From an uncultured Alistipes sp. (GTDB lineage Bacteria; Bacteroidota; Bacteroidia; Bacteroidales; Rikenellaceae): a stretch of 64,000 bases of DNA. This document shows, piece by piece, positions 1 to 64,000 of this stretch (position 1 is its first letter; each line of letters starts with the position of its first letter). The position numbers and the translations under genes were made by a program. The notes beneath the pieces are model-generated. The model did not search any database and was not told where the DNA came from. It saw nothing but the letters and a program-made list of their open reading frames with translations. The DNA lies in the NCBI GenBank assembly GCA_944326035.1, contig CALVCS010000001.1, forward strand, positions 82,922-146,921, in the 5' to 3' direction.

Positions 1-83
1 GTTGCGATATTCTGGTTGCCGGCAACACGGTGTTCGGCTCGGAAGACCCGACCCGCACCATCGAACAACTGTTAAACGCATAG
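1..83 (+). CDS. rpe: Ribulose-phosphate 3-epimerase, C-terminal fragment (partial)
   Basis: Only the last 26 codons are inside the window, read from base 3 and ending in TAG at 81-83. The peptide runs CDILVAGNTVFGSEDP and then a short terminal helix. This matches the end of the TIM-barrel pentose-5-phosphate 3-epimerase, where a phosphate-binding loop of the form VAGxxVF is followed by a short helix. The enzyme interconverts ribulose 5-phosphate and xylulose 5-phosphate in the pentose phosphate pathway. The next gene starts 10 bases downstream, so the two may be cotranscribed. Identification rests on a short stretch and the rest of the gene is outside the window. Confidence 0.7.
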   Translation, partial: CDILVAGNTVFGSEDPTRTIEQLLNA

Positions 84-93
84 AAACACCCGC

Positions 94-2070
94 ATGATCT
101 CGATCGATAATCTGACGGTCAGCTTTGGAGGCTGGGATCTGTTCAGCGACATCTCTTTTCTGATCAACCCCAAAGACCGAATCGGGCTGGTCGGTAAAAA
201 CGGAGCCGGCAAATCGACCTTGTTGAAGGTGATTACCGGCGAACAACCCGCCACCCGCGGGGGCGTGTCGCGCAACGGAGACTGTACGATCGGCTACCTT
301 CCCCAACAGATGAAAGTGGCCGATACGACCACCCTGTTCGCCGAAACCGAAAAGGCCTTCGACGAGGTGCTCTCCCTGGAACGCCAAATTGCCGAGCTGA
401 CCGAACAAATCACTGTCCGTACCGACTACGAAAGTCCTGCCTACGAACAACTTCTGCACCGTCTGAACGACTGTACCGACCGCTATCACATCCTGGGCGG
501 AGAGAGTCGTCAGGCCGAAATCGAACGCACGCTGTTGGGACTGGGCTTCGAGCGTAAGGACTTCGACCGTCCCACCAGCCAGTTCAGCGGCGGATGGCGG
601 ATGCGTATCGAGCTGGCGAAGCTGCTGTTGAAACGTCCTTCGCTGTTTCTGCTGGACGAACCTACCAACCACCTCGATATCGAAAGCATCCAGTGGTTGG
701 AAAATTACCTCAAAGAGTACAACGGCGCCGTCATGGTCATCTCCCACGACCGCGCGTTTCTGGATAACGTCACCAACCGCACCATCGAACTCTCTCTGGG
801 CAAGGTCTACGACTATAAGGTACCTTACAGCCGCTATGTCGAACTGAGACGCGAACGACGGGCCCAGCAGATGGCCGCCTACGCCAATCAGCAAAAAATG
901 ATCGAACAGACCGAAGAGTTCATCGAACGTTTCCGCTACAAGCCCACCAAATCCAACCAGGTACAGTCGCGCATCAAACAGCTCGAAAAGATCGAACGCA
1001 TCGAGGTGGACGAAGAGGACGTCTCGACCCTCAACATCAAATTCCCGCCCGCTCCGCGTTCCGGCCAGATCGTGGTCGAAGCCAAAGAGGTCGGGAAAAG
1101 TTTCGGCGACAAACGGGTCTTTTCGGGAGCTTCGCTGGTGATCGAACGGGGCGAGAAAGTGGCGCTGGTCGGCCGCAACGGGGAGGGAAAAACCACCTTC
1201 GCCCGCATGGTGATCGGTCAACTGGAGCCCACCGAAGGAGAACTCCGGGTGGGCCACAACGTTCATATCGGCTACTTCGCCCAGAATCAGGATGACCTGA
1301 TGGAGGGCGACTTCACCGTCTTCGACACCCTCGACCGCGTAGCTGTCGGCGACGTCCGTACCCGTCTGCGCGACATCTTGGGGGCCTTTCTGTTCCGGGG
1401 CGAAGACATCGACAAAAAAGTCCGGGTCCTCTCCGGCGGCGAACGCTCCCGGCTGGCCATGGCCCGGCTGATGCTCGAACCCTATAACCTGCTGGTGCTG
1501 GACGAACCCACCAACCACATGGACATGCGGTCGAAAGACATTCTCAAAAACGCCCTTCAGAAATACGATGGCACGGTGATCGTCGTCTCCCACGACCGCG
1601 AATTTCTCGACGGCCTGGTCGACAAGGTGTATGAATTCCGCAACGGCCAGGTGAAAGAGTACCTGGGTGGCATCTACGACTTTTTGCAGGCCCGTCAGCT
1701 CAGTTCGATGCGCGAACTCGAGCAAAAGGAGAAAAACACGCCTTCGACGACCAACACCTCGGCCGCTTCCGGAACCGGCGCCAAGCCCCTCTCTGGCAAG
1801 GAAGAGTATGCCCGACGCCGGGAACAGGAAAAACAGCTGCGCAAGGCCGAACGCGAAGTGGAAAAGGCCGAAGAACAGATCATGTCGCTCGAAAAGCAAA
1901 TCGCCGAGATGGATCGCCAGATGGCCGATCCCCAGACCTATGGCATCGACCTGAGCGACGGCACGATCTACGCGCAATACAACCACCTCAAAGAGGAACT
2001 CACCCGACTCACCTACCGTTGGGAAGAACTCAGCATCGAACTCGACAACCTCCGGGAGTCGCAACAATAA
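94..2070 (+). CDS. ABC-F family ATP-binding protein (Uup/EttA type)
   Basis: A 658-residue soluble protein with two ABC nucleotide-binding domains in one chain and no membrane segments, as in the translation-linked ABC-F family. The first Walker A is GKNGAGKST at residues 34-42, with its Walker B/DEPTNHLD around residue 188. The second has GRNGEGKTT near 360, the signature LSGGERSRLA near 446 and DEPTNHMD near 470. The two domains are joined by a helical linker rich in R, K and E. The C-terminal tail (about 575-655) is a charged coiled coil like that of Uup-type members. ABC-F proteins bind ribosomes, and whether this one serves housekeeping or antibiotic protection cannot be told from sequence. 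The stop is 4 bases before rlmB. Confidence 0.93.
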   Translation: MISIDNLTVSFGGWDLFSDISFLINPKDRIGLVGKNGAGKSTLLKVITGEQPATRGGVSRNGDCTIGYLPQQMKVADTTTLFAETEKAFDEVLSLERQIAELTEQITVRTDYESPAYEQLLHRLNDCTDRYHILGGESRQAEIERTLLGLGFERKDFDRPTSQFSGGWRMRIELAKLLLKRPSLFLLDEPTNHLDIESIQWLENYLKEYNGAVMVISHDRAFLDNVTNRTIELSLGKVYDYKVPYSRYVELRRERRAQQMAAYANQQKMIEQTEEFIERFRYKPTKSNQVQSRIKQLEKIERIEVDEEDVSTLNIKFPPAPRSGQIVVEAKEVGKSFGDKRVFSGASLVIERGEKVALVGRNGEGKTTFARMVIGQLEPTEGELRVGHNVHIGYFAQNQDDLMEGDFTVFDTLDRVAVGDVRTRLRDILGAFLFRGEDIDKKVRVLSGGERSRLAMARLMLEPYNLLVLDEPTNHMDMRSKDILKNALQKYDGTVIVVSHDREFLDGLVDKVYEFRNGQVKEYLGGIYDFLQARQLSSMRELEQKEKNTPSTTNTSAASGTGAKPLSGKEEYARRREQEKQLRKAEREVEKAEEQIMSLEKQIAEMDRQMADPQTYGIDLSDGTIYAQYNHLKEELTRLTYRWEELSIELDNLRESQQ

Positions 2071-2074
2071 CCGC

Positions 2075-2818
2075 ATGATGGAGAAGAAAAATCTGATTTT
2101 CGGGCTGCGTCCCCTGATCGAAGCGATCGAAGCCGGCAAAACGTTCGAAAAAATCTACCTGAAAAAGGGTGCAGACGGCGTTCTGTTCAACGAGCTGGTC
2201 GCCCTGTGCAAACAGCACCGCATCCGGGAACAGTGGGTACCGGTCGAAAAGCTCAACTACCTGACCCGGGGAAATCACCAGGGTGCCGTGGGCGTCACCT
2301 CGGCCATCGAATATGTCGACGTCCACGAGATGCTCGATTCGGTTCCCGAAGGCGAAACCCCGCTGATCGTGCTGTTCGACGGCGTCACCGACGTCCGCAA
2401 CTTCGGAGCCATCGCCCGCAGCGCCGAATGTGCCGGAGCCCATGGACTGATCCTGCCGTTGAAAAATTCGGCCCCGGTCAATGCCGAAGCCATGAAAAGT
2501 TCAGCCGGAGCCCTGAGTCTGATTCCCGTCTGCCGGGTCGGCAGCCTGCGCAACACCCTGCGGATGCTGCAAAGCGAAGGGTTGCAGGTGGTCGGAGCCT
2601 CGGAAAAGAGTGATACGCTACTGTATGATGCCGATCTGACAGGCCCCACGGTCCTGGTCATGGGCAGCGAAGACACCGGCATCTCCAAAGAGGTGCTCAA
2701 ACTATGTGACAAACAGGTTTCGATTCCCATGTCGGGAACCATCGAATCGCTGAACGTCAGTGCGGCGGCCGCCGTCCTGTTGTTCGAAGTGGTGCGCCAA
2801 CGCAAAGAAACAATGTAA
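2075..2818 (+). CDS. rlmB: 23S rRNA 2'-O-methyltransferase, SpoU/TrmH family (RlmB-like)
   Basis: A 247-residue protein with an N-terminal substrate-binding domain (NLIFGLRPLIEAIEAGK...) and a C-terminal SPOUT knot. All three SpoU motifs are visible: NFGAIARSAECAGAHG, VMGSEDTGISKEVL and SLNVSAAAAVLLFE. RlmB methylates the ribose of G2251 in the peptidyl-transferase centre of 23S rRNA using SAM. The length and the N-terminal GLRPLIEAI motif fit RlmB better than TrmH. The start is the first of two adjacent ATG codons, 4 bases after the ABC-F stop, so the pair is likely one transcript. Confidence 0.88.
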   Translation: MMEKKNLIFGLRPLIEAIEAGKTFEKIYLKKGADGVLFNELVALCKQHRIREQWVPVEKLNYLTRGNHQGAVGVTSAIEYVDVHEMLDSVPEGETPLIVLFDGVTDVRNFGAIARSAECAGAHGLILPLKNSAPVNAEAMKSSAGALSLIPVCRVGSLRNTLRMLQSEGLQVVGASEKSDTLLYDADLTGPTVLVMGSEDTGISKEVLKLCDKQVSIPMSGTIESLNVSAAAAVLLFEVVRQRKETM

Positions 2819-2861
2819 CCCCCGGAGCGCGAGTTGCCTCCGGAACCGATTGATACAAATC

Positions 2862-3917
2862 ATGGAAGAAAGATACACCGAAGCGGTCGAGTTGCTGCGA
2901 CAGATGATTCGCATTCCCTCGATCAGTAAACAGGAAGCAGGAACGGCCGATCTGTTGGCCACCTTTTTGAGCGACCACGGCGTGCCCGTACACCGTCGCA
3001 AAAACAACGTCTGGGCCTTCAACCGCTATTATGATCCGGCCCGCCCGACCATTCTGCTCAACTCCCACCACGATACCGTAAAACCCAACAGCGGGTATAC
3101 CCGCGATCCCTTTTCGCCCGATATCGAGGGCGACCGTCTCTACGGGCTGGGCAGCAACGATGCCGGAGCCAGCGGGGTTTCCTTATTGGAAACCTTCCTG
3201 TATTTCTATGACCGCAAAGATCTGAAATACAACCTCTGTGTGGCCATCACCGCCGAAGAGGAAAACAGCGGTTCCGACGGGCTGGAATTGATTATCCCGG
3301 AGTTGGGTCCGATCGAGTTCGCCATCGTGGGTGAACCCACCCTGATGCAGCTGGCCATCGCCGAACGGGGTCTGATGGTCCTCGACTGTACCGCCCACGG
3401 CAAGGCCGGTCATGCCGCCCGCGAAGAGGGTGACAATGCCATCTATAAAGCCATTCGGGATATCGAATGGTTCCGCACGTTCCGTTTTCCGAAAGTGTCC
3501 GAACTGTTCGGCGCCGTCAAAATGAGCGTCACGATCATTCAGGCCGGCACCCAACACAATGTCGTCCCGGCCGAATGCCATTTCACGGTCGATGTCCGGG
3601 TTACCGACCGCTACACCAACGAAGAGGTGCTGGAGATCATTCGGGAACATGTGGCCTGCGACGTCAAACCCCGCTCGACCCGTCTCAAGCCCTCAAGCAT
3701 CGACCCCGCTCACCCCATCGTTCAGGCCGGTCTGGCCCTGGGACGAACCACCTACGGATCGCCGACCACCTCGGATCAGGCGCTGCTGGACGTTCCGTCG
3801 CTCAAGCTGGGGGTCGGCGACAGCGCTCGTAGCCACATGGCCGACGAATATGTCCACCTGAGCGAGATCCGCGAAGGCATCGACCTCTACATCCGCATGC
3901 TGTCCGCCATTTTATAA
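2862..3917 (+). CDS. argE: M20-family deacetylase, acetylornithine/N-acyl-citrulline deacetylase type
   Basis: A 351-residue zinc peptidase-fold enzyme. Metal ligands and catalytic residues of the M20 family are visible: HHDTV (H70 region), GSNDAGA, the catalytic pair in AEEENSG, and GEPT. The C-terminal histidine lies in SHMADEYV. An insert starting near GLMVLDCTAHGKAGHAA is the dimerisation (lid) domain. The enzyme removes the acyl group in arginine biosynthesis. In Bacteroidetes this step can act on acyl-citrulline rather than acetylornithine, which the sequence does not decide. The open frame extends back into rlmB, but the ATG at 2862 gives the normal N-terminus. argH follows, supporting the arginine role. 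Confidence 0.85.
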   Translation: MEERYTEAVELLRQMIRIPSISKQEAGTADLLATFLSDHGVPVHRRKNNVWAFNRYYDPARPTILLNSHHDTVKPNSGYTRDPFSPDIEGDRLYGLGSNDAGASGVSLLETFLYFYDRKDLKYNLCVAITAEEENSGSDGLELIIPELGPIEFAIVGEPTLMQLAIAERGLMVLDCTAHGKAGHAAREEGDNAIYKAIRDIEWFRTFRFPKVSELFGAVKMSVTIIQAGTQHNVVPAECHFTVDVRVTDRYTNEEVLEIIREHVACDVKPRSTRLKPSSIDPAHPIVQAGLALGRTTYGSPTTSDQALLDVPSLKLGVGDSARSHMADEYVHLSEIREGIDLYIRMLSAIL

Positions 3918-3985
3918 CAGCCGCCAACGATGCGGAGCCGAAACTGACCTTTTTAAATCGAATCTATCGAAAACATCCTATAACC

Positions 3986-5317
3986 ATGAAACTTTGGCAA
4001 AAAAACAGCGACGCCAACCAGGCGGTGGATACCTTTACCGTCGGACGCGATCGCGAAATGGATCTCTATCTGGCCGAAGCCGATGTCCTCGGTTCGCTGG
4101 CCCATACCCGTATGCTCAATTCGATCGGACTGCTTTCCGATGACGATCTCGCAAAGGTACAACAGGGCCTCAAGGCCATCTATCACGAGATCAAGGAGGG
4201 TCGCTTTACCATCGAACCCGGGGTGGAAGATGTCCACTCACAGGTCGAATTTCTGCTGACCGAACGCATGGGCGAAGCCGGCAAGAAAATCCATAGCGGC
4301 CGCTCGCGCAACGACCAGGTGCTGGTCGACCTACGTATTTTCCTGCGCGCCCAGATTCGGGACCTGGTGGATGATGTCAAAGAGCTGTTCGACACCCTGC
4401 AAGAGCTCTCCGAAAAGTATAAAGATATTCTGATGCCGGGGTATACCCATTTGCAAATCGCCATGCCGTCCTCCTTCGGTTTGTGGCTCGGCGCCTACGC
4501 CGAAAGCCTGGTGGACGATACCGAAATGCTGCACGCCGCCTATCGCATCTGCAATAAAAACCCGTTGGGTTCGGCCGCCGGATACGGCTCCTCCTTCCCG
4601 CTCAACCGCACGATGACCACGCGGCTGTTGGGCTTCGACACCCTCAGCTACAACGTGGTCTACGCCCAGATGGGACGGGGCAAAACTGAACGGATCATGG
4701 CGCAGGCCATGTCATCCGTGGCCGCTACCCTGGCCAAACTGGCCATGGACAACACCCTGTTCCTCAACCAGAATTTCGGGTTTATCTCCTACCCGGCCGA
4801 ACTGACCACCGGCTCGAGCATCATGCCTCACAAGAAAAATCCGGATGTTTGGGAAATTATCCGCGGGAAATGCAACCTGATCGCCGCCCTGCCCAACCAG
4901 ATCACCATGCTGACCACCAACCTTCCCACGGGATATCATCGAGATCTGCAGCTCCTCAAAGAGGTGCTCTTCCCGGCCATCGCCGATCTGCGCAGCTGTC
5001 TGCATATGGCCCGTTACATGCTCCAACATCTGAGCGTCAAGACCGATATTCTCAACGACAGCAAATACGACTATCTGTTCAGCGTGGAGGTCGTCAACCG
5101 GATGGTTCTCGAAGGAGTTCCCTTCCGCGAAGCTTACCGCAAAGTCGGCCTCGACATCGAAAACGGCACCTTCCATGCCGAACACAAGGTACACCACACC
5201 CATGAAGGCAGTATCGGGAACCTGTGCACCGCCGAAATCCGCGCCTTGATGGAGGCGATTCTGGCAAAATTCCATTTCGAACAGGTCCTGCAGGCCGAAG
5301 CCGAACTGGTTAAATAA
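3986..5317 (+). CDS. argH: Argininosuccinate lyase
   Basis: A 443-residue member of the fumarase/aspartase superfamily that cleaves argininosuccinate into arginine and fumarate, the last step of arginine synthesis. The superfamily signature GSSIMPHKKNPD is at residues 276-287 and includes the catalytic-loop serine. The N-terminal substrate-binding segment HSGRSRNDQV and the TxxGYTHLQ-like stretch (PGYTHLQIAMP) with the catalytic histidine are also present. It lies 68 bases after the deacetylase gene in the same direction, forming an arginine pair. A strong terminator follows. Confidence 0.96.
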   Translation: MKLWQKNSDANQAVDTFTVGRDREMDLYLAEADVLGSLAHTRMLNSIGLLSDDDLAKVQQGLKAIYHEIKEGRFTIEPGVEDVHSQVEFLLTERMGEAGKKIHSGRSRNDQVLVDLRIFLRAQIRDLVDDVKELFDTLQELSEKYKDILMPGYTHLQIAMPSSFGLWLGAYAESLVDDTEMLHAAYRICNKNPLGSAAGYGSSFPLNRTMTTRLLGFDTLSYNVVYAQMGRGKTERIMAQAMSSVAATLAKLAMDNTLFLNQNFGFISYPAELTTGSSIMPHKKNPDVWEIIRGKCNLIAALPNQITMLTTNLPTGYHRDLQLLKEVLFPAIADLRSCLHMARYMLQHLSVKTDILNDSKYDYLFSVEVVNRMVLEGVPFREAYRKVGLDIENGTFHAEHKVHHTHEGSIGNLCTAEIRALMEAILAKFHFEQVLQAEAELVK

Positions 5318-5354
5318 ACCGATACCGCTCCAACTGCGCTTTTCGATCGCATCC

Positions 5355-5390
5355 AACAGGACGTTGCCGCAAGGCAGCGCCTGTTTTTAT
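5355..5390 (+). terminator. Rho-independent terminator after argH
   Basis: AACAGG-ACGT-TGCC pairs with GGCA-GCG-CCTGTT around a GCAA tetraloop, with a small internal bulge, followed by a run of T. It ends the arginine gene group before the GH3 promoter. Confidence 0.8.
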
Positions 5391-5401
5391 TTGGATTTTC
5401 G

Positions 5402-5409
5402 TATCTTTG
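5402..5409 (+). promoter_or_regulatory. Bacteroidetes -7 promoter element for the GH3 gene
   Basis: TATCTTTG fits the Bacteroidetes -7 consensus TAnnTTTG exactly. It lies just after the argH terminator. No convincing -33 TTG is seen at the usual distance. Its position also shows that the upstream ATG at 5411, only two bases away, cannot be the start of the GH3 gene. Confidence 0.6.
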
Positions 5410-5509
5410 AATGGTTCGGTCCGGATCAACAGGCCTGCCGGCTGCTGTCTACACGTACTCCATCCGCCGGTCCAACAAACTTTTACTAATGAACCAAACT
5501 CTGTCTACG

Positions 5510-7705
5510 ATGAAGCACCGTCTGCTCTCCGCCACACTGCTCAGTTTGAGTCTGCTGGGTGGTCTATCGGCCACCTATGCCGCACAACCTGCCCACACAC
5601 CGATCTATCTCGATGCGAATCGCCCGATCGAGGAACGGGTCGAAGATGCCCTGTCCCGCATGACCCTCGAAGAAAAAGTCGCCATGTGTCATGCCCAATC
5701 GAAGTTCAGTTCGGCCGGTGTACCCCGTCTCGGGATTCCCGAAATCTGGATGACCGATGGCCCGCACGGTATCCGCATGGAAAAGCTGTGGGACGAATGG
5801 GCCGATGCCCAATGGTCCAACGACTCGTGTACGGCCTTCCCGGCCCTGACCTGCCTGGCCGCGACGTGGAATCCGACCATGGCCAATACCTATGGGCAAG
5901 CCATCGGCGAAGAGGCCCGCTACCGTAACAAAGCCGTTCTGCTCGGTCCCGGGGTCAACATCTATCGCCTCCCGCTCAACGGCCGCAATTTCGAATACAT
6001 GGGAGAAGATCCTTTCCTCGCTTCGAAAATGGTCGTTCCCTACATCCACGGCGTACAACGGAACGGCGTAGCCACCTGTGTCAAACACTTTGCCCTGAAC
6101 AACCAGGAGATCGACCGCGAATTCGTCAACGTGATTGTCGACGACCGGGCGCTCCACGAGATCTATCTGCCGGCCTTCAAAGCCGCCGTTCAAGAAGGGG
6201 GAACCTGGGCCATCATGGGCGCCTACAACCGATACAAGGATCAGTTCTGCTGCCACAACCAATACCTGCTCAACGACATTCTCAAAGGCGATTGGGCCTT
6301 CGACGGTGTCGTTATCTCGGACTGGGGAGGAACTCACAACACCCAGCAAGCCGCCTACAACGGCCTCGACATCGAAATGGGCACCTGGACCGACGGCTTA
6401 GCCTGGAGTTGGAGCAATGCCTACGACAAATATTTTCTGGCCCAACCGTTTCTGATCCAGTTAAAAAAGGGCGAAATCGACGAAAAGGTCGTGGATGAAA
6501 AAGTACGGCGGATCCTGCGTCTGACCTTCCGCACCACGATGAATCCCCACCGACCCTACGGCTCCTTCGCCACGGAAGAACATGCGTTGACCGCCCGCCG
6601 TATTGCACAAGAAGGCATCGTCCTGTTGAAAAACGAAGGCAATCTGTTGCCTCTTGACCCCAAACAGCCGCGGAAAATACTGGTCGTAGGCGAAAATGCC
6701 AAACAGATGATGACCAGCGGAGGCGGCAGCTCTGAGCTGAAAGTCAAACACGAAGTATTGCCGTGGGAAGGTATCCAAAACTACTTCGGCGATCAGGCCC
6801 AGATCTCCTATGAGGAAGGGTACAGCCTCAATCCGGCCGTCAATCGCCATGCGCTGCGCCAACAAGCCGCCGAAGCGGCTGCGCAGGCCGATGTAGTGCT
6901 CTTTGTGGGCGGACTGAACAAAAAGGATAATCAGGACTGCGAGGCGTCCGACCGACGCAGCTATGAGCTTCCGTATGAACAGAATGAGCTCATTGCAGCC
7001 TTGCGTCAGGCCAATCCGAACCTGGTGGTGATCCTGATCAGCGGCAATGCCGTCGCCATGCCCTGGGTCGATCAGGTACCGACCATTGTGCAAGCCTGGT
7101 ATGGTGGCTCTGAAGCGGGAAATGCCCTGGCCTCGATCCTGGCCGGTGAAGTCAACCCTTCGGGCAAACTGCCCTTCACCTTCCCGGTTCGGCTCGAAGA
7201 TAATGCCGCCATCGCCTTGGAGGCCTACCCCGGAAATGGAAAAGATGTCGAATACAAAGAGGGGATCTTCGTCGGGTATCGTTGGCACGATCGCCAGAAA
7301 ATCGAACCTTTATTCTGTTTCGGACACGGGTTGAGCTACACCACCTTCGAATACGGTCCGGCCCGTCTGAACCGCCGACAGATGAATCCCCGCGATTCGA
7401 TCACCCTGAGCGTATCGGTTCGCAACAGCGGCTCACGCTCCGGCGCTGAAGTCGTCCAACTCTACCTCTGCGACAAGAAATCGTCCCTGCCTCGCCCCCT
7501 CAAAGAGCTGAAGGGGTTCCGCAAAGTCGTGCTGGAACCGGGCGAAGAGCAGACGGTCACATTTACGATCGACGCCCAAGCCCTGAGCTACTACGACGAC
7601 CGTCAACAGACCTGGGTCGCTGAACCTGGCCAGTTCGAAGCGTGGGTCGGAGCCTCGTCGGAAGATATCCGCAGCCGGGCTTCGTTCGAACTCACCGACG
7701 AATGA
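5510..7705 (+). CDS. Glycoside hydrolase family 3 beta-glycosidase, exported
   Basis: About 731 residues. The chosen ATG begins a clean signal peptide (MKHRLLSATLLSLSLLGG...TYA|AQ). An in-frame ATG at 5489 would add seven residues. The N-terminal (alpha/beta)8 domain carries the GH3 nucleophile in GVVISDWGG (D271 from this start). The second alpha/beta sandwich begins around residue 365 (GIVLLKNEGNLLPL). A C-terminal fibronectin-III-like domain starts near SITLSVSVRNSGSRSGAEVVQLYL. Likely substrates are beta-glucosides or beta-xylosides. The exact specificity cannot be read from sequence. The isomerase gene follows 122 bases downstream. Confidence 0.92.
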   Translation: MKHRLLSATLLSLSLLGGLSATYAAQPAHTPIYLDANRPIEERVEDALSRMTLEEKVAMCHAQSKFSSAGVPRLGIPEIWMTDGPHGIRMEKLWDEWADAQWSNDSCTAFPALTCLAATWNPTMANTYGQAIGEEARYRNKAVLLGPGVNIYRLPLNGRNFEYMGEDPFLASKMVVPYIHGVQRNGVATCVKHFALNNQEIDREFVNVIVDDRALHEIYLPAFKAAVQEGGTWAIMGAYNRYKDQFCCHNQYLLNDILKGDWAFDGVVISDWGGTHNTQQAAYNGLDIEMGTWTDGLAWSWSNAYDKYFLAQPFLIQLKKGEIDEKVVDEKVRRILRLTFRTTMNPHRPYGSFATEEHALTARRIAQEGIVLLKNEGNLLPLDPKQPRKILVVGENAKQMMTSGGGSSELKVKHEVLPWEGIQNYFGDQAQISYEEGYSLNPAVNRHALRQQAAEAAAQADVVLFVGGLNKKDNQDCEASDRRSYELPYEQNELIAALRQANPNLVVILISGNAVAMPWVDQVPTIVQAWYGGSEAGNALASILAGEVNPSGKLPFTFPVRLEDNAAIALEAYPGNGKDVEYKEGIFVGYRWHDRQKIEPLFCFGHGLSYTTFEYGPARLNRRQMNPRDSITLSVSVRNSGSRSGAEVVQLYLCDKKSSLPRPLKELKGFRKVVLEPGEEQTVTFTIDAQALSYYDDRQQTWVAEPGQFEAWVGASSEDIRSRASFELTDE

Positions 7706-7827
7706 ACGAACAATTCCCTATGAAGGTGTGCTGGTGAAACGAGATTTCCCGACCCGCAACGAGCTGAGAATTTGATTTCCCCGGGACCCAAACACAAACG
7801 AATTCTTACTAACTTAAACGACATAAA

Positions 7828-9252
7828 ATGATGCAACAACAAGTAAAAGTGGGTCTTTTCGGCATCGGGCTGAATACCTACTGGGGACAGTTCGAAGGGC
7901 TGCTCGACCGTCTCGAAGGTTATCGACGCCAGATTGCCGACCGCTTAGGCCAGGAACACATAGAGGTGATCGATGCCGGTATGGTCGACGAACCGACCAA
8001 AGCGGAAGCCGCCGCCGAGCTTCTGCAAGCCAACCATGTAGAACTGGTTTTCCTCTACATATCGACCTATGCCCTCTCCTCGACCGTCTTGCCGGTGGTC
8101 CGTCGCCTGGGGGTCCCGGTCATCATCCTCAACCTGCAACCCACCGCAGCCATCGACTACGACAGCCTCAACGCCATGGGCGACCGAGGCCGAATGACCG
8201 GCGAATGGCTGGCCCATTGCCAGGCTTGTTCCGTTCCCGAAGTGGCCTGTGTGTTCAACCGTCTGGGACTGCGTTATGAGATCGTCACGGGCTACCTGGA
8301 CGACCCCGTCGCCTGGCGAGAAGTCGAAGGCTGGGTCGAAGCGGCTCGTGTAGCCCACGCCCTGCGCCACAACCGCATGGGAGTGCTGGGCCACTACTAT
8401 TGCGGCATGTTGGACGTGTATACCGATCTGACCAAAATGGCCGGGGTATTCGGCACCCACTTCGAATTATTGGAAATGTGCCAACTCAAAGACCTGCGCG
8501 ACAACGTCACCCCGGCCGAAGTAGCGGCCAAACTGGAAGAGTTCCGCACGACCTTCGAGGTCTCCCCCGAGTGCGAACCGCAGGAGCTGGAACGGGCGGC
8601 CCGTACGTCGGTCGCTCTCGACAAGCTGGTCGCCCAGAACGATCTGGGATCGATGGCCTATTATTATGAAGGGGTCAACGGCAACGATTACGAAAATATC
8701 GTCACCTCGGTGATCGCCGGCAACACTCTCCTGACGGGTCGCAATATTCCGGTCGCCGGCGAATGCGAGGTCAAAAATGCCCAGGCCATGAAAATCATGG
8801 CCGAATTCGGAGCGGGAGGTTCGTTCTCGGAACCCTATGCCATGGATTTCGAAGACGACGTCGTGCTGTGGGGCCACGATGGCCCGGCCCACTTTGCCAT
8901 CGCCGAAGGGCGTGTCGGCCTGGTCCCCCTACCCGTCTACCACGGCAAACCAGGCAAAGGTCTCTCGATTCAGATGACCGTCAAACACGGCCCTGTCACC
9001 CTGCTTTCGGTGGTCGAAGGTCACGACGGCATCTTCCTGCTAGTCGCCGAAGGGGAATCGGTGCCGGGCAAAGTGCTCCAAATCGGAAACACCAACAGTC
9101 GTTACCGCTTCTCCATCGGAGCCCGCGCCTTCATGGACGCCTGGTCCAAAGCCGGCCCCGCACACCACTGCGCCATCGGAACCGGTCATCTGGCACATAA
9201 AATAGAAAAATTAGCCTTTTTATTGTCGATTCCGGTGGTAAAAATATCCTGA
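7828..9252 (+). CDS. L-fucose/L-arabinose isomerase-fold sugar isomerase
   Basis: A 474-residue protein of the L-fucose/L-arabinose isomerase superfamily. The four metal ligands of AraA appear conserved: E312 (AGECE), E335 (GSFSEPY), H350 (WGHDGPAHF) and the histidine pair at 446-447 ([12 protein letters not shown]). They fall at almost the same positions as in E. coli AraA (306, 333, 350, 450). The N-terminal Rossmann-like part ([17 protein letters not shown]) is more divergent than in classic AraA, so L-arabinose is only one possible substrate. No sugar kinase or epimerase is adjacent. A strong terminator follows. Confidence is high for the fold and low for the substrate. Confidence 0.75.
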
Positions 9253-9282
9253 TCGACTGATTCTTACTGATCATCCAATCTG

Positions 9283-9325
9283 ACAAAAGGTTTTGCCCGA
9301 GAAGCAAAACCTTTTGTTTTTCAGA
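9283..9325 (+). terminator. Rho-independent terminator after the isomerase gene
   Basis: A perfect 14-bp stem, ACAAAAGGTTTTGC (9283-9296) with GCAAAACCTTTTGT (9304-9317), is followed by a T-rich stretch. Confidence 0.88.
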
Positions 9326-9453
9326 CATATAGTTCTTTAAGACACGCTCTTTCTCCATTCTGAAAAACGAGCCTTGTAAAATAATGCTTAACAGAATGTT
9401 TTCTTATCTTAAAATTCTATCGTACCTTAGCCCTCTCTTTAAAAAGTTCGTAT

Positions 9454-9981
9454 ATGAAAAAATTTTTATTATACGTCCTGATTTCGTGGGGGTTGATCGC
9501 CCTCTTCCCACTGTGGGGATACGCGCAAAAAAACACCACTCCCACCGTTAAACCGATCAATATCCGAGATGCGTCCGACAACCCTATTCCGATTCCACAA
9601 TTAGGGAAAAAACATCTGCTGATCTTCTATGTCGACCCGGATCACGCCAACCAAAATACCGCCTTCACCGACCATCTGGAAAAAAATCATATCCTCAGCG
9701 ACAATATCCACTCCTTCGGGATCGTTAACCTAAAAGACGCACCCATGCTCCCGAATAGTATCGTCCGCGCCATGGTCCGCAAAAAGATCAAACAAACCGG
9801 CGCCGATATCTACACCGATCCAGATCACCTGTTGCGTGACGGCTGGAACCTGGGTGACGTCAATAATCAATTTACGCTGATATTCGTCACCAAAGACTTA
9901 GAAATCAAATTCCTCTCCAAAGGGGAATTGAGCCAACAACAAATCGATGAGTTTTATCGAGTGATTGACGAATACAAGTAA
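9454..9981 (+). CDS. YtfJ-like periplasmic thioredoxin-fold protein
   Basis: 175 residues with a signal peptide (MKKFLLYVLISWGLIALFPLWGYA|QK). The mature part resembles the YtfJ family: HLLIFYVDPDH in the first strand-turn, then a domain ending DNQF-like (VNNQFTLIFVTKDLEIKFLSKGELS). No CxxC motif is present, so a redox role is not supported. The upstream region is AT-rich and carries a near-consensus -7 box, TACCTTAG, at 9423-9430. Its stop is 13 bases before the start of the outer membrane barrel gene, suggesting a two-gene envelope unit. The function of YtfJ proteins is not established. Confidence 0.6.
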   Translation: MKKFLLYVLISWGLIALFPLWGYAQKNTTPTVKPINIRDASDNPIPIPQLGKKHLLIFYVDPDHANQNTAFTDHLEKNHILSDNIHSFGIVNLKDAPMLPNSIVRAMVRKKIKQTGADIYTDPDHLLRDGWNLGDVNNQFTLIFVTKDLEIKFLSKGELSQQQIDEFYRVIDEYK

Positions 9982-9994
9982 ATTTCCCTTCCGC

Positions 9995-11335
9995 ATGAAA
10001 TTGACACCGCTCCTGCTGCTGTTCGCGCTCGTAGGTCTGAGCGAGACCTTACCTGCACAATCTGTCCCAGAAAACAGCTCTACGCAGACAGAAACGGCAC
10101 CCCCCTCGACCGAATCCCGCAAACATCGGAAAAAGTCGTCCCAGGCCCTGCCCGACACCTCGGAACGGACCACCTTCTTTCTCGAAACCTCGGACGCTCA
10201 ACCCGATTCCATCGTGGTGGACTCCTTGCAGAAGGACGCTCTGATCGCCGATTCCCTTCCGACCGACACGTTGACCAAACGCCCCGGTTTCTTCCGTCGC
10301 TTTTACAACTATTTCGCGGATTCGAACGAAGACAAAACGCAGACGAAAAAGCTGGACTTCAGTATTATCGGTGGTCCTCACTACTCTTCCTCCACCAAAT
10401 TGGGGTTGGGCATCGTCGCCGCCGGTCTCTATCGGGTCGATCGCAACGACCTGTCGATTCCCCCGTCGACCGTCTCCCTCTTCGGCGATGTCACCACCAC
10501 CGGGTTCTATCTGCTGGGGATCAGCGGAACTACCCTGTTCAAAAGCGCCAAGTACCGGTTAAATTTCAATACCTATTTCTTCTCCTTCCCCAGCGCCTTC
10601 TGGGGCATCGGCTACGACAACGCCACCTACGGAACGGCCGGAACCTATAAACGCCTCCAAAACCAAATCAAAGTCGACTTCTCCTATCGACTCGCCAAAA
10701 ATTTCTACATCGGAGCCAATGTGAGTTTCAACTATGTCGAAGGGGTCAACTTTTCGGACATCAGCCTCTTGAACGGCGAAGACAAAATGACCATCAATAC
10801 CGGAGCCGGCGTCTTCTTGGAGTATGACTCCCGTGACTTCATTCCCTCTCCCTATCGAGGCATCTACCTGAAACTCGACCAACGCTTCTTCCCCTCCTTC
10901 ATGGGAAATAAGACCTACTTCACACGCACCGAATTTACGGGAGATATCTACACCCAACTGTGGAAAGGAGCCGTATTGGCCTATGACCTCCACGGCATGT
11001 TCCACTCAAAAAACACCCCCTGGACCATGTTGTCCATCATGGGCGGATCGAAGCGAATGAGAGGATATTATGAAGGCCGGTACCGCGATAAAAACCTGAT
11101 CGAAACCCAACTCGAACTGCGCCAGAAGATCTATGGCCGCAGCGGGATCGCCGTATGGGTCGGGGCCGGGAATGTCTTCCCCTCCTTCCAGCAGTTCAAT
11201 TGGAAACATACCCTCCCGAACTATGGGCTCGGGTACCGTTGGGAATTCAAGAAACGGGTGAACGTACGTCTGGACTACGGTTTCGGACGAAAAGGACAAA
11301 GCGGGTTCATGTTCAGCATCAACGAAGCCTTTTAA
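9995..11335 (+). CDS. BamA/TamA (Omp85)-family outer membrane barrel protein
   Basis: 446 residues. The ATG at 9995 starts a signal peptide (MKLTPLLLLFALVGLSETLPA|QS). A low-complexity S/T/E-rich linker follows (about 25-95) with no recognisable POTRA repeat. From about residue 115 the chain alternates in amphipathic strands (SIIGGPHYSSSTKLGLG..., VSLFGDVTTTGFYLLG...) as in the bacterial surface antigen (D15) barrel. It ends in phenylalanine (SINEAF), the C-terminal signal for outer membrane insertion. It is shorter than BamA and lacks POTRA domains, so it is an accessory barrel and not the main insertase. Confidence 0.75.
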   Translation: MKLTPLLLLFALVGLSETLPAQSVPENSSTQTETAPPSTESRKHRKKSSQALPDTSERTTFFLETSDAQPDSIVVDSLQKDALIADSLPTDTLTKRPGFFRRFYNYFADSNEDKTQTKKLDFSIIGGPHYSSSTKLGLGIVAAGLYRVDRNDLSIPPSTVSLFGDVTTTGFYLLGISGTTLFKSAKYRLNFNTYFFSFPSAFWGIGYDNATYGTAGTYKRLQNQIKVDFSYRLAKNFYIGANVSFNYVEGVNFSDISLLNGEDKMTINTGAGVFLEYDSRDFIPSPYRGIYLKLDQRFFPSFMGNKTYFTRTEFTGDIYTQLWKGAVLAYDLHGMFHSKNTPWTMLSIMGGSKRMRGYYEGRYRDKNLIETQLELRQKIYGRSGIAVWVGAGNVFPSFQQFNWKHTLPNYGLGYRWEFKKRVNVRLDYGFGRKGQSGFMFSINEAF

Positions 11336-11398
11336 ACGGAACACCTTAACAAAATCGATACGCAATAGCATAACTTCAACACATAAAGAGCCAAGATC

Positions 11399-13111
11399 AT
11401 GTGGGGAAAGGGTTGGACGAGTATTAAAAATCTCAATTTCCAGGAAAAAGCGGCACTGCTGTTCGTCATCATTATGCTGATGCCGAATATCCTATTGGCC
11501 TTCACGGAAGACTATTCGGCCGCAGCAATCGCCGCCTCCCTATTGCTGCCCGGAGCCTGCTATTTACTGTGGACCCAACTGCTGCGCCGACCCGGTGTGA
11601 TGATCCTCTGCGCCCTGCCCCTGATGATCCTCGGGGCGTTTCAAATCGTGTTACTCTATCTGTTCGGCGGTTCGATCATTGCCGTGGACATGTTTACTAA
11701 CCTCTTCACCACCAACGCCTCGGAAGCCGGAGAATTGTTGGGAAGCCTGTGGCCTTCGATCGTATTCGTCTGCCTGCTCTACATTCCGCTCCTGGTCGTA
11801 GGCGTCCTGTCGTTACGGCGACGCACCCACTATCGCCCCTCGTTCCGACGTCGAAGTCTCTACACCGCCGTGGTTCTTTTGGTGGTGGGCACCCTCTTCT
11901 CCTGGATCGCCGCCCAAAAACCCGACTACGGCATCCGTTATCAGGTCTTCCCCGCCAATGTGATCTACAACATTAAACTGACCATCGACAAATGGCATCG
12001 CAGCCTGAACTATCCCAATACCTCTCGGGATTTTACGTTCCATGCCCATAAAGCCCAGAAAGCTAACCAACGGGAGATCTATGTACTGGTGATCGGCGAA
12101 GCCTCGCGAGCCGAAAACTGGAGCCTGTTCGGGTACGAACGACCGACTACCCCCCGCCTCGAAAAACGCAAAGACCTGGTTCCGTTCCGTAACGTCCTGA
12201 CCCAGTGTAACGCCACCCACAAAAGTGTTCCGATTATTCTCTCGCCGGTATCGGCCCGGAATTTCAATGATATTTACGAAGAAAAAAGCCTGATTACGGC
12301 CTTCAAAGAGGCGGGCTTCCACACGCTCTTCATCTCCAACCAGGTTCCGAACCGTTCGTTGATCGACTACTTCTCGGAAGAGGCCGACCATCGCATCGAT
12401 ATCAGTCCTCGAGAAGGAGCGCTGCTGACCGACAATCGTCCGGACGGAGAGATGATCCCCTACATCCGGGAAACGGTGGCGGATACGACCCTGGGCAACC
12501 TGTTGATCGTATTACACACCTACGGCTCGCACTACAACTACTATTACCGCTATCCGCGCGAATTTGCGGCCTACCAACCCGATTTGGTCTCTTCCATCAA
12601 TCGTCGCGATCGGGATAAGGTGCTCAACGCCTACGACAACAGCATCTACTATACCGACTATGTGCTCGATGAAATCATCTCGATATTGGAACAAAGCGAC
12701 GACTGTACGGCTCTTTTCTACATTGCCGATCACGGAGAGGATCTGATGGACGATCGACGCCATCGTTTCCTGCATGCCTCCCCCACCCCGACCTATTACC
12801 AGCTGCATGTCGCCTGTTTCGGATGGTTTTCGCCCACCTATCAGCAGACCTTCCCGGAAAAATATACCGCGGCTCAACAGAACGAAAATCAACCGGCGAC
12901 CACCGCTACGGCCTTCCATACTCTGACCGATATGGCCTCGCTGGAGAGTCCGTATATCGTTCCGACGCACTCCCTCGTCTCGGATCGCTACCACCAAGGC
13001 CCTCGCCTCTACCTCAACGATCACGATAAGGCGATCGATGTCCTGACCGAATCGGGGCTCAAAGAGGAAGATCTCCTCATGTTCCGGAAACGAAACCTCC
13101 TCCCCGAATAA
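11399..13111 (+). CDS. Phosphoethanolamine transferase (EptA/sulfatase-fold, lipid A type)
   Basis: A 570-residue inner-membrane enzyme. Residues about 15-175 hold five hydrophobic helices. The rest is a periplasmic alkaline-phosphatase-fold domain. VIGEASRAENWSLFGY carries the first metal-binding acidic residue, and T273 in CNATHKSVP aligns with the catalytic threonine of EptA. A second metal site follows in IADHGEDLMDDRRHRFLHA. Such enzymes move phosphoethanolamine from phosphatidylethanolamine to lipid A, which reduces negative surface charge. The gene lies 63 bases after the outer membrane barrel gene, in line with an envelope role. Confidence 0.82.
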   Translation: MWGKGWTSIKNLNFQEKAALLFVIIMLMPNILLAFTEDYSAAAIAASLLLPGACYLLWTQLLRRPGVMILCALPLMILGAFQIVLLYLFGGSIIAVDMFTNLFTTNASEAGELLGSLWPSIVFVCLLYIPLLVVGVLSLRRRTHYRPSFRRRSLYTAVVLLVVGTLFSWIAAQKPDYGIRYQVFPANVIYNIKLTIDKWHRSLNYPNTSRDFTFHAHKAQKANQREIYVLVIGEASRAENWSLFGYERPTTPRLEKRKDLVPFRNVLTQCNATHKSVPIILSPVSARNFNDIYEEKSLITAFKEAGFHTLFISNQVPNRSLIDYFSEEADHRIDISPREGALLTDNRPDGEMIPYIRETVADTTLGNLLIVLHTYGSHYNYYYRYPREFAAYQPDLVSSINRRDRDKVLNAYDNSIYYTDYVLDEIISILEQSDDCTALFYIADHGEDLMDDRRHRFLHASPTPTYYQLHVACFGWFSPTYQQTFPEKYTAAQQNENQPATTATAFHTLTDMASLESPYIVPTHSLVSDRYHQGPRLYLNDHDKAIDVLTESGLKEEDLLMFRKRNLLPE

Positions 13112-13235
13112 TCCGATACGACAATTCCACCCAATCGATTCGGGCATCTTCCTTATGCGCCGAACCGGGACGTTTTATCCCATAGTAAACGTATCTGCAC
13201 ACCTTCCATTCCCACAAATAATCTCATATCAATCA

Positions 13236-13278
13236 GTAATTTATACGAACACATCTTGAATCTTAGCGTATAAAATAC
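13236..13278. promoter_or_regulatory. Inverted repeat, candidate operator of the xylose regulator
   Basis: GTAATTTATACG (13236-13247) and CGTATAAAATAC (13267-13278) are inverted copies matching at 11 of 12 positions, separated by 19 bases. The repeat lies about 30 bases upstream of the -7 box for the Nudix regulator and xylose genes. Its position and symmetry suit a dimeric regulator. The assignment to that regulator is inference. Confidence 0.55.
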
Positions 13279-13308
13279 CGTAAGCTTCGATTTACCCGAA
13301 AATAATCT

Positions 13309-13316
13309 TAACTTTG
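13309..13316 (+). promoter_or_regulatory. Bacteroidetes -7 promoter element for the xylose operon
   Basis: TAACTTTG matches TAnnTTTG. The -33 region has only a weak TTCG at 13286-13289, compatible with a promoter that depends on an activator bound to the upstream inverted repeat. Confidence 0.5.
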
Positions 13317-13340
13317 TAAAGAAGCCATTTGGAAAGGTTC

Positions 13341-14087
13341 ATGGATGCCCCCATCAATCCCTCGTTGTCGGTCGATTGCGTGGTGTTCGGTTTCGACGGA
13401 CGGTCGCTCAAAGTCCTGCTGATCGAACGTCGGTACCGTTTGCCGGACGGACAATCGGAACCCGATTTCAAACTGCCCGGTAGTCTGATCTATGAAAACG
13501 AAAACGTCGACCAGGCAGCTCATCGGGTATTGGAACAATACACCGGACGTCGGGAAACCTACCTGCGTCAACTGCATGTATTCTCCGATCCCGACCGCAT
13601 TACCGGAGATGAACTCTCCTGGTTGCAGGCCCACTACCGGGTCGAAACGATCCGGGTCGTCACCGTGGCCTACTATATGTTAGTCAAGTTGGACGACACC
13701 CTGCTGACCCAGGTACGTACCCACGGCGCCCGATGGATCGAGCTGGAGCAGATTCACCAACTGGCCATGGATCATAAACAGATCCTAGCCTACGCCCTCG
13801 ACACCCTGAGCAAACAACTGATGGCCGAACCGATTGCCTTCGAATTGTTGCCCCGCAAATTCACCTTGCGCCAACTGCAAGACCTGTATGAAGGAATTCT
13901 GGGCATCGAAATCGACAATCGGAACTTTCGCAAAAAAGTGCTCTCCTCGGACTACATTCAGCCCACCGGCGAGCGCGAAAAACAGGTGGCCCACAAACCG
14001 GCCCTTTACTATACCTTCAATCGTCAGAAGTTCCGCAAAGATACCCGGCAAAAATTCCGGCTCAATTTTATTAACTGGCAACTATAA
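13341..14087 (+). CDS. xylR: Nudix-type sugar-responsive transcription regulator (AraR/NrtR-like), probable xylose regulator
   Basis: A 248-residue protein. The ATG at 13341 is preferred over an in-frame TTG at 13329. The N-terminal Nudix domain (about 8-145) begins with SVDCVVFGFDGRSLKVLLIERR. Its Nudix box is degenerate (LPGSLIYENENVDQAAHRVLEQ) and lacks the REUxEE catalytic acids, as in regulators that bind but do not hydrolyse. The C-terminal part (about 165-248) is the winged-helix DNA-binding domain of NrtR relatives (FTLRQLQDLYEGIL...NFRKKVLSSDYI). Bacteroides AraR and the regulator beside the xylose genes have this architecture. It lies directly upstream of xylB and xylA, so xylose control is likely. 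The symbol follows from that context. Confidence 0.8.
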   Translation: MDAPINPSLSVDCVVFGFDGRSLKVLLIERRYRLPDGQSEPDFKLPGSLIYENENVDQAAHRVLEQYTGRRETYLRQLHVFSDPDRITGDELSWLQAHYRVETIRVVTVAYYMLVKLDDTLLTQVRTHGARWIELEQIHQLAMDHKQILAYALDTLSKQLMAEPIAFELLPRKFTLRQLQDLYEGILGIEIDNRNFRKKVLSSDYIQPTGEREKQVAHKPALYYTFNRQKFRKDTRQKFRLNFINWQL

Positions 14088-14102
14088 AGTAATCCACGCC
14101 CT

Positions 14103-15593
14103 ATGTATACGTTAGGAATCGACATCGGCAGTTCTTCCGTCAAAGTGGCCTTGTTGGAGTTGGCTTCCGGTCGGTGTGCCGACTCGGTCACCCTGCCCTC
14201 CTCTGAAATGCCCATCGATGCCCCGCATCCAGGCTGGGCCGAACAAGACCCTCAGATGTGGTGGCAGTATGCCGTCGAAGGCATCCGAACCCTGATGCAG
14301 CATCGAGCTCCCGAAAGCGTCCAGGCCATCGGGATCACCTACCAGATGCACGGACTGGTCTGCCTCGATCGCCAAGGAGAACCCTTGCGGAAATCCATCA
14401 TCTGGTGTGACAGCCGTGCGGTGGATCAGGGGCAACGAGCTTTGGCCGCCTTAGGCCGCGAACGCTGTCTGAACGAACTGCTCAACTTTCCGGGAAACTT
14501 TACCGCTTCGAAACTGGCCTGGGTCAAAGAAAATGAACCGAAACTCTTCGCTCGAGTGGATCGTTTTATGCTGCCGGGCGACTACCTGCTGTACCGTCTC
14601 TCAGGAGAACGCTCCACCACCTTCAGCGGTCTGTCCGAACAGATTTTATGGGATTTTAAGCAGGGATGCCGGGCCGATTTCGTCGCCGAATACTACGGTA
14701 TCGATCCACAGACCATCCCCGAAGCTACCCCTTCTATCGGCATACAGGCCCGACTGAGTGCGACAGCCGCTCAAACGTTGGGACTTTTCCCGGGCACCCC
14801 GATCGCCTATCGGGCCGGCGACCAGCCCAACAACGCCTTCTCGTTGAATGTCATGGAACCGGGAGAAGTGGCAGCCACCGGAGGCACTTCAGGCGTCGTG
14901 TACGGGGTGACCGACCGGCCCGAAGCCGATCGGCTCTCTCGCGTCAACACTTTCCTGCACGTCAATCACACCTCCCGCCAACCTCGATACGGCGTATTGC
15001 TCTGCATCAACGGCACGGGCATTCTCAACGCCTGGCTGAAACGGGTGGCCGCCGCCAACCTGACCTATGATCAAATCAACGAACAGGCCGCTACGATTCC
15101 GGCCGGTAGTGAAGGTGTCGTCATGTTGCCTTTCGGGAACGGGGCCGAACGGATGTTGGAGAATCGCTATACGGGAGCATGTCTGGCCGGCATCGACCTC
15201 AACCGTCATACCACGGCTCATCTGTTACGAGCCGCCCAGGAAGGCATCGCGTTTGCCTTCCGCTATGGCCTGGACATCATGCGGGAGATGGGACTCGAAG
15301 CCCAGGTTATCCGGGCCGGGAAAGCCAATCTGTTCCTCAGCCCGCTGTTCCGTCAAACGCTCGCCACGATCTGCGGCGTCGACATCGAACTGTACAACAC
15401 CGACGGAGCGCTGGGAGCCGCTCGTGGGGCCGCCTTGGGAGCCGGCCTCTACCGCAACCGGGCCGAAGCCTTTGCCGAACTGCAAAAACTCGCGGAAATC
15501 CATCCCCAACCGGATCAAGCAGCCGCCCTGGAAGAGACCTATGACCATTGGAAACGCGAACTGATCACCCGATTGAACGAAATGAACCGTTAA
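14103..15593 (+). CDS. xylB: Xylulokinase
   Basis: A 496-residue FGGY-family kinase that phosphorylates D-xylulose to xylulose 5-phosphate. The N-terminal phosphate-binding motif LGIDIGSSSVKVALL and the FGGY-type substrate segment AIGITYQMHGLVCLD with IIWCDSRA are typical of xylulokinases. The second ATPase half has EVAATGGTSGVVYG and the C-terminal FGGY signature region GKANLFLSPLFRQTLA. It follows the regulator by 15 bases and precedes xylA by 21, so the three are one operon. Confidence 0.93.
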   Translation: MYTLGIDIGSSSVKVALLELASGRCADSVTLPSSEMPIDAPHPGWAEQDPQMWWQYAVEGIRTLMQHRAPESVQAIGITYQMHGLVCLDRQGEPLRKSIIWCDSRAVDQGQRALAALGRERCLNELLNFPGNFTASKLAWVKENEPKLFARVDRFMLPGDYLLYRLSGERSTTFSGLSEQILWDFKQGCRADFVAEYYGIDPQTIPEATPSIGIQARLSATAAQTLGLFPGTPIAYRAGDQPNNAFSLNVMEPGEVAATGGTSGVVYGVTDRPEADRLSRVNTFLHVNHTSRQPRYGVLLCINGTGILNAWLKRVAAANLTYDQINEQAATIPAGSEGVVMLPFGNGAERMLENRYTGACLAGIDLNRHTTAHLLRAAQEGIAFAFRYGLDIMREMGLEAQVIRAGKANLFLSPLFRQTLATICGVDIELYNTDGALGAARGAALGAGLYRNRAEAFAELQKLAEIHPQPDQAAALEETYDHWKRELITRLNEMNR

Positions 15594-15614
15594 AAACAGA
15601 TAAAATCAACCGCT

Positions 15615-16925
15615 ATGGAATCAATGTTCTCAAAAATCGGTAAAATTCCTTACGAAGGACCCGAATCGAAAAACCCACTGGCCTTTCGCTGGTACGACGA
15701 AAACCGCGTCATCGGCGGTAAAACCCTGAAAGAACATCTGCGTTTTGCCATCGCCTATTGGCACTCGTTCTGTGCCGACGGCAGCGATCAGTTCGGGGAC
15801 GGCACCCATCGCTTCCCCTGGAACAACATCGCCGACCCGGTGGAACAGGCTAAAGCCAAAATGGATTCGGCGTTCGACTTCTTTGTCAAGATCGGCGCCC
15901 CGTACTACTGTTTCCATGATGTCGACCTGATCCGCGAAGGATCCAGCGTGGCTGCCTACGAAAAAAATATGCAGACTATCGTCGACTACGCCAAGGCCAA
16001 ACAACAGGAAACCGGCGTCAAACTGCTGTGGGGAACTGCCAACGTCTTCGGCAACGCCCGCTACATGAACGGCGCCGCTACCAATCCGGATTTCAACGTC
16101 GTAGCCTATGCCGGCACCCAGATTAAGACCGCCATCGATGCGACGATCGCGCTGGGCGGCGAAAATTATGTTTTCTGGGGCGGTCGCGAAGGCTATATGT
16201 CGCTGCTGAATACCGACATGAAACGCGAAAAGGATCATCTGGCCATGATGCTGACCATGGCGCGCGACTATGCCCGCCGCAACGGTTTCAAAGGCACCTT
16301 CCTGGTCGAACCCAAACCGATGGAACCGACCAAACACCAATACGATTACGATACCGAAACGGTCATCGGCTTCCTGCGCCACTATGGGCTGGACAAAGAT
16401 TTCAAGGTCAACATCGAAGTAAACCACGCCACCCTGGCCGGTCACACCTTCGATCACGAATTGCAGTGTGCCGCCGACGCCGGGATGCTGGGTAGTATCG
16501 ATGCCAACCGCGGGGACGCTCAGAACGGCTGGGATACCGACCAATTCCCGGTCAATCTGCAGGAAACGGTCGAAGCCATGTTGGTGATCCTCCGTAATGG
16601 CGGCTTGGGCACCGGCGGGATCAACTTCGACGCCAAAACACGACGCAACTCCACCGATGTGGAAGACCTGTTTATCGCCCACATCACCGGGATGGATACC
16701 TTTGCCCGGGGGCTGATCATCGCCGATGAAATTCTGCGCAACTCTCCGTTGGAAAGCTGGCGTAAAGCCCGTTATGCCTCGTTCGATGCCGGACAAGGAG
16801 CCCTGTTCGAACAGGGTAAACTGACCCTCGAAGCGCTGCGCGATGCCGCTGCCGCCAACGGCGAACCGGCTACCACGAGCGGCAAACAGGAAAAATACGA
16901 ACAACTCCTGACGATGTACCTCTAA
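15615..16925 (+). CDS. xylA: Xylose isomerase
   Basis: A 436-residue TIM-barrel isomerase (class II length) that converts D-xylose to D-xylulose using two divalent metals. Catalytic and metal-binding segments are visible: YYCFHDVDL with the active-site histidine, [25 protein letters not shown] with glutamate and lysine ligands, [15 protein letters not shown], and DANRGD. No odd features are seen. It is followed by a stem-loop before the transporter gene. Confidence 0.97.
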
Positions 16926-16934
16926 CCGTATTTC

Positions 16935-16980
16935 AACCCCGGAATCAGGCCCTAACCTCCTGTTCCGGGGTTTCTGTTTC
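16935..16980 (+). terminator. Intercistronic stem-loop between xylA and the xylose symporter
   Basis: AACCCCGGAA (16935-16944) and TTCCGGGGTT (16963-16972) form a perfect 10-bp stem with an 18-base loop, followed by a short T-rich tail. It could be a partial terminator or an mRNA stabiliser setting a lower level of transporter than of the enzymes. Confidence 0.65.
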
Positions 16981-16995
16981 CTAAAACCGACCTAC

Positions 16996-18405
16996 ATGAA
17001 AAAAAACACGAGTTATCTGATGTTCCTGACGCTGGTAGCGACCTTGGGAGGATTGCTCTTCGGGTATGATACCGCCGTCATTTCCGGAACTGTAAAATAC
17101 CTGGAAATCAACTTTATCACACCCCTCGGACTGGACGAAACAGCCGCCAGTTCGCTCCTGGGTTTCTCCGTGTCCAGCGCCCTGATCGGCTGCATTCTGG
17201 GCGGACTGATCGGAGGATACATGGCCAACCGATTCGGACGTAAACGCAGTCTGATGATCGCCGCCGTGCTGTTCATCGTCTCGGCCATCGGATCGGCCTA
17301 CCCCGAAATGGGCTTCGGGGCAGATGAACTGCATCGCTTTCTGACCCATTTTATCGTCTACCGGATCATCGGAGGCGTCGGAGTCGGGATGGCGTCGGTC
17401 CTCTCCCCGATGTATATCGCGGAAATGGCTCCGGCCGACCGACGCGGAGGATTGGTCGCCTGGAACCAATTCGCTATCATTTTCGGGATGCTGGTGGTCT
17501 ACTTCGTCAACTATGCCATTGCACTGAGCGGTGACGAAGCCTGGCTGACCTCCACCGGTTGGCGTCTGATGTTCCTCTCGGAGGTCATTCCGGCCGCCCT
17601 GTTGTTGATTCTGGTGACCCTGGTGCCCGAAAGCCCCCGATGGCTGATCATGCGCGGTCGCGAAAAGGATGCGTTCCAGGTGCTGGAACGTATCAATGAC
17701 CCCCAAGGCGCACAAAAAGAAGCCGAAGCCATCCGCACCTCGTTTGCGCAGGTGGTGCGCTCCAAGTTATTCACCTACGGGGTCACGGTAATCGTGATCG
17801 GCATGTTGCTTTCGGTTTTCCAACAATTCATCGGCATCAACGTCGTCCTCTACTATGCCCCCGAAATCTTCCGCAATATGGGCATGGAGACCAATGCCGC
17901 CCTGGCCCAAACGATTATCGTCGGTGTCATCAACCTGTCGTTCACCGTACTGGCGATTTTTACGGTCGACCGTTTCGGCCGCAAACCGCTGATGATCATC
18001 GGAAGTATCGGCATGGCGATCAGCATGTTCACCCTGGGGATGGCTTTCTATACCCACAGTATGGGGCTGGTTGCCCTGTTGGCGATGTTATGCTATGTGG
18101 CCTCTTTTGCCATGTCCTGGGGCCCGATCTGCTGGGTGTTGCTCTCGGAAATCTTCCCCAATGCGATCCGAAGTCAGGCCATGGCCCTGGCCGTAGCCGC
18201 CCAATGGATTGCCAATTACCTGGTCTCCTGGACCTTCCCCATGATGGACAAATCCTCCTACCTGATCGAACATTTCAACCACGGATTCGCCTACTGGATC
18301 TACGCCTTGATGGCCATTTTATCGGCCCTGTTCATGTGGCGGTGCGTCCCGGAAACCAAAGGGAAAAGTCTGGAACAGATGGAAACCCTATTCCCAAAAA
18401 AATAA
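16996..18405 (+). CDS. xylE: D-xylose:proton symporter (major facilitator superfamily, sugar porter)
   Basis: A 469-residue, twelve-helix sugar porter. Family motifs are visible: GGLLFGYDTAVISG in helix 1, the loop motif GGYMANRFGRKRSL, RIIGGVGVGMASVLSPMYIAEMAPADRRG, VPESPRWLIMRGR, and QQFIGINVVLYYAPEIF in helix 7. The closing PETKG motif is followed by KSLEQME. It closely fits the XylE/XylT group. It is the last gene of the xylose operon, and a terminator follows. Confidence 0.9.
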   Translation: MKKNTSYLMFLTLVATLGGLLFGYDTAVISGTVKYLEINFITPLGLDETAASSLLGFSVSSALIGCILGGLIGGYMANRFGRKRSLMIAAVLFIVSAIGSAYPEMGFGADELHRFLTHFIVYRIIGGVGVGMASVLSPMYIAEMAPADRRGGLVAWNQFAIIFGMLVVYFVNYAIALSGDEAWLTSTGWRLMFLSEVIPAALLLILVTLVPESPRWLIMRGREKDAFQVLERINDPQGAQKEAEAIRTSFAQVVRSKLFTYGVTVIVIGMLLSVFQQFIGINVVLYYAPEIFRNMGMETNAALAQTIIVGVINLSFTVLAIFTVDRFGRKPLMIIGSIGMAISMFTLGMAFYTHSMGLVALLAMLCYVASFAMSWGPICWVLLSEIFPNAIRSQAMALAVAAQWIANYLVSWTFPMMDKSSYLIEHFNHGFAYWIYALMAILSALFMWRCVPETKGKSLEQMETLFPKK

Positions 18406-18430
18406 CTAACTCCACTAACCACTAACGCGA

Positions 18431-18466
18431 AAAGGGCCCGGCCGTTGAAGGCCGAGCCCTTTTTCC
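18431..18466 (+). terminator. Rho-independent terminator after the xylose operon
   Basis: AAGGGCCCGGCC pairs with GGCCGAGCCCTT (one G-T pair) around a six-base loop and is followed by T. It lies between converging genes. Confidence 0.85.
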
Positions 18467-18493
18467 TTTCCCTGGATTGCCGTAGAACAGGGA

Positions 18494-19198
18494 TCACCAC
18501 CTTGTAGAATAGGCCTTTAACTGACGCCGTAACGCCAGATGTTCTCCCCCACACAACCGATCCAACAAGGCATGGAATCGTGGTCCGTGATTTTTATGCC
18601 GGGTATGACACAACTCATGCAAAATAATGTAATCGATCAGTGGATCGGGCAACTTCATCAAGTGAAGACTCAAGGAGATATCATTGTTGACCGAACAACT
18701 GCCCCATCGCGTCCGTGCATTGCGAATCGTCACCCGTCCGCAATGTAAGCCGGTTTGTCGGGAAAGTTCCGCCACCCTTCCCGGCAGATAGGCCTTCGCC
18801 TCGATCCGCCAGGCCTCTTCAATCCCGCGATGGATGGCCTCCTGCACCCGATCATCCTCCGGCGTCCATTCCGAGGGATAACGGACCTCTATGCGATCGG
18901 CCACGACCCGGACCTGCAAGCCCATTCCGGACACCGCCTCCAAATACAAATGATGAGCTCGGGTGGCATAGGGCGGAACGATCCGTTGCGGACGTCCCCG
19001 TTCCACCATTCGGGCACGTGCCCGTACCACCCAATCGGCTTTCGACTCCAAAAACCGCAACGCCTCCGACACATTCCCACGGGACGGCAAGGTCAGACGG
19101 ACTTCTCCCCCGGGACGTACGCTGATGGAGAGTCGACGAGCCCGCCGACTCGGACAGATGTGAATCTCTCCCAAGACGGGATGCTGATACGTTTTCAT
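18494..19198 (-). CDS. SprT/YgjP-like M48-type zinc metallopeptidase (DUF45)
   Basis: A 234-residue soluble protein of the YgjP/DUF45 family. The zinc motif HELCH is at residues 194-198, followed by the usual KNHGPRFHALLDRL, where the third ligand lies. The N-terminal half contains RRARRLSISVRPGGEVRLTLP, typical of the family. The biological substrate of YgjP proteins is not established. Its start codon lies two bases after the stop of the upstream beta-propeller gene, so translation may be coupled, although the two functions do not look related. Confidence 0.8.
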   Translation of the reverse strand: MKTYQHPVLGEIHICPSRRARRLSISVRPGGEVRLTLPSRGNVSEALRFLESKADWVVRARARMVERGRPQRIVPPYATRAHHLYLEAVSGMGLQVRVVADRIEVRYPSEWTPEDDRVQEAIHRGIEEAWRIEAKAYLPGRVAELSRQTGLHCGRVTIRNARTRWGSCSVNNDISLSLHLMKLPDPLIDYIILHELCHTRHKNHGPRFHALLDRLCGGEHLALRRQLKAYSTRW

Positions 19199-19200
19199 GG

Positions 19201-20289
19201 CTAATCTTCCTCCACAAAGGTGGCCTTCAGACTCAACTTACTCAACGTCCCGAACAGACCTTGTGCATCCTTCTTGAAAGCCGTAAAAAACATCGTAAAG
19301 GTACCATCCGCTTCCGGAATCAACGAGAGCGGCGTCCGCATCATCTCCCACCATCGGGTTACCGTTGGCTCCAACTCGAAATGGCGCAACGGACACCAAT
19401 TCACGCCGTCCCACGAAAGCGTATAACCCATTTTATTCACCCACGGGCCCCCATCGACAATGGCGATATAGACGCCATTCTCCAAGCGGCTCACAATGGG
19501 ATTTTCGGCGAAGCTCCGCAGATCGACCGGGTTGCGTTCGCTCATCCGATGCCAGGGGCCTTCGAGTCGATCGGCCTGGGCCAAGCCCACCTGCCACTGA
19601 CAGGTCGACATCTGTTGGGTCGTCGCACTCCCGTAAAATCCATACCACGTATCCCCGATCCGATACGGGAAGAAGGAATCCACCCCTTGATGTCCCTCCC
19701 AAGGATCGGGATCGACATCATAGCGCAGAATGATCTCCCGATCGGTATAAGGGCCGCCAAAGCCGTCGATTCCCTCCTTCTCCGACACCGCATGTTGAAT
19801 CACGCCGTCGAACCCGGCATTGCTTTTATCCGGTTCCGAAGGTTTGCCTTTATAGCAGACATAAAACAGATGCCAACGATGGTCTTCCTCCTGAAAAACC
19901 GGCATCGGTCCCCAAACCGCCGCCCGCTGAGAGGTACCCGTGAAGTCGCCATCCGACTGACGGATCGTCCCCACACGCTGCCAGGTGATTCCATCGGGCG
20001 AGCACCAATGTCCCAAGCGCATATTGACGCAATAGGGTTCCCCGACCATCTCGGCCGTCATCATATGATACATCGATCCCAATTTGACAACCCGTCCTCC
20101 CTCCAATCCATAATAGATATCTTCGGTATCGGGCGAGCCCCGATGAATCACCGTATCGGCACAGGCCACGACCTCAAAGCGCACGATCGTATCCTGTTCA
20201 CCGATCAGTCGGGGCTTCTTATCTCCGGCATGACACCCCACACCCCATAGAGTCACCAAAACCAGACCCCATCCAATCCATCTATGCAT
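19201..20289 (-). CDS. Exported beta-propeller glycoside hydrolase-like protein (GH43/GH32-like fold)
   Basis: 362 residues. The ATG at 20289 gives MHRWIGWGLVLVTLWGVGC, a hydrophobic leader ending in a cysteine that may be a lipidation site, although the lipobox is imperfect. The rest shows repeated short strands with propeller-type sequences, such as GHWCSPDGITWQRVG, RWHLFYVCYKG, DTWYGFYGSATT and SWDGVNWCPL. These are typical of five-bladed furanosidase folds. I do not recognise the exact family or substrate. A perfect 14-bp stem-loop separates it from the upstream large hydrolase gene, with which it is probably cotranscribed. Confidence 0.55.
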   Translation of the reverse strand: MHRWIGWGLVLVTLWGVGCHAGDKKPRLIGEQDTIVRFEVVACADTVIHRGSPDTEDIYYGLEGGRVVKLGSMYHMMTAEMVGEPYCVNMRLGHWCSPDGITWQRVGTIRQSDGDFTGTSQRAAVWGPMPVFQEEDHRWHLFYVCYKGKPSEPDKSNAGFDGVIQHAVSEKEGIDGFGGPYTDREIILRYDVDPDPWEGHQGVDSFFPYRIGDTWYGFYGSATTQQMSTCQWQVGLAQADRLEGPWHRMSERNPVDLRSFAENPIVSRLENGVYIAIVDGGPWVNKMGYTLSWDGVNWCPLRHFELEPTVTRWWEMMRTPLSLIPEADGTFTMFFTAFKKDAQGLFGTLSKLSLKATFVEED

Positions 20290-20305
20290 AATTCCACTAT
20301 TTAGG

Positions 20306-20337
20306 ATTGGAGGGCGTCCCCACGGACGCCCTCCAAT
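20306..20337 (-). repeat. Perfect 14-bp inverted repeat between two glycosidase genes
   Basis: ATTGGAGGGCGTCC (20306-20319) and GGACGCCCTCCAAT (20324-20337) flank a four-base loop. No T tract follows on the coding strand, so an mRNA-stabilising or processing hairpin is as likely as a terminator. Confidence 0.75.
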
Positions 20338-20357
20338 CAATATTCGTTATGGTTATT

Positions 20358-23300
20358 TTAATGTTCCGCTTCATAGAAGGCAAAACGGCTCTTCAACCCG
20401 AACGGCGTCAGGTAATAGTCCGAAGCCTTCCGTCCCGGTTCGATATTCTGCCAGCGATCCGGACCGGCATACCCGTCGTAAGGCCGGAAATGAGGCCCCA
20501 TCAGGTTCTGTAAGCTGCCGACGACGCGAACTTCGACCCGATTGGCCCCCTTCTGCACATAAGGCGTCACATCCAATGCATACGGTTCGGCAAAGATCAC
20601 CCCGGCTTTGCGGTCATTGATCCACACCTGAACCAACGACCCGTTCCAATCGTCCACTTTGAGAATGTGCCGTTTGTCCGGATGACGCACATCGTAGAAC
20701 TCGGTGTAACGCATCTCCCACGGATAGAACGGGGCCCCCAGGGCCTGCCAATCCTTGAGCGTGTTGTCTTTCTTTTCGGGCACGATCACCCAGCGATCAT
20801 CCCGGTTCACCACATCGAAATGGCCCAACACATACACCGCAGCCAACTCGGTGAACACCGTCGGATGTTCGGCGCTGATTTCGATGATATTTTCGCCCAC
20901 CTTGACATGCGGGCCGATCGTAATGCGCTTGAAATCTTCATCGACCATGAAATAGTAACCGCCGCGCACTACCTGCCCGTTGATCTTCACGGTATAGAGA
21001 TTCGGATTTTCCACCACCATCACCATCGAGGCCATATCCACTTTGGGATCGGTCACCGTAAAGCGATAGGTCGCCGTAAATCCCGGGGCCTTCGACAAAT
21101 CGAGATCGACGATTTCACGCCCGTATTGCACGGCCCGATACCAGGGATTCCCCGGCAATCCGGCTTTTTGGAACACCTTGTCGCAAGCGTCGGTCCAATA
21201 CACGTTCCGATATGTCTCCCCTCCGCAGGTCAGGTCCATAAAGTCGAGCAACAGGACGTTTTCTTTCAACCGTTCGATCTTCATCGGACGCATCGGTTCC
21301 AACAACGTCAACTGCCCCGGATCGCTCACCGACTGAGCGGCCACCGGCGTATCCGAAAAACGCAACAATACACTACCGGCCGGTTCCACCCGCACCGATA
21401 CCGTCACCCGATCACCCGTAGAGGTACTGGGAACTTCATAATTCTTGCCATCCATGGCATCCATACGAACCACATATTTCCCGGGTAACGTCACCGTCAC
21501 GTTCGAGGCCTCGTCCATCGAAGCGTTGGTTAGCAACAGCAACTGTCCATCCGAGAATTGTCGACGATGGTGATAGAGATCACCTCCCTGCACCTGTTGG
21601 AAATCGATCTGCGTTTTGTCACGCAAGTAGGTATCCATCAACGCTTCGTCACACTTTTCGGCACGGATCACCCGATCCGACGCAAAGAAGTGGGCAGCCT
21701 CTTCACTGTACGCTCCATTCACCAGGGTCGGAACACCCAGCGCGATAATCCGTCCCCCGGCCGCCGCAAACTGTTGCAGCAACGAGAAGGTCTTTCCTTC
21801 CAGATTCTCGGTCAAGGCCGGAATTACGAACGTTCCATACGAACGTTTTCCGACCACCAAACGATTGCCTTTCACCGACGCGTGATCATGCATAATCGCT
21901 TCGCAGCCCAAATCATACTCTACCTGTGCCTTTTCCAGTTGGGTCACCAATTGCTGAAAAGCCTGGCCGATCCGTTTCGCCTGATTCCCCGGAGTCGATT
22001 CCACATACTGATTGTACATCCACACCGAAGTGGTGGGTTCCAGCACCAAAATATCGTTGATCTGATCGCCCATACTCATAGCGGCACTCATGCGACCGTT
22101 ATAGTCGTTGAGCAGATGATAGTCGCTCCACCAGGTCGCTGCCCGGCTGAATTCGGGGGGATAGTCGGTCTTGCGCGAACCCAACAGACTCATGTGCGAC
22201 AGATGCTGATTCACGAAATTGACGCCCAACACATACTGCCAGTCAGCCAGTCGTTTGAAATCCTTGAATGTTGCATTCCATCCGGCACCTCCATACGTTT
22301 CGCTCAGCACCCGCTGACGCCCCAACTGATTGGCCACGCTGCGGACCTCCTTCACCGAACGAATGTTGCCGAACTGAGCGTTGGGGGACGTTTCGTCGAA
22401 CTGGTTAAACAACATATCGATGCCCGGCATCTGCTGCCAAGCGGCCATCGCCATGTTATCGGGTACGCCGGTCGTCGTGGGCCACATGTGTTCCCAATAG
22501 TGTCCGGTCCAGACAATGCCCTTATCGGCACAGTATTCATACCACGGTTTGGCCCACCGTTCGACAAACAAACGGGACAACAACGCGAAATAATCGTGAC
22601 GCACTTTCTTCCAGTCGCCCACCTCTTCGTGCAAGGCCGGCAGCTGAGCGCTCAAATCGTATCCGTAGGTCTGTTCAAACACCTCGAACAGATCGGGCGT
22701 CCACCGCACCCCGCCCGGAGAGACAATCTCCGGCTCATCGGTGAAAATGCCCTCGATATTCAACTTCAGATCGCCTTCCAGATTCTTTTCATACCCGCTC
22801 ATGGTCACCTTCATAAACTGTTGGGTGACACCCGGTTTGAGCAGATCGACATAGGAGGTTCCCCCCATCCAGGCCGAAGGCTGATAGTAGGTCTTTTCGT
22901 ACAAATAAAATTTGCCTTTCTTACCGGCCATTTTGGCAGCCTTGTCGGTGATGTTCGTCAATTTACCCTTTTTCTCGCTGACAATCACCGTATAAGCCGA
23001 CACATCATCCGGCATCACATCGACCACCGTCGGTTTCAAGCCCTGTCCCTGATTATACGATTCCGGCATGGTGCGGGGTACATGGCCTCCCGCAAAACCG
23101 CTGGGATACGAATTCTCGTCATATAACCACACATTCAGGCCGAATTCATGACCACGGCGAACGGTATAAGCCACCAAATCGAACCATTCCTGCGAGAGAT
23201 ATTCCGTCGACAGCCCCGGACGCGGATGGATAAACACCCCTCCACATCCCTGTTCGCGAAACTCCCGCAACATATTGTCGATTTGATACTGAGAGACCTC

Positions 23301-23456
23301 CATGTTCCACACCATAAAAGGAGCGGTTCGGTAGGTTTTGCTGGGTTCCGAGAACTCCTCCAGCAAATCGTGCATCGATTGTTTGGGTTGCGGCTGAGCC
23401 GAGGCCGTGACACAAAGGGTCGCTGCAGCCAACACAGCCGTGAAAATAGATTTCAT
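20358..23456 (-). CDS. Very large exported glycoside hydrolase, GH106-like (possible alpha-L-rhamnosidase)
   Basis: About 1032 residues. The ATG at 23456 begins a signal peptide (MKSIFTAVLAAATLCVTASA|QP). The N-terminal half is a barrel with FMVWNMEVSQYQIDNMLREF, GGVFIHPRPGL, EWFDLVAYTVRRGHEFGLNVWLYDENSYPSG and later EGIFTDEPE. Such motifs occur in the group of large hydrolases that includes GH106 rhamnosidases. The C-terminal third is beta-rich with galactose-binding-like segments (YPWEMRYTEFYDVRHPDKR...). The family assignment is tentative. The nearby rhamnose operon and GH78 genes support action on rhamnosides. It diverges from the corrinoid-activator-like gene. Confidence 0.6.
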   Translation of the reverse strand: MKSIFTAVLAAATLCVTASAQPQPKQSMHDLLEEFSEPSKTYRTAPFMVWNMEVSQYQIDNMLREFREQGCGGVFIHPRPGLSTEYLSQEWFDLVAYTVRRGHEFGLNVWLYDENSYPSGFAGGHVPRTMPESYNQGQGLKPTVVDVMPDDVSAYTVIVSEKKGKLTNITDKAAKMAGKKGKFYLYEKTYYQPSAWMGGTSYVDLLKPGVTQQFMKVTMSGYEKNLEGDLKLNIEGIFTDEPEIVSPGGVRWTPDLFEVFEQTYGYDLSAQLPALHEEVGDWKKVRHDYFALLSRLFVERWAKPWYEYCADKGIVWTGHYWEHMWPTTTGVPDNMAMAAWQQMPGIDMLFNQFDETSPNAQFGNIRSVKEVRSVANQLGRQRVLSETYGGAGWNATFKDFKRLADWQYVLGVNFVNQHLSHMSLLGSRKTDYPPEFSRAATWWSDYHLLNDYNGRMSAAMSMGDQINDILVLEPTTSVWMYNQYVESTPGNQAKRIGQAFQQLVTQLEKAQVEYDLGCEAIMHDHASVKGNRLVVGKRSYGTFVIPALTENLEGKTFSLLQQFAAAGGRIIALGVPTLVNGAYSEEAAHFFASDRVIRAEKCDEALMDTYLRDKTQIDFQQVQGGDLYHHRRQFSDGQLLLLTNASMDEASNVTVTLPGKYVVRMDAMDGKNYEVPSTSTGDRVTVSVRVEPAGSVLLRFSDTPVAAQSVSDPGQLTLLEPMRPMKIERLKENVLLLDFMDLTCGGETYRNVYWTDACDKVFQKAGLPGNPWYRAVQYGREIVDLDLSKAPGFTATYRFTVTDPKVDMASMVMVVENPNLYTVKINGQVVRGGYYFMVDEDFKRITIGPHVKVGENIIEISAEHPTVFTELAAVYVLGHFDVVNRDDRWVIVPEKKDNTLKDWQALGAPFYPWEMRYTEFYDVRHPDKRHILKVDDWNGSLVQVWINDRKAGVIFAEPYALDVTPYVQKGANRVEVRVVGSLQNLMGPHFRPYDGYAGPDRWQNIEPGRKASDYYLTPFGLKSRFAFYEAEH

Positions 23457-23506
23457 AAAATAGTAATTTAGGTTAGTGATTTCAAAAGACACTGCTCTCG
23501 ATCATT

Positions 23507-23536
23507 CAAAGATACGATTATTTTTCATGGTACAAA
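23507..23536 (-). promoter_or_regulatory. Bacteroidetes promoter of the GH106-like gene
   Basis: On the minus strand a -7 box TATCTTTG (23514-23507) has TTTG (23536-23533) 18 bases upstream as -33. The start codon lies 50 bases downstream. Confidence 0.65.
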
Positions 23537-23554
23537 ACCGGTTGACCGTACCAA

Positions 23555-23586
23555 TTTGCAAATCCCGGAAGCATTCTCTACCTTTG
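23555..23586 (+). promoter_or_regulatory. Bacteroidetes promoter of the ASKHA/ferredoxin gene
   Basis: TTTG (23555-23558) and TACCTTTG (23579-23586) are separated by 20 bases, an exact fit to the -33/-7 pattern. It is back to back with the promoter of the divergent hydrolase, so one regulator could control both. Confidence 0.75.
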
Positions 23587-23650
23587 ATCGGTCCAAAACA
23601 CCGGGACACAGCTATTTTTAACCCATCTCTAACCCATATCACAACCCATC

Positions 23651-25159
23651 ATGAATCATTCTACGACCTGTCAGATCACCCTTGCTCCCCTGGGGCGTGT
23701 ACTGACCGTTCCTCGGGGCTCCAACCTCGGTGACGCCATTCACGAACTCGGTCTGGAGTTTCCCTGTGGCGGCAAAGGAATCTGCGGGAATTGCAAAGTG
23801 CGCCTCTTGGCTGGCCATATCGCCCTGGATCCCCTCCACGAAGCTGTTCTGAAACGGAAAAAATTGGGGCCCGAATGGCGTTTAGCCTGTTTGAGCCGGG
23901 TCGACGAAGACATCACGATCGAAGTAGCCCAATTCGAAAATATCGTACTGGCCGATGAAACGCCGTTTCAGTTTACGCCTCGGGCCCAATGCGGGATCGC
24001 CGTCGATCTAGGATCGACGACCCTGGTCTCGCAACTGCTCGACATGGAGAGCGGGCAAGTGCTGTCCGTCCAAACGGCCCTGAACCCGCAAGCCGTCTAT
24101 GGCGCCGACATCATGTCCCGTATCAGCTATGCCCTGCAGAGCCCCGAACAGGCCGAACGACTCACCTCGCTCATCCGCCATACCGTCGGCGCGCAGGTCG
24201 AAGAGCTGGCCGCACAAGCCACCCGGCCGATCGGTCGGGTACGCATCGTCGGCAATACCGTCATGCACCACCTGTTCTGCGGATTGGATGTCACGCCGCT
24301 GGCTACCTATCCGTTCGAATCGCCACACAACGGGATGGTCCATTTCACCCCGGCCGATCTGGGTTGGCAGATCGACGCCTCGATCGACATCACCTTTCTG
24401 CCCAACATCGGCAGTTTCGTCGGCAGCGACATCTTGGCCGGCATCTATGCCGCCGGGATGTTCTCCTCGTCCTCCCCTCGGGTCTTGGTCGATCTGGGCA
24501 CCAACGGAGAAATCGCCGTGGGAAACCGCGACGGCATCGCTTGCGCCTCGACGGCTGCCGGCCCCGCTTTCGAAGGGAGTAACATCTCCTGCGGCATGCG
24601 GGCCAGTACCGGTGCCATCTCCTCCATCACCCTGAAAGAGGGGCATCACGAATGCCATGTCATCGGTTCTGTTCCCGCCAAAGGCATCTGCGGAAGCGGA
24701 TTGATCGACGCCATCTACTTAGGCGTCACCCAGGGAGAGATCGACGAACAAGGGGTCATCCGCCACGAACCCAAAATCCTGCCCCTCACCGACAAGGTAC
24801 ATCTCGAACAACAGGACATTCGCGAGTTCCAACTGGCTAAAGCGGCCGTGGCGACCGGGGTGGAACTGCTGCTTCATGAGCAGCATCTGACCCACGCTGA
24901 AATCGACAAGATGTTCATTGCCGGCGGATTCGGCAACTACATCAACCTGGAACATGCCACGTCGTTGGGATTATTGGAGTTTGCCCCCTCCCAAATCGTC
25001 AAACTGAGCAACAGCGCCCTGATCGGAGCCAAAATGTTCCTCTTCCAGGACGATGAGTTTATCAATCAGTTGGTGCCCCGCACACGGCACATCTCCTTGG
25101 AGAGCAACCCGGCCTTTCTGGACACCTTCTGCCAGAAGATTCTCTTCACGACGCACTAA
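23651..25159 (+). CDS. 2Fe-2S/ASKHA corrinoid-activation-like protein (RACo/DUF4445 family)
   Basis: A 502-residue protein with two parts. The N-terminal plant-type ferredoxin domain has four cysteines at 39, 45, 48 and 80 (PCGGKGICGNC ... RLAC), suited to one [2Fe-2S] cluster. The remainder is the DUF4445 actin-fold ATPase (GIAVDLGSTTLVSQLLD, IVGNTVMHHLFCG, LVDLGTNGEIAVG, GICGSGLIDAIY, FIAGGFGNYINLEHA). Relatives such as RACo and RamA use ATP to re-reduce inactive Co(II) corrinoid proteins in methyltransferase systems. No corrinoid protein or methyltransferase is in the window, so its partner is unknown. A bidirectional terminator follows. Confidence 0.85.
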   Translation: MNHSTTCQITLAPLGRVLTVPRGSNLGDAIHELGLEFPCGGKGICGNCKVRLLAGHIALDPLHEAVLKRKKLGPEWRLACLSRVDEDITIEVAQFENIVLADETPFQFTPRAQCGIAVDLGSTTLVSQLLDMESGQVLSVQTALNPQAVYGADIMSRISYALQSPEQAERLTSLIRHTVGAQVEELAAQATRPIGRVRIVGNTVMHHLFCGLDVTPLATYPFESPHNGMVHFTPADLGWQIDASIDITFLPNIGSFVGSDILAGIYAAGMFSSSSPRVLVDLGTNGEIAVGNRDGIACASTAAGPAFEGSNISCGMRASTGAISSITLKEGHHECHVIGSVPAKGICGSGLIDAIYLGVTQGEIDEQGVIRHEPKILPLTDKVHLEQQDIREFQLAKAAVATGVELLLHEQHLTHAEIDKMFIAGGFGNYINLEHATSLGLLEFAPSQIVKLSNSALIGAKMFLFQDDEFINQLVPRTRHISLESNPAFLDTFCQKILFTTH

Positions 25160-25170
25160 CATCTATCCCC

Positions 25171-25214
25171 ATAAAGAAAGCGGGGTGCCCATCCGGACAC
25201 CCCGCTTTCTTTAT
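25171..25214. terminator. Bidirectional terminator between converging genes
   Basis: Twenty-base arms with one mismatch (GAAAGCGGGGTG ... CACCCCGCTTTC core, flanked by A and T runs) surround a four-base loop. It serves both the ASKHA gene and the heparinase-fold gene. Confidence 0.9.
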
Positions 25215-25226
25215 CTCACTGTACGT

Positions 25227-27137
25227 CTATTCAAACTTGGCAAAATCATACGGAATCTGAGGCTCTGCCTGCAACTCTCCGGGCATCAACCAAACCGTGA
25301 TGTCCGACGTGGCATTCAAGGGAAGTTCTGCCTCAAAACCGATGAACTGCGTTCCCGGATTCGGGGAGTTGAACGTATAGTTAGGTTCCGTGCTCCAGGT
25401 GGTCAGTTTCACCGGGAAGGGCGCTTTGACCTGCATATAAAGAACCTTACCGTCTTTTTCCAGCCGTGCGGTGGTATCGGACAAGAAAGTCACCTGATCG
25501 GCCTCCGTCACCATATTCCAATGCAACGCCGTGAAACGGTTGGTCGTCAGGCGATCCTGAATCACCGCATACTGGCCGTCTACCAGCGATACAGCACGCA
25601 ACGCCCGGGCAATCTGCGGGGCATAAACCTGGCTCAGATCCGAAGCCACACACATCAGCCCCTCTTTCCGCACCACATCATCGATATTGGCATGTACGCT
25701 GATCTTCTGCGGTTTATCATTAAACGTCAGGGTATTGTGCGCCTGATTGCGATACCGAAACACGTCCCAGCGTTGTGATTCCTGTTCCCGCAGCCACAAA
25801 TCCACGCCGCGACTTTCCAGTTGATTGTACTGTTCACCACCCAGATCGAGGGCCCAACGAACCCCATCCGCTTCCAGGAAGAACGATCCGACATCCATGT
25901 GGGCATGATTCAGACCGGCTTGTCCAGCCTTGAAGGCGAGGTAGACGGCCCCCGGGTCCTCCCACGACGAGCGCATAACCGCCACCGGCGAACCGCCGCG
26001 ACCCATATAAAAACAGTCGGACGGCACCTCCGGATTCGACAACGGAGCTTGCGAACCGGCCCCCCACAACATCACCAACGGCAACACCCGATTGGACAGG
26101 AAACTATGGGCAGTATCAGCTTCGAACAGCCGTTTTTGTTGATACAGCAAGGCCGGATTCCCGGTTTTCCCGTAGAACCAAAAGACCGTCGGATTGAACA
26201 TCGGACGCGGCCCGTTATCCGAATAGTTGAACTGGCTGAGTCCCGGCGTAATCATCACCTGCGAAAACAAACCGGTCTGCATGAAACCGGGCGTTTCCGA
26301 CAAGCCGAAATCGGTCCCCAGCGCCTTTTCCAGGGCCGACAGGAACAACACATTATAGGTCGTTCCATAGTCCCAGTAATCGATGCCTTCGGGGTAGGCC
26401 CCATCCGGTCCATATTCGTGCATCGGTTTGCGGATCGTGGCAATCGCCCGGTTAATATAGGGACGCACCCCTTCCGGGTCGAGATCATACAACGCCAACG
26501 CCGCAAACGTCACCCCGCCATTGCAGACCTGATTCCAGTTGTGTTCGGCCGTCAACCACCAGTGCGAATCGTCCGCCGTATCAAGTCCTTTTTCTTTCAG
26601 GGCCCGAGCGATCGTATCGCGCGACTCCTGCGACAGATAATCGTAGAACCAGTCGTACCCGATGGCCAAAGCCGTCATCATCTCCCCGACATCCAGATAG
26701 TGCGACGGGTTCCAGTCGACAAACGACGAAGCTTTGAGCATCTCTTTTTCCGCCCGTTCCGCATATTTCTTATCGCCGGTCATCCGCCAGGCATAACCCA
26801 AATAGAGAATCCGACGAACATTCTCCCGGCTCGTGCTCAACAGTCGCATCCCGATCTTCACCCGTTCATTCACGGGAAGCTCCACGATGCGATCAGCCTC
26901 CTGCAAAATCAGTGCATGCAACTGACTCCAGTAAGCATCCGCCTTGATTTTTTTCTTCAGGGCCTTCTCTTCCCCCTTGAACCACAACAGCCGCGGATGG
27001 GCCGGTACGGTCGTCTCGGCGGTCAGGGGACCGGAAACTGTCGCCAAGGTAGCCACCGGCTTCTCTTGCGCAACCACGGGACCTCCGACCAACAGACCCG
27101 CCAAAAGGGCATAACACCAAATTTTCAATTTTTTCAT
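25227..27137 (-). CDS. Heparinase II/III-family polysaccharide lyase, exported
   Basis: A 636-residue protein with a signal peptide (MKKLKIWCYALLAGLLVGGPVVA|QE). The N-terminal part is an alpha/alpha toroid, with YLGYAWRMTGDKKYAERAEKE and AIGYDWFYDYLS. The C-terminal part is a beta-sandwich beginning near AGLNHAHMDVGSFFLEADGVRWALDLG, the heparinase II/III hallmark with its active-site histidine. Families PL12, PL15, PL17 and PL21 share this fold, and the substrate is a uronate-containing polysaccharide of unknown type. No sulfatases are nearby, so a non-sulfated pectic or alginate-like substrate is more likely than a host glycosaminoglycan. This last point is inference. Confidence 0.78.
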   Translation of the reverse strand: MKKLKIWCYALLAGLLVGGPVVAQEKPVATLATVSGPLTAETTVPAHPRLLWFKGEEKALKKKIKADAYWSQLHALILQEADRIVELPVNERVKIGMRLLSTSRENVRRILYLGYAWRMTGDKKYAERAEKEMLKASSFVDWNPSHYLDVGEMMTALAIGYDWFYDYLSQESRDTIARALKEKGLDTADDSHWWLTAEHNWNQVCNGGVTFAALALYDLDPEGVRPYINRAIATIRKPMHEYGPDGAYPEGIDYWDYGTTYNVLFLSALEKALGTDFGLSETPGFMQTGLFSQVMITPGLSQFNYSDNGPRPMFNPTVFWFYGKTGNPALLYQQKRLFEADTAHSFLSNRVLPLVMLWGAGSQAPLSNPEVPSDCFYMGRGGSPVAVMRSSWEDPGAVYLAFKAGQAGLNHAHMDVGSFFLEADGVRWALDLGGEQYNQLESRGVDLWLREQESQRWDVFRYRNQAHNTLTFNDKPQKISVHANIDDVVRKEGLMCVASDLSQVYAPQIARALRAVSLVDGQYAVIQDRLTTNRFTALHWNMVTEADQVTFLSDTTARLEKDGKVLYMQVKAPFPVKLTTWSTEPNYTFNSPNPGTQFIGFEAELPLNATSDITVWLMPGELQAEPQIPYDFAKFE

Positions 27138-27225
27138 GAAGGATTCATTTAGCAGTTTAAGTAAGTAGTGTGGGAACGTTCGACGCGTTCCTCCAAATCA
27201 TCTCCGAAATCAGGACCGGCCACGA

Positions 27226-28182
27226 CTACCCGGCCAGCGAAACATTGAAAAATTCCACAATCCCGACCACTTCATTGGCTTCGTTCACCACCACGATCGA
27301 GTGGATTTTATAATTACGCATCATCTCTTCAGCCACGACAATCCGTTGATCCGGCAGAATGGTTTTCGGCGTACGGGTCATCACCTCCTGGGCCTGAATG
27401 TTGAAGAACTCCGCTTTATATTTGGCCATTGCCCGACGAACATCCCCATCGGTAATGACCCCGATCAACTTCCCGTTCTCGACAACGGCTGCAATGCCCA
27501 AACGGGCATCGCTAATGGCGATAATCACATCGCCCAAGGTGGTCGTTTTGTCCACCAACGGCAGGTTGTCGTGACGCATCACATCCTGAACGCGCGTCAA
27601 CAAACGACGTCCCAGACTGCCCCCCGGATGAAATACCGCGTAGTCTTCGGCTTTGAAATTCCGTTCGGTCAGCAACGCAACGGCCAACGCATCCCCCATC
27701 ACCAAGGTCGCCGTCGTCGAAGAGGTCGGCGCCAGATTCAACGGACAGGCTTCGCGTTCCACCCCAATGTTCAGATGGTAATGGGCATGTTTGGCCAACG
27801 TCGATTCGGGATTACCGGTCATGGCAATCACCACGTTCTTATTGTGTTCGAAAAAGGGAATCAACTTCAGGATCTCATCCGTCTGTCCCGAATTGGCAAT
27901 GGCGATCACCACATCGCGCGGTTCGATCATCCCCAAGTCTCCATGATAGGCCTCGCCCGGATGCATGAAAAAGGAGGGGGTCCCGGTACTGGCCAAGGTG
28001 GCAGCAATCTTCTTGCCGATAATCCCCGATTTTCCCATCCCCGTTACAATGACCTTACCGTCGCTGGCCAAAATCGCCTTGACCGCTTTCTCGAAGTCAT
28101 CCGTCAACTGGGTCAGCAGATGACGTACCGCATCGGCTTCGGTATTGATCGTGTGCACAGCACTCGCTCTAATGTCACTCAT
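27226..28182 (-). CDS. kdsD: D-arabinose-5-phosphate isomerase (KpsF/GutQ family)
   Basis: A 318-residue protein with an N-terminal SIS sugar isomerase domain (VIVTGMGKSGIIGKKIA, MHPGEAYHGDLG, NSGQTDEI) and two C-terminal CBS repeats (from about 205). It converts ribulose 5-phosphate to arabinose 5-phosphate, the first step toward KDO for lipopolysaccharide. The lyase gene lies 88 bases downstream on the same strand, with no evident functional link. A -7-like TAAATTTG on the minus strand at 28396-28389 could start its transcript and would leave a leader of about 200 bases. Confidence 0.92.
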   Translation of the reverse strand: MSDIRASAVHTINTEADAVRHLLTQLTDDFEKAVKAILASDGKVIVTGMGKSGIIGKKIAATLASTGTPSFFMHPGEAYHGDLGMIEPRDVVIAIANSGQTDEILKLIPFFEHNKNVVIAMTGNPESTLAKHAHYHLNIGVEREACPLNLAPTSSTTATLVMGDALAVALLTERNFKAEDYAVFHPGGSLGRRLLTRVQDVMRHDNLPLVDKTTTLGDVIIAISDARLGIAAVVENGKLIGVITDGDVRRAMAKYKAEFFNIQAQEVMTRTPKTILPDQRIVVAEEMMRNYKIHSIVVVNEANEVVGIVEFFNVSLAG

Positions 28183-28396
28183 AAATCTTGCTAATTAATT
28201 TATAGGTTTTCCGGGCTATTCCCCGGTTGTTCAGTGGTTTTTCTTTCATAGGTTGGGGCCTGGCATAGGCGAATGGCATTCCCATCCCCCAAAGGCCGAC
28301 CGGTCAGAGCGTCTCTTTTCCCCTCTCCTTCTTCTCCCCTTTCTCGCTCCATGCTCCTCCAATCGCCATTTTTGGCCGCTCTGGCACCCAAATTTA

Positions 28397-29104
28397 CTAA
28401 AAAGTTCCGATAAGCCCATACTTCCGCGTCGAACAGAATACCTGACTATAGATATGAAAACCGGGACGAGAGGTTTCGATCTTGCGATTGAGTTGCAAAA
28501 TGGGCGAGCCGGACTTGACGTGCAGGTATTCGCGTTGCCGTTTGTCGGCCCGGATGGCCAGCAACTGCTGCATGCCCCCCGTCACGACAATCTGATACTG
28601 TGTCCGCAGGAAATTGAACAACGACGCATTTTCCAGGTTATAAGACGTAAAGTTCGGCAACCCGATGTTGGGCAGCATGGTAATATCCAAAAAGACAGGA
28701 GCATCGTCCAACACCCGCAGCCGTTCGAAATAGATGCATCCGGCCTGTTGTTCGGCCGCATTGATCGGGAAACCGAACGCTTCGGTCCAGGGTCTCAGTT
28801 CGGGTTTGAGAATGATCCGGGTAAAAAAATCGGGCCGTCCCACCGCCGACGTCGTCCCGCTCAACGACAAGATGCCGATGCCCCGAGGAGCTCCTTTGAC
28901 GATACTTCCTTTGCCCTGATGCTTCTGAATATAACCGTCACTCACCAGCTGGTCCAACGCCTTGCGGACCGTCGGACGGGCCAGCGAATAGCGCTGACAC
29001 AAGTCATGTTCCGAAGGCAACAAATCGCCCGGCGCATACCTCCCCTCAGAGATCGCCTGACGCAGGGCTTCGTACACTTGTCTATAACGAGGCAATTCCT
29101 CCAT
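28397..29104 (-). CDS. GntR-family transcription regulator with UTRA domain
   Basis: 235 residues. An N-terminal winged helix of GntR type (YRQVYEALRQAISEGRYAPGDLLPSEHDLC ... SLARPTVRKALDQLV) is followed by a UTRA effector domain (about 80-235) of the HutC/TreR/NagR subgroup. It contains YFERLRVLDDAPVFLDITMLPN. Such regulators usually repress a divergent or neighbouring operon and are released by a sugar phosphate or related acid. It is divergent from the oxoacid dehydrogenase/aldolase gene cluster, and a TTGTATATACAG operator-like site lies between them. It is therefore the probable regulator of that cluster. Confidence 0.88.
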   Translation of the reverse strand: MEELPRYRQVYEALRQAISEGRYAPGDLLPSEHDLCQRYSLARPTVRKALDQLVSDGYIQKHQGKGSIVKGAPRGIGILSLSGTTSAVGRPDFFTRIILKPELRPWTEAFGFPINAAEQQAGCIYFERLRVLDDAPVFLDITMLPNIGLPNFTSYNLENASLFNFLRTQYQIVVTGGMQQLLAIRADKRQREYLHVKSGSPILQLNRKIETSRPGFHIYSQVFCSTRKYGLIGTF

Positions 29105-29224
29105 GGTCTGTTTCTATTCGGGGGCAACCCCCACATGACGAGCTTTTTCCGTCCGTTCAGACGGCTGCTCTCCGACCAAAAGTAAGGAAAGATTCCGGGG
29201 CTTGCAAATTTTTAGCCTATAAAT

Positions 29225-29236
29225 TTGTATATACAG
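29225..29236. promoter_or_regulatory. Palindromic operator-like site for the GntR/UTRA regulator
   Basis: TTGTATATACAG differs at one base from TTGTATATACAA, the operator recognised by TreR of the same regulator subgroup. It is 121 bases upstream of the regulator start and about 76 bases upstream of the -33 element of the E2 promoter. The function is inferred from family and position. Confidence 0.55.
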
Positions 29237-29311
29237 GTTGTCAACTTGTAAACACTCAACAAAAAGCTATCTTATTGATTTTATGCAAATAGTAAATTTT
29301 TACTAAAAAAC

Positions 29312-29342
29312 TTGTTCATCTGAAGTTAAAAATGTATTTTTG
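29312..29342 (+). promoter_or_regulatory. Bacteroidetes promoter of the oxoacid dehydrogenase/aldolase cluster
   Basis: TTG (29312-29314) and TATTTTTG (29335-29342) are separated by 20 bases and match -33/-7. The whole 29200-29390 region is strikingly AT-rich compared with its neighbours. The E2 start is 49 bases downstream. Confidence 0.75.
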
Positions 29343-29391
29343 TCATATTCCGCTTTCAGCAACTAAACCTTAAAACAATAAAACCTAATTT

Positions 29392-30744
29392 ATGGCTACC
29401 GTAGTAATCATGCCTAAACAGGGTCAGTCCGTAGAAAGCTGCATCCTGACCGAATTCAAAAAGAAAAAAGGAGATACCGTCTCCGAAGGCGATATTCTGT
29501 TCGCCTACGAAACCGACAAGGCCTCGTTCGAAGAAGAAGCCAAAGTCAGCGGAACGGTGCTGGATATATTTTTCGATGACGGGGACGAAATTCCGGTTCT
29601 GACCAACGTCATGGTCATCGGCAACCCGGGCGAAAGCACCGAAGAGTTCCGTCCGGGCGGCAGTGCGCCCGCCGCCGCTGAAACGCCGGCCGCCCAACCT
29701 GCCGCCAGCGCAGCTCCAACCGCAGCCACACCGACCCCGACAGCCGCACCGACCCCCTCGGCTCCAGTCACCGCACCCGCCTCACCCGCTTCGGGTATCT
29801 CTCCCCGGGCTCGCGTATTGGCGGAAAAAGAAGCCGTGAATGTAAGCACCCTCAATGGCACCGGCCCCAAAGGTCGTATCATTGAACGGGATGTGCGGGC
29901 CGCCATGGCCGCCACGCCTAAGCTCACTCCGCTGGCCAAAGAGATCGCCAAAGAGACCGGAGCCGCCGTTCCCTCTACCGGAACCGGGCTGGCCGGCATG
30001 GTCAAAGGTGGCGACCTGGGGGCACTGAAGAACGCCGTTTACAGCAGCGACAGCGAAATCAAACCGCTGACCAATATGCGGAAACTGATCGCCAAGGCCA
30101 TGTATGCCTCGCTGCAAAACTCGGCTCAGCTGACTCACCACCTCAGCGCCGATGCCCGTCGTATCCTCGAACTGCGCGAAAAGGTGAAAAAAGCCATGGC
30201 CAACGGATACCCGACCAACATTACCCTCAACGACATGGTCTGCCTGGCCGTCATCAAGGCTCTCAAGCAGTTCCCGCAGGTTAACTCCCACTTCCTGGGC
30301 GACAGCATGCGCCTCTTCTCGAAGGTACACCTGGGACTGGCCGTCGATACCGAACGCGGTCTGATGGTTCCCACCGTCAAGAATGCCGACGACCTCTCGA
30401 TCCAAGGCCTCTCCAACCAACTGAAAGAGGTGGCCGCCGCCTGCAAGAAAGGGGCGATCGATCCCGACCTGCTCTCGCCAGAAGCGGCGTCATTCACCGT
30501 GTCGAACCTGGGGAACTACGGCGTAGAGATCTTTACGCCGGTGATCAACCTGCCGCAATCGGCCATTTTGGGCGTGAACACCATCGTACCGCGGCCGAAG
30601 GATCTGGGCGGCGGAGTATACGGTTTCGTGCCCCATATCGGGTTGAGCCTGACGTACGACCACCGGGCACTGGACGGCGGAGAAGCCACCCGGTTCCTCA
30701 AACAGATCGCCATCGAGATCGAAAACCTCGACTTCGAACTGTAA
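29392..30744 (+). CDS. 2-oxoacid dehydrogenase E2 component (dihydrolipoyl acyltransferase)
   Basis: 450 residues. One N-terminal lipoyl domain has the lipoylated lysine K43 in YETDKASFEEE. A P/A/T-rich linker (about 85-135) follows. There are then two E3-binding-type segments in a row: ISPRARVLAEKEAVN...GTGPKGRI near 136-172, and a second, LTPLAKEIAKETGAAV...GTGLAGMV near 180-212. The C-terminal acyltransferase core carries the catalytic HRALDGG motif. E2 transfers the acyl group from the lipoyl arm to CoA. Tandem E3-binding domains are less usual than one. The substrate oxoacid cannot be read from sequence. It is the first gene of the cluster. Confidence 0.92.
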   Translation: MATVVIMPKQGQSVESCILTEFKKKKGDTVSEGDILFAYETDKASFEEEAKVSGTVLDIFFDDGDEIPVLTNVMVIGNPGESTEEFRPGGSAPAAAETPAAQPAASAAPTAATPTPTAAPTPSAPVTAPASPASGISPRARVLAEKEAVNVSTLNGTGPKGRIIERDVRAAMAATPKLTPLAKEIAKETGAAVPSTGTGLAGMVKGGDLGALKNAVYSSDSEIKPLTNMRKLIAKAMYASLQNSAQLTHHLSADARRILELREKVKKAMANGYPTNITLNDMVCLAVIKALKQFPQVNSHFLGDSMRLFSKVHLGLAVDTERGLMVPTVKNADDLSIQGLSNQLKEVAAACKKGAIDPDLLSPEAASFTVSNLGNYGVEIFTPVINLPQSAILGVNTIVPRPKDLGGGVYGFVPHIGLSLTYDHRALDGGEATRFLKQIAIEIENLDFEL

Positions 30745-30803
30745 TTTCCCGACTGCAAAAAAACGTGTAGAACGTATAAGATAAACACAAACCGAATAAG
30801 TAA

Positions 30804-32165
30804 ATGATTGATTTAGCGATTATCGGCGGCGGGCCTGCCGGCTATGTGGCCGCCGAACGTGCCGGAGCCAAAGGGCTCAGCGTCGTGCTTTTCGAAAAGA
30901 AAGAACTGGGAGGTGTTTGCCTCAACGAAGGTTGCATCCCGACCAAAACCCTGCTCTACGGAGCCAAAGTCTACGATACGGCCGTTCATGGAGATAAATA
31001 TGGCGTATCGGTCCAGAGCGCCTCGTTCGACTTCAAAAAAATGATGGATCGCAAAAATAAGGTGATCCGCAAACTGGTCGGCGGCGTGGGAGCCAAAATG
31101 AAAGCTCATCAGGTCACCGTGGTCAAAGGGGCTGCTCAAATCATGGGGCGTAGCGCCGAAGGCATTGAAATCCAATGCGACGGACAAAGCTACAAGGCAG
31201 CCAACCTGCTGATCTGCACCGGATCGGAAGCGTTCATTCCGCCCATTCCGGGACTCAAGGAAGCCGGCGACGTGGTCCTGACGAACCGGGAAATCCTCGC
31301 CCTGAAAGAACAACCCAAAAAGTTGGTGATCATCGGGGGCGGCGTGATCGGCATGGAGTTCGCCAGCTTCTTTAACAGCTTGGGCACCGAAGTGACCGTG
31401 GTCGAAATGCTGCCCAAAATTCTGGGGGGCCTGGATGACGAAATCAGCCATATGCTGCAGGATATTTATGCCAAAAAAGGCGTGCAGTTCCACCTCTCCT
31501 GCCGCGTGACCGAAATCAAAGGCAATGAGGTGATCTATACGACCCCCGACGGCAAAACCGAATCGGCCTCGGGCGACAAGATTCTGGTGAGCGTCGGTCG
31601 CCGGGCCGTCACCCAAGGCTTCGGTCTGGAAACCCTGGGCGTGGAACTGAACCGTGGCGGCATCAAAGTGGACAACAAGATGCGCACCAACGTGCCGGGC
31701 GTCTATGCTGCCGGCGACGTCACGGGCTTCTCGCTGCTGGCCCACACCGCCAGCCGGGAAGGCGAAGTGGTGGTCAATAACCTCACCGGCCGTGCCGATC
31801 AGATGCGTTACGATGCCATTCCGGGTGTCGTCTACACCAACCCCGAAGTGGCCGGCGTAGGGCTGACCGAAGAAGCCGCTCAGAAAAAGGGCATCGCTTA
31901 TCGGGTTGCTAAACTCCCGATGGCCTATGCCGGACGTTTCGTTGCCGAAAACGAAGGCGGTACCGGCTTGTGCAAAGTGATCGTCGGAGCCCAATACGGC
32001 GAAGTGCTGGGCGTACACATGCTGGGCAATCCGTGCAGCGAAATCATCTACGGCGCCTGCATGGCCATCGAACAGGAAATGACCCTCGAAGCGATGCAGG
32101 AAGTGGTCTTCCCCCACCCGACCGTTTCGGAAATCTTCAAAGAGACGATCTTCTCATTCGAATAA
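30804..32165 (+). CDS. lpdA: Dihydrolipoyl dehydrogenase (E3)
   Basis: A 453-residue FAD/NAD disulfide oxidoreductase that reoxidises the lipoyl group of E2. The FAD-binding GGGPAGYVAAERA, the redox pair C39 and C44 in GGVCLNEGCIPTK, and the NAD-binding GGGVIGMEFASFFNSLG are present. So are the second FAD motif VYAAGDVTG and the C-terminal HPTVSE with the catalytic histidine. It follows E2 by 59 bases and precedes E1 by 51, so the three components of one complex are grouped. Confidence 0.95.
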   Translation: MIDLAIIGGGPAGYVAAERAGAKGLSVVLFEKKELGGVCLNEGCIPTKTLLYGAKVYDTAVHGDKYGVSVQSASFDFKKMMDRKNKVIRKLVGGVGAKMKAHQVTVVKGAAQIMGRSAEGIEIQCDGQSYKAANLLICTGSEAFIPPIPGLKEAGDVVLTNREILALKEQPKKLVIIGGGVIGMEFASFFNSLGTEVTVVEMLPKILGGLDDEISHMLQDIYAKKGVQFHLSCRVTEIKGNEVIYTTPDGKTESASGDKILVSVGRRAVTQGFGLETLGVELNRGGIKVDNKMRTNVPGVYAAGDVTGFSLLAHTASREGEVVVNNLTGRADQMRYDAIPGVVYTNPEVAGVGLTEEAAQKKGIAYRVAKLPMAYAGRFVAENEGGTGLCKVIVGAQYGEVLGVHMLGNPCSEIIYGACMAIEQEMTLEAMQEVVFPHPTVSEIFKETIFSFE

Positions 32166-32216
32166 CCTTTCCGCCTATCCTAAAACCTAATTTAATAAAC
32201 CGAAATTTCAACCAAC

Positions 32217-34691
32217 ATGCCTAAATCACAATACGTCGATCCTAAAGAGATCCGCAAAGCCGGAGAGATCACCTTCCAACCGATCCCGGTCAACCAGTAC
32301 AACAAAAGCATCAAAGACGAACTCGAAGCCAAGAACTTCACCGAAGAAGAGCTCAAGAACATCTACCACGACATGGTGGTGATCCGCGAGTTCGAAACCA
32401 TGCTCAACCTGGTGAAAACCACCGGAGGCTATAACGGCATCCCCTACAACAACCCGGGACCCGCCCACCTGTCGGCCGGTCAGGAAGCCGCTGCCGTCGG
32501 CATGGCCTATACGCTGACCACGGATGACTTCATTTTCGGTTCCCACCGTAGCCACGGCGAAATCTTGGCCAAAGGGCTTCGGTCGATCGCCATCCTCAGC
32601 GACGCCGAACTGGAAAAAATCATGAACGAATTCTGGGATGGCGCCACGGTCAAAGTGGCCAAGATGGGCTTCCAAGGTACAACCAAACAGCTCGCACGCC
32701 GATTCCTGCTCTACGGAGCCATGGCCGAAATCTTCGCCCGTATCACCGGCTTCAACAAAGGGCTGGGGGGCAGTATGCATACCTTCTTCATTCCGTTCGG
32801 GATCTTCCCCAACAACGCCATCGTGGGCGGTAGCGGCGATATCGCCGTCGGAGCGGCCCTCTACAAGAAGATCAACCGCAAACCGGGACTGGTCGTGGCC
32901 AATATCGGCGATGCCGCCATGGCTTGCGGTCCGGTTTGGGAAGGCCTGATGTTCGCCGCCATGGACCAGTTCAAACAGCTCTGGGAAGGCGACATGAAGG
33001 GCGGTCTGCCGGTGATCATCAACATCATGGACAACCAATACGGCATGGGAGGTCAAACCCGCGGCGAAACCATGGGTTACGATTTCGCGGCCCGCATCGG
33101 CGCCGGCGTCAACCCCGAACAGATGCATGCTGAACGCGTCGACGGCTACAACCCGCTGGCCGTCATCGACGCCTATCGTCGTAAACGCGCCATCATCGAA
33201 AAGAAAGATGGCCCCGTGCTGCTGGATGTGGTTACGTATCGTTACAGCGGTCACTCGCCCTCCGACGCCTCGTCCTACCGGACCAAAGAAGAGCTGGAAG
33301 CCTGGATGGCCGAAGACTGCATCGAAGCCTACGGAAAACAGCTGATCGAAGCCGGTCTCTCGACCCAAGCCGATCTGGATGCGGTATGGAAAGATGTCAA
33401 AGAGGTGATGACCGACATTTTCAAACTGGCCATCGACGAAGAGCTCTCTCCGCGGATGGACCTGCACAAAGAACCCGAATTGTTGGGGGGCATGACCTTC
33501 TCGAACGGTTCGGTCGACTCGATGTCCGATGCCAAACCCGAAGTCAACCATCCGATGGCTGAAAATCCTCGGGTACAGCAAATCGCCAAGAAAGAACGTT
33601 TCGTAACCGACAAAAATGGCAACCCTGTCTCGAAGATGAAACAGTTCCAACTGCGTGACGGTATTTTCGAAGCGATCATCGACCGCTTCTACAAAGACGC
33701 TTCGCTGGTGGCCTACGGAGAAGAAAACCGCGACTGGGGCGGTGCCTTCGCCGTTTATCGCGGACTGACCGAAGCTCTGCCTTATCACCGCCTGTTCAAC
33801 TCGCCGATCTCGGAAGCCTCGATCATCGGAACCGCTATCGGATACGCCATGTGCGGCGGCCGGGTGATCCCCGAAATCATGTACTGCGACTTCCTGGGTC
33901 GTTGCGGCGACGAAATCTTCAACCAGCTGCCCAAATGGCAGGCCATGAGCGGCAATATTCTCAAAATGCCGGTTGTTGTTCGCGTATCGGTCGGCTCGAA
34001 ATACGGTGCGCAACACTCGCAGGACTGGACCTCGCTGTGCGCCCACATCCCGGGCCTGAAAGTGGTCTTCCCCGTAACGCCCTATGACGCCAAAGGGTTG
34101 ATGAACGCCGCTCTGCAAGGAACCGACCCGGTGATCTTCTTCGAAAGCCAGCGAATCTACGACATTGGCGAACAGTTCCATGAAGGAGGCGTTCCTGAAG
34201 GGTATTATGAAATTCCGATCGGCGAACCCGACATCAAACGCGAAGGGAAAGACATCACGATCCTGACCATCGGGGCAACGCTCTACCGAGCCCTGGAAGC
34301 CGCCAAGATGTTGGAAGAAAAATATGGCATGAGCGCCGAAGTGATCGATGCCCGCTCGTTGGTTCCGTTCAACTACGAAAAGGTCCTGGCTTCGATCAAG
34401 AAGACCGGCCGTATCGTGATCGCCAGCGACGCCAGCAGCCGCGGTTCGTTCCTCAACGACCTGGCCCGCAACATCACCGAACTGGCTTTCGACGAGTTGG
34501 ATGCTCCTCCCGCCGTGCTGGGCTCCCGCAACTGGATCACACCGGCCTACGAGCTCGAATATGCGTTCTTCCCGCAACCGTCGGATTTCATCGACATCAT
34601 CCACGAAAAGATCGTCCCGCTGCAGGGGCACGTTCCGACCGCCAACTTCACCGATGCCGAACAGATCCGCCGCGCCAAAGAAGGCGTTTAA
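32217..34691 (+). CDS. 2-oxoacid dehydrogenase E1, fused alpha and beta subunits
   Basis: 824 residues in one chain. The first half (about 45-430) is the thiamine-diphosphate-binding alpha subunit: GPAHLSAGQEAAAVG, GGSMHTF, then GDAAMACGPVWEGLMFA...NQYGM as the ThDP motif. A linker near 435-480 leads to the beta subunit, with GEENRDWGGAFAVYRGL, NSPISEASIIGTAIGYA and the C-terminal transketolase-like domain (SLVPFNYEKVLASIKKTGRIVIASDAS). Fused E1 is common in Bacteroidetes and resembles branched-chain or acetoin-type dehydrogenases. The substrate here is unknown, but the downstream aldolase genes suggest a sugar-derived oxoacid such as pyruvate. Confidence 0.93.
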   Translation: MPKSQYVDPKEIRKAGEITFQPIPVNQYNKSIKDELEAKNFTEEELKNIYHDMVVIREFETMLNLVKTTGGYNGIPYNNPGPAHLSAGQEAAAVGMAYTLTTDDFIFGSHRSHGEILAKGLRSIAILSDAELEKIMNEFWDGATVKVAKMGFQGTTKQLARRFLLYGAMAEIFARITGFNKGLGGSMHTFFIPFGIFPNNAIVGGSGDIAVGAALYKKINRKPGLVVANIGDAAMACGPVWEGLMFAAMDQFKQLWEGDMKGGLPVIINIMDNQYGMGGQTRGETMGYDFAARIGAGVNPEQMHAERVDGYNPLAVIDAYRRKRAIIEKKDGPVLLDVVTYRYSGHSPSDASSYRTKEELEAWMAEDCIEAYGKQLIEAGLSTQADLDAVWKDVKEVMTDIFKLAIDEELSPRMDLHKEPELLGGMTFSNGSVDSMSDAKPEVNHPMAENPRVQQIAKKERFVTDKNGNPVSKMKQFQLRDGIFEAIIDRFYKDASLVAYGEENRDWGGAFAVYRGLTEALPYHRLFNSPISEASIIGTAIGYAMCGGRVIPEIMYCDFLGRCGDEIFNQLPKWQAMSGNILKMPVVVRVSVGSKYGAQHSQDWTSLCAHIPGLKVVFPVTPYDAKGLMNAALQGTDPVIFFESQRIYDIGEQFHEGGVPEGYYEIPIGEPDIKREGKDITILTIGATLYRALEAAKMLEEKYGMSAEVIDARSLVPFNYEKVLASIKKTGRIVIASDASSRGSFLNDLARNITELAFDELDAPPAVLGSRNWITPAYELEYAFFPQPSDFIDIIHEKIVPLQGHVPTANFTDAEQIRRAKEGV

Positions 34692-34705
34692 TTCCTTCCC
34701 CCACC

Positions 34706-34752
34706 TCTTTTCAAAAGTATGACCCCTCGCGGGTCATACTTTTGAAAAGAGT
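34706..34752 (+). terminator. Perfect 21-bp inverted repeat after the E1 gene
   Basis: Arms at 34706-34726 and 34732-34752 (core AAAAGTATGACCC / GGGTCATACTTTT) surround a five-base loop. No T run follows, so it may be a processing or attenuating hairpin within the cluster and not a full stop. Confidence 0.75.
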
Positions 34753-34784
34753 ACCTAACCCTACCGAACCTAAAACCTGAACCT

Positions 34785-35972
34785 ATGTGCGAATTTTGTA
34801 ACCATAGCGCTACGGAAGTGAACGTCAACGCTCACCTCCATACGCCCTATTCGTTCAGCTCTTTCGAGAAGCTGACCGATGCCCTGAACATGGCCCTGAA
34901 GGAAAACGTTCAGGTTGTCGGAATCAACGATTTCTACACCACCCGAGGTTACGAGCAATGGGATCACGAATGCCGCCGCCGAAGACTCTATCCGCTGTTC
35001 AATATCGAATTCATCAGCCTCAACAAGGAGGATCAGGCCGCGGGTGTCCGCGTCAATGACCCCAATAACCCGGGACGTACCTATTTGAGCGGGAAGGGGC
35101 TCTATTGTCCCCCCTTTCTCCCCGAACCCTACGCCGGACAATTAGCCACCGTCGTCGCCGAAACCGATAAACAGGTGCGGCAGATGTGCGAGAAACTCAA
35201 CGAGCTGCTCCGTGAAAAAGAGGCCGGTTTCGAACTCGACATCCAATGGATCGAAGAGCACCTCACCCAAGGCTCCATTCGGGAACGGCACCTGGCCAAA
35301 GCACTCCGGATGGTCGCTACCGAACATTTCAAAGAGGACCTCGAACAGCTGCTGGCCTTTTTTGAAAAAATTTTCGGAGGACGTCCCCTGCAGGCCGATC
35401 TGAACAACGTCGCCGCCGTGGAGAACGAAATCCGTAGCAAACTGCTCAAAGCCGGCGGCCCGGCTTTCGTGGCCGAAGACCCCAAAGCCTTCCTGCCGAT
35501 GGAAGACGTGCGTCGTATCATTCTGGCTGCGGGAGGTATCCCGACCTATCCGTTTCTGGCCGACGACGCCAAAGGCCATTTCACCGACTTCGAACAGGAT
35601 GTCAAACGGACGGCCGCCATCCTCAAGGATCGGGGCATCTATTCGGTGGAATTCATCCCCACGCGCAACAGCATCGAAGTCTTGGAAGCCTATGCCGGCT
35701 ACCTGCATGAACAGGGATTTGCCGTCACTTTCGGCTCCGAACACAATACCCCGGCCATGGAACCGATCCTGCTGTCCGCCCGCGACGGTCGTCCCCTGAC
35801 CCCCAAACTCAAATCCATCAACTATGCCGGAGCCTGTATCGTAGCGGCCCATCAGGAAGCCCTGCGACGAGGCTATGAAGGTTATACCAGTCACGAAGGA
35901 ATGCCGTCGCTGGCCAAACGAAACCTGTTCATTCAGGAAGGCAATCGGCTGATTCGCGCCCTGATCCGGTAA
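34785..35972 (+). CDS. PHP-domain metal-dependent hydrolase-like protein
   Basis: A 395-residue protein with the N-terminal PHP motif NVNAHLHTPYSFSS (HxH metal ligands). It is followed by VVGINDFYTTRGYEQW, NIEFISLN and a late GSEHNTPAMEP, all matching the metal-binding positions of the polymerase and histidinol phosphatase fold. A helical insertion covers about 120-240. PHP proteins include phosphoesterases, and a sugar-phosphate phosphatase role would suit its neighbours, but nothing in the sequence proves this. It sits between the E1 gene and the aldolase/dehydrogenase fusion, 26 bases before the latter. Confidence 0.7.
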   Translation: MCEFCNHSATEVNVNAHLHTPYSFSSFEKLTDALNMALKENVQVVGINDFYTTRGYEQWDHECRRRRLYPLFNIEFISLNKEDQAAGVRVNDPNNPGRTYLSGKGLYCPPFLPEPYAGQLATVVAETDKQVRQMCEKLNELLREKEAGFELDIQWIEEHLTQGSIRERHLAKALRMVATEHFKEDLEQLLAFFEKIFGGRPLQADLNNVAAVENEIRSKLLKAGGPAFVAEDPKAFLPMEDVRRIILAAGGIPTYPFLADDAKGHFTDFEQDVKRTAAILKDRGIYSVEFIPTRNSIEVLEAYAGYLHEQGFAVTFGSEHNTPAMEPILLSARDGRPLTPKLKSINYAGACIVAAHQEALRRGYEGYTSHEGMPSLAKRNLFIQEGNRLIRALIR

Positions 35973-35998
35973 CTCAACCTTTAATTTGAAGCAATCCT

Positions 35999-37960
35999 AT
36001 GAAAGAGATAGAACAATTAATCGCCATTTCTCAATTCTACGGTCGCGACAGCCGTTATGTCATCGCCGGCGGAGGCAACACCTCCTTCAAAACCGCCGAC
36101 AAACTGTGGGTCAAAGCCAGCGGCCACGCCCTGGCCACGATTACCGAAGAGGGATTCGCCCTCCTCGACCGGGCCAAATTGAATGTCATCTCCGAAAAAC
36201 AGTATCCGACCGATCCGGCGGCCCGCGAAGAAGAGGTGAAAAACGATCTGGCCGCCGCTTGCATCACCAAGGATCGTCGGCCGAGCGTGGAAACCTCCCT
36301 GCACAATGCCCTGCAGGCGCCGTTCATCGTGCATCTGCACCCCACGATGGTCAATGCCCTGATGTGCTCCCAGAACGTGGAAACCGTCACGCAACAACTG
36401 TTCGGCGACAGCGTCCTGTACATCCCGTACATCGACCCGGGGTATATTCTGTTCAAAGAGGTCGAAAAGCGCATCCAGGCCTACACCGCCGCCCACGGGC
36501 ATGAACCGGCCGTCATTCTGTTGCAGAATCACGGGATCTTCGTCGGAGCCGACACCCCCGAAAAGGTGCAGGCCCTCTATGACGAAGTGTTGAGCAAAAT
36601 CGAACATGCCCTGACCGTTACCCTGCCAACCGGCACGAAAGCCGTATGCTCCTGCGCCGCCGAAGTCGTTCCGGCCCTGCGTATCTGGTGCAGCGCCGGC
36701 GGTTCTGACAAGACCCTCCAGGTGGTCAACAATGAACTGATCGACTACTTCACCGCATCGGCTGAAAATATCGCCAAGATTTCGAAACCCTTCTCGCCCG
36801 ATATCATCGTGTACTGCAAGTCGCAATACATCTACATCGACGCTCAGGGTCCCGAAGCCATCCGGAAAGCCGCCCAGGAAAAAATCGCCGCCTACATCGC
36901 CCAAAACGGCTATGCTCCCAAGGTCATTCTGATCAAAGGCCTGGGACTGGTTGCCGTGGGGGACAACGCCGCCGGAGCCAACATCATCCAGGAGGTTTAT
37001 CAGGATATGATGAAAATCGCCTACCTGTCGGCCTCGTTCGGGGGCGAACACCCCATGACCCAGGCCCAAATCGACTTTATCGACAACTGGGAAGTGGAAA
37101 ACTACCGCCGTAAAGTGAGTGCCGGAGGCGCAGCCGGACGTGTCGAAAACAAAATTATCATCGTCACCGGCGCCGCTCAAGGTTTTGGTGAAGGCATCGC
37201 CCGTTGTCTGATCGCTCAGGGCGCCAACATCGTGGTGGCCGACCTGAACGAAACCGTCGGCACGCAAACCGTCGCCAACCTGAATACCCTGGCCAAAAGC
37301 AATCGGGCAATTTTCGTCAAAACGAACGTCGCCGATCTGGACAGCTTGCAACAACTGGTGCATGAAACGGTCTGCGCATTCGGCGGACTGGACGTTTTCG
37401 TCAGCAACGCCGGCGTCGTACGGGCCGGAAGCATCGACGTCATGACGCCCGAAAACTTCGAATTCGTCACCAAAATCAACTACAACGCCTACTTCTACTG
37501 CGTGAAAACCGTCACCCCGGTGATGAAACTCCAGAACCAATGCGATCCGCAACGGTACGCCGACATCATCCAGATCAACTCCAAGAGCGGTTTGCGCGGC
37601 TCAAAGGCCAACTTCGCCTATGCCGGTGGCAAATTCGGAGGTATCGGTCTCACCCAATCCTTCGCGCTGGAGCTGGCCCCCGCCCGCATCAAGGTCAATT
37701 CGATCTGCCCGGGCAACTTCTACGAAGGTCCTCTGTGGAGCGATCCGGTCAATGGGCTGTTCGTCCAATACCTCAAAGCCGGTAAAGTCCCGGGCGCCCA
37801 GAGTGTCGAAGACGTCCGCAAATACTACATGGCTCAAGTCCCGATGCAGAAAGGAACCGGTCCCGAAGATGTCACCAAAGCGGTGCTGTACCTGATCGAA
37901 CAGACCTGCGAAACCGGACAAGCCCTCCCCGTCACCGGCGGACAAGTGATGCTCAGCTAA
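35999..37960 (+). CDS. Bifunctional class II aldolase / short-chain dehydrogenase (SrlD-like SDR half)
   Basis: 653 residues. Residues 1-240 are a class II aldolase with zinc ligands in HLHP and NHG (LQNHGIFVGAD). A middle region (about 240-375) resembles the spacer of rhamnulose-phosphate aldolase/dehydrogenase fusions. From about 383 comes an SDR: VTGAAQGFGEG for NAD binding, NAG, and the catalytic serine and YxxxK in INSKSG...YAGGK. The segments IIQINSKSG, KFGGIGLTQS and VTGGQVM recall sorbitol-6-phosphate 2-dehydrogenase (SrlD/GutD). The likely activities are cleavage of a ketose 1-phosphate and oxidation of a polyol or aldehyde. A RhaE-type role in rhamnose breakdown is the main alternative. 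Confidence 0.82.
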   Translation: MKEIEQLIAISQFYGRDSRYVIAGGGNTSFKTADKLWVKASGHALATITEEGFALLDRAKLNVISEKQYPTDPAAREEEVKNDLAAACITKDRRPSVETSLHNALQAPFIVHLHPTMVNALMCSQNVETVTQQLFGDSVLYIPYIDPGYILFKEVEKRIQAYTAAHGHEPAVILLQNHGIFVGADTPEKVQALYDEVLSKIEHALTVTLPTGTKAVCSCAAEVVPALRIWCSAGGSDKTLQVVNNELIDYFTASAENIAKISKPFSPDIIVYCKSQYIYIDAQGPEAIRKAAQEKIAAYIAQNGYAPKVILIKGLGLVAVGDNAAGANIIQEVYQDMMKIAYLSASFGGEHPMTQAQIDFIDNWEVENYRRKVSAGGAAGRVENKIIIVTGAAQGFGEGIARCLIAQGANIVVADLNETVGTQTVANLNTLAKSNRAIFVKTNVADLDSLQQLVHETVCAFGGLDVFVSNAGVVRAGSIDVMTPENFEFVTKINYNAYFYCVKTVTPVMKLQNQCDPQRYADIIQINSKSGLRGSKANFAYAGGKFGGIGLTQSFALELAPARIKVNSICPGNFYEGPLWSDPVNGLFVQYLKAGKVPGAQSVEDVRKYYMAQVPMQKGTGPEDVTKAVLYLIEQTCETGQALPVTGGQVMLS

Positions 37961-38022
37961 ACGCTGAAGAAAAGAAAATTGGCACTTTTCCGGACAAGCT
38001 ACCGGAAAACCGAATTAATCCG

Positions 38023-38030
38023 TATATTTG
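38023..38030 (+). promoter_or_regulatory. Bacteroidetes -7 element upstream of the zinc dehydrogenase gene
   Basis: TATATTTG matches TAnnTTTG exactly and lies 38 bases before the start codon in a 108-base gap. No clear -33 TTG is at the normal distance. It may allow separate transcription of the last three genes of the cluster. Confidence 0.5.
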
Positions 38031-38068
38031 CGCCAGCAACGGGCGTAAATATCTTAACGCTTAATCGT

Positions 38069-39349
38069 ATGAAAACAAAAGCAGTAAGATTATATGGCAA
38101 GAATGACCTCCGACTGGAGGAGTTCCAGTTGCCGCCCATTCAGGACGATGAAATTTTGGCTAAGGTAGTCTGCGACAGCATCTGCATGTCCTCCTACAAG
38201 GCCGCCCATCAAGCCAACGTACACAAACGGGTACCGAGGGACATCGCTTCCAATCCGGTGATCATCGGGCATGAGTTTGCCGGTGAACTGGTGGAAGTGG
38301 GCGCCAAATGGCAGTCGAAATTCAAACCCGGATTCAAGTTCTCCATCCAACCCGCCCTCAACTATGAAAAAGGTCCGGTGGGGGTATTGAGCGCTCCGGG
38401 CTACTCCTACCGCTATATCGGCGGAGATGCCACCTATGTGATCATCCCCAACGAAGTGATGGAACAGGGCTGCCTGCTCGAATACAAAGGGCGCGGATAC
38501 TATCCCGGTGCCCTGTCCGAACCGCTCTCGTGTGTCATCGGCGCCATGCACGCCAACTATCACACCACCCCGGGCTCCTATGTGCATCAAATGGAGATCA
38601 AACAGGGGGGAAATATGGCGATTCTGGCCGGGGTGGGTCCCATGGGCCTGGCCGCCATCAATTATGCCATCCATCGTCCCGATCGCCAACCCAAACTGCT
38701 GGTCGTTACCGACATCGACCAGACCCGTTTGGATCGGGCCGCCCTGCTGTACTCCCCGGCCGAAGCCGCCAAAAACGGCATCGAACTGAAATATGTCAAT
38801 ACGGGCTCCATGAGCGATCCCGTTACCGAACTCCGTGACCTGACCGACGGGAAAGGCTACGACGACGTTTTCGTGTTCGCTCCGGTGGCTCCGGTGGTAC
38901 AACAGGCCGATGCGATTCTGGCCTTCGACGGTTGCCTCAACTTCTTCGCGGGCCCGGCCAAAACCGACTTTACCGCCCCGTTGAACTTTTATAACGTACA
39001 CTACGCCTTTACCCATATTGTGGGAACCAGCGGCGGCAATACGGCCGACATGCAGGAAGCCATCCACATGATGAGTGAAGGGCTCGACCCGGCCGGTCTG
39101 GTCACCCATATCGGAGGCCTGAACGCCGTGATCGACACCACCCTGAACCTGCCCTCGATTCCGGGCGGCAAAAAATTGATTTATACGCATATCGACATGC
39201 CGTTGACCCCGATTGCCGAATTCGCCGAACGTGGCAAAACCCAAGCCGTATTCAAAACATTGGCCGAAATCTGCGATCGCCATAACGGACTCTGGAGCGT
39301 GGAAGCCGAAGAGTATCTGCTCGCCCATGCCGATGAAGTGAAAGAGTAA
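38069..39349 (+). CDS. Zinc-binding MDR-family dehydrogenase, L-sorbose-1-phosphate reductase-like (SorE-like)
   Basis: 426 residues. The ATG at 38069 gives MKTKAVRLYGKNDLRLEEF, the normal family N-terminus. Zinc and catalytic segments are CDSICMSSYK, VIIGHEFAGE and EPLSCVIGA. The nucleotide-binding loop is GVGPMGLAA. The arrangement GHEF...GGDATYVIIPNEVM...EPLSCVIGAMHANYH...LNFFAGP...HIVGTSGGNTADM resembles SorE, which interconverts L-sorbose 1-phosphate and D-glucitol 6-phosphate. This is from memory of the family, and the exact substrate is uncertain. The neighbouring SrlD-like domain makes a ketose/polyol phosphate substrate plausible. Confidence 0.78.
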   Translation: MKTKAVRLYGKNDLRLEEFQLPPIQDDEILAKVVCDSICMSSYKAAHQANVHKRVPRDIASNPVIIGHEFAGELVEVGAKWQSKFKPGFKFSIQPALNYEKGPVGVLSAPGYSYRYIGGDATYVIIPNEVMEQGCLLEYKGRGYYPGALSEPLSCVIGAMHANYHTTPGSYVHQMEIKQGGNMAILAGVGPMGLAAINYAIHRPDRQPKLLVVTDIDQTRLDRAALLYSPAEAAKNGIELKYVNTGSMSDPVTELRDLTDGKGYDDVFVFAPVAPVVQQADAILAFDGCLNFFAGPAKTDFTAPLNFYNVHYAFTHIVGTSGGNTADMQEAIHMMSEGLDPAGLVTHIGGLNAVIDTTLNLPSIPGGKKLIYTHIDMPLTPIAEFAERGKTQAVFKTLAEICDRHNGLWSVEAEEYLLAHADEVKE

Positions 39350-39461
39350 GGAGATGGGATTCGGTGCCTGTGATTTTTTAGATGAAGCCTATAAACCTGA
39401 TTGAAAACAATCATAAACAACCATCCGGTTCCAAACCGGGTAAAACTCAATCAAAAAAGTC

Positions 39462-40766
39462 ATGAAGCAACTAGACACGAAACTGATGCACCCCGCAGAG
39501 CAGATCAAAGTGATCATCGGGCGTATCTACCGCAGCGGGATGACGACCACCTCGGGCGGTAACGTCTCCATCATGGACGATAGCGGCGATATGTGGATCA
39601 CGCCCAGCGGCATCGACAAAGGCTCCCTGACCGAAAAGGATATCATGTGCGTCAAGGCAGATGGTACCATCATCGGCCCGCACAAACCTTCGTCGGAGTA
39701 TCCCTTCCACAAAGCGATCTACCAAATGCGTCCCGGTATGAAGGCGGTCATTCACGCCCATCCGCCCGCATTGGTTTCGTTCAGCATCACCCACAAAATT
39801 CCGAACACCAACATCATCCCGCAGGCTCGCCGTATCTGCGGTCGCATCGGGTTCGCTCCCTACGACACGCCGGGCAGCCAAGGACTCGGTAAGAAAATCG
39901 CGGCTGAGTTCAAAAACCATCCCGATTACAAAGCCGTCATCATGGAAAACCATGGGGTGGTTTTGTGCGGGGAAGATCTGATGGACGCCTACCAACGTTT
40001 TGAAACCCTGGAACTGTGCGCCCGTACCGAACTCAATGCCATGGTGCTGGGACAACCGACCTACCTGACCGAAGAACAGATCGGCCAGCATGAAGCCTCG
40101 TTGCCCACCGATTATCCCCACTTCATGGGGGTTACCTACCCCTCGGACGAACGCGCCATCCGTACGGACATCGTGAAAATGGTTCGTCGTGCCTGCGACC
40201 AGGGGCTGATGATCAGCACCTACGGGACTGTCTCGGTTCGTTGGCGGGGGAACGACTTCCTGATCACCCCTCCGGGCAAACCGCGTTGGGACATCGAACC
40301 GCAGGATATCGTTCAGGTGAAAAACGGGATGGTCGAAGCCGGCAAAATTCCGAGCCGTTCGGTCGCCATGCACCAGGCCATCTACCAAAGCAACCCGAAG
40401 ATCAACTCCATCATCCTGACCCAGTCGCCCAACCTGATGGGTTTCTGCACTTCGGGCGTCAAATTCAACGTCCGCACCATTCCCGAAAGCTGGATTCTGC
40501 TACAGGATATTCCGATCATCCCTTACGGGCTGCAGTACGAAGATCCGCTGGCCATTCCTGAAATGGTTAAGAAAGTACCTTGCCTGCTGCTGGCCAACGA
40601 CTCGGTGCTGGTAACCGGCGATCAGCTGCTGAACACGTTCGACCGTCTGGAAGTGGCCGAATTCAGTGCCAAATCTCTGATCATGGCCGCTCCGATCGGG
40701 GAACTCAAACCGATCAACGACCAACAGGTCGAAGATCTGCGCGTGGCTTTCCACGTGGGGGAATAA
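39462..40766 (+). CDS. Tandem class II aldolase/adducin-family protein with a degenerate second half
   Basis: 434 residues built from two class II aldolase units. The first (about 1-205) keeps the sugar-phosphate and zinc motifs: TTSGGNVS, SSEYPFHKAIY, IHAHPPALV and ENHGVVLCG. The second (about 225-434) has the same layout (STYGTVSVR, AMHQAIYQSNPKINSIIL), but the ligand positions read TQSP instead of HAHP and ANDS instead of ENHG. It should therefore not bind zinc. It may be structural or regulatory. The active half suggests cleavage of a ketose or aldonate phosphate. It lies between the SorE-like gene and the lipoate ligase. Confidence 0.8.
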   Translation: MKQLDTKLMHPAEQIKVIIGRIYRSGMTTTSGGNVSIMDDSGDMWITPSGIDKGSLTEKDIMCVKADGTIIGPHKPSSEYPFHKAIYQMRPGMKAVIHAHPPALVSFSITHKIPNTNIIPQARRICGRIGFAPYDTPGSQGLGKKIAAEFKNHPDYKAVIMENHGVVLCGEDLMDAYQRFETLELCARTELNAMVLGQPTYLTEEQIGQHEASLPTDYPHFMGVTYPSDERAIRTDIVKMVRRACDQGLMISTYGTVSVRWRGNDFLITPPGKPRWDIEPQDIVQVKNGMVEAGKIPSRSVAMHQAIYQSNPKINSIILTQSPNLMGFCTSGVKFNVRTIPESWILLQDIPIIPYGLQYEDPLAIPEMVKKVPCLLLANDSVLVTGDQLLNTFDRLEVAEFSAKSLIMAAPIGELKPINDQQVEDLRVAFHVGE

Positions 40767-40785
40767 ACCGCTAAACGTCGTTTCC

Positions 40786-41484
40786 ATGCAACTGATTCTC
40801 AGTCCGTGGAACCTGCCCCAGTACAACATCGTGCTGGAAGAATACTTGCTAACAGAACGTCCGGGGGACGTTCTGTTGCTGTATATAAACCGTCCATCGG
40901 TGATCGTGGGCCGCCATCAGACCCTCGAGGCCGAAGTCGATTTATCCTACTGTCAACGGGAAGGGATTCCCGTCCTGAAGCGGCTGTCGGGCGGAGGAAC
41001 GGTCTATCACGACGAAGGGAACCTCAACTATGCGTTCTTTGGCGACAAAACCGCCGAACCCTTTCTCGATCACGACTTCAATGCCCCGGTCATCCAGGCT
41101 TTGGCCCGCCTCGGCATTGCGGCCCAGGCTGGTCCTCGCCGGGAACTGTTGTTTCAGGGAAGGAAAATCTCCGGCACAGCCTCGCACATCACCCGTCACC
41201 GATGGCTGTTCCACGGTACGCTGCTCCATCGAACCGACCTGGAACGGCTCGACCGTATCCGTCAGGGCGACCCGACTCGCCGAGGAAAAGGAGTCGCCTC
41301 GGTTCCCAGTCCGGTGATCAATATCGGCCCGTATAGGGATGCCGACGAATCGACGGAAGTGTTTTGCCAACGATTGACCGAAGTGTTCCTGCAAGAATAT
41401 GGGCTCGAGGCTCCTACCCCCCTGACCGAAGCCGAACAGGCCCTCATACGGCAACGAGCAGAACAACGTTACGGTTCATTCTAA
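40786..41484 (+). CDS. lplA: Lipoate-protein ligase A family protein
   Basis: 232 residues with the lipoyl-adenylate site RLSGGGTVYHDEGNLNYAFF and the conserved lysine in GRKISGTASH. It is shorter than E. coli LplA and appears to lack the C-terminal accessory domain, so it may need a partner or act only as a transferase. It attaches lipoate to E2 lysines. Its position 19 bases after the aldolase gene, in the same cluster as a lipoylated E2, suggests that it serves that complex. Confidence 0.88.
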   Translation: MQLILSPWNLPQYNIVLEEYLLTERPGDVLLLYINRPSVIVGRHQTLEAEVDLSYCQREGIPVLKRLSGGGTVYHDEGNLNYAFFGDKTAEPFLDHDFNAPVIQALARLGIAAQAGPRRELLFQGRKISGTASHITRHRWLFHGTLLHRTDLERLDRIRQGDPTRRGKGVASVPSPVINIGPYRDADESTEVFCQRLTEVFLQEYGLEAPTPLTEAEQALIRQRAEQRYGSF

Positions 41485-41523
41485 CAGATAAACGGCCTGA
41501 ATTTGCCGAAAATACGCTTATAG

Positions 41524-41556
41524 AAAAGGGCTGCGGAAGATTTCCGCAGCCCTTTT
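41524..41556. terminator. Bidirectional terminator after the aldolase/lipoate ligase cluster
   Basis: A perfect 15-bp stem, AAAAGGGCTGCGGAA with TTCCGCAGCCCTTTT, has a three-base loop. It separates lplA from the converging transporter gene. Confidence 0.9.
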
Positions 41557-41578
41557 CTTATACCGCCCGACCGAGAGA

Positions 41579-42640
41579 TTACATCAAGGCCGGAGCGACA
41601 TATTTAGCCAACAAGTAGCCTCCTCCCAACAACCACACATACAGAATCGAGGCTAAAAGGAACGGTTTGGCTCCGGCTTTTTTGAACTTTTCGAAGTTGG
41701 TTTCGGCGCCCAGGGCCGTCATGGCCATCGTCAACAGGAACGTATCCAGCCGTTTGATGAAGGCGATCACCGGCTCCGGCAACAACCCCAACGAATTGAA
41801 AGCAATCACCGCCAGAAAGCCCAACGCAAACCAAGGAATCGCCACCTTCCCGGCTCCCTGCTGTTGTTGTGTTTCGCCGCGCAAACGAGCCTTACGCGCC
41901 CGCAAACGGGCAATCGACCAGCTAATCACTAACAGCGCCGGCACCAACATAATGACCCGAATCATCTTGACAATGATCCCCACGTTCGAAATTTCTTCGC
42001 CCATGGCATTCCCAGCCCCGACCACATGCGCCACTTCATGCAGCGTCGATCCGGTATAGAGTCCCATCTGTTCCGGGGTCAGGGTCACGATGCCCTGTTT
42101 ATAGAGTACAGGATAGAGGAACATCGAAATCGTCCCGAAAATCACGACCGTCGAAACCGCCACGGCCGTTTTATAGGGTTTGGTATGAATGGTCGCTTCG
42201 GCCCCCAGAATCGCAGCCGCCCCGCAAATACCGCTACCCACCGAGGTCAATAGCGCAATGCCTCGGTCCATCCGCAACAGACGACCAATCCACACCCCTC
42301 CGTAAATGGTCCCGGCCACGATAATCGCATCGATCAGAATCGCCGGCAACCCGACTTGTACGATATCCTGAAACGTCAGGTTGAATCCATACAGAATGAT
42401 CCCGACCCGCAACAGACGTTTGGAACAGAAGAGAATGCCCGGTACCCATGTGGCCGGCAAACGGTTCCGCAGGCTGTTGGCATAAGCCATCCCCAAAATG
42501 ATCCCGATAATCAACGGGCTGAGCGAAAGCCCTTTGATAAAAGGGAAATCACTGATATAAAACGCCGCACAGGAAAACAAGGCGATCAACAATACGCCAT
42601 GCAACATATTCCCCTGTTTTTCACTCAATTTCATGTTCAT
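41579..42640 (-). CDS. YeiH/UPF0324-family membrane transporter (putative sulfate exporter family)
   Basis: About 353 residues with ten or so hydrophobic segments. Family features include SPLIIGIILGMAYAN, LLRVGIILYGFNLTF, LTSVGSGICGAAAILG and TGSTLHEVAHVVGAG. The start is taken at 42640 (MNMKLSEK), and a start at 42634 is also possible. The family is often labelled a sulfate exporter on indirect grounds, and the substrate here is unknown. It is transcribed away from mdh and forms its own unit. Confidence 0.8.
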   Translation of the reverse strand: MNMKLSEKQGNMLHGVLLIALFSCAAFYISDFPFIKGLSLSPLIIGIILGMAYANSLRNRLPATWVPGILFCSKRLLRVGIILYGFNLTFQDIVQVGLPAILIDAIIVAGTIYGGVWIGRLLRMDRGIALLTSVGSGICGAAAILGAEATIHTKPYKTAVAVSTVVIFGTISMFLYPVLYKQGIVTLTPEQMGLYTGSTLHEVAHVVGAGNAMGEEISNVGIIVKMIRVIMLVPALLVISWSIARLRARKARLRGETQQQQGAGKVAIPWFALGFLAVIAFNSLGLLPEPVIAFIKRLDTFLLTMAMTALGAETNFEKFKKAGAKPFLLASILYVWLLGGGYLLAKYVAPALM

Positions 42641-42943
42641 AACCACTCGATATTCATGATCAATACGGTGCAAAGAAACCGCTTATTTCGGAGAATCGGT
42701 CACCTCAAATATTTATCACCCATAACCAAAAGTTATATCGACCCCGCTCGACGATCCTAAACATTATTTTCGTCGTACGTTTTGATTTCTCGATTTTCGG
42801 CACTTTCTTTGCCCCTGGAAAGAGACCGTTCCCCGATATTCCGATCAGTTATCGGGAATAATGATTTTCCATGACATTATTTGAAGAAAAGACGCTATCT
42901 TTATAGGCGTAAAATTTAAGGTTAACTCAAAAAACAATACGTT
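42641..42943. other. Intergenic region between the YeiH-type gene and mdh
   Basis: This AT-rich divergent spacer of about 303 bases holds no credible gene. It contains CCCGATA (42832-42838) and TATCGGG (42850-42856), an inverted repeat with an 11-base spacer that may be an operator or hairpin. A TATCTTTA at 42896-42903 resembles the -7 box of the mdh promoter with one mismatch. Confidence 0.5.
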
Positions 42944-43945
42944 ATGAATTTTCTGACGAATGAAAAGCTGACCATCGTCGGCGCAGCCGGGATGATCGGT
43001 TCAAACATGATCCAAACCGCTATTATGATGGGTCTTACCCCCAACATCTGCGCGTATGACCCCTTCGCTCCGGCCCTGGAAGGCGTAGCCGAAGAGATGT
43101 ATCACTGCGGTTTCGAAGGTATTAACCTGACCTACACTACCGATGTGGCCGAAGCCTTCCGGGATGCCAAATACATCGTTTCCTCGGGGGGTGCCGCCCG
43201 TAAAGCCGGCATGACCCGTGAAGATCTGCTCAAAGGCAATGCCGAAATCGCCGCTCAGTTCGGTAAAAATATCCACACCTACTGCCCCGATGTAAAACAT
43301 GTCGTAGTTATCTTTAACCCGGCCGATATTACCGGGCTGATCACCCTGATCTACTCGGGCCTCAAACCGTCGCAGGTGAGCACGCTGGCCGCTCTGGACA
43401 GCACCCGTCTGCAAACCGCCCTGGCTCAACACTTCGGAATCGCTCAGGACAAAGTAGTCAACTCGCGTACCTATGGCGGACACGGCGAACAGATGGCCGT
43501 CTTCGCTTCGACTACCATGGTCGACGGCAAACCGCTGAGCTCGCTGATCGGCACCCCGGCTCTGACCGAAGAAAAATGGGCTGAAATTCGTCAGCACGTC
43601 ATCCAAGGCGGGAAACGTATCATCGAACTGCGTGGTCGTTCGTCCTTCCAGAGCCCGGCCTATGTTTCGATTGAAATGATCCGGGCCGCTATGGGTGGAG
43701 CTCCGTTCCGTTGGCCGGCCGGCACCTATGTCGATGAAGGGGAATTCCGTCACATCATGATGGCCATGGAAACCTCGATCGACAGCGAAGGGGTGCACTA
43801 CAAACTGCCGCAAGGAACGCCGGCTGAACTCGACGCGCTGCGTACCAGCTATCAGCACCTGACTCATCTGCGCGATGAAGTGATCGAAATGGGCATTCTG
43901 CCTTCCATCAGCGAATGGTCGAAGATCAATCCCAACCTGAAATAA
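42944..43945 (+). CDS. mdh: Malate dehydrogenase
   Basis: A 333-residue NAD-dependent lactate/malate dehydrogenase-superfamily enzyme. It has the Rossmann motif VGAAGMIGSNM, the segment VIFNPADITG around the substrate loop, LDSTRLQTALAQHF, and the catalytic histidine in RTYGGHGEQM. This form is typical of Bacteroidales. It interconverts malate and oxaloacetate on the reductive route to succinate. It has its own transcription unit and ends at back-to-back terminators. Confidence 0.88.
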   Translation: MNFLTNEKLTIVGAAGMIGSNMIQTAIMMGLTPNICAYDPFAPALEGVAEEMYHCGFEGINLTYTTDVAEAFRDAKYIVSSGGAARKAGMTREDLLKGNAEIAAQFGKNIHTYCPDVKHVVVIFNPADITGLITLIYSGLKPSQVSTLAALDSTRLQTALAQHFGIAQDKVVNSRTYGGHGEQMAVFASTTMVDGKPLSSLIGTPALTEEKWAEIRQHVIQGGKRIIELRGRSSFQSPAYVSIEMIRAAMGGAPFRWPAGTYVDEGEFRHIMMAMETSIDSEGVHYKLPQGTPAELDALRTSYQHLTHLRDEVIEMGILPSISEWSKINPNLK

Positions 43946-43962
43946 TCGTTCCGATTATACCG

Positions 43963-43994
43963 AAAATCCCGAACGGATTCGTTCGGGATTTTTT
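43963..43994 (+). terminator. Rho-independent terminator of mdh
   Basis: AATCCCGAACG pairs perfectly with CGTTCGGGATT around a four-base loop, followed by six T. Confidence 0.9.
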
Positions 43995-44031
43995 ATGCGC
44001 TGACCCCAAGGTCCCTTGTCCCTATTCCATA

Positions 44032-44066
44032 AAAAAGCCGCATTTTTTGTCAAAATGCGGCTTTTT
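44032..44066. terminator. Terminator at the end of the rhamnose operon
   Basis: A perfect 15-bp stem, AAAAAGCCGCATTTT with AAAATGCGGCTTTTT, works on either strand. It lies 20 bases after the rhaM stop and ends the minus-strand operon. Confidence 0.9.
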
Positions 44067-44085
44067 CTTGCTGATCCGACCGGAC

Positions 44086-44400
44086 CTATTCCAAATAGAA
44101 AAGTTCGGGCAGCGGAATCGATACCGGCGAATTATCGGCATTCGTTTCCATAATATCGGCCATATAATCCCACCACTTCTGCACAATCGGCGTGGGACCC
44201 AAATCCTGGGAAGTCTGTTCGCCTTCGATTTTCTGTACGGCAAACAGAATATTCGTTTCCTTATCCCAGAAGATCGAATAATCGTATACCCCCGAATCCT
44301 TGAGCATCTTCACCAATTCGGGCCATATTTCATTATGACGTTTCTGATATTCGGCTTCGCAACCGGGTTTCAATTTCATTTTAAAAGCACAACGCTGCAT
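44086..44400 (-). CDS. rhaM: L-rhamnose mutarotase
   Basis: A 104-residue ferredoxin-like dimeric protein that interconverts the alpha and beta anomers of L-rhamnose. Family signatures are the N-terminal RCAFKMKLKPGCEAEYQKRHNEIWPEL and the C-terminal WWDYMADIMETN, with tyrosine and histidine residues of the active site. It is the last gene of the rhamnose operon, 47 bases after rhaT. Confidence 0.93.
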   Translation of the reverse strand: MQRCAFKMKLKPGCEAEYQKRHNEIWPELVKMLKDSGVYDYSIFWDKETNILFAVQKIEGEQTSQDLGPTPIVQKWWDYMADIMETNADNSPVSIPLPELFYLE

Positions 44401-44447
44401 ATCAATCTATTTTAAAAGTAAAACAAGCTTTTCTCAACATATCGTCC

Positions 44448-45485
44448 TTAGAACAGCGAGGGGAAGAAGACCGACACGATCAACAACAGAAGCCCGACAC
44501 ACAATACGACAATCGTTTTGCTCGAACTTCCTTTCCACTCTTTAAGCACAATGCCCCAGAAGTTACTGAAGACGATGTTCAGCGACATGAGGATACTCCA
44601 ACTGAAAGCCACCAACATTGCATTATCGGCGATGAAGCTCTGTCCCATGCCCAGGAACAGGAACTGCATGTACCACAACGAACCGCCCAACAACGAGAAA
44701 AGCAGGTTGCTGGCCAGCACCGAACCGCCCACCGTACGATATTCGTGGAACGATTTGTTCTTACGGAACAGATAAACGCAATAGATAAAGTTGGTCAGGA
44801 AGCCCCCGAACATCACGAAGATATGGACCGGACTGAAAGAGAGCAGTTCTGAACAGCCGTTAGCGATCGCCGCATCGGCAATCGGTTGACCTGCCGCCAG
44901 CCCGTAATTCATGCAGGCGCTCATCAAACCGGCAAAAATCGCAATGATCAGCCCCTTTTTCAAGGCAAACTCTTTGACCGCTGCTTTCTTTTCTTCGGCG
45001 CTCATGGCCTTGTCGCGCAATGAACCGGCATAACCGATCACCGCAATACCGGCCAACGAAATCGCCACACCGATCAACAAAGCCCAACCTCCGGGGGTCG
45101 TAAAGAGATTTTCACCGGCCACAATCGGCGGAATAATGGTCCCGAAGGCCGCACAGAAACCGGCGGATACGGACTGTCCCAACGAAATACCCAGGTAACG
45201 CATGCTCAGCCCCCAGGTCAACCCGCCGACACCCCACAAGGCCCCGAACAGAACGGCCAACGCCATCGAACTCACCGGAGCCGATGTCAGCACCGTTCCC
45301 AAGGCATCGAACGGAACGGCATACAACGTAAAAACCCATGGCAGAAGAATCCAGGAGACGATCCCTTGAGCGATCCAATAGGTTTCCCACGACCAATTTT
45401 TAATTTTGTTGATAGGCACGTAATAGCTCGATCCGGCGAACGAACCGATGGTCATCAGCAAAATTCCGATTAAAATACTATTCAT
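44448..45485 (-). CDS. rhaT: L-rhamnose:proton symporter
   Basis: A 345-residue membrane protein with about ten helices, of the RhaT family: FAGSSYYVPINKIKNWSWETYW, WGVGGLTWGLSMRYLGISLGQS, and a long central loop (YAGSLRDKAMSAEEKKAAVKEFALKKG in two stretches). It imports L-rhamnose with protons (rhaP in Bacteroides nomenclature). It lies between the isomerase and mutarotase genes on the same strand. Confidence 0.93.
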   Translation of the reverse strand: MNSILIGILLMTIGSFAGSSYYVPINKIKNWSWETYWIAQGIVSWILLPWVFTLYAVPFDALGTVLTSAPVSSMALAVLFGALWGVGGLTWGLSMRYLGISLGQSVSAGFCAAFGTIIPPIVAGENLFTTPGGWALLIGVAISLAGIAVIGYAGSLRDKAMSAEEKKAAVKEFALKKGLIIAIFAGLMSACMNYGLAAGQPIADAAIANGCSELLSFSPVHIFVMFGGFLTNFIYCVYLFRKNKSFHEYRTVGGSVLASNLLFSLLGGSLWYMQFLFLGMGQSFIADNAMLVAFSWSILMSLNIVFSNFWGIVLKEWKGSSSKTIVVLCVGLLLLIVSVFFPSLF

Positions 45486-45575
45486 AGATTCAGTAGATTA
45501 GGTAGTCGTTTCAATACGGCGAAAGCGCCGTCCTCACGGAGCAACGCTTTCGCCCGATAATGATCGTCTCTCGGT

Positions 45576-46829
45576 TTATCGTTTCGAGGTAACGTCCTTT
45601 TCGTACTGTTCGATGACGGAGATGTACTCTTCGGCCACGGGAGTTCCGTTTTTCAGGCAGAAGTAGTCGTACACAGCCGACCAAGGCAGACTCTTGGCTT
45701 CTTCCAACAGGGCCAGACGCTGGAAATATTTCCCGGCCGCTTCGTTTTCACGCAGCTTCTTGATCGGCGACAGCAGCGCCTGCAAGAAGGCTTTCTGGGT
45801 AGCACGGCTCCCGATTACATAAGCGCCGATACGGTTGATCGATGCGTCGAAGTAATCCAGTCCGATGTTCACGCGATTCAAGGCATCGGCCCATACGATT
45901 TCTTGGGCCAACAGAGCCACGCTATCGTTCAGAATCACCACATGGTCGCTGTCCCAACGAACCGGACGGCTGACGTGCAACAACACTTCCGGCGTGAAGA
46001 GCAACATCGAAGAGATCTTGTCATAGGTTTCTTCGGTCGGATGGAAGTGACCCATGTCGAGGGTAGCCATCAGCCCATTCTGTACGGCATAACCCATATA
46101 GAATTCGTGCGAACCGACCGTAAAGCTTTCGAGACCCACCCCGAACACTTTGCTTTCGACCCCGTCTTTCACATTCGGGCATTTCACGGCGAAGATCTGA
46201 TCCAACGAATCCTTCAACAGCGAACGATAGTAGTAACGATTCACGGTCAGGTCTTTCGAACCATCATGAATCCACAGGTTGTGGCAAGCCTTGCTGCCCA
46301 GCTGTTCGCCCATGGCTTCGGCGATCTTACGGCTGCGGATGGTGTGTTCGATCCAGAAATCGCGGATCCCTTTGTCCGGGTTCGACAGCGACAGGTCGCC
46401 GCTCTTGGGGTGCGAGAAACTGGTACTGTTGAAGTCCAACTTCATGTTGTTGGCCTTGGCCCAGTCGATCCAGCTCTGGAAGTGTTTCACTTCGATCTGG
46501 TCACGGTCGACTTTCTGTCCCCCGAAATCGCCATAAATGGCATGCAGGCTCAGGCGGTGATTCCCCGGAATCAACGTTTTCACCTTTTCAATATCTTGGC
46601 GCACTTCGTCGATGTTGCGGGCTTTGCCGGGATAGTTCCCCGTAGCCTGGATCCCACCGGAGAGTTGTCCGTCGGGATTTTCGAAACCCGTCACATCGTC
46701 GGTCTGCCAGCAGTGCAGCGACAGGGAAATGTTCTGGAGCTGTTGGAGCGCCTTGTCAGTATCGATACCCAGCTCGGCATAACGTTCCTTGGCTGCCTCG
46801 TAGGCTTTGATAATCTGTGCTTCTTTCAT
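45576..46829 (-). CDS. rhaA: L-rhamnose isomerase
   Basis: A 417-residue TIM-barrel aldose-ketose isomerase that makes L-rhamnulose (rhaI in Bacteroides). Visible family segments are SLHCWQTDDVTGFE, NHRLSLHAIYGDFGG, LDFNSTSFSHP, NLWIHDGSKD and LDMGHFHPTE with metal ligands. The length is full for the family. It is 52 bases downstream of the kinase gene. Confidence 0.95.
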   Translation of the reverse strand: MKEAQIIKAYEAAKERYAELGIDTDKALQQLQNISLSLHCWQTDDVTGFENPDGQLSGGIQATGNYPGKARNIDEVRQDIEKVKTLIPGNHRLSLHAIYGDFGGQKVDRDQIEVKHFQSWIDWAKANNMKLDFNSTSFSHPKSGDLSLSNPDKGIRDFWIEHTIRSRKIAEAMGEQLGSKACHNLWIHDGSKDLTVNRYYYRSLLKDSLDQIFAVKCPNVKDGVESKVFGVGLESFTVGSHEFYMGYAVQNGLMATLDMGHFHPTEETYDKISSMLLFTPEVLLHVSRPVRWDSDHVVILNDSVALLAQEIVWADALNRVNIGLDYFDASINRIGAYVIGSRATQKAFLQALLSPIKKLRENEAAGKYFQRLALLEEAKSLPWSAVYDYFCLKNGTPVAEEYISVIEQYEKDVTSKR

Positions 46830-46881
46830 CGGTTGAATGATTTAATTTAAGTGTATGGTTTAATGGTTGTGTACAAATGAT

Positions 46882-48360
46882 TTACTGTATCAACAGGTGT
46901 TTCACCTTGGCATAAGCCGCATCCCAGGCCGCCGCATCTTCCGGCAGGAAGGTTTCGGTTTCGACTGCTTCGGCAATCATGTCGCGCATCTGTTGCAGCG
47001 AGTTCACATAACCGGCCGCCCGTGCCTGCAGCATGATATTCCCGATCGCCGTCGCTTCCGACGGTCCGGCAACCACCGGCAACCCGATGGCATTGGCCGT
47101 AAACTGATTCAAGAGCTTATTCTTGGAGCCGCCCCCGATGATATGCAGTTTTTCGATGGGGAACGGAGCCAGTTTCTGGAATTTACCCAAAATATCCTTA
47201 TACTTCAGCGCCAGCGATTCGAAGATGCAACGAATCAGCTGCGGATGAGTTTCCGGAACCGGTTGACCGCTGCGGGTGCAGAAGTCCGCAATCGCCCGAA
47301 TCATGCTCTTGGGGTTGGCAAACGAAGGATCGTCCGGATCGATAAACGAACGGAACGCTTCGGCCTGACCGGCCATCTGGACAATTTCCGGATAGCTGTA
47401 GGAGATGCCCTCTTTCTTCCACTCCTTGATGCACTGTTCCAGGATCCACATCCCGGTAATGTTCTTCAACAAACGGGTCGTACCTTCCACCCCACCCTCA
47501 TTGGTGATGTTCAGGGCGGCGGTCTCTTCGGTAATCACAGCATCTTTCACCTCGATCCCCATCAGCGACCAGGTTCCCGAGCTGAGGTAGGCAAACTTTG
47601 CGTCTTTGGCCGGCACCGCTGCCACGGCCGAAGCCGTATCGTGTCCGGCAACGGCCACAACAGGAACCGGTCCCAAACCCGTATCGGTTGCCAACGCTTC
47701 CCGCAACGGACCGATCACCACGCCCGGCAAAATCACTTCGCCGAACAACGAAGCCGGAACACCCATTTTTTCGAGCAACTGCGTTTCGATCTTTTTCGTA
47801 CGCGGATTCAACAACTGCGAGGTCGAAGCAATCGTATATTCGGTCACCCGTTTCCCGGTCAGCATATAGCTCAGCGCATCGGGCATGAACAGCGCCTGTA
47901 CGGCGGCATTCAACACCGACGAACCGTCACGTTTCATTGCATAAAGCTGATAAAGGCTATTGAAATTCATCACCTGAATGCCGGTCAGCGCATAGACCTC
48001 GTCACGCGGCATCACCTTTTCGAAATATTGTTCGGGAGCGCCTTCGGTATGGGGATCCCGATAGGCATAGGGCAGACCGAGCAATTGACCATCCGAACCC
48101 AAAAACGCAAAATCGACACCCCAGGTATCGATTCCGATAGAGGTGATCGGCGTCCCCTCCTTGGCGCAGGCGATCATGCCCTCACGCAGATGTTCATAAA
48201 GCGAGAAAATATTCCAATAAAAATGACCGCCCAATTCCATGATCTGGTTGGGGAAACGGGTCAACTCTTTCATATGGAGTTTACCGTCACGCAGCGTACC
48301 CAGGATGGAACGACCACTTGTCGCCCCCAGGTCGAAAGCCAAAAACGAGATCTCTTTCAT
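46882..48360 (-). CDS. rhaB: Rhamnulokinase
   Basis: A 492-residue FGGY-family kinase that phosphorylates L-rhamnulose at C1 (rhaK in Bacteroides). The N-terminal motif LAFDLGATSGRSILG, the substrate segment SIGIDTWGVDFAFLG, ASTSQLLNPRTKKIET, VAVAGHDTASAVAAVP and the C-terminal IIGGGSKNKLLNQFTANA are characteristic of rhamnulokinases. It is the first gene of the operon, preceded by a leader of about 180 bases. Confidence 0.95.
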   Translation of the reverse strand: MKEISFLAFDLGATSGRSILGTLRDGKLHMKELTRFPNQIMELGGHFYWNIFSLYEHLREGMIACAKEGTPITSIGIDTWGVDFAFLGSDGQLLGLPYAYRDPHTEGAPEQYFEKVMPRDEVYALTGIQVMNFNSLYQLYAMKRDGSSVLNAAVQALFMPDALSYMLTGKRVTEYTIASTSQLLNPRTKKIETQLLEKMGVPASLFGEVILPGVVIGPLREALATDTGLGPVPVVAVAGHDTASAVAAVPAKDAKFAYLSSGTWSLMGIEVKDAVITEETAALNITNEGGVEGTTRLLKNITGMWILEQCIKEWKKEGISYSYPEIVQMAGQAEAFRSFIDPDDPSFANPKSMIRAIADFCTRSGQPVPETHPQLIRCIFESLALKYKDILGKFQKLAPFPIEKLHIIGGGSKNKLLNQFTANAIGLPVVAGPSEATAIGNIMLQARAAGYVNSLQQMRDMIAEAVETETFLPEDAAAWDAAYAKVKHLLIQ

Positions 48361-48839
48361 CCGTTACAATAAATAGTTTTTTTGATTACAGGCGTCCCGG
48401 CAGCGATCCCGCCCCTTCGTAAACAGACATTGACGTCCGCCTATCGGTCAGGGCAAGAGTTCCCGGCTCTGGGACATTGACTTAGGGCGAACCTGGTTTT
48501 TTATAGACCGATCTGGCTCATTTCAGGGCGCCGGCTATCATTTGACAAATATACACAAAACCCGTCGAAATTCAAATCCGACACGACTTTCACGTTCCAT
48601 TTTTCTACGGCCACTCCCGGACATCTTTTCACCCGACGATTTTCTCTCTTAGAGGCCTGTTAATCAATCTTTCTCTTGTTTTTTCAGACGATAGATTCGC
48701 CCATCGGAACTCCCGATTATACTTTTTCAAAGTCCTCCCTGAGCGTTTTTCGGGAAAGATATCCGTCCCCCGCTTCTCTCCCGAGTCTCCCCCATCCGAA
48801 AAGTCTGTTGGAGAACTTTCCGCAACGCTCCTCGAACAA
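48361..48839 (-). other. Upstream region of the rhamnose operon: promoter, long leader, repeats
   Basis: No gene is supported in these 479 bases. The transcript should start near 48540 and have a leader of about 180 bases. The leader contains two direct copies of GACATTGAC (plus-strand reading) at 48426-48434 and 48473-48481, 47 bases apart, and several GC-rich stems. The part from 48580 to 48839 lies between the promoter and the end of the upstream rhamnosidase gene, and I see nothing specific in it. Confidence 0.5.
48546..48576 (-). promoter_or_regulatory. Bacteroidetes promoter of the rhamnose operon
   Basis: On the minus strand TTTG (48576-48573) and TATATTTG (48553-48546) are separated by 19 bases, matching -33/-7 exactly. 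Confidence 0.8.
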
Positions 48840-50588
48840 CTAACGCACCACTTTCACCCCTTTGGGCGCCTCCACCGTCGTGGAGACCGTTCCATCGGCC
48901 TGTCGTTGATGCCGGACCCGAACGATTCCCCAAGGAGTAGGTACCGAGCCTTCGACCCATTGCAAATCTCCCAAATGGGGTTCGACCCGAATCTTTCGAC
49001 CGCCCGGTTCCGCGATCGTCACGCCCAACACATGTTCGGTCAACCAAGCCGTCGGCCCCGAAGCCCATCCGTGACAGAAACTATGACGCAATCCCTTATA
49101 ACAATAATCGCCATAGGTTCGATGTACATCCACCTTCCCGAGCGGTACGATTTCATCGATCCGGGCCGCGTTTTCCATCCAGCGAATATCGAAATCTTCC
49201 CAGAAGGTCGTAGCTCCCAGATCGAGCATCCCGCCCCAATAGCGTCGAATATGCTCCATCGCCCCGGTATAATCTCCGGCCAGCGCCTGAGCCTGCAACA
49301 TATAATACCCGTAAAACGTCGAGAAATTCTGCACTCCGTCCTGCGACAACACTTCATTGGCCTGTTCGGCCGGCACCAACCCCGCCAAGGCGATCAGCGC
49401 CGCCGATTGCTTGGAGGCGCGGTAATCGGGAACCACCTGTCGCATCCGATCGACCGTAGCACGGCATTGTGCCGCCAACGCCTCATTGCCCAACACCGCA
49501 GAGAGTTCCTCGCCTGCTTCGAGCGTCATCAACAGCAGGGCCTGCAATCCGGCATCGACGGCCGGTTTATTCTGACTGGTCGGCCAATCCAGAAAACGAC
49601 CTCCCCCCGTCAGATGTTCCTGTCCCTGCGCATCCACCGCCTCCATCAACCACGGCAACAAGCGATCCAGATAGGGCTTCTGCTCGGCCAGATAGGCCTT
49701 ATCGCCGGTATAGTGATAATAGTCCCGGTGGATCAACACCCACCAGAGCGTATAGGCACAGATCCCGTTCATCCAACCCGGCAGCGGAGTCTGGTCGCGA
49801 GCCTGATCCAACGTTTTGCGCAACACCTCGTTATCCCCAAACACCGACAGAATGGTACGGAGCTCGGGATGCGCATCGCCCATCCACACCAGCCGATCGC
49901 GTTTGATCCCGTCCCACAGATAGTTTTGCATATTCAGATGCACGGTATAGGCGCCCGTCATCCAGATGCTGTCCAGTCGCGGATCGCTCGAGTGGAACGA
50001 ACCCAGGTAGGGCAAATCCCGATACACGAAGATCGCCCGCACCTCTTGTATGTTCACGGTGACGTCCTCGGTCAGCAGATCGAGCCGCACAAACCGAAAA
50101 CCCGAATTCCCCACTTCGCTCACCCCATACCACGGCACTTCCATCTGGAAATCACGCATGGCATGATCGTTGGTCGCTCCGCTTTCGGGGGTAATATCGC
50201 TCATCGCCTCGCTCACCGATTCGCCCAAACGAACCCGGAAACGGGCCGGTTTCTTGCCCGAGATATCGGCGGTCACGATCTGTAGTCCCCCGTGAATTTC
50301 CCGACCGAAATCCAACAGCAAAGAAGGTCTCCGCCCCTCTTTACTGGTCATCACACAGTGCGGATAGGCCGCATTGATCATCTGTCCTTTCCCCCGGGAC
50401 AACAACACCTCGGGCGACTCGATCAACTCTCCGTTTTGCTGCCACATCACCCGTACCGGCGGCAAATAGGTTCGTACACGCGTATCGTGTTCCAGCGTAT
50501 CGGACATCCCCTCCGGGAAAACCGGAGGCAACTGGGCCGCCACCGAAAACGTGACGCCCAACATCCATAAGGTCAGTAGTTTTTTCAT
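48840..50588 (-). CDS. Exported alpha-L-rhamnosidase-like glycosidase (GH78-type)
   Basis: About 582 residues. The true start is the ATG at 50588, giving MKKLLTLWMLGVTFSVAA|QL as signal peptide. An N-terminal beta-sandwich (GREIHGGLQIVTADISGKKPARFRVRLGE) leads into an alpha/alpha toroid starting near LDSIWMTGAYTVHLNMQ. The GH78-like catalytic segment is DGIKRDRLVWMGDAHPELRTI. The closing HGWASGPTAWLTEHVLG is typical of the end of the barrel in these enzymes. It is shorter than many GH78 proteins and lacks their extra N-terminal modules. It lies 43 bases after the other GH78 gene. Confidence 0.8.
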   Translation of the reverse strand: MKKLLTLWMLGVTFSVAAQLPPVFPEGMSDTLEHDTRVRTYLPPVRVMWQQNGELIESPEVLLSRGKGQMINAAYPHCVMTSKEGRRPSLLLDFGREIHGGLQIVTADISGKKPARFRVRLGESVSEAMSDITPESGATNDHAMRDFQMEVPWYGVSEVGNSGFRFVRLDLLTEDVTVNIQEVRAIFVYRDLPYLGSFHSSDPRLDSIWMTGAYTVHLNMQNYLWDGIKRDRLVWMGDAHPELRTILSVFGDNEVLRKTLDQARDQTPLPGWMNGICAYTLWWVLIHRDYYHYTGDKAYLAEQKPYLDRLLPWLMEAVDAQGQEHLTGGGRFLDWPTSQNKPAVDAGLQALLLMTLEAGEELSAVLGNEALAAQCRATVDRMRQVVPDYRASKQSAALIALAGLVPAEQANEVLSQDGVQNFSTFYGYYMLQAQALAGDYTGAMEHIRRYWGGMLDLGATTFWEDFDIRWMENAARIDEIVPLGKVDVHRTYGDYCYKGLRHSFCHGWASGPTAWLTEHVLGVTIAEPGGRKIRVEPHLGDLQWVEGSVPTPWGIVRVRHQRQADGTVSTTVEAPKGVKVVR

Positions 50589-50631
50589 CAATTCACATTC
50601 AGTTTATCACTCAAATCTGCCCGTTCCCTCT

Positions 50632-52896
50632 CTACCGCGAGGTCAATCGGAAAGTATGACGTCCCGAGCCAACTCCGACGATCTTCACCGCCCCACGGTC
50701 CAGCTCCAGGTCTGGTAATACTTGACCATCCATCTCCACCTGCACCCGTTTGGCATCTACGCCCGACACCAATGGCAGGTAAACATCTCCGGTCATATTG
50801 GCCGGCAGGTCGACCGTCAGATCAAACGTTCCCGATCGATTTTCGAACGACACGCTCACCGCTCCGCGGATCGTCGGCACCTCGATCGAAGCCTCGCTCA
50901 ACCAGGCCGGCTGAGGCGCGATCCGCACCCGACGATACCCCGGTTCGATCGGCTCGACACCCATCAATTTGCGCGGGATGATATTGCCCGGCACCGCTCC
51001 CCAAATGTGATTCCAGTCCTGATTGGACTTAAAGAGAATGTCCCAGGCCTCCATGGTGATGGTCGAACCTCCACGAATCATGTTGTACCAACTGCGCACA
51101 TCGGTCGAACTCATCAGATCAAGCGCTTGCTCGACCTGTCCCGTCTCGTACAACGCCTCCAGCAGGAATTGGGAGGCATAGACACTGCACTCCATCCCGC
51201 GCGAAGCGATGTACACACCCAAAGGCCCCAACATACGAGGTTCGGCCACCCCTAAAGCCACCGGGAAAATATTGCTGTACAACGATACGCTGTCGGTTCC
51301 GATACCATCCCGATACAAGCCCAATTTCCGATCGAAAAACAACTGATTGATGCTACTGCGCACTTTCTCGGCTTGTTGGGCATACGTCACCGAATCGGCC
51401 GTCTCGCCAATCGCACCGGCCAGACGACTCAACAACGCCAACGACGCATAGTGGAACGAATTGGGACTGATGTTGCGGGGCGTAAAGACAAACCGATCGC
51501 GTGGCCAGTCGGTGATATCGGCCAGCCGTTGCCCCTGAGGAAGATGGATTGACGCTTTCAGCGCACTGTCCACCCGGGGATTCCCTTCTACACTGATAAT
51601 TCCATTCTCGTCTTCGAGAATCGACAGGGTCTTCTTCTTCAACAGTTCGTAATGAGTCCGGGCCGAACGGATATCCCCCGTATACAGATAATCGTACCAG
51701 GCAATCATCACCGATTGCAGAATCCATTCCGTCGGCCAGGTCGCATGGTAGAGCAGGTATTCATGGGAGTGCCGGGCCAGGGAGTACTCCTTGTCGGCAT
51801 AATAATGACACAGCTGATTGAGCAGCGCATCGGCCTCATAGGGAATCCGTTCCCGATCGCCATCCACATACACGCCGGCAAAACTGGTCGCCTTGACCGA
51901 GTAGCGACACAACTCCCACACCTGATTGAGCACCGTATCCGACGAGGTGAACCGTACGGCCGTATCGTCGAACGGATAGTTCACGCTCTGACGCAATAGG
52001 GCCGTCGCCGACAACGGACGATCATACCCCTCTATTTCGCAATAACGAAACGGGTAGACCTCTCCGATATAATCGGGCATCAGAATCGCCAGGGGCGGGG
52101 TCGTCCGCGTATTGCGGCCTCCAGCCGGGATTTTAATGAAGTAGGTATGGCGTCCCGGCAACAGGCCCAATTTCATGGACTGATAGCGAATCGTGCCCGG
52201 CGGCCGACGATCGACCCGTCCCTCCTTGAGCGCTTCGCCCAGATGGACGATCACCGAATCGCCTTCTCCATCCGATTCCAGCGTCACTTTCAGCTGGGCA
52301 AACGAGGCCCGACCAAAATCGGCCCAATAGGTCCCGTCCGGACAACGTTGCCAGGCCACGGGTATTTCATCGCTCTTTTCCAGGGGATAGACCGCCGTCT
52401 GATAGTCGGTCAACGCAGGAGCCGTACGAAAAGCCCGAATCTGAGACCACTCCTGCATAAAGCCATTGTTGGCCGAACGGACCATCCAATAGTAGTTCGT
52501 ATTGGGTTTCAGGGGTTTTCCCTCATAACGGACCGCCACGGAGTTATCCGACGAGACCGTTCCGCTATTCCACATATCGGGACGGAAACGCCTCAACAGC
52601 TCGGGACTCGTCGCTACCATAATCTGATAGGCCGTCTGTCGCACATCGCTACGTACATCGTTGACCTGCCAACCGAACATCGGCTGCCGATTATAAATCA
52701 ACGGAACCTGTAACCGTTCGATGGCCCGTGCCGTACTGTCCAAGGTCAATTGAGTCAGATAACCGTCCATCCACACCCGATCAGTGTGTTCCAACAGATC
52801 GGTTCGGAGTGCCGTCGGTGGTGCACCCTGCGCCACGGAAAGAGTTCCCCAAACCATCAAGGCCAATAACGAACTCCAGCCTATTCTTTTCCCCAT
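50632..52896 (-). CDS. Exported alpha-L-rhamnosidase (GH78 family)
   Basis: 754 residues with a signal peptide (MGKRIGWSSLLALMVWGTLSVA|QG). The N-terminal fibronectin-like module is classic GH78 (VRQTAYQIMVATSPE ... KPNTNYYWMVRSAN). A beta-sandwich comes next, then the alpha/alpha barrel with the acidic catalytic segment VYVDGDRERIPYEADALLNQL and HATWPTEWILQSVM. The C-terminal beta-domain closes with YRRVRIAPQPAW. The enzyme releases terminal rhamnose from plant glycans or glycosides. It is probably cotranscribed with the second GH78-type gene, immediately upstream of the rhamnose catabolic operon. Confidence 0.88.
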   Translation of the reverse strand: MGKRIGWSSLLALMVWGTLSVAQGAPPTALRTDLLEHTDRVWMDGYLTQLTLDSTARAIERLQVPLIYNRQPMFGWQVNDVRSDVRQTAYQIMVATSPELLRRFRPDMWNSGTVSSDNSVAVRYEGKPLKPNTNYYWMVRSANNGFMQEWSQIRAFRTAPALTDYQTAVYPLEKSDEIPVAWQRCPDGTYWADFGRASFAQLKVTLESDGEGDSVIVHLGEALKEGRVDRRPPGTIRYQSMKLGLLPGRHTYFIKIPAGGRNTRTTPPLAILMPDYIGEVYPFRYCEIEGYDRPLSATALLRQSVNYPFDDTAVRFTSSDTVLNQVWELCRYSVKATSFAGVYVDGDRERIPYEADALLNQLCHYYADKEYSLARHSHEYLLYHATWPTEWILQSVMIAWYDYLYTGDIRSARTHYELLKKKTLSILEDENGIISVEGNPRVDSALKASIHLPQGQRLADITDWPRDRFVFTPRNISPNSFHYASLALLSRLAGAIGETADSVTYAQQAEKVRSSINQLFFDRKLGLYRDGIGTDSVSLYSNIFPVALGVAEPRMLGPLGVYIASRGMECSVYASQFLLEALYETGQVEQALDLMSSTDVRSWYNMIRGGSTITMEAWDILFKSNQDWNHIWGAVPGNIIPRKLMGVEPIEPGYRRVRIAPQPAWLSEASIEVPTIRGAVSVSFENRSGTFDLTVDLPANMTGDVYLPLVSGVDAKRVQVEMDGQVLPDLELDRGAVKIVGVGSGRHTFRLTSR

Positions 52897-52924
52897 AATT
52901 TTCGCGAAAGATTTGGTATAATAA

Positions 52925-53419
52925 TTATTGTTGAGCCATCGCTTGTTCTCTCTGGATCTGATCCCGATATAACACCGCCTTAGTAGAGTCTACTCCTTTA
53001 AAAATGGTTTTCATTCCATTGACTTCTTCGATCACCAGATAGGGTCCGGGGCGATTTTGACGCACCAGCAGTCGACATCTTCCCCAATCCTTGACCCGGA
53101 AGTATCCTTTATGGGTCCCTCCGAACGAAAATCCATTCGAACGATGCCCCGCCGAAGGAATCTGATCCATCAGCTCCACGCTGCGAATCTGTTCAAAAGG
53201 AATGGAGCATCCATACATACCGGTAAAACGAACCTCCTGACCGGTTATTTCCAACGAGGTCGGCCAACACCCCCAGATCAACAACACTGCCATAAAAACC
53301 AAGGCCACTATCCAGGCCGGAATCCGAAAAGCATCGCGTATCGGCTCGGGATGGTGATCGAACTTTTTAGCCTTCACGCTCAAAACAGATATACTCACCA
53401 TCAGTGGCAGCAGCAACAT
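52925..53419 (-). CDS. Membrane-anchored PH-like domain protein, probably the 3' part of a frameshifted DUF3784 gene
   Basis: From the ATG at 53419 (which overlaps the previous stop as TGATG) about 164 residues are encoded. A first hydrophobic helix ends in KAKKFDHH, a second is WIVALVFMAVLLIWGCW, and a beta-rich bacterial PH-like domain follows (LEITGQEVRFTGMYGCSIPFEQIRSVEL ... IEEVNGMKTIFKG). The open frame continues upstream to 53458 without an ATG. Its upstream extension (GYYLFRWLGSPLG) reads like the continuation of the DUF3784 helix encoded in the other frame. It is either translationally coupled or the broken end of one gene. Confidence 0.6.
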   Translation of the reverse strand: MLLLPLMVSISVLSVKAKKFDHHPEPIRDAFRIPAWIVALVFMAVLLIWGCWPTSLEITGQEVRFTGMYGCSIPFEQIRSVELMDQIPSAGHRSNGFSFGGTHKGYFRVKDWGRCRLLVRQNRPGPYLVIEEVNGMKTIFKGVDSTKAVLYRDQIQREQAMAQQ

Positions 53420-53661
53420 CAGCGTAGTGCCCAACGGGCTTCCGAGCCAGCGAAACAAATAATACCCCCCACAGTCAGCAGCGCCGCACCGGCCAAAAGC
53501 CTAAATGCATACCGTCCCAACCCTTCGAAATCGATGTATTGTTTCCGTGCGGCAGGGAGCAGGCTATAAAAACTAATCGTGCGAGGAAATTTCCGGATTC
53601 CAACGGCTATAACCGCTATCAATCCGCCCATGATCATACCGGTCCAGTCCATATCGATCAT
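53419..53661 (-). CDS. DUF3784-type small membrane protein, probably the 5' part of a frameshifted gene
   Basis: 80 residues from the ATG at 53661 (MIDMDWTGMIMGG). One hydrophobic helix is followed by KFPRTISFYSLLPAARKQYIDFEGLG, the typical DUF3784 loop, and a second helix AFRLLAGAALLTVGG. After a run of six G on the coding strand (53470-53465) the frame gives an unrelated tail and stops. One extra G would join it to the next frame and give a single protein of about 245 residues. The role of the family is unknown. Confidence 0.6.
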   Translation of the reverse strand: MIDMDWTGMIMGGLIAVIAVGIRKFPRTISFYSLLPAARKQYIDFEGLGRYAFRLLAGAALLTVGGIICFAGSEARWALR

Positions 53662-53706
53662 TTTTATCTCTTTACAAAAAAAAGAATTATTCGGCAGATT
53701 CCCAAA

Positions 53707-53737
53707 TTGGGATTTTCGGAAAAAACCGATAACTTTA
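53707..53737 (+). promoter_or_regulatory. Bacteroidetes promoter of the mannonate genes
   Basis: TTG (53707-53709) and TAACTTTA (53730-53737) are separated by 20 bases. The -7 box has one mismatch to TAnnTTTG. The start codon is 83 bases downstream. Confidence 0.6.
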
Positions 53738-53820
53738 ACCGTTGGTATCGCCACGCGAAAGCACTTCCGGCGGACCTTACACGGGATTCATTCTGTTAAC
53801 TCGTCAAAATCAAATATTCT

Positions 53821-54633
53821 ATGAAAAATCTCTTTTGCGTCCAAGACAAAGTCATCGTCATCACCGGTGCCGCCGGAGTATTAGGCACCTCCATGGTTCA
53901 CCATTTTGCCGAACAGGGAGCCCGGGTCGTCATCCTCGACCGGAACGAAACGGCCGGCCGCGCGCTCGAACAGGCTGTACGGGAAGAGGGCGGCGAAGTG
54001 CTGTTCCTATACACCGACGTACTGGATCGGGCCCTGCTCGAACAAAACTATACCGACATCATGGCACAATGGGGCCGCATCGATGTACTGATCAACGGGG
54101 CCGGCGGCAACATGGCCGGCGCGACCATTCCCCCCGACAAAACCATTTTCGATCTGGACCTGGGCGCTGTCCGCAAAGTGGTCGATCTAAACCTGTTCGG
54201 CATCATTCTGCCGACGATGGTCTTCACCAAGGCAATGATCGAACAGAAAAAGGGATCGATCATCAATATCTCCTCCGAATCGGCCATCCGTCCCTTGACC
54301 CGCGTGGCCGGATACGGCGTCGCCAAAGCCGCCGTCACCAACTTCACGAAATATATGTGCGGAGAGTTGGCCACCAAATACGGTCCCGGTCTTCGGGTCA
54401 ACGCCATCGCTCCGGGGTTCTTCATCACCGAACAGAACCGCACCCTGCTGCTCAACCCCGACGGTTCGCTGACCGAACGTTCGAAGAAAATTCTGGCCCA
54501 CACGCCTTTCGGCCGTTTCGGTGAACCCGAAGAGCTGCTCGGCACCCTGCAATGGCTGGCTAGCGACGCCTCGAAATTCGTATCGGGCACCATGACAGTC
54601 ATCGACGGAGGATTCGACGCCTTCTCGATCTAA
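53821..54633 (+). CDS. SDR-family D-mannonate oxidoreductase (fructuronate reductase)
   Basis: A 270-residue short-chain dehydrogenase with VITGAAGVLGTSM for NAD(P) binding, INGAGGN, and a catalytic serine and YxxxK in NISSESA...YGVAKAA. The C-terminal GTMTVIDGGFDAF is typical of SDRs reducing D-fructuronate to D-mannonate in Bacteroidetes and Bacillus. The next gene, 130 bases downstream, encodes mannonate dehydratase, which supports this function. No uronate isomerase is in the window. Confidence 0.8.
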   Translation: MKNLFCVQDKVIVITGAAGVLGTSMVHHFAEQGARVVILDRNETAGRALEQAVREEGGEVLFLYTDVLDRALLEQNYTDIMAQWGRIDVLINGAGGNMAGATIPPDKTIFDLDLGAVRKVVDLNLFGIILPTMVFTKAMIEQKKGSIINISSESAIRPLTRVAGYGVAKAAVTNFTKYMCGELATKYGPGLRVNAIAPGFFITEQNRTLLLNPDGSLTERSKKILAHTPFGRFGEPEELLGTLQWLASDASKFVSGTMTVIDGGFDAFSI

Positions 54634-54763
54634 TCCGCGCAGGTCTCCCGCCAGTTGAGCCTGCCGTGATCTTGTCCCGGCAGACAACCCAAACCGCCGG
54701 AGCCTCTGCAAAGCCCGATGTCCACAACCTGTACTTTTATTCTCAACCTGTAAATCACCTCGT

Positions 54764-55945
54764 ATGACCTACCTCTGTAAACAATCCTGGCGCTGGTACG
54801 GTCCCAACGACCCGGTCAGTCTGTGGGACATTCGCCAGGCCGGAGCCACCGATATCGTTCACGCCCTGCACCATATCCCCAACGGAGAGGTGTGGAGTAT
54901 CGAAGAGATCCAAAAACGACAACAACTGATCGCCGACGCCTGGCTAACCTGGAGCGTCGTGGAGAGTGTTCCCGTCCATGAACACATCAAAACCCAAACG
55001 GGCGATTTCCAACGCTATATCGACAACTATAAACAGAGCATCCGTAACCTGGCCGCCTGCGGCATCACCTGTATCACCTATAATTTCATGCCGGTGCTGG
55101 ACTGGACCCGCACCGACCTGGCCTATCCCCTACCGGATGGCTCCCGCGCCCTGCGTTTTGAACGGGCCGCCTTCGTCGCCTTCGATCTGTTCATTCTGAA
55201 ACGCCCCGGAGCCGAAAAAGAGTATACGCCCGAAGAGATCGCCAAAGCCCGTGCCCGTTTCGACCGCATGAGTTCGACCGACCGGGAACAACTCACCCGC
55301 AACATGATTGCCGGCCTGCCCGGGTCGGAAGAGAGCTTCACGGTGGCCCAATTCCAGGAAGCACTCGACCGCTATCGAGATATCGACGCCGAAAAACTAC
55401 GCGAAAACCTGATCTACTTTCTACGTGAAGTAGCGCCCGTGGCCGACGAAGTGGGCGCCGAGCTGGTCATCCACCCCGACGACCCGCCCTACCCGATTCT
55501 GGGACTGCCTCGCATTCTCTCGACGGCCGACGATTTCCGCCGGCTGATCGAAGCCGTCCCCAACCCATCCAACGGTCTCTGTCTGTGTACGGGATCTTTC
55601 GGCGTACGGTCGGATAACGAACTGGCTGCGATGATGACCGAATTCGGGGATCGGGTGGGATTCGTTCACCTGCGCAGCACCTGCCGGGACGCCGAAGGCA
55701 ACTTCTATGAAGCCAACCACCTGGAAGGCGATGTCGATATGTACGGTGTCATGAAAGCGTTTCTGGAGTTGCAGCAACGCCGCCAGAAATCGATCCCGAT
55801 GCGTCCCGATCACGGCCATCAGATGATCGACGACCTGAAGAAAAAGACCAACCCCGGATACTCCTGTATCGGACGACTTCGCGGATTGGCCGAATTGCGG
55901 GGACTGGAGATGGGTATCGCCCGCAGCCTCTATCCCGACAAATAG
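54764..55945 (+). CDS. uxuA: Mannonate dehydratase
   Basis: A 393-residue TIM-barrel enzyme that removes water from D-mannonate to give 2-keto-3-deoxygluconate. The N-terminal [31 protein letters not shown] is seen in two adjoining stretches. The metal-binding segments are [32 protein letters not shown] and RPDHGHQM. The length is normal. With the preceding SDR it forms the glucuronate branch of uronate catabolism. Confidence 0.95.
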
Positions 55946-55971
55946 CCCCTCGTCCAAGAGGCAAAAAACAC

Positions 55972-56008
55972 CAAGCGGTCCGTCGCATAAGGACCGCTTG
56001 TGCTTTTC
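55972..56008 (+). terminator. Rho-independent terminator after uxuA
   Basis: CAAGCGGTCC (55972-55981) pairs perfectly with GGACCGCTTG (55991-56000) around a nine-base loop. A T-rich tail follows. Confidence 0.75.
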
Positions 56009-56076
56009 TGGTTCGCTCCGATAGTACGGACACCCCTGTTGTCTGCTAATGAGGCACATTTTTCCTGAATAAATAT

Positions 56077-56084
56077 TATCTTTG
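56077..56084 (+). promoter_or_regulatory. Bacteroidetes -7 element of the short PurF-like gene
   Basis: TATCTTTG fits TAnnTTTG and lies 36 bases before the start codon. No clear -33 TTG is seen. Confidence 0.55.
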
Positions 56085-56120
56085 TCACCCGCAACCAAAC
56101 CACGATAAGAAAACTAATCT

Positions 56121-57524
56121 ATGGGAGGATTTTTCGGAACCATCAAAAAGACCAGCTGCGTGACCGATCTCTTTTACGGGATCGACTACAACTCCCACAT
56201 GGGGACCAAACGAGCCGGCATGGCCATGATCAACAACGGGGTCTTCACCCGGGCTATCCACAACATCTCCAACTCCTATTTCCGAACGAAGTTCGAATCG
56301 GAGCTGCCCACGTTCAGTGGCCAGTCGGGAATCGGCGTCATCAGTGACACCGACGCCCAACCGATCATCGTCAACTGTCACTTAGGAAAATTCGCCATCG
56401 TCACCGTGGCACGGGTCAACAACCTGCCCGAACTGGAAAAAGAGCTGCTCGACAAGGGAAACCACTTCTGCGAACACAGCAACAACCTCACCAACCAATC
56501 GGAACTGGTGTCGATGCTCATCGCCGAAGGAAAAACCTTCACCGAAGGAATCGAAAACGTATTCCAAAAACTGAAAGGCTCCTGTTCGATGCTCATTCTG
56601 ACCGAGAACGGCATCATCGCCGCGCGGGATAAATACGGCCGAACCCCGATCGTCATCGGGAAAGGGGCAGATGGTTATGCCGCCTCCTCGGAAAGCTGTG
56701 CCTTTCCCAATCTGGGTTACGAAACCCACTATTTCCTGGGCCCAGGCGAAATCGTGATGCTCACGGCCAACGGGATGACCCAACTGCGCAAACCGGGCGA
56801 TAAGATGCAGGTGTGCTCCTTTCTATGGGTCTACTACGGCTATCCGGTCTGCGAATACGAAGGTCGGAACGTCGACCAGATGCGATATCAGTGCGGCGTG
56901 GAAATGGGTCGACACGACGATATCGAGGCCGATTTCGTATCCGGCATCCCCGATTCAGGCATCGGCATGGCCTTAGGCTATGCCACGGGCAAGGGAATCC
57001 CCTATCAACGCGGCGTGGTCAAATATACGCCGACCTGGCCGCGCAGTTTCACCCCGCCCAACCAACAGATGCGTGAACTGGTCGCCAAGATGAAATTGAT
57101 TCCCAACCGATCGCTGTTGCACGGGAAACGCGCGGTCTTCTGCGATGACTCGATCGTACGAGGCACACAGCTCAAAGACCACGTCAGCGAACTGTATGAC
57201 TACGGCGCCAAAGATATCCATATCCGAATCAGTTGCCCGCCGCTGATCTATCCCTGTAAATTTCTGAATTTCACCGGGTCCAAATCGGAAATGGAACTCA
57301 TCACCCGCCGGATGATCCAACAGCTCGAAGGCGATCCGCACAAAAACCTGGAAGCCTATGCCACCACCGGTTCACCGCAATATTGTCGCATGGTGGAAAG
57401 CATCCGCAAACAGATGAACGTCTCCTCGCTGAAGTTCAACTCGCTGGAAACACTTGTCAAAGCCATCGGCCTGCCCAAAGCGTGCATTTGCACCCACTGT
57501 TTCGACGGCAGCAGCTACGAATAG
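56121..57524 (+). CDS. PurF-like amidophosphoribosyltransferase lacking the catalytic N-terminal cysteine
   Basis: 467 residues with the layout of amidophosphoribosyltransferase. A class II glutaminase-like domain begins MGGFFGTIKK, where active enzymes have cysteine as the first mature residue. The phosphoribosyltransferase domain has the PRPP motif FCDDSIVRGTQL. Cysteines in MQVCSF, LIYPCKF and the C-terminal CICTHC match the [4Fe-4S] ligands of the Bacillus PurF type. Without the nucleophile it should not hydrolyse glutamine. It may use ammonia, work with a partner, or have another role. A second, longer PurF paralogue lies about 950 bases downstream. Confidence 0.85.
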   Translation: MGGFFGTIKKTSCVTDLFYGIDYNSHMGTKRAGMAMINNGVFTRAIHNISNSYFRTKFESELPTFSGQSGIGVISDTDAQPIIVNCHLGKFAIVTVARVNNLPELEKELLDKGNHFCEHSNNLTNQSELVSMLIAEGKTFTEGIENVFQKLKGSCSMLILTENGIIAARDKYGRTPIVIGKGADGYAASSESCAFPNLGYETHYFLGPGEIVMLTANGMTQLRKPGDKMQVCSFLWVYYGYPVCEYEGRNVDQMRYQCGVEMGRHDDIEADFVSGIPDSGIGMALGYATGKGIPYQRGVVKYTPTWPRSFTPPNQQMRELVAKMKLIPNRSLLHGKRAVFCDDSIVRGTQLKDHVSELYDYGAKDIHIRISCPPLIYPCKFLNFTGSKSEMELITRRMIQQLEGDPHKNLEAYATTGSPQYCRMVESIRKQMNVSSLKFNSLETLVKAIGLPKACICTHCFDGSSYE

Positions 57525-57611
57525 CGCTCACAAAAGGGGGGGGGTGACTCACCGAAAGTTCGCCTGGCTCATCGAACGAGCCAACCCCATCTTTCTCTGC
57601 GAAAATCCTAA

Positions 57612-57645
57612 AAAAACGCCGATCCGTTTCGGGATCGGCGTTTTT
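57612..57645. terminator. Bidirectional terminator between the PurF-like and rubrerythrin genes
   Basis: A perfect 14-bp stem, AAAAACGCCGATCC with GGATCGGCGTTTTT, has a six-base loop. Confidence 0.9.
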
Positions 57646-57667
57646 ACATACGAACCGGTGAGTTCGA

Positions 57668-58246
57668 CTAATAGTTGGTCTTCATGGGTTCGAAATAGGC
57701 CTGCGGATGAGCGCAAGAGGGACACATATCGGGTGCTTTCTTCCCTTTGTGGATGTATCCGCAATTGCGGCACTGCCAGGTGATCTCTTCGTCGCGTTCA
57801 AAAACTTTGCCTTCCTGTACGCGTTGCAACAAGGTACGATAACGTTTTTCGTGTTCGGCCTCTACGCTGGCAATAAAACGCCATACCGCTGCAATGGCCG
57901 GAAAACCTTCTTCTTCCGCCACCTTCGCAAAGGTCGGGTAGAGATCGACCCATTCTTCGTTTTCCCCGGCAGCCGCAGCCGTCAGATTTTCCAACGTGGT
58001 CCCGATCTTACCGGCCGGATAGCTGGAGGTAATCTCCACCATTCCCCCTTCCAAAAACTTGAAGAAACGTTTTGCATGCTCTTTTTCCTGATCGGCGGTT
58101 TCTAAAAAGACCCCGGCGATCTGTTCAAACCCTTCTTTCTTGGCCACACTGGCGAAGAAGGTGTAACGCGTACGTGCCTGCGATTCGCCCGCAAAGGACT
58201 TCAACAGGTTTTGTTCGGTTTTCGTTCCTTTAATACTTTTTGCCAT
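57668..58246 (-). CDS. rbr: Rubrerythrin
   Basis: A 192-residue cytosolic non-heme iron protein. The start is the ATG at 58246 ([18 protein letters not shown]). The ferritin-like four-helix domain carries di-iron ligands in [29 protein letters not shown] and EAEHEKRY. The C-terminal rubredoxin domain has CRNCGY and [11 protein letters not shown]. It reduces hydrogen peroxide in anaerobes, which fits an oxygen-sensitive gut-type organism. It is transcribed alone between the two PurF paralogues. Confidence 0.96.
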
Positions 58247-58424
58247 ATTCAGGTAGATTAAGTTAAAGAAATTGGTGCTCTTTGCCAACAAAGAAACGAT
58301 TCTTCTTCCAAGATAACAAATTCCTCCGATCGTTTTTCTCGATAAATGTATAGGCAAATTTTATGCCTCGCCTCACTTATCTGCCTCGAAAGACTTGCTC
58401 TCACCGGATTACTGCCCCAGAATC

Positions 58425-58455
58425 TTGTCCGTCCGACGAAAAAAATATACCTTTG
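58425..58455 (+). promoter_or_regulatory. Bacteroidetes promoter of the long PurF-like gene
   Basis: TTG (58425-58427) and TACCTTTG (58448-58455) are separated by 20 bases, an exact -33/-7 fit. The ATG at 58476 is 20 bases downstream, which supports that start over the longer open frame. Confidence 0.8.
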
Positions 58456-58475
58456 GGGCACTCAAGATAACCATT

Positions 58476-60377
58476 ATGAGCGAACCCATCAAACACGAAT
58501 GTGGAGTGGCCTTTATCCGGCTGCTCAAACCTTTGGAATATTATCGGAACCACTACGGCACCTCGTTCTACGGCCTCAACAAAATGCAGATTCTCATGGA
58601 GAAACAGCACAACCGCGGACAGGACGGCGCCGGATTGGCCAACATCAAGCTCTACCCTCGACCCGGACACGTCTACATCAACCGGATCCGGTCGAATGCC
58701 GATACGCCTATTAAGGACATTTTTCAGCGCATCGGAGCCGCAATCAATCAAGCAACCACCAACGACCCCGTTCTCCTGCAAGATACCACCTGGCTGAAAG
58801 AACATGCCCCCTTTACCGGCGAAGTTTTTCTGGGTCACCTGCGATATGGGACCTTCGGTCGGAACGAGATCGAAAATGTCCATCCCGTCAGCCGGGAAAA
58901 TAACTGGATGACCCGTAGTCTGGTCCTGGCCGGGAACTTCAACCTCACCAACATCGACGAACTGTTCAACCGGTTGACCGAACTGGGACAGTATCCGCCC
59001 GCCGCCACCGATACCGTCACCATTCTGGAACGTATCGGACACTTCCTCGATCGCGAAAACGAAGATAAATACCAATACTTCAAATCAAAAGGTTACAGCA
59101 AACGGGAAATCACCGAACTGCTGGCCACCCATATCGACCTCAAGGAGGTCCTCTCGCTCTCGGCCCGGCGTTGGGACGGAGGGTATGTGATGGCCGGAAT
59201 GATCGGGCACGGCGATGCCTTCATCATGCGGGATCCCTGCGGCATCCGTCCGGCCTATTACTACCAGGACGATGAAGTGGTCGTAGCCGCTTCGGAACGG
59301 GCTGTCATTCAAACGACGTTCAACGTACCCTATGAAGAGGTACACGAGTTGCCGGCTGCCCATGCCTTGATCGTACGACGCGACGGGCAAACCTCGGTCG
59401 AACAATTTACCGCCACCCAACCCGAACACCCCTGTTCGTTCGAACGCATCTACTTCTCCCGCGGCAGCGACCGCGATATCTACCGCGAACGAAAAATGTT
59501 GGGACGACTGCTCGTGCCGCAAATTTTGGAAAAGATCGACAACGATATCGAACACACGGTCTTCTCCTATATCCCCAACACGGCCGAAAGCGCCTATTTC
59601 GGTCTGATGGAGGGGCTGAGCGACTACTGCGCCGAAGTACGGGCCGGTCAGATCATCGCCGAAAAAGAACATCTCGATGAAAATCGCCTGCGTCAGATTC
59701 TGCGCTTCCGTCCTCGCTTCGAAAAGGTCGCCATCAAGGATATCAAAATGCGGACCTTCATCACCCAGGACGATCAGCGCGACGACCTGGTCGCCCACGT
59801 CTATGATGTCACCTACGGCACGATCCGCCCCGGCGAAGATACCCTGGTGATTCTGGACGACTCCATTGTACGGGGAACTACCCTGCGGAAAAGCATCATC
59901 CGCATCCTCGACCGACTCAACCCCCGCAAAATCGTTATCTGCTCGTCGGCCCCGCAAATTCGCTACCCCGACTGCTACGGGATCGACATGTCGCGCCTGG
60001 GCGAATTCGTCGCCTTCCGGGCCGCCATCGACCTCCTGCGCGAACGAGGCATGGATTCTCTCATCGAACAGGTCTACCTCGATGCCGTCACTCAATGCGG
60101 CCGCGACCGTCATGAAGTGGAAAATGTCGTCAAACGCATTTACGAACCGTTTACCGACGAAGAGATCTCCGAACAGATTGCCCGGATCGTGACTGCCCCC
60201 GACATTCGCGCCGAAGTGAAAGTCGTTTACCAAAGCGTTCAGGATCTGCACAAAGCCATTCCGCGCCACAACGGCGACTGGTATTTCACCGGCAACTATC
60301 CGACCCCGGGCGGAAATGTCGTGGCCAATCGTGCCTTTATTAACTTCTACGAGAATAATAACCAACGAGCGTATTAA
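58476..60377 (+). CDS. Long PurF-like class II glutamine amidotransferase/phosphoribosyltransferase
   Basis: 633 residues from the ATG at 58476. After a short possible propeptide (MSEPIKHE) comes cysteine 9 in ECGVAFIRLL, matching the N-terminal nucleophile of class II amidotransferases. Glutaminase motifs follow (NRGQDGAGLA, GHLRYGTFG, LAGNFNLTN). The phosphoribosyltransferase half has ERIYFSRGSDRDIY and the PRPP motif ILDDSIVRGTTL. It is longer than ordinary PurF (about 470-500), with an insertion near 170-215 and a C-terminal extension. It probably makes phosphoribosylamine for purine synthesis. It lies close to a shorter paralogue that lacks the nucleophile. Confidence 0.85.
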   Translation: MSEPIKHECGVAFIRLLKPLEYYRNHYGTSFYGLNKMQILMEKQHNRGQDGAGLANIKLYPRPGHVYINRIRSNADTPIKDIFQRIGAAINQATTNDPVLLQDTTWLKEHAPFTGEVFLGHLRYGTFGRNEIENVHPVSRENNWMTRSLVLAGNFNLTNIDELFNRLTELGQYPPAATDTVTILERIGHFLDRENEDKYQYFKSKGYSKREITELLATHIDLKEVLSLSARRWDGGYVMAGMIGHGDAFIMRDPCGIRPAYYYQDDEVVVAASERAVIQTTFNVPYEEVHELPAAHALIVRRDGQTSVEQFTATQPEHPCSFERIYFSRGSDRDIYRERKMLGRLLVPQILEKIDNDIEHTVFSYIPNTAESAYFGLMEGLSDYCAEVRAGQIIAEKEHLDENRLRQILRFRPRFEKVAIKDIKMRTFITQDDQRDDLVAHVYDVTYGTIRPGEDTLVILDDSIVRGTTLRKSIIRILDRLNPRKIVICSSAPQIRYPDCYGIDMSRLGEFVAFRAAIDLLRERGMDSLIEQVYLDAVTQCGRDRHEVENVVKRIYEPFTDEEISEQIARIVTAPDIRAEVKVVYQSVQDLHKAIPRHNGDWYFTGNYPTPGGNVVANRAFINFYENNNQRAY

Positions 60378-60401
60378 AGCTCGTACAACGGACCTACTCT
60401 T

Positions 60402-62426
60402 ATGAAACGCCGATCGCCCTACCGTCTTCTGAGCCTCCTGTTGCTGAGCCTCTTGCCGCTGTTTTCCATGGCCCAGGACGACCAGAATCCCGTCCGTTGG
60501 AGCAGCTCCGTCGAGGCTGACTCGGCCGGCGTGTATCGTCTTGTCTTTACGGCCGACATCCAGCTGCCGTGGCACATGTACGACCTCGGACCCTATGACG
60601 GAGGCCCCAATCCGACGACCTTTACCTTCACCGAAAATCCGGCCGTAGAGCTGCTCGGCGAAGTAAAACCCCTGCACGAACCGACACGGATTTTCGATTC
60701 GATGTTCGAGATGGAGATCGGTTATTTCATGGGACAGGTGCAATTCGTCCGCTCCGTCCGGCTGAAAAATCCGGACGAGGGAACCACCCTGCATGTCAAT
60801 GTCGAATGGATGGCCTGTGATGACCAGAGTTGTCTGCCGCCGGCCGATCAAGATTTTACCCTCGTTTTGGGTAACCCGACCTCAACAGCCACCACCACAC
60901 CCACCCTCTCCGACGCCTCGTTCAATGCCCCCTCCCTCTCAACGACCGATGCCGTCGGAAGCGGCAAATCGCTCTGGGGATTGATTCTCGAAGCCATTCT
61001 GTGGGGCTTGGCCGCGCTGCTGACCCCCTGTGTCTTCCCGATGGTGCCGATGACCGTCTCGTTCTTCCTCAAAGGCAGCGACAACAAGGTCCGAGGACGT
61101 ATGATGGCCTCGCTGTACGGCTTGTTCATCGTCCTGCTCTACACCCTGCCCATCACCCTGATCATCCTCATCACCAAACTGGTGGGAGGTGACAGTGTAA
61201 CCGCCGATATCTTCAACTGGCTGGCCACCCATTGGTTGCCCAACGTGATCTTCTTCCTGGTATTCATGATCTTCGCAGCTTCGTTCTTCGGAGCCTTCGA
61301 AATTACCATGCCCAGCTGGATGGTCAATCGGAGCGACCGAAAAGCCGATCAGGGAGGTATTTTCGGAACGTTTTTCATGGCCCTCACCTTGGTGCTGGTC
61401 TCCTTCTCCTGCACCGGACCGATCGTCGGCTCCGTCCTGATCAAGTCGACCTCCGGCGAAGTGTGGACCCCGGTGATCACCATGTTGGCCTTCTCGCTGG
61501 CTTTCGCCCTTCCATTCACCCTGTTCGCCTTCTTCCCCACCCTGCTGAAAAACCTGCCTAAAAGTGGAGGATGGCTCAACTCCGTGAAAATCGTGCTCGG
61601 GTTCCTGGAATTGGCCCTGGGGTTGAAATTCCTCAGCGTCGCCGACCAAACCTACCATTGGGGCTTACTCGATCGCGAGATCTATCTGGCATTGTGGATT
61701 GTCATCTTTGCCCTGCTGGGATTCTATCTGTTAGGCAAAATCCGATTCGCCCATGACAGCGAACCCAAACCCCTGAGTGTTACGCGCCTGCTCCTGTCGA
61801 TCGGGGTGTTTGCCTTTGTGGTCTACCTGATTCCGGGTATGTGGGGAGCCCCGCTCAAAGGAATTTCCGGTTATCTGCCCCCGATGCACACCCAAGATTT
61901 TGGATATACCTCCTATGCCGCCTCGGCAAACTCGGCCAATGGCACGCCCAAAACCGCCAAATACAGCGACTTTCTCCATTTGCCGCACGGATTGAGCGGA
62001 TTCTTCGATCTCAACGAAGCGCTGGAATATGCCCGTCAAACCGGGAAACCGCTCTTTGTGGACTACACCGGACACGGCTGCGTCAACTGCCGGGAGATGG
62101 AAGCCCGGGTCTGGTCTGACCCTCGGGTTTTAGAACTGTTACGCGACAAATTTGTCGTGGTCGCCCTCTACTCCGATGACAAAAAGACGCTGCCCGAATC
62201 CGACTGGGTAACGACCGACAACGGGAAGGTGCTCAAAAGCTTGGGCAAGATCAACGCCTACTTGGCTCATAAACGGTTCGGCGTCAATTCTCAACCCTAC
62301 TATCTGATTCTCAACGGTTCGGGTGAACCGATCGCCCCGGGTCGAGGATACGACTTGGACATCGCCGGCTTTGTCCAGTTTCTGGAAACCGGCCTCAACA
62401 ACTACGCCACCAATCCGGGAAAATAG
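60402..62426 (+). CDS. dsbD: Thiol:disulfide interchange protein DsbD family
   Basis: A 674-residue inner-membrane protein with a signal peptide (MKRRSPYRLLSLLLLSLLPLFSMA|QD). The N-terminal domain (about 25-165) resembles DsbD-alpha. The central membrane region has about eight helices, with C210 in LLTPCVFPMVPMT and C337 in SFSCTGPIVG as the transmembrane redox pair. The C-terminal thioredoxin-like domain has C560 and C563 in GHGCVNCREME. It carries electrons from cytoplasmic thioredoxin to periplasmic proteins. It is 24 bases after the long PurF-like gene, probably in one transcript. Confidence 0.93.
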   Translation: MKRRSPYRLLSLLLLSLLPLFSMAQDDQNPVRWSSSVEADSAGVYRLVFTADIQLPWHMYDLGPYDGGPNPTTFTFTENPAVELLGEVKPLHEPTRIFDSMFEMEIGYFMGQVQFVRSVRLKNPDEGTTLHVNVEWMACDDQSCLPPADQDFTLVLGNPTSTATTTPTLSDASFNAPSLSTTDAVGSGKSLWGLILEAILWGLAALLTPCVFPMVPMTVSFFLKGSDNKVRGRMMASLYGLFIVLLYTLPITLIILITKLVGGDSVTADIFNWLATHWLPNVIFFLVFMIFAASFFGAFEITMPSWMVNRSDRKADQGGIFGTFFMALTLVLVSFSCTGPIVGSVLIKSTSGEVWTPVITMLAFSLAFALPFTLFAFFPTLLKNLPKSGGWLNSVKIVLGFLELALGLKFLSVADQTYHWGLLDREIYLALWIVIFALLGFYLLGKIRFAHDSEPKPLSVTRLLLSIGVFAFVVYLIPGMWGAPLKGISGYLPPMHTQDFGYTSYAASANSANGTPKTAKYSDFLHLPHGLSGFFDLNEALEYARQTGKPLFVDYTGHGCVNCREMEARVWSDPRVLELLRDKFVVVALYSDDKKTLPESDWVTTDNGKVLKSLGKINAYLAHKRFGVNSQPYYLILNGSGEPIAPGRGYDLDIAGFVQFLETGLNNYATNPGK

Positions 62427-62447
62427 TGTTCGGCGGAGCCTCCGCTC

Positions 62448-62477
62448 TTGAGGATTCCCAAAAAAAACGTATATTTG
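62448..62477 (+). promoter_or_regulatory. Bacteroidetes promoter of the tRNA gene
   Basis: TTG (62448-62450) and TATATTTG (62470-62477) are separated by 19 bases, upstream of the tRNA at 62523. Confidence 0.75.
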
Positions 62478-62522
62478 CACACCGAGATCCGGCGAACCGA
62501 ACCGGATCCCGATCCAGGCTGA

Positions 62523-62596
62523 GGGCCCATAGCTCAGTTGGTCAGAGCAGCGGACTCATAATCCGAAGGTCGTGGGATCATGCCCCTCTGGGCCCA
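62523..62596 (+). tRNA. tRNA with CAT anticodon (elongator Met or Ile2), atypical T arm
   Basis: A 74-base cloverleaf. The acceptor stem GGGCCCA/TGGGCCC is perfect, with discriminator A at 62596. The D arm is normal, and the anticodon loop CTCATAA has CAT at 62557-62559. The G1-C72 pair rules out an initiator. The T arm is odd: the stem GTGGG/CCCTC has one T-T mismatch, and the loop reads ATCATGC where TTCAAGC-like is expected. T54 and A58 are thus exchanged for A and T. No CCA is encoded. An integrase gene begins 105 bases downstream, so this is a likely integration site. Confidence 0.85.
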
Positions 62597-62606
62597 CTTG
62601 AAAATC

Positions 62607-62638
62607 AAAGAGTTGCAGCAATGCAGCTCTTTTTTTAT
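62607..62638 (+). terminator. Rho-independent terminator after the tRNA
   Basis: AAAGAGTTGCA pairs with TGCAGCTCTTT (one G-T pair) around a GCAA loop and runs into seven or more T. Confidence 0.85.
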
Positions 62639-62700
62639 TTGATGAGTGGATAGCGGTTTTACGTTGATTTGAGCAGGTTGTGTAAACCATTGTGTAAACC

Positions 62701-63900
62701 ATGAGCACAACAATCGAAGTCGTTTGCTACAAATCTAAAGTACTGGCAAACAACGAATCACCTCTAATGCTTCGAATTACCAAAGATCGGAAACGCAAAT
62801 ATTCGAGCATTGGTCTCTCTCTTAATCCTGTTTATTGGGATTTCGAAAAGAACAAACCCCGCCGAAATTGCCCAGATAAAGCCCGCATCGAGCATATAAT
62901 ATCGGAGCAGATCAAGAAGTATCGAGATCAGGTCTTAGACCTTCAAGTCGAAGATAAAGAGTTTACCTCGACATCGCTTTATGACAGAGTAAATAATCAA
63001 ATAAAACGAAAAACTGTTAGCGATCTTTTTCAATCTCACATTGCCAATCTGAAAGCGCAAAAACGAACAGGATATGCCCTTACATTTAGCGAACTATACA
63101 ACTCTCTTATCCTGTTCCACGGCCATCTCGACATCCATTTCGCCGACATAGACGTAACTTGGCTAAGGCAATACGAAGCATGGTTGCGTTCTAGAGGCTC
63201 TGCCGAGAATACGATTGGCAAACGGTTCCGTACGCTACGAGCCGTTTACAATCTGGCGATAGAACAAGGTATCGTGAAAGCCGAATACTACCCATTTAAA
63301 GTGTACAAAGTGTCGAAACTGCATCAAACTCCAGCCAAACGGGCAATTTCCAAAGAGGAGATTATGAAAGTAATTAATTATCAATGTACTGATCCATATG
63401 ATAGATTAGCTATCGACCTATTTACTTTCGGTTATTTCATGGGTGGGATTAATTTCGGTGACATGGCCTTTCTCAAATCAGAGAACATTGTCGACGGGCG
63501 ATTAGTCTATATAAGACGTAAAACACATAAATTAATACGATTACCATTACAGCCGAAAGCTATTGAAATCATTGAGCGCTACCACACAAATGGAGCGCTC
63601 TTTTTATTTCCTATTCTTTCAGATTTTCATAAAACAGAACAACAACAACGAAATCGTCTACACAAAGTTCTCTCAAACGTTAATAAACGATTAAAACGAA
63701 TAGGCAAGAACATGGAAATTCCTATTGATTTAACAACCTACGTTTCAAGACACTCTTATGCAACAGTATTGAAACGCTCAGGTGTCAGCACTTCGATTAT
63801 CTGTGAGTCGCTGGGGCATAGCTCTGAAAAAGTAACTCAATACTATCTCGACTCTTTCGAGAACTCCCAGATCGATGAAGCAATGAAGAATCTCCTTTAA
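62701..63900 (+). CDS. Tyrosine site-specific recombinase (integrase), Bacteroidetes mobile element type
   Basis: 399 residues. An N-terminal arm-binding domain (about 1-100, KSKVLANNESPLMLRITKDRKRKY) and a SAM-like core-binding domain (about 105-200) precede the catalytic domain. Catalytic residues seen are R350 and H351 (VSRHSYA), H373 (LGHSS) and the nucleophile Y382 (TQYYL). The first catalytic arginine position reads glycine (G248 in YFMGGINFGDM), as in some Bacteroidetes integrases such as that of CTnDOT. The gene is clearly more AT-rich than everything to its left and sits just after a tRNA, so it is acquired DNA. Confidence 0.92.
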   Translation: MSTTIEVVCYKSKVLANNESPLMLRITKDRKRKYSSIGLSLNPVYWDFEKNKPRRNCPDKARIEHIISEQIKKYRDQVLDLQVEDKEFTSTSLYDRVNNQIKRKTVSDLFQSHIANLKAQKRTGYALTFSELYNSLILFHGHLDIHFADIDVTWLRQYEAWLRSRGSAENTIGKRFRTLRAVYNLAIEQGIVKAEYYPFKVYKVSKLHQTPAKRAISKEEIMKVINYQCTDPYDRLAIDLFTFGYFMGGINFGDMAFLKSENIVDGRLVYIRRKTHKLIRLPLQPKAIEIIERYHTNGALFLFPILSDFHKTEQQQRNRLHKVLSNVNKRLKRIGKNMEIPIDLTTYVSRHSYATVLKRSGVSTSIICESLGHSSEKVTQYYLDSFENSQIDEAMKNLL

Positions 63901-63911
63901 CCCCCAAAACG

Positions 63912-63945
63912 AAAGGACACCCCCAATCTAGGGAGTGTCCTTTTT
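63912..63945. terminator. Terminator after the integrase gene
   Basis: AAAGGACACCCCC pairs with GGGAGTGTCCTTT (one mismatch) around a six-base loop, followed by T. Confidence 0.8.
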
Positions 63946-63948
63946 CAA

Positions 63949-64000
63949 TCAGGCAAGGTGCCGAATTAGTTTTGCGTATTCATGTGTTCGGGAAGTTGTT
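63949..64000 (-). CDS. Possible C-terminal end of a converging gene (partial, uncertain)
   Basis: The last 50 bases of the window show two minus-strand frames that stay open to the edge. One ends HEYAKLIRHLA with a stop at 63949-63951, next to the terminator, and the other ends EHMNTQN with a stop near 63968. Either could be the tail of a converging gene of the same mobile element. There is too little sequence to choose between them or to name a product. Confidence 0.25.
   Translation of the reverse strand, partial: TTSRTHEYAKLIRHLA

Follow-up and report, generated by a model that had tools for sequence, protein, structure and literature searches.

The nine-gene cluster analysed here may break down L-rhamnose and L-fucose by a route that releases acetyl-CoA, in which a carbonyl shift would be followed by cleavage by an E1-E2-E3 complex; as a reading of sequence this is tentative and falls just short of an even chance. 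We infer all reactions of this route from the observed gene content, gene order, co-occurrence, near exclusion of RhaD and family relationships. The link of the cluster to 6-deoxyhexoses is strong. All nine genes listed in an initial annotation of the window (the whole 64,000-nt stretch of DNA) prove to be open reading frames that match the families named there, PHP only weakly in Pfam (21.9 bits, below the cut-off of 26.4) though clearly by its fold, and a rhamnose operon encoding RhaT, RhaA and RhaB sits 3-7 kb downstream of them. The features, in window positions, are as follows.

28397..29104, minus strand, divergent GntR/UTRA regulator (Pfam GntR 73.3 bits, UTRA 56.5 bits)
29223..29238, plus strand, candidate GntR operator ATTTGTATATACAGGT, consensus ACTTGTNNNNACAAGT
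29392..30744, plus strand, E2 with one lipoyl domain and a classical acyltransferase (2-oxoacid_dh 209 bits, E3_binding, Biotin_lipoyl)
30804..32165, plus strand, E3 dihydrolipoyl dehydrogenase (TIGR01350 499 bits, above the cut-off of 408.8)
32217..34691, plus strand, fused alpha-beta E1 belonging to a separate subfamily (E1_dh, Transket_pyr, Transketolase_C)
34785..35972, plus strand, PHP-fold metal-dependent phosphoesterase (structure model of pLDDT 91.4 matching the PHP phosphoesterases 9etk, 2yb1 and 3e0f; HxH and further metal-type residues invariant across 15 sequences)
35999..37960, plus strand, fusion of a class II aldolase half (residues ~1-378) and an SDR (~383-653) resembling sorbitol-6-phosphate dehydrogenase
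38069..39349, plus strand, SorE-family zinc dehydrogenase (identity to annotated sorE; the ORF opens at 37979)
39462..40766, plus strand, class II aldolase with two domains in tandem, the first intact and the second degenerate
40786..41484, plus strand, short lipoate-protein ligase (LplA-B_cat 177.6 bits)
44448..45485, minus strand, RhaT-like permease of the nearby rhamnose operon (RhaT is the top NCBIfam match, its 361 bits falling just short of the cut-off of 369)
45576..46829, minus strand, L-rhamnose isomerase RhaA of the same operon (NF002203 653 bits, above the cut-off of 572)
46882..48360, minus strand, rhamnulokinase RhaB of the same operon (best NCBIfam match TIGR02627 500.6 bits, below the cut-off of 527.95)

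The gene arrangement is not due to chance. Within Rikenellaceae, the order from E2 to LplA is identical in 11 of 15 stretches (in two of them E2 is truncated where the stretch ends), and the other four are short contigs or contig ends whose parts keep the same order; one of these four, L055, showed no SorE match in the 690 bases upstream of the tandem aldolase. Alistipes sp. dk3624 is a cultured strain that bears the cluster. A core of GntR and E2-(E3)-E1-PHP-SDR-SorE, often including E3, is also present in other Bacteroidales families, and the GntR gene is kept beside E2 both there and in Rikenellaceae. Conserved co-occurrence of the cluster genes, as the initial annotation supposed, is thus borne out, and the order persists outside this strain. 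E1 was found in all 39 genomes carrying PHP; four of 20 PHP stretches (L143, L145, L150, L152) showed no E1. Neither the aldolase half nor the tandem aldolase belongs to the invariant core, and nine genomes were seen in which the aldolase half is missing and the SDR retained.

The candidate operator is the sole match in the window at no more than three mismatches to the 16-mer, with 0.07 expected. Similar candidate sites occur in the gntR-E2 gap at 14 of 15 loci, a count that is partly circular because the first loci had served to choose the consensus by eye. A better check covered 14 further stretches with an E2 start (L165, L167-L172, L174, L177, L178 and L180-L183, with L165 and L182 overlapping stretches seen earlier), and all 14 carried a candidate site near it with at most one mismatch in 12 fixed positions. 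Scanned stretches around rhaA genes, by contrast, gave no candidate operator at one mismatch or fewer, which lends no support to joint regulation.

Genomes bearing the PHP marker were counted as core-positive (39, against 256 core-negative genomes), and 37 of the 39 carry rhaA or fucI, the two with neither isomerase being G284 and G317. The rhaA gene is present in 34 of 39 core-positive and 36 of 256 core-negative genomes (Fisher p = 7e-20, the genomes not being independent), and within Rikenellaceae in 15 of 16 cluster-bearing genomes against 40 of 134 others. The corresponding counts for fucI (PF02952, E < 1e-40) are 28 of 39 in core-positive genomes, compared with 6 of 16 and 1 of 15 among 31 control genomes picked in listing order, not randomly. 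The physical arrangement agrees: in G404, G312 and G385, fucI and fucK, both above their NCBIfam cut-offs, adjoin GntR and the core together with a FucP-type permease, while L138 has rhaT, rhaA and a kinase directly after SorE, and L172 holds a rhamnose mutarotase, just over its cut-off, within the core. These neighbouring or linked rhaTAB and fucIKP operons point to 6-deoxyhexoses as the substrate rather than sorbitol or sorbose.

The core and canonical RhaD show near mutual exclusion, with RhaD in 3 of 34 core-positive and 28 of 36 core-negative genomes that carry rhaA (p = 3e-9). The cluster and its surroundings share permease, isomerase and kinase with the classical FucIKA and RhaABD pathways, but 31 of the 34 core-positive rhaA genomes depart from RhaABD by being without canonical RhaD, which the other three retain, and the three stretches in which fucIKP adjoins the core depart from FucIKA by showing no class II aldolase gene. 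A search with PF00596 in 19 genomes, including G404 and G385 but not G312, left only G385 (99% complete, with core and fucIKP) without any match; G404 has another class II aldolase, possibly FucA.

Thirteen genomes were counted with neither RhaD nor the tandem aldolase, and one of them, G156, holds frame-broken pieces of the latter. The aldolase half stands alone beside rhaA in G245, G273 and G370, and alone beside or near rhamnose genes in G245, G273, G345, G360 and G156. A claim that core-positive genomes without RhaD, tandem aldolase and aldolase half hold no aldolase was dropped because of these solitary copies. Domain 1 of the tandem aldolase keeps the zinc-ligand HxH in 33 of 33 sequences (the window's and 32 others), while in domain 2 of the same 33 both HxH histidines are replaced and the zinc-ligand positions are lost. 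The protein scores 69.1 bits against canonical RhaD NF002963, below the cut-off of 170, and elsewhere its gene is found in rhaT-rhaA-kinase operons that lack the core. Its place inside the Rikenellaceae cluster means that the classical split to DHAP and lactaldehyde would also be possible there, and the aldolase half offers the same option; both count against the acetyl-CoA route.

The fusion gene is encoded with rhamnose genes, as a RhaEW gene would be, and its product matches the RhaEW model TIGR02632 over both halves at 253.9 bits, below the cut-off of 567.75. The SDR half groups with sorbitol-6-phosphate dehydrogenase 5o3z (98/91), apart from four RhaEW rows, in a tree that has long branches and used this single SrlD-type sequence, and its catalytic-loop motif differs from that of RhaW. 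It shares an INSKSG ... KFGG signature with 5o3z, NSKSG and KFGG being kept in 24 of 24 fusion sequences, and scores 202.4 bits against NF009050 (sorbitol-6-phosphate dehydrogenase), below the cut-off of 307; the general SDR 4nbu comes close to it in similarity to the SDR half (133 vs 141 bits for 5o3z). The evidence for a putative affinity to sorbitol-6-phosphate dehydrogenase is thin. Identity of the fusion as RhaEW is supported neither by score (253.9 vs 567.75 bits) nor by the tree, and is retained below as a rival.

Conservation among relatives places the start of SorE at the Met codon at 38069, for a protein of 426 aa; the ORF itself opens upstream of it, at 37979. The protein is 52.5-52.7% identical to annotated sorE of Serratia, Klebsiella and Citrobacter, and within the plasmid collection it falls into a group of 45-54% identity that includes annotated sorE, the next matches being at 27%. 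SorE and an SDR also occur together in sorbose-type PTS operons. SorE of the enterobacterial L-sorbose operon is an L-sorbose-1-phosphate reductase, and with the SDR SorD it moves the carbonyl via a hexitol phosphate. The present cluster resembles that operon in pairing the two families but differs in having no PTS, in an SDR nearer SrlD than SorD, which falls elsewhere in the SDR tree, and in its coupling to E1-E2-E3 and rhamnose or fucose genes; a sorbose PTS operon around SorE was looked for, and none of the ten proteins scanned, from the cluster or adjacent to it, matched a PTS family.

The earlier proposal of a complex that would form an acyl-CoA and be served by a dedicated lipoylation enzyme is supported. 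E2 is a classical PF00198 acyltransferase (209 bits), not of the alpha/beta-hydrolase AcoC type, with the lipoyl motif ETDKAS and the motif DHRALDGG. The ligase is short, its 232 aa aligning to 1-235 of the 328-position LplA model, with 198 bits against TIGR00545, below the cut-off of 280. E1 scores below the pyruvate dehydrogenase E1 cut-offs (NF006667 236 vs 321 bits, TIGR03182 193 vs 394 bits). With the rhizobial E1 it forms a separate clade on a 100/100 branch, apart from the PDH and BCKDH rows, in a tree with few reference rows and long branches; in the tree, with the same few rows, the beta half does not group with PDH E1 beta, nor with the only two AcoB-type rows, which are named for an annotated AcoC neighbour. 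Identity of the beta half is ~39-40% to AcoB and 37-41% to PDH or BCKDH.

Relatives of this E1, ~54% identical across 97% of the protein, are encoded in rhizobial sugar or polyol operons (pRL8, pAt15955, pSM30-1). Unlike the cluster, these encode the lipoyl protein separately, next to an AcoC-type alpha/beta hydrolase, include kinases and ABC sugar transporters, and show no annotated sorE, PHP or rhamnose genes in the stretches seen. AcoABC, whose AcoC-type partner accompanies these relatives, offers a likeness to the predicted activity of the cluster complex, namely the use of TPP and lipoyl groups to cut a methyl acyloin with release of acetyl-CoA; it differs in that the cluster E1 is fused and in its own clade, E2 is a classical acyltransferase, and the complex is located among sugar genes.

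The acetyl-CoA route would draw its isomerase, kinase and permease from rhaTAB or fucIKP, adjoining the core or elsewhere. SorE would reduce C2 of L-rhamnulose-1-phosphate or L-fuculose-1-phosphate, and reoxidation by the SDR at C5, the carbon next to the methyl group, would give a 1-deoxyketohexose-6-phosphate. This acetoin-like methyl ketone would be cleaved by E1-E2-E3, with E2 lipoylated by the short LplA, into acetyl-CoA, NADH and a tetrose-4-phosphate. By stereochemistry, rhamnose and fucose would give the same tetrose phosphate, D-threose-4-phosphate or L-erythrose-4-phosphate, which PHP, HAD phosphatases and an FSA-type aldolase may dispose of; genes for the latter two lie beside the core in other genomes, and the substrate assigned to the FSA-type aldolase follows from the same stereochemistry. 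The aldolase half and tandem aldolase would be rhamnose-side enzymes of a classical aldolase branch, the former possibly a 4-epimerase. PHP is left without an explained role, which counts against the acetyl-CoA route. According to a passage of PMC2962223, L-fucitol is 1-deoxy-D-galactitol and its enzymatic oxidation to 1-deoxy-D-tagatose is possible; nothing on an acetyl-CoA route for rhamnose or fucose was found in open-licence PMC.

It is unlikely, though worth weighing, that the aldolases split rhamnulose-1-phosphate to DHAP and L-lactaldehyde, the SDR converts the latter to lactate in the manner of RhaW, lactate goes on to pyruvate, and E1-E2-E3 works as a regular pyruvate dehydrogenase giving NADH. 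The fusion resembles RhaEW in joining a class II aldolase to an SDR, in matching its model across both halves (254 bits) and in its linkage to rhamnose genes; aldolase genes are present in rhamnose operons, and RhaEW activities have been demonstrated in other phyla, according to a passage of PMC3870299. The tandem-aldolase operon of G407, which has neither PHP nor E1, is followed by two lactate-utilisation-type genes (CCG and LUD domains). However, the fusion stays under the RhaEW cut-off, its SDR belongs to a different subfamily by tree and catalytic-loop motif, its aldolase half is lost in nine genomes, and G385 has the core and fucIKP with no class II aldolase match. SorE would be left without a role, no lactate dehydrogenase family is among the best matches of the scanned cluster proteins, and in the tree E1 does not fall among the PDH and BCKDH rows included. 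Pyruvate is, moreover, already oxidised by PFOR, over its cut-off in 37 of 39 core-positive genomes including the window's, so its oxidation does not require the complex.

The initial annotation proposed a self-contained route, with no kinase, for sorbitol-6-phosphate, sorbose-1-phosphate or a related hexitol or ketose phosphate, and the rhamnose or fucose link would then be secondary. A route through a phosphorylated ketose or polyol fits the ~52% identity of SorE to annotated sorE and the SDR nearest sorbitol-6-phosphate dehydrogenase, and MtlD-type, hexitol-phosphatase-like and SIS-type genes occur near some cores. That the route is self-contained is not supported, since isomerase, kinase and permease come from an adjacent or linked rhaTAB or fucIKP operon; the absence of a kinase holds within the interval and fails just downstream, at RhaB (46882-48360, minus strand). 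With rhaA or fucI in 37 of 39 core-positive genomes, fucIKP or rhaT-rhaA-kinase adjoining the core in several, and no PTS family matched by the proteins scanned, this route is improbable, and the sorbitol/sorbose PTS reading was set aside on the co-occurrence counts. Slightly more improbable still is that E1-E2-E3 cleaves an unmodified ketose phosphate to glycolyl-CoA, as an oxidative CoA-dependent phosphoketolase fed normal ketose phosphates by SorE and the SDR. The rhizobial relatives do have xylulokinase, mannitol dehydrogenase and kinases of the PfkB or FGGY type as neighbours, rather than annotated deoxysugar genes, but the Bacteroidales copies track 6-deoxyhexose isomerases, whose products carry a methyl group, so that acetyl-CoA is the expected product.

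Somewhat more tentatively than the acetyl-CoA route itself, the cluster could represent a third biochemical class of 6-deoxyhexose catabolism, in which a SorE/SrlD-type carbonyl move and a TPP/lipoate ketolase would yield acetyl-CoA with no DHAP/lactaldehyde split; this would include E1 as a new subfamily, also present in rhizobial sugar operons, and the convergence of rhamnose and fucose on one tetrose phosphate. Among the main sugars of gut mucus and dietary pectin are fucose and rhamnose, which the textbook scheme breaks down to propanediol and propionate. If true, a widespread acetyl-CoA route in Bacteroidales would change the fermentation products predicted for them, explain how most core-bearing genomes could use rhamnose or fucose without canonical RhaD, and give a sugar-cleaving role to a family of lipoyl complexes now annotated as alpha-ketoacid dehydrogenases.

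In the window, genes for E2, E3, a fused E1, a PHP protein, a fusion of a class II aldolase half with a sorbitol-6-phosphate-dehydrogenase-like SDR, a SorE-family dehydrogenase, a two-domain (tandem) class II aldolase and a short lipoate ligase (LplA) lie on one strand, and a GntR/UTRA gene is divergent from this run. E2 has the expected lipoyl lysine and DHRxxDG motifs, E3 its cysteine pair and E1 its conserved motifs. A search of the 2.3 Mb genome, whose named relatives put it close to Alistipes/Rikenellaceae, returned this E2 as the single strong one; a 254-aa frame elsewhere scored 24.9 bits, slightly above the cut-off of 23. PHP phosphoesterases, RNase AM and BAD_1165 among them, match the structure model of the PHP protein (pLDDT 91.4). 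Neighbouring features are as follows:

13329-18405, + strand: Nudix-type regulator, FGGY kinase, isomerase-like gene and sugar MFS permease in a row
23651-25159, + strand: RACo-type reductive activator of corrinoid proteins, with Fer2, RACo middle and C-terminal domains
27226-28182, - strand: KpsF/GutQ-family sugar-phosphate isomerase (TIGR00393, 377 bits, over cut-off), adjoining gntR on the same strand

The row at 13329-18405 looks like a xylose operon, xylose being assigned by eye; its isomerase-like gene had no Pfam match at 1e-8. Genes similar to the KpsF/GutQ-family isomerase occur near the core in L141, L149, L173 and L181.

A close tandem aldolase is present in 16 of 150 Rikenellaceae genomes, and the order E2-E3-E1-PHP-fusion-SorE-tandem aldolase-LplA is kept in 11 of the 15 Rikenellaceae stretches around it, although two of these end within E2; the remaining four are short contigs or contig ends. 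In one of these four, L055, no SorE match was found in the 690 bases upstream of the tandem aldolase. Unrelated genes are inserted between E3 and E1 and between fusion and SorE in L116 (G377), with the cluster gene order still intact; two of them, when scanned, had no Pfam match at 1e-8. Among 295 genomes of the order Bacteroidales, 39 have PHP at E up to 1e-40 and 29 have the tandem aldolase at E up to 1e-60, with identity <40% in five of the 29. The 40 stretches fetched around these two markers divide the cluster into modules: a core of GntR, E2-(E3)-E1-PHP, fusion or SDR, and SorE, and a tandem aldolase that lies mostly away from it, repeatedly within rhaT-rhaA-kinase operons. E1 accompanies PHP in 16 of 20 PHP stretches and is found in all 39 PHP-positive (core-positive) genomes, and in none of five control genomes lacking both rhaA and PHP; among 36 rhaA-positive PHP-negative genomes, E1 fragments at 67-77% identity turned up in two, and a third gave a weak match at 41% over part of the protein. 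A lone tandem aldolase, 46% identical, lies in a Lentisphaeria genome (L010:9989-11287).

The core is very probably linked to 6-deoxyhexoses, a link that we grade as strong. The rhamnose isomerase gene rhaA is present in 34/39 core-positive versus 36/256 core-negative genomes and, within Rikenellaceae, in 15/16 cluster-positive versus 40/134 other genomes, the sole cluster-positive exception being 69% complete. In the window, rhaT, rhaA and rhaB lie near the cluster, RhaA over its NCBIfam cut-off and the best matches of RhaT and RhaB just under theirs. Elsewhere, rhaT-rhaA-kinase directly follows SorE (L138), and a rhamnose mutarotase gene separates E1 from PHP (L172). Fucose isomerase (fucI, E < 1e-40) was detected in 28/39 core-positive genomes, 6/16 core-negative rhaA-positive controls and 1/15 core-negative rhaA-negative controls; in G404, G312 and G385, fucI, fucK and a FucP-type permease (named in G312 from 95% identity to that of G404) adjoin GntR and the core, and the run includes or borders an FSA-type gene that scores under its cut-offs. 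No FSA enzyme is known to use DHAP, so this gene would be no direct replacement of FucA. Neither a rhamnose nor a fucose isomerase was found in core-positive G284 and G317, the latter carrying a tandem aldolase and a rhamnose-operon-type kinase.

Canonical RhaD exceeds its cut-off in 28/36 rhaA-positive core-negative versus 3/34 rhaA-positive core-positive genomes. The tandem aldolase is present in 19 of these 34, in one case alongside RhaD, and both are missing from 13; one of the 13, G156, has frame-broken tandem-aldolase pieces behind its rhamnose kinase (L165:6249-6554). Nine of the genomes examined (G404, G312, G245, G385, G345, G266, G156, G273 and G360) keep the SDR and have lost the aldolase half of the fusion, which is a separate gene beside or near rhamnose genes in G245, G273, G345, G360 and G156; in G385, which carries fucIKP and the core, no class II aldolase match was found anywhere in the genome. 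In G407 (L130:7083-10467), CCG- and LUD-domain genes of lactate-utilisation type come after a rhamnose-operon tandem aldolase.

In 14/15 loci, the gntR-E2 gap contains a candidate regulatory palindrome, ACTTGTNNNNACAAGT, with <=3 mismatches to the 16-mer; the window has one such site against 0.07 expected. With <=1 mismatch, it was absent beside rhaA in the stretches scanned; in L122, a perfect site precedes an aldolase-half homologue by 113 bp.

SorE shares 52.5-52.7% identity with annotated sorE of Serratia, Klebsiella and Citrobacter, ~54% with E. coli YggP-type proteins and 45% with a Lactiplantibacillus protein adjoining a sorbose-type PTS, after which the next matches fall to 27%. The best match of the SDR is sorbitol-6-phosphate dehydrogenase 5o3z, with a general SDR almost as similar, and in the tree it groups with 5o3z, apart from RhaW and SorD, on long branches. 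Like the Bacteroidales core, sorbose-type operons bring SorE together with an SDR.

In the tree, the cluster E1 and rhizobial fused E1 fall together, separated by a 100/100 branch from the PDH, BCKDH and AcoB rows used; they are not closer to AcoB than to PDH or BCKDH. Alphaproteobacterial plasmids (L158, L159, L160, L163 and L164) encode a fused E1 that is 52-54% identical, the L163 copy being split in annotation. It is accompanied by a separate lipoyl protein, an alpha/beta hydrolase and nearby sugar kinases or transporters, and at one locus by lipA; such a set may form a sugar-cleaving lipoyl complex. The genes around rhizobial E1 include ABC sugar transporters and either PfkB or FGGY kinases or mannitol dehydrogenase; the lipoyl protein is again separate, and one of the alpha/beta hydrolases carries an acetoin-cleaving annotation. 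Outside Bacteroidales, in L184 (G561), E1 (60%) adjoins SorE (55%), the pair being preceded by an MFS permease and a gene whose product has a mannitol-dehydrogenase C-terminal domain; no SDR or PHP was recognised in the stretch, perhaps a minimal version of the cluster.

PFOR is over its cut-off in 37/39 core-positive genomes, the window's among them, so E1-E2-E3 need not act on pyruvate, though it may do so. Together with the family relationships of SorE, SDR and E1, this leads us to infer a route via 1-deoxyketose-6-P. L-fucitol is 1-deoxy-D-galactitol, and according to PMC2962223 its enzymatic oxidation could give 1-deoxy-D-tagatose. For the exact acetyl-CoA-releasing chemistry, the best of several options, as predicted from sequence, is that a ketose-1-P would be converted to a hexitol-P and then to a 1-deoxyketose-6-P, which would be cleaved to acetyl-CoA and a tetrose phosphate.
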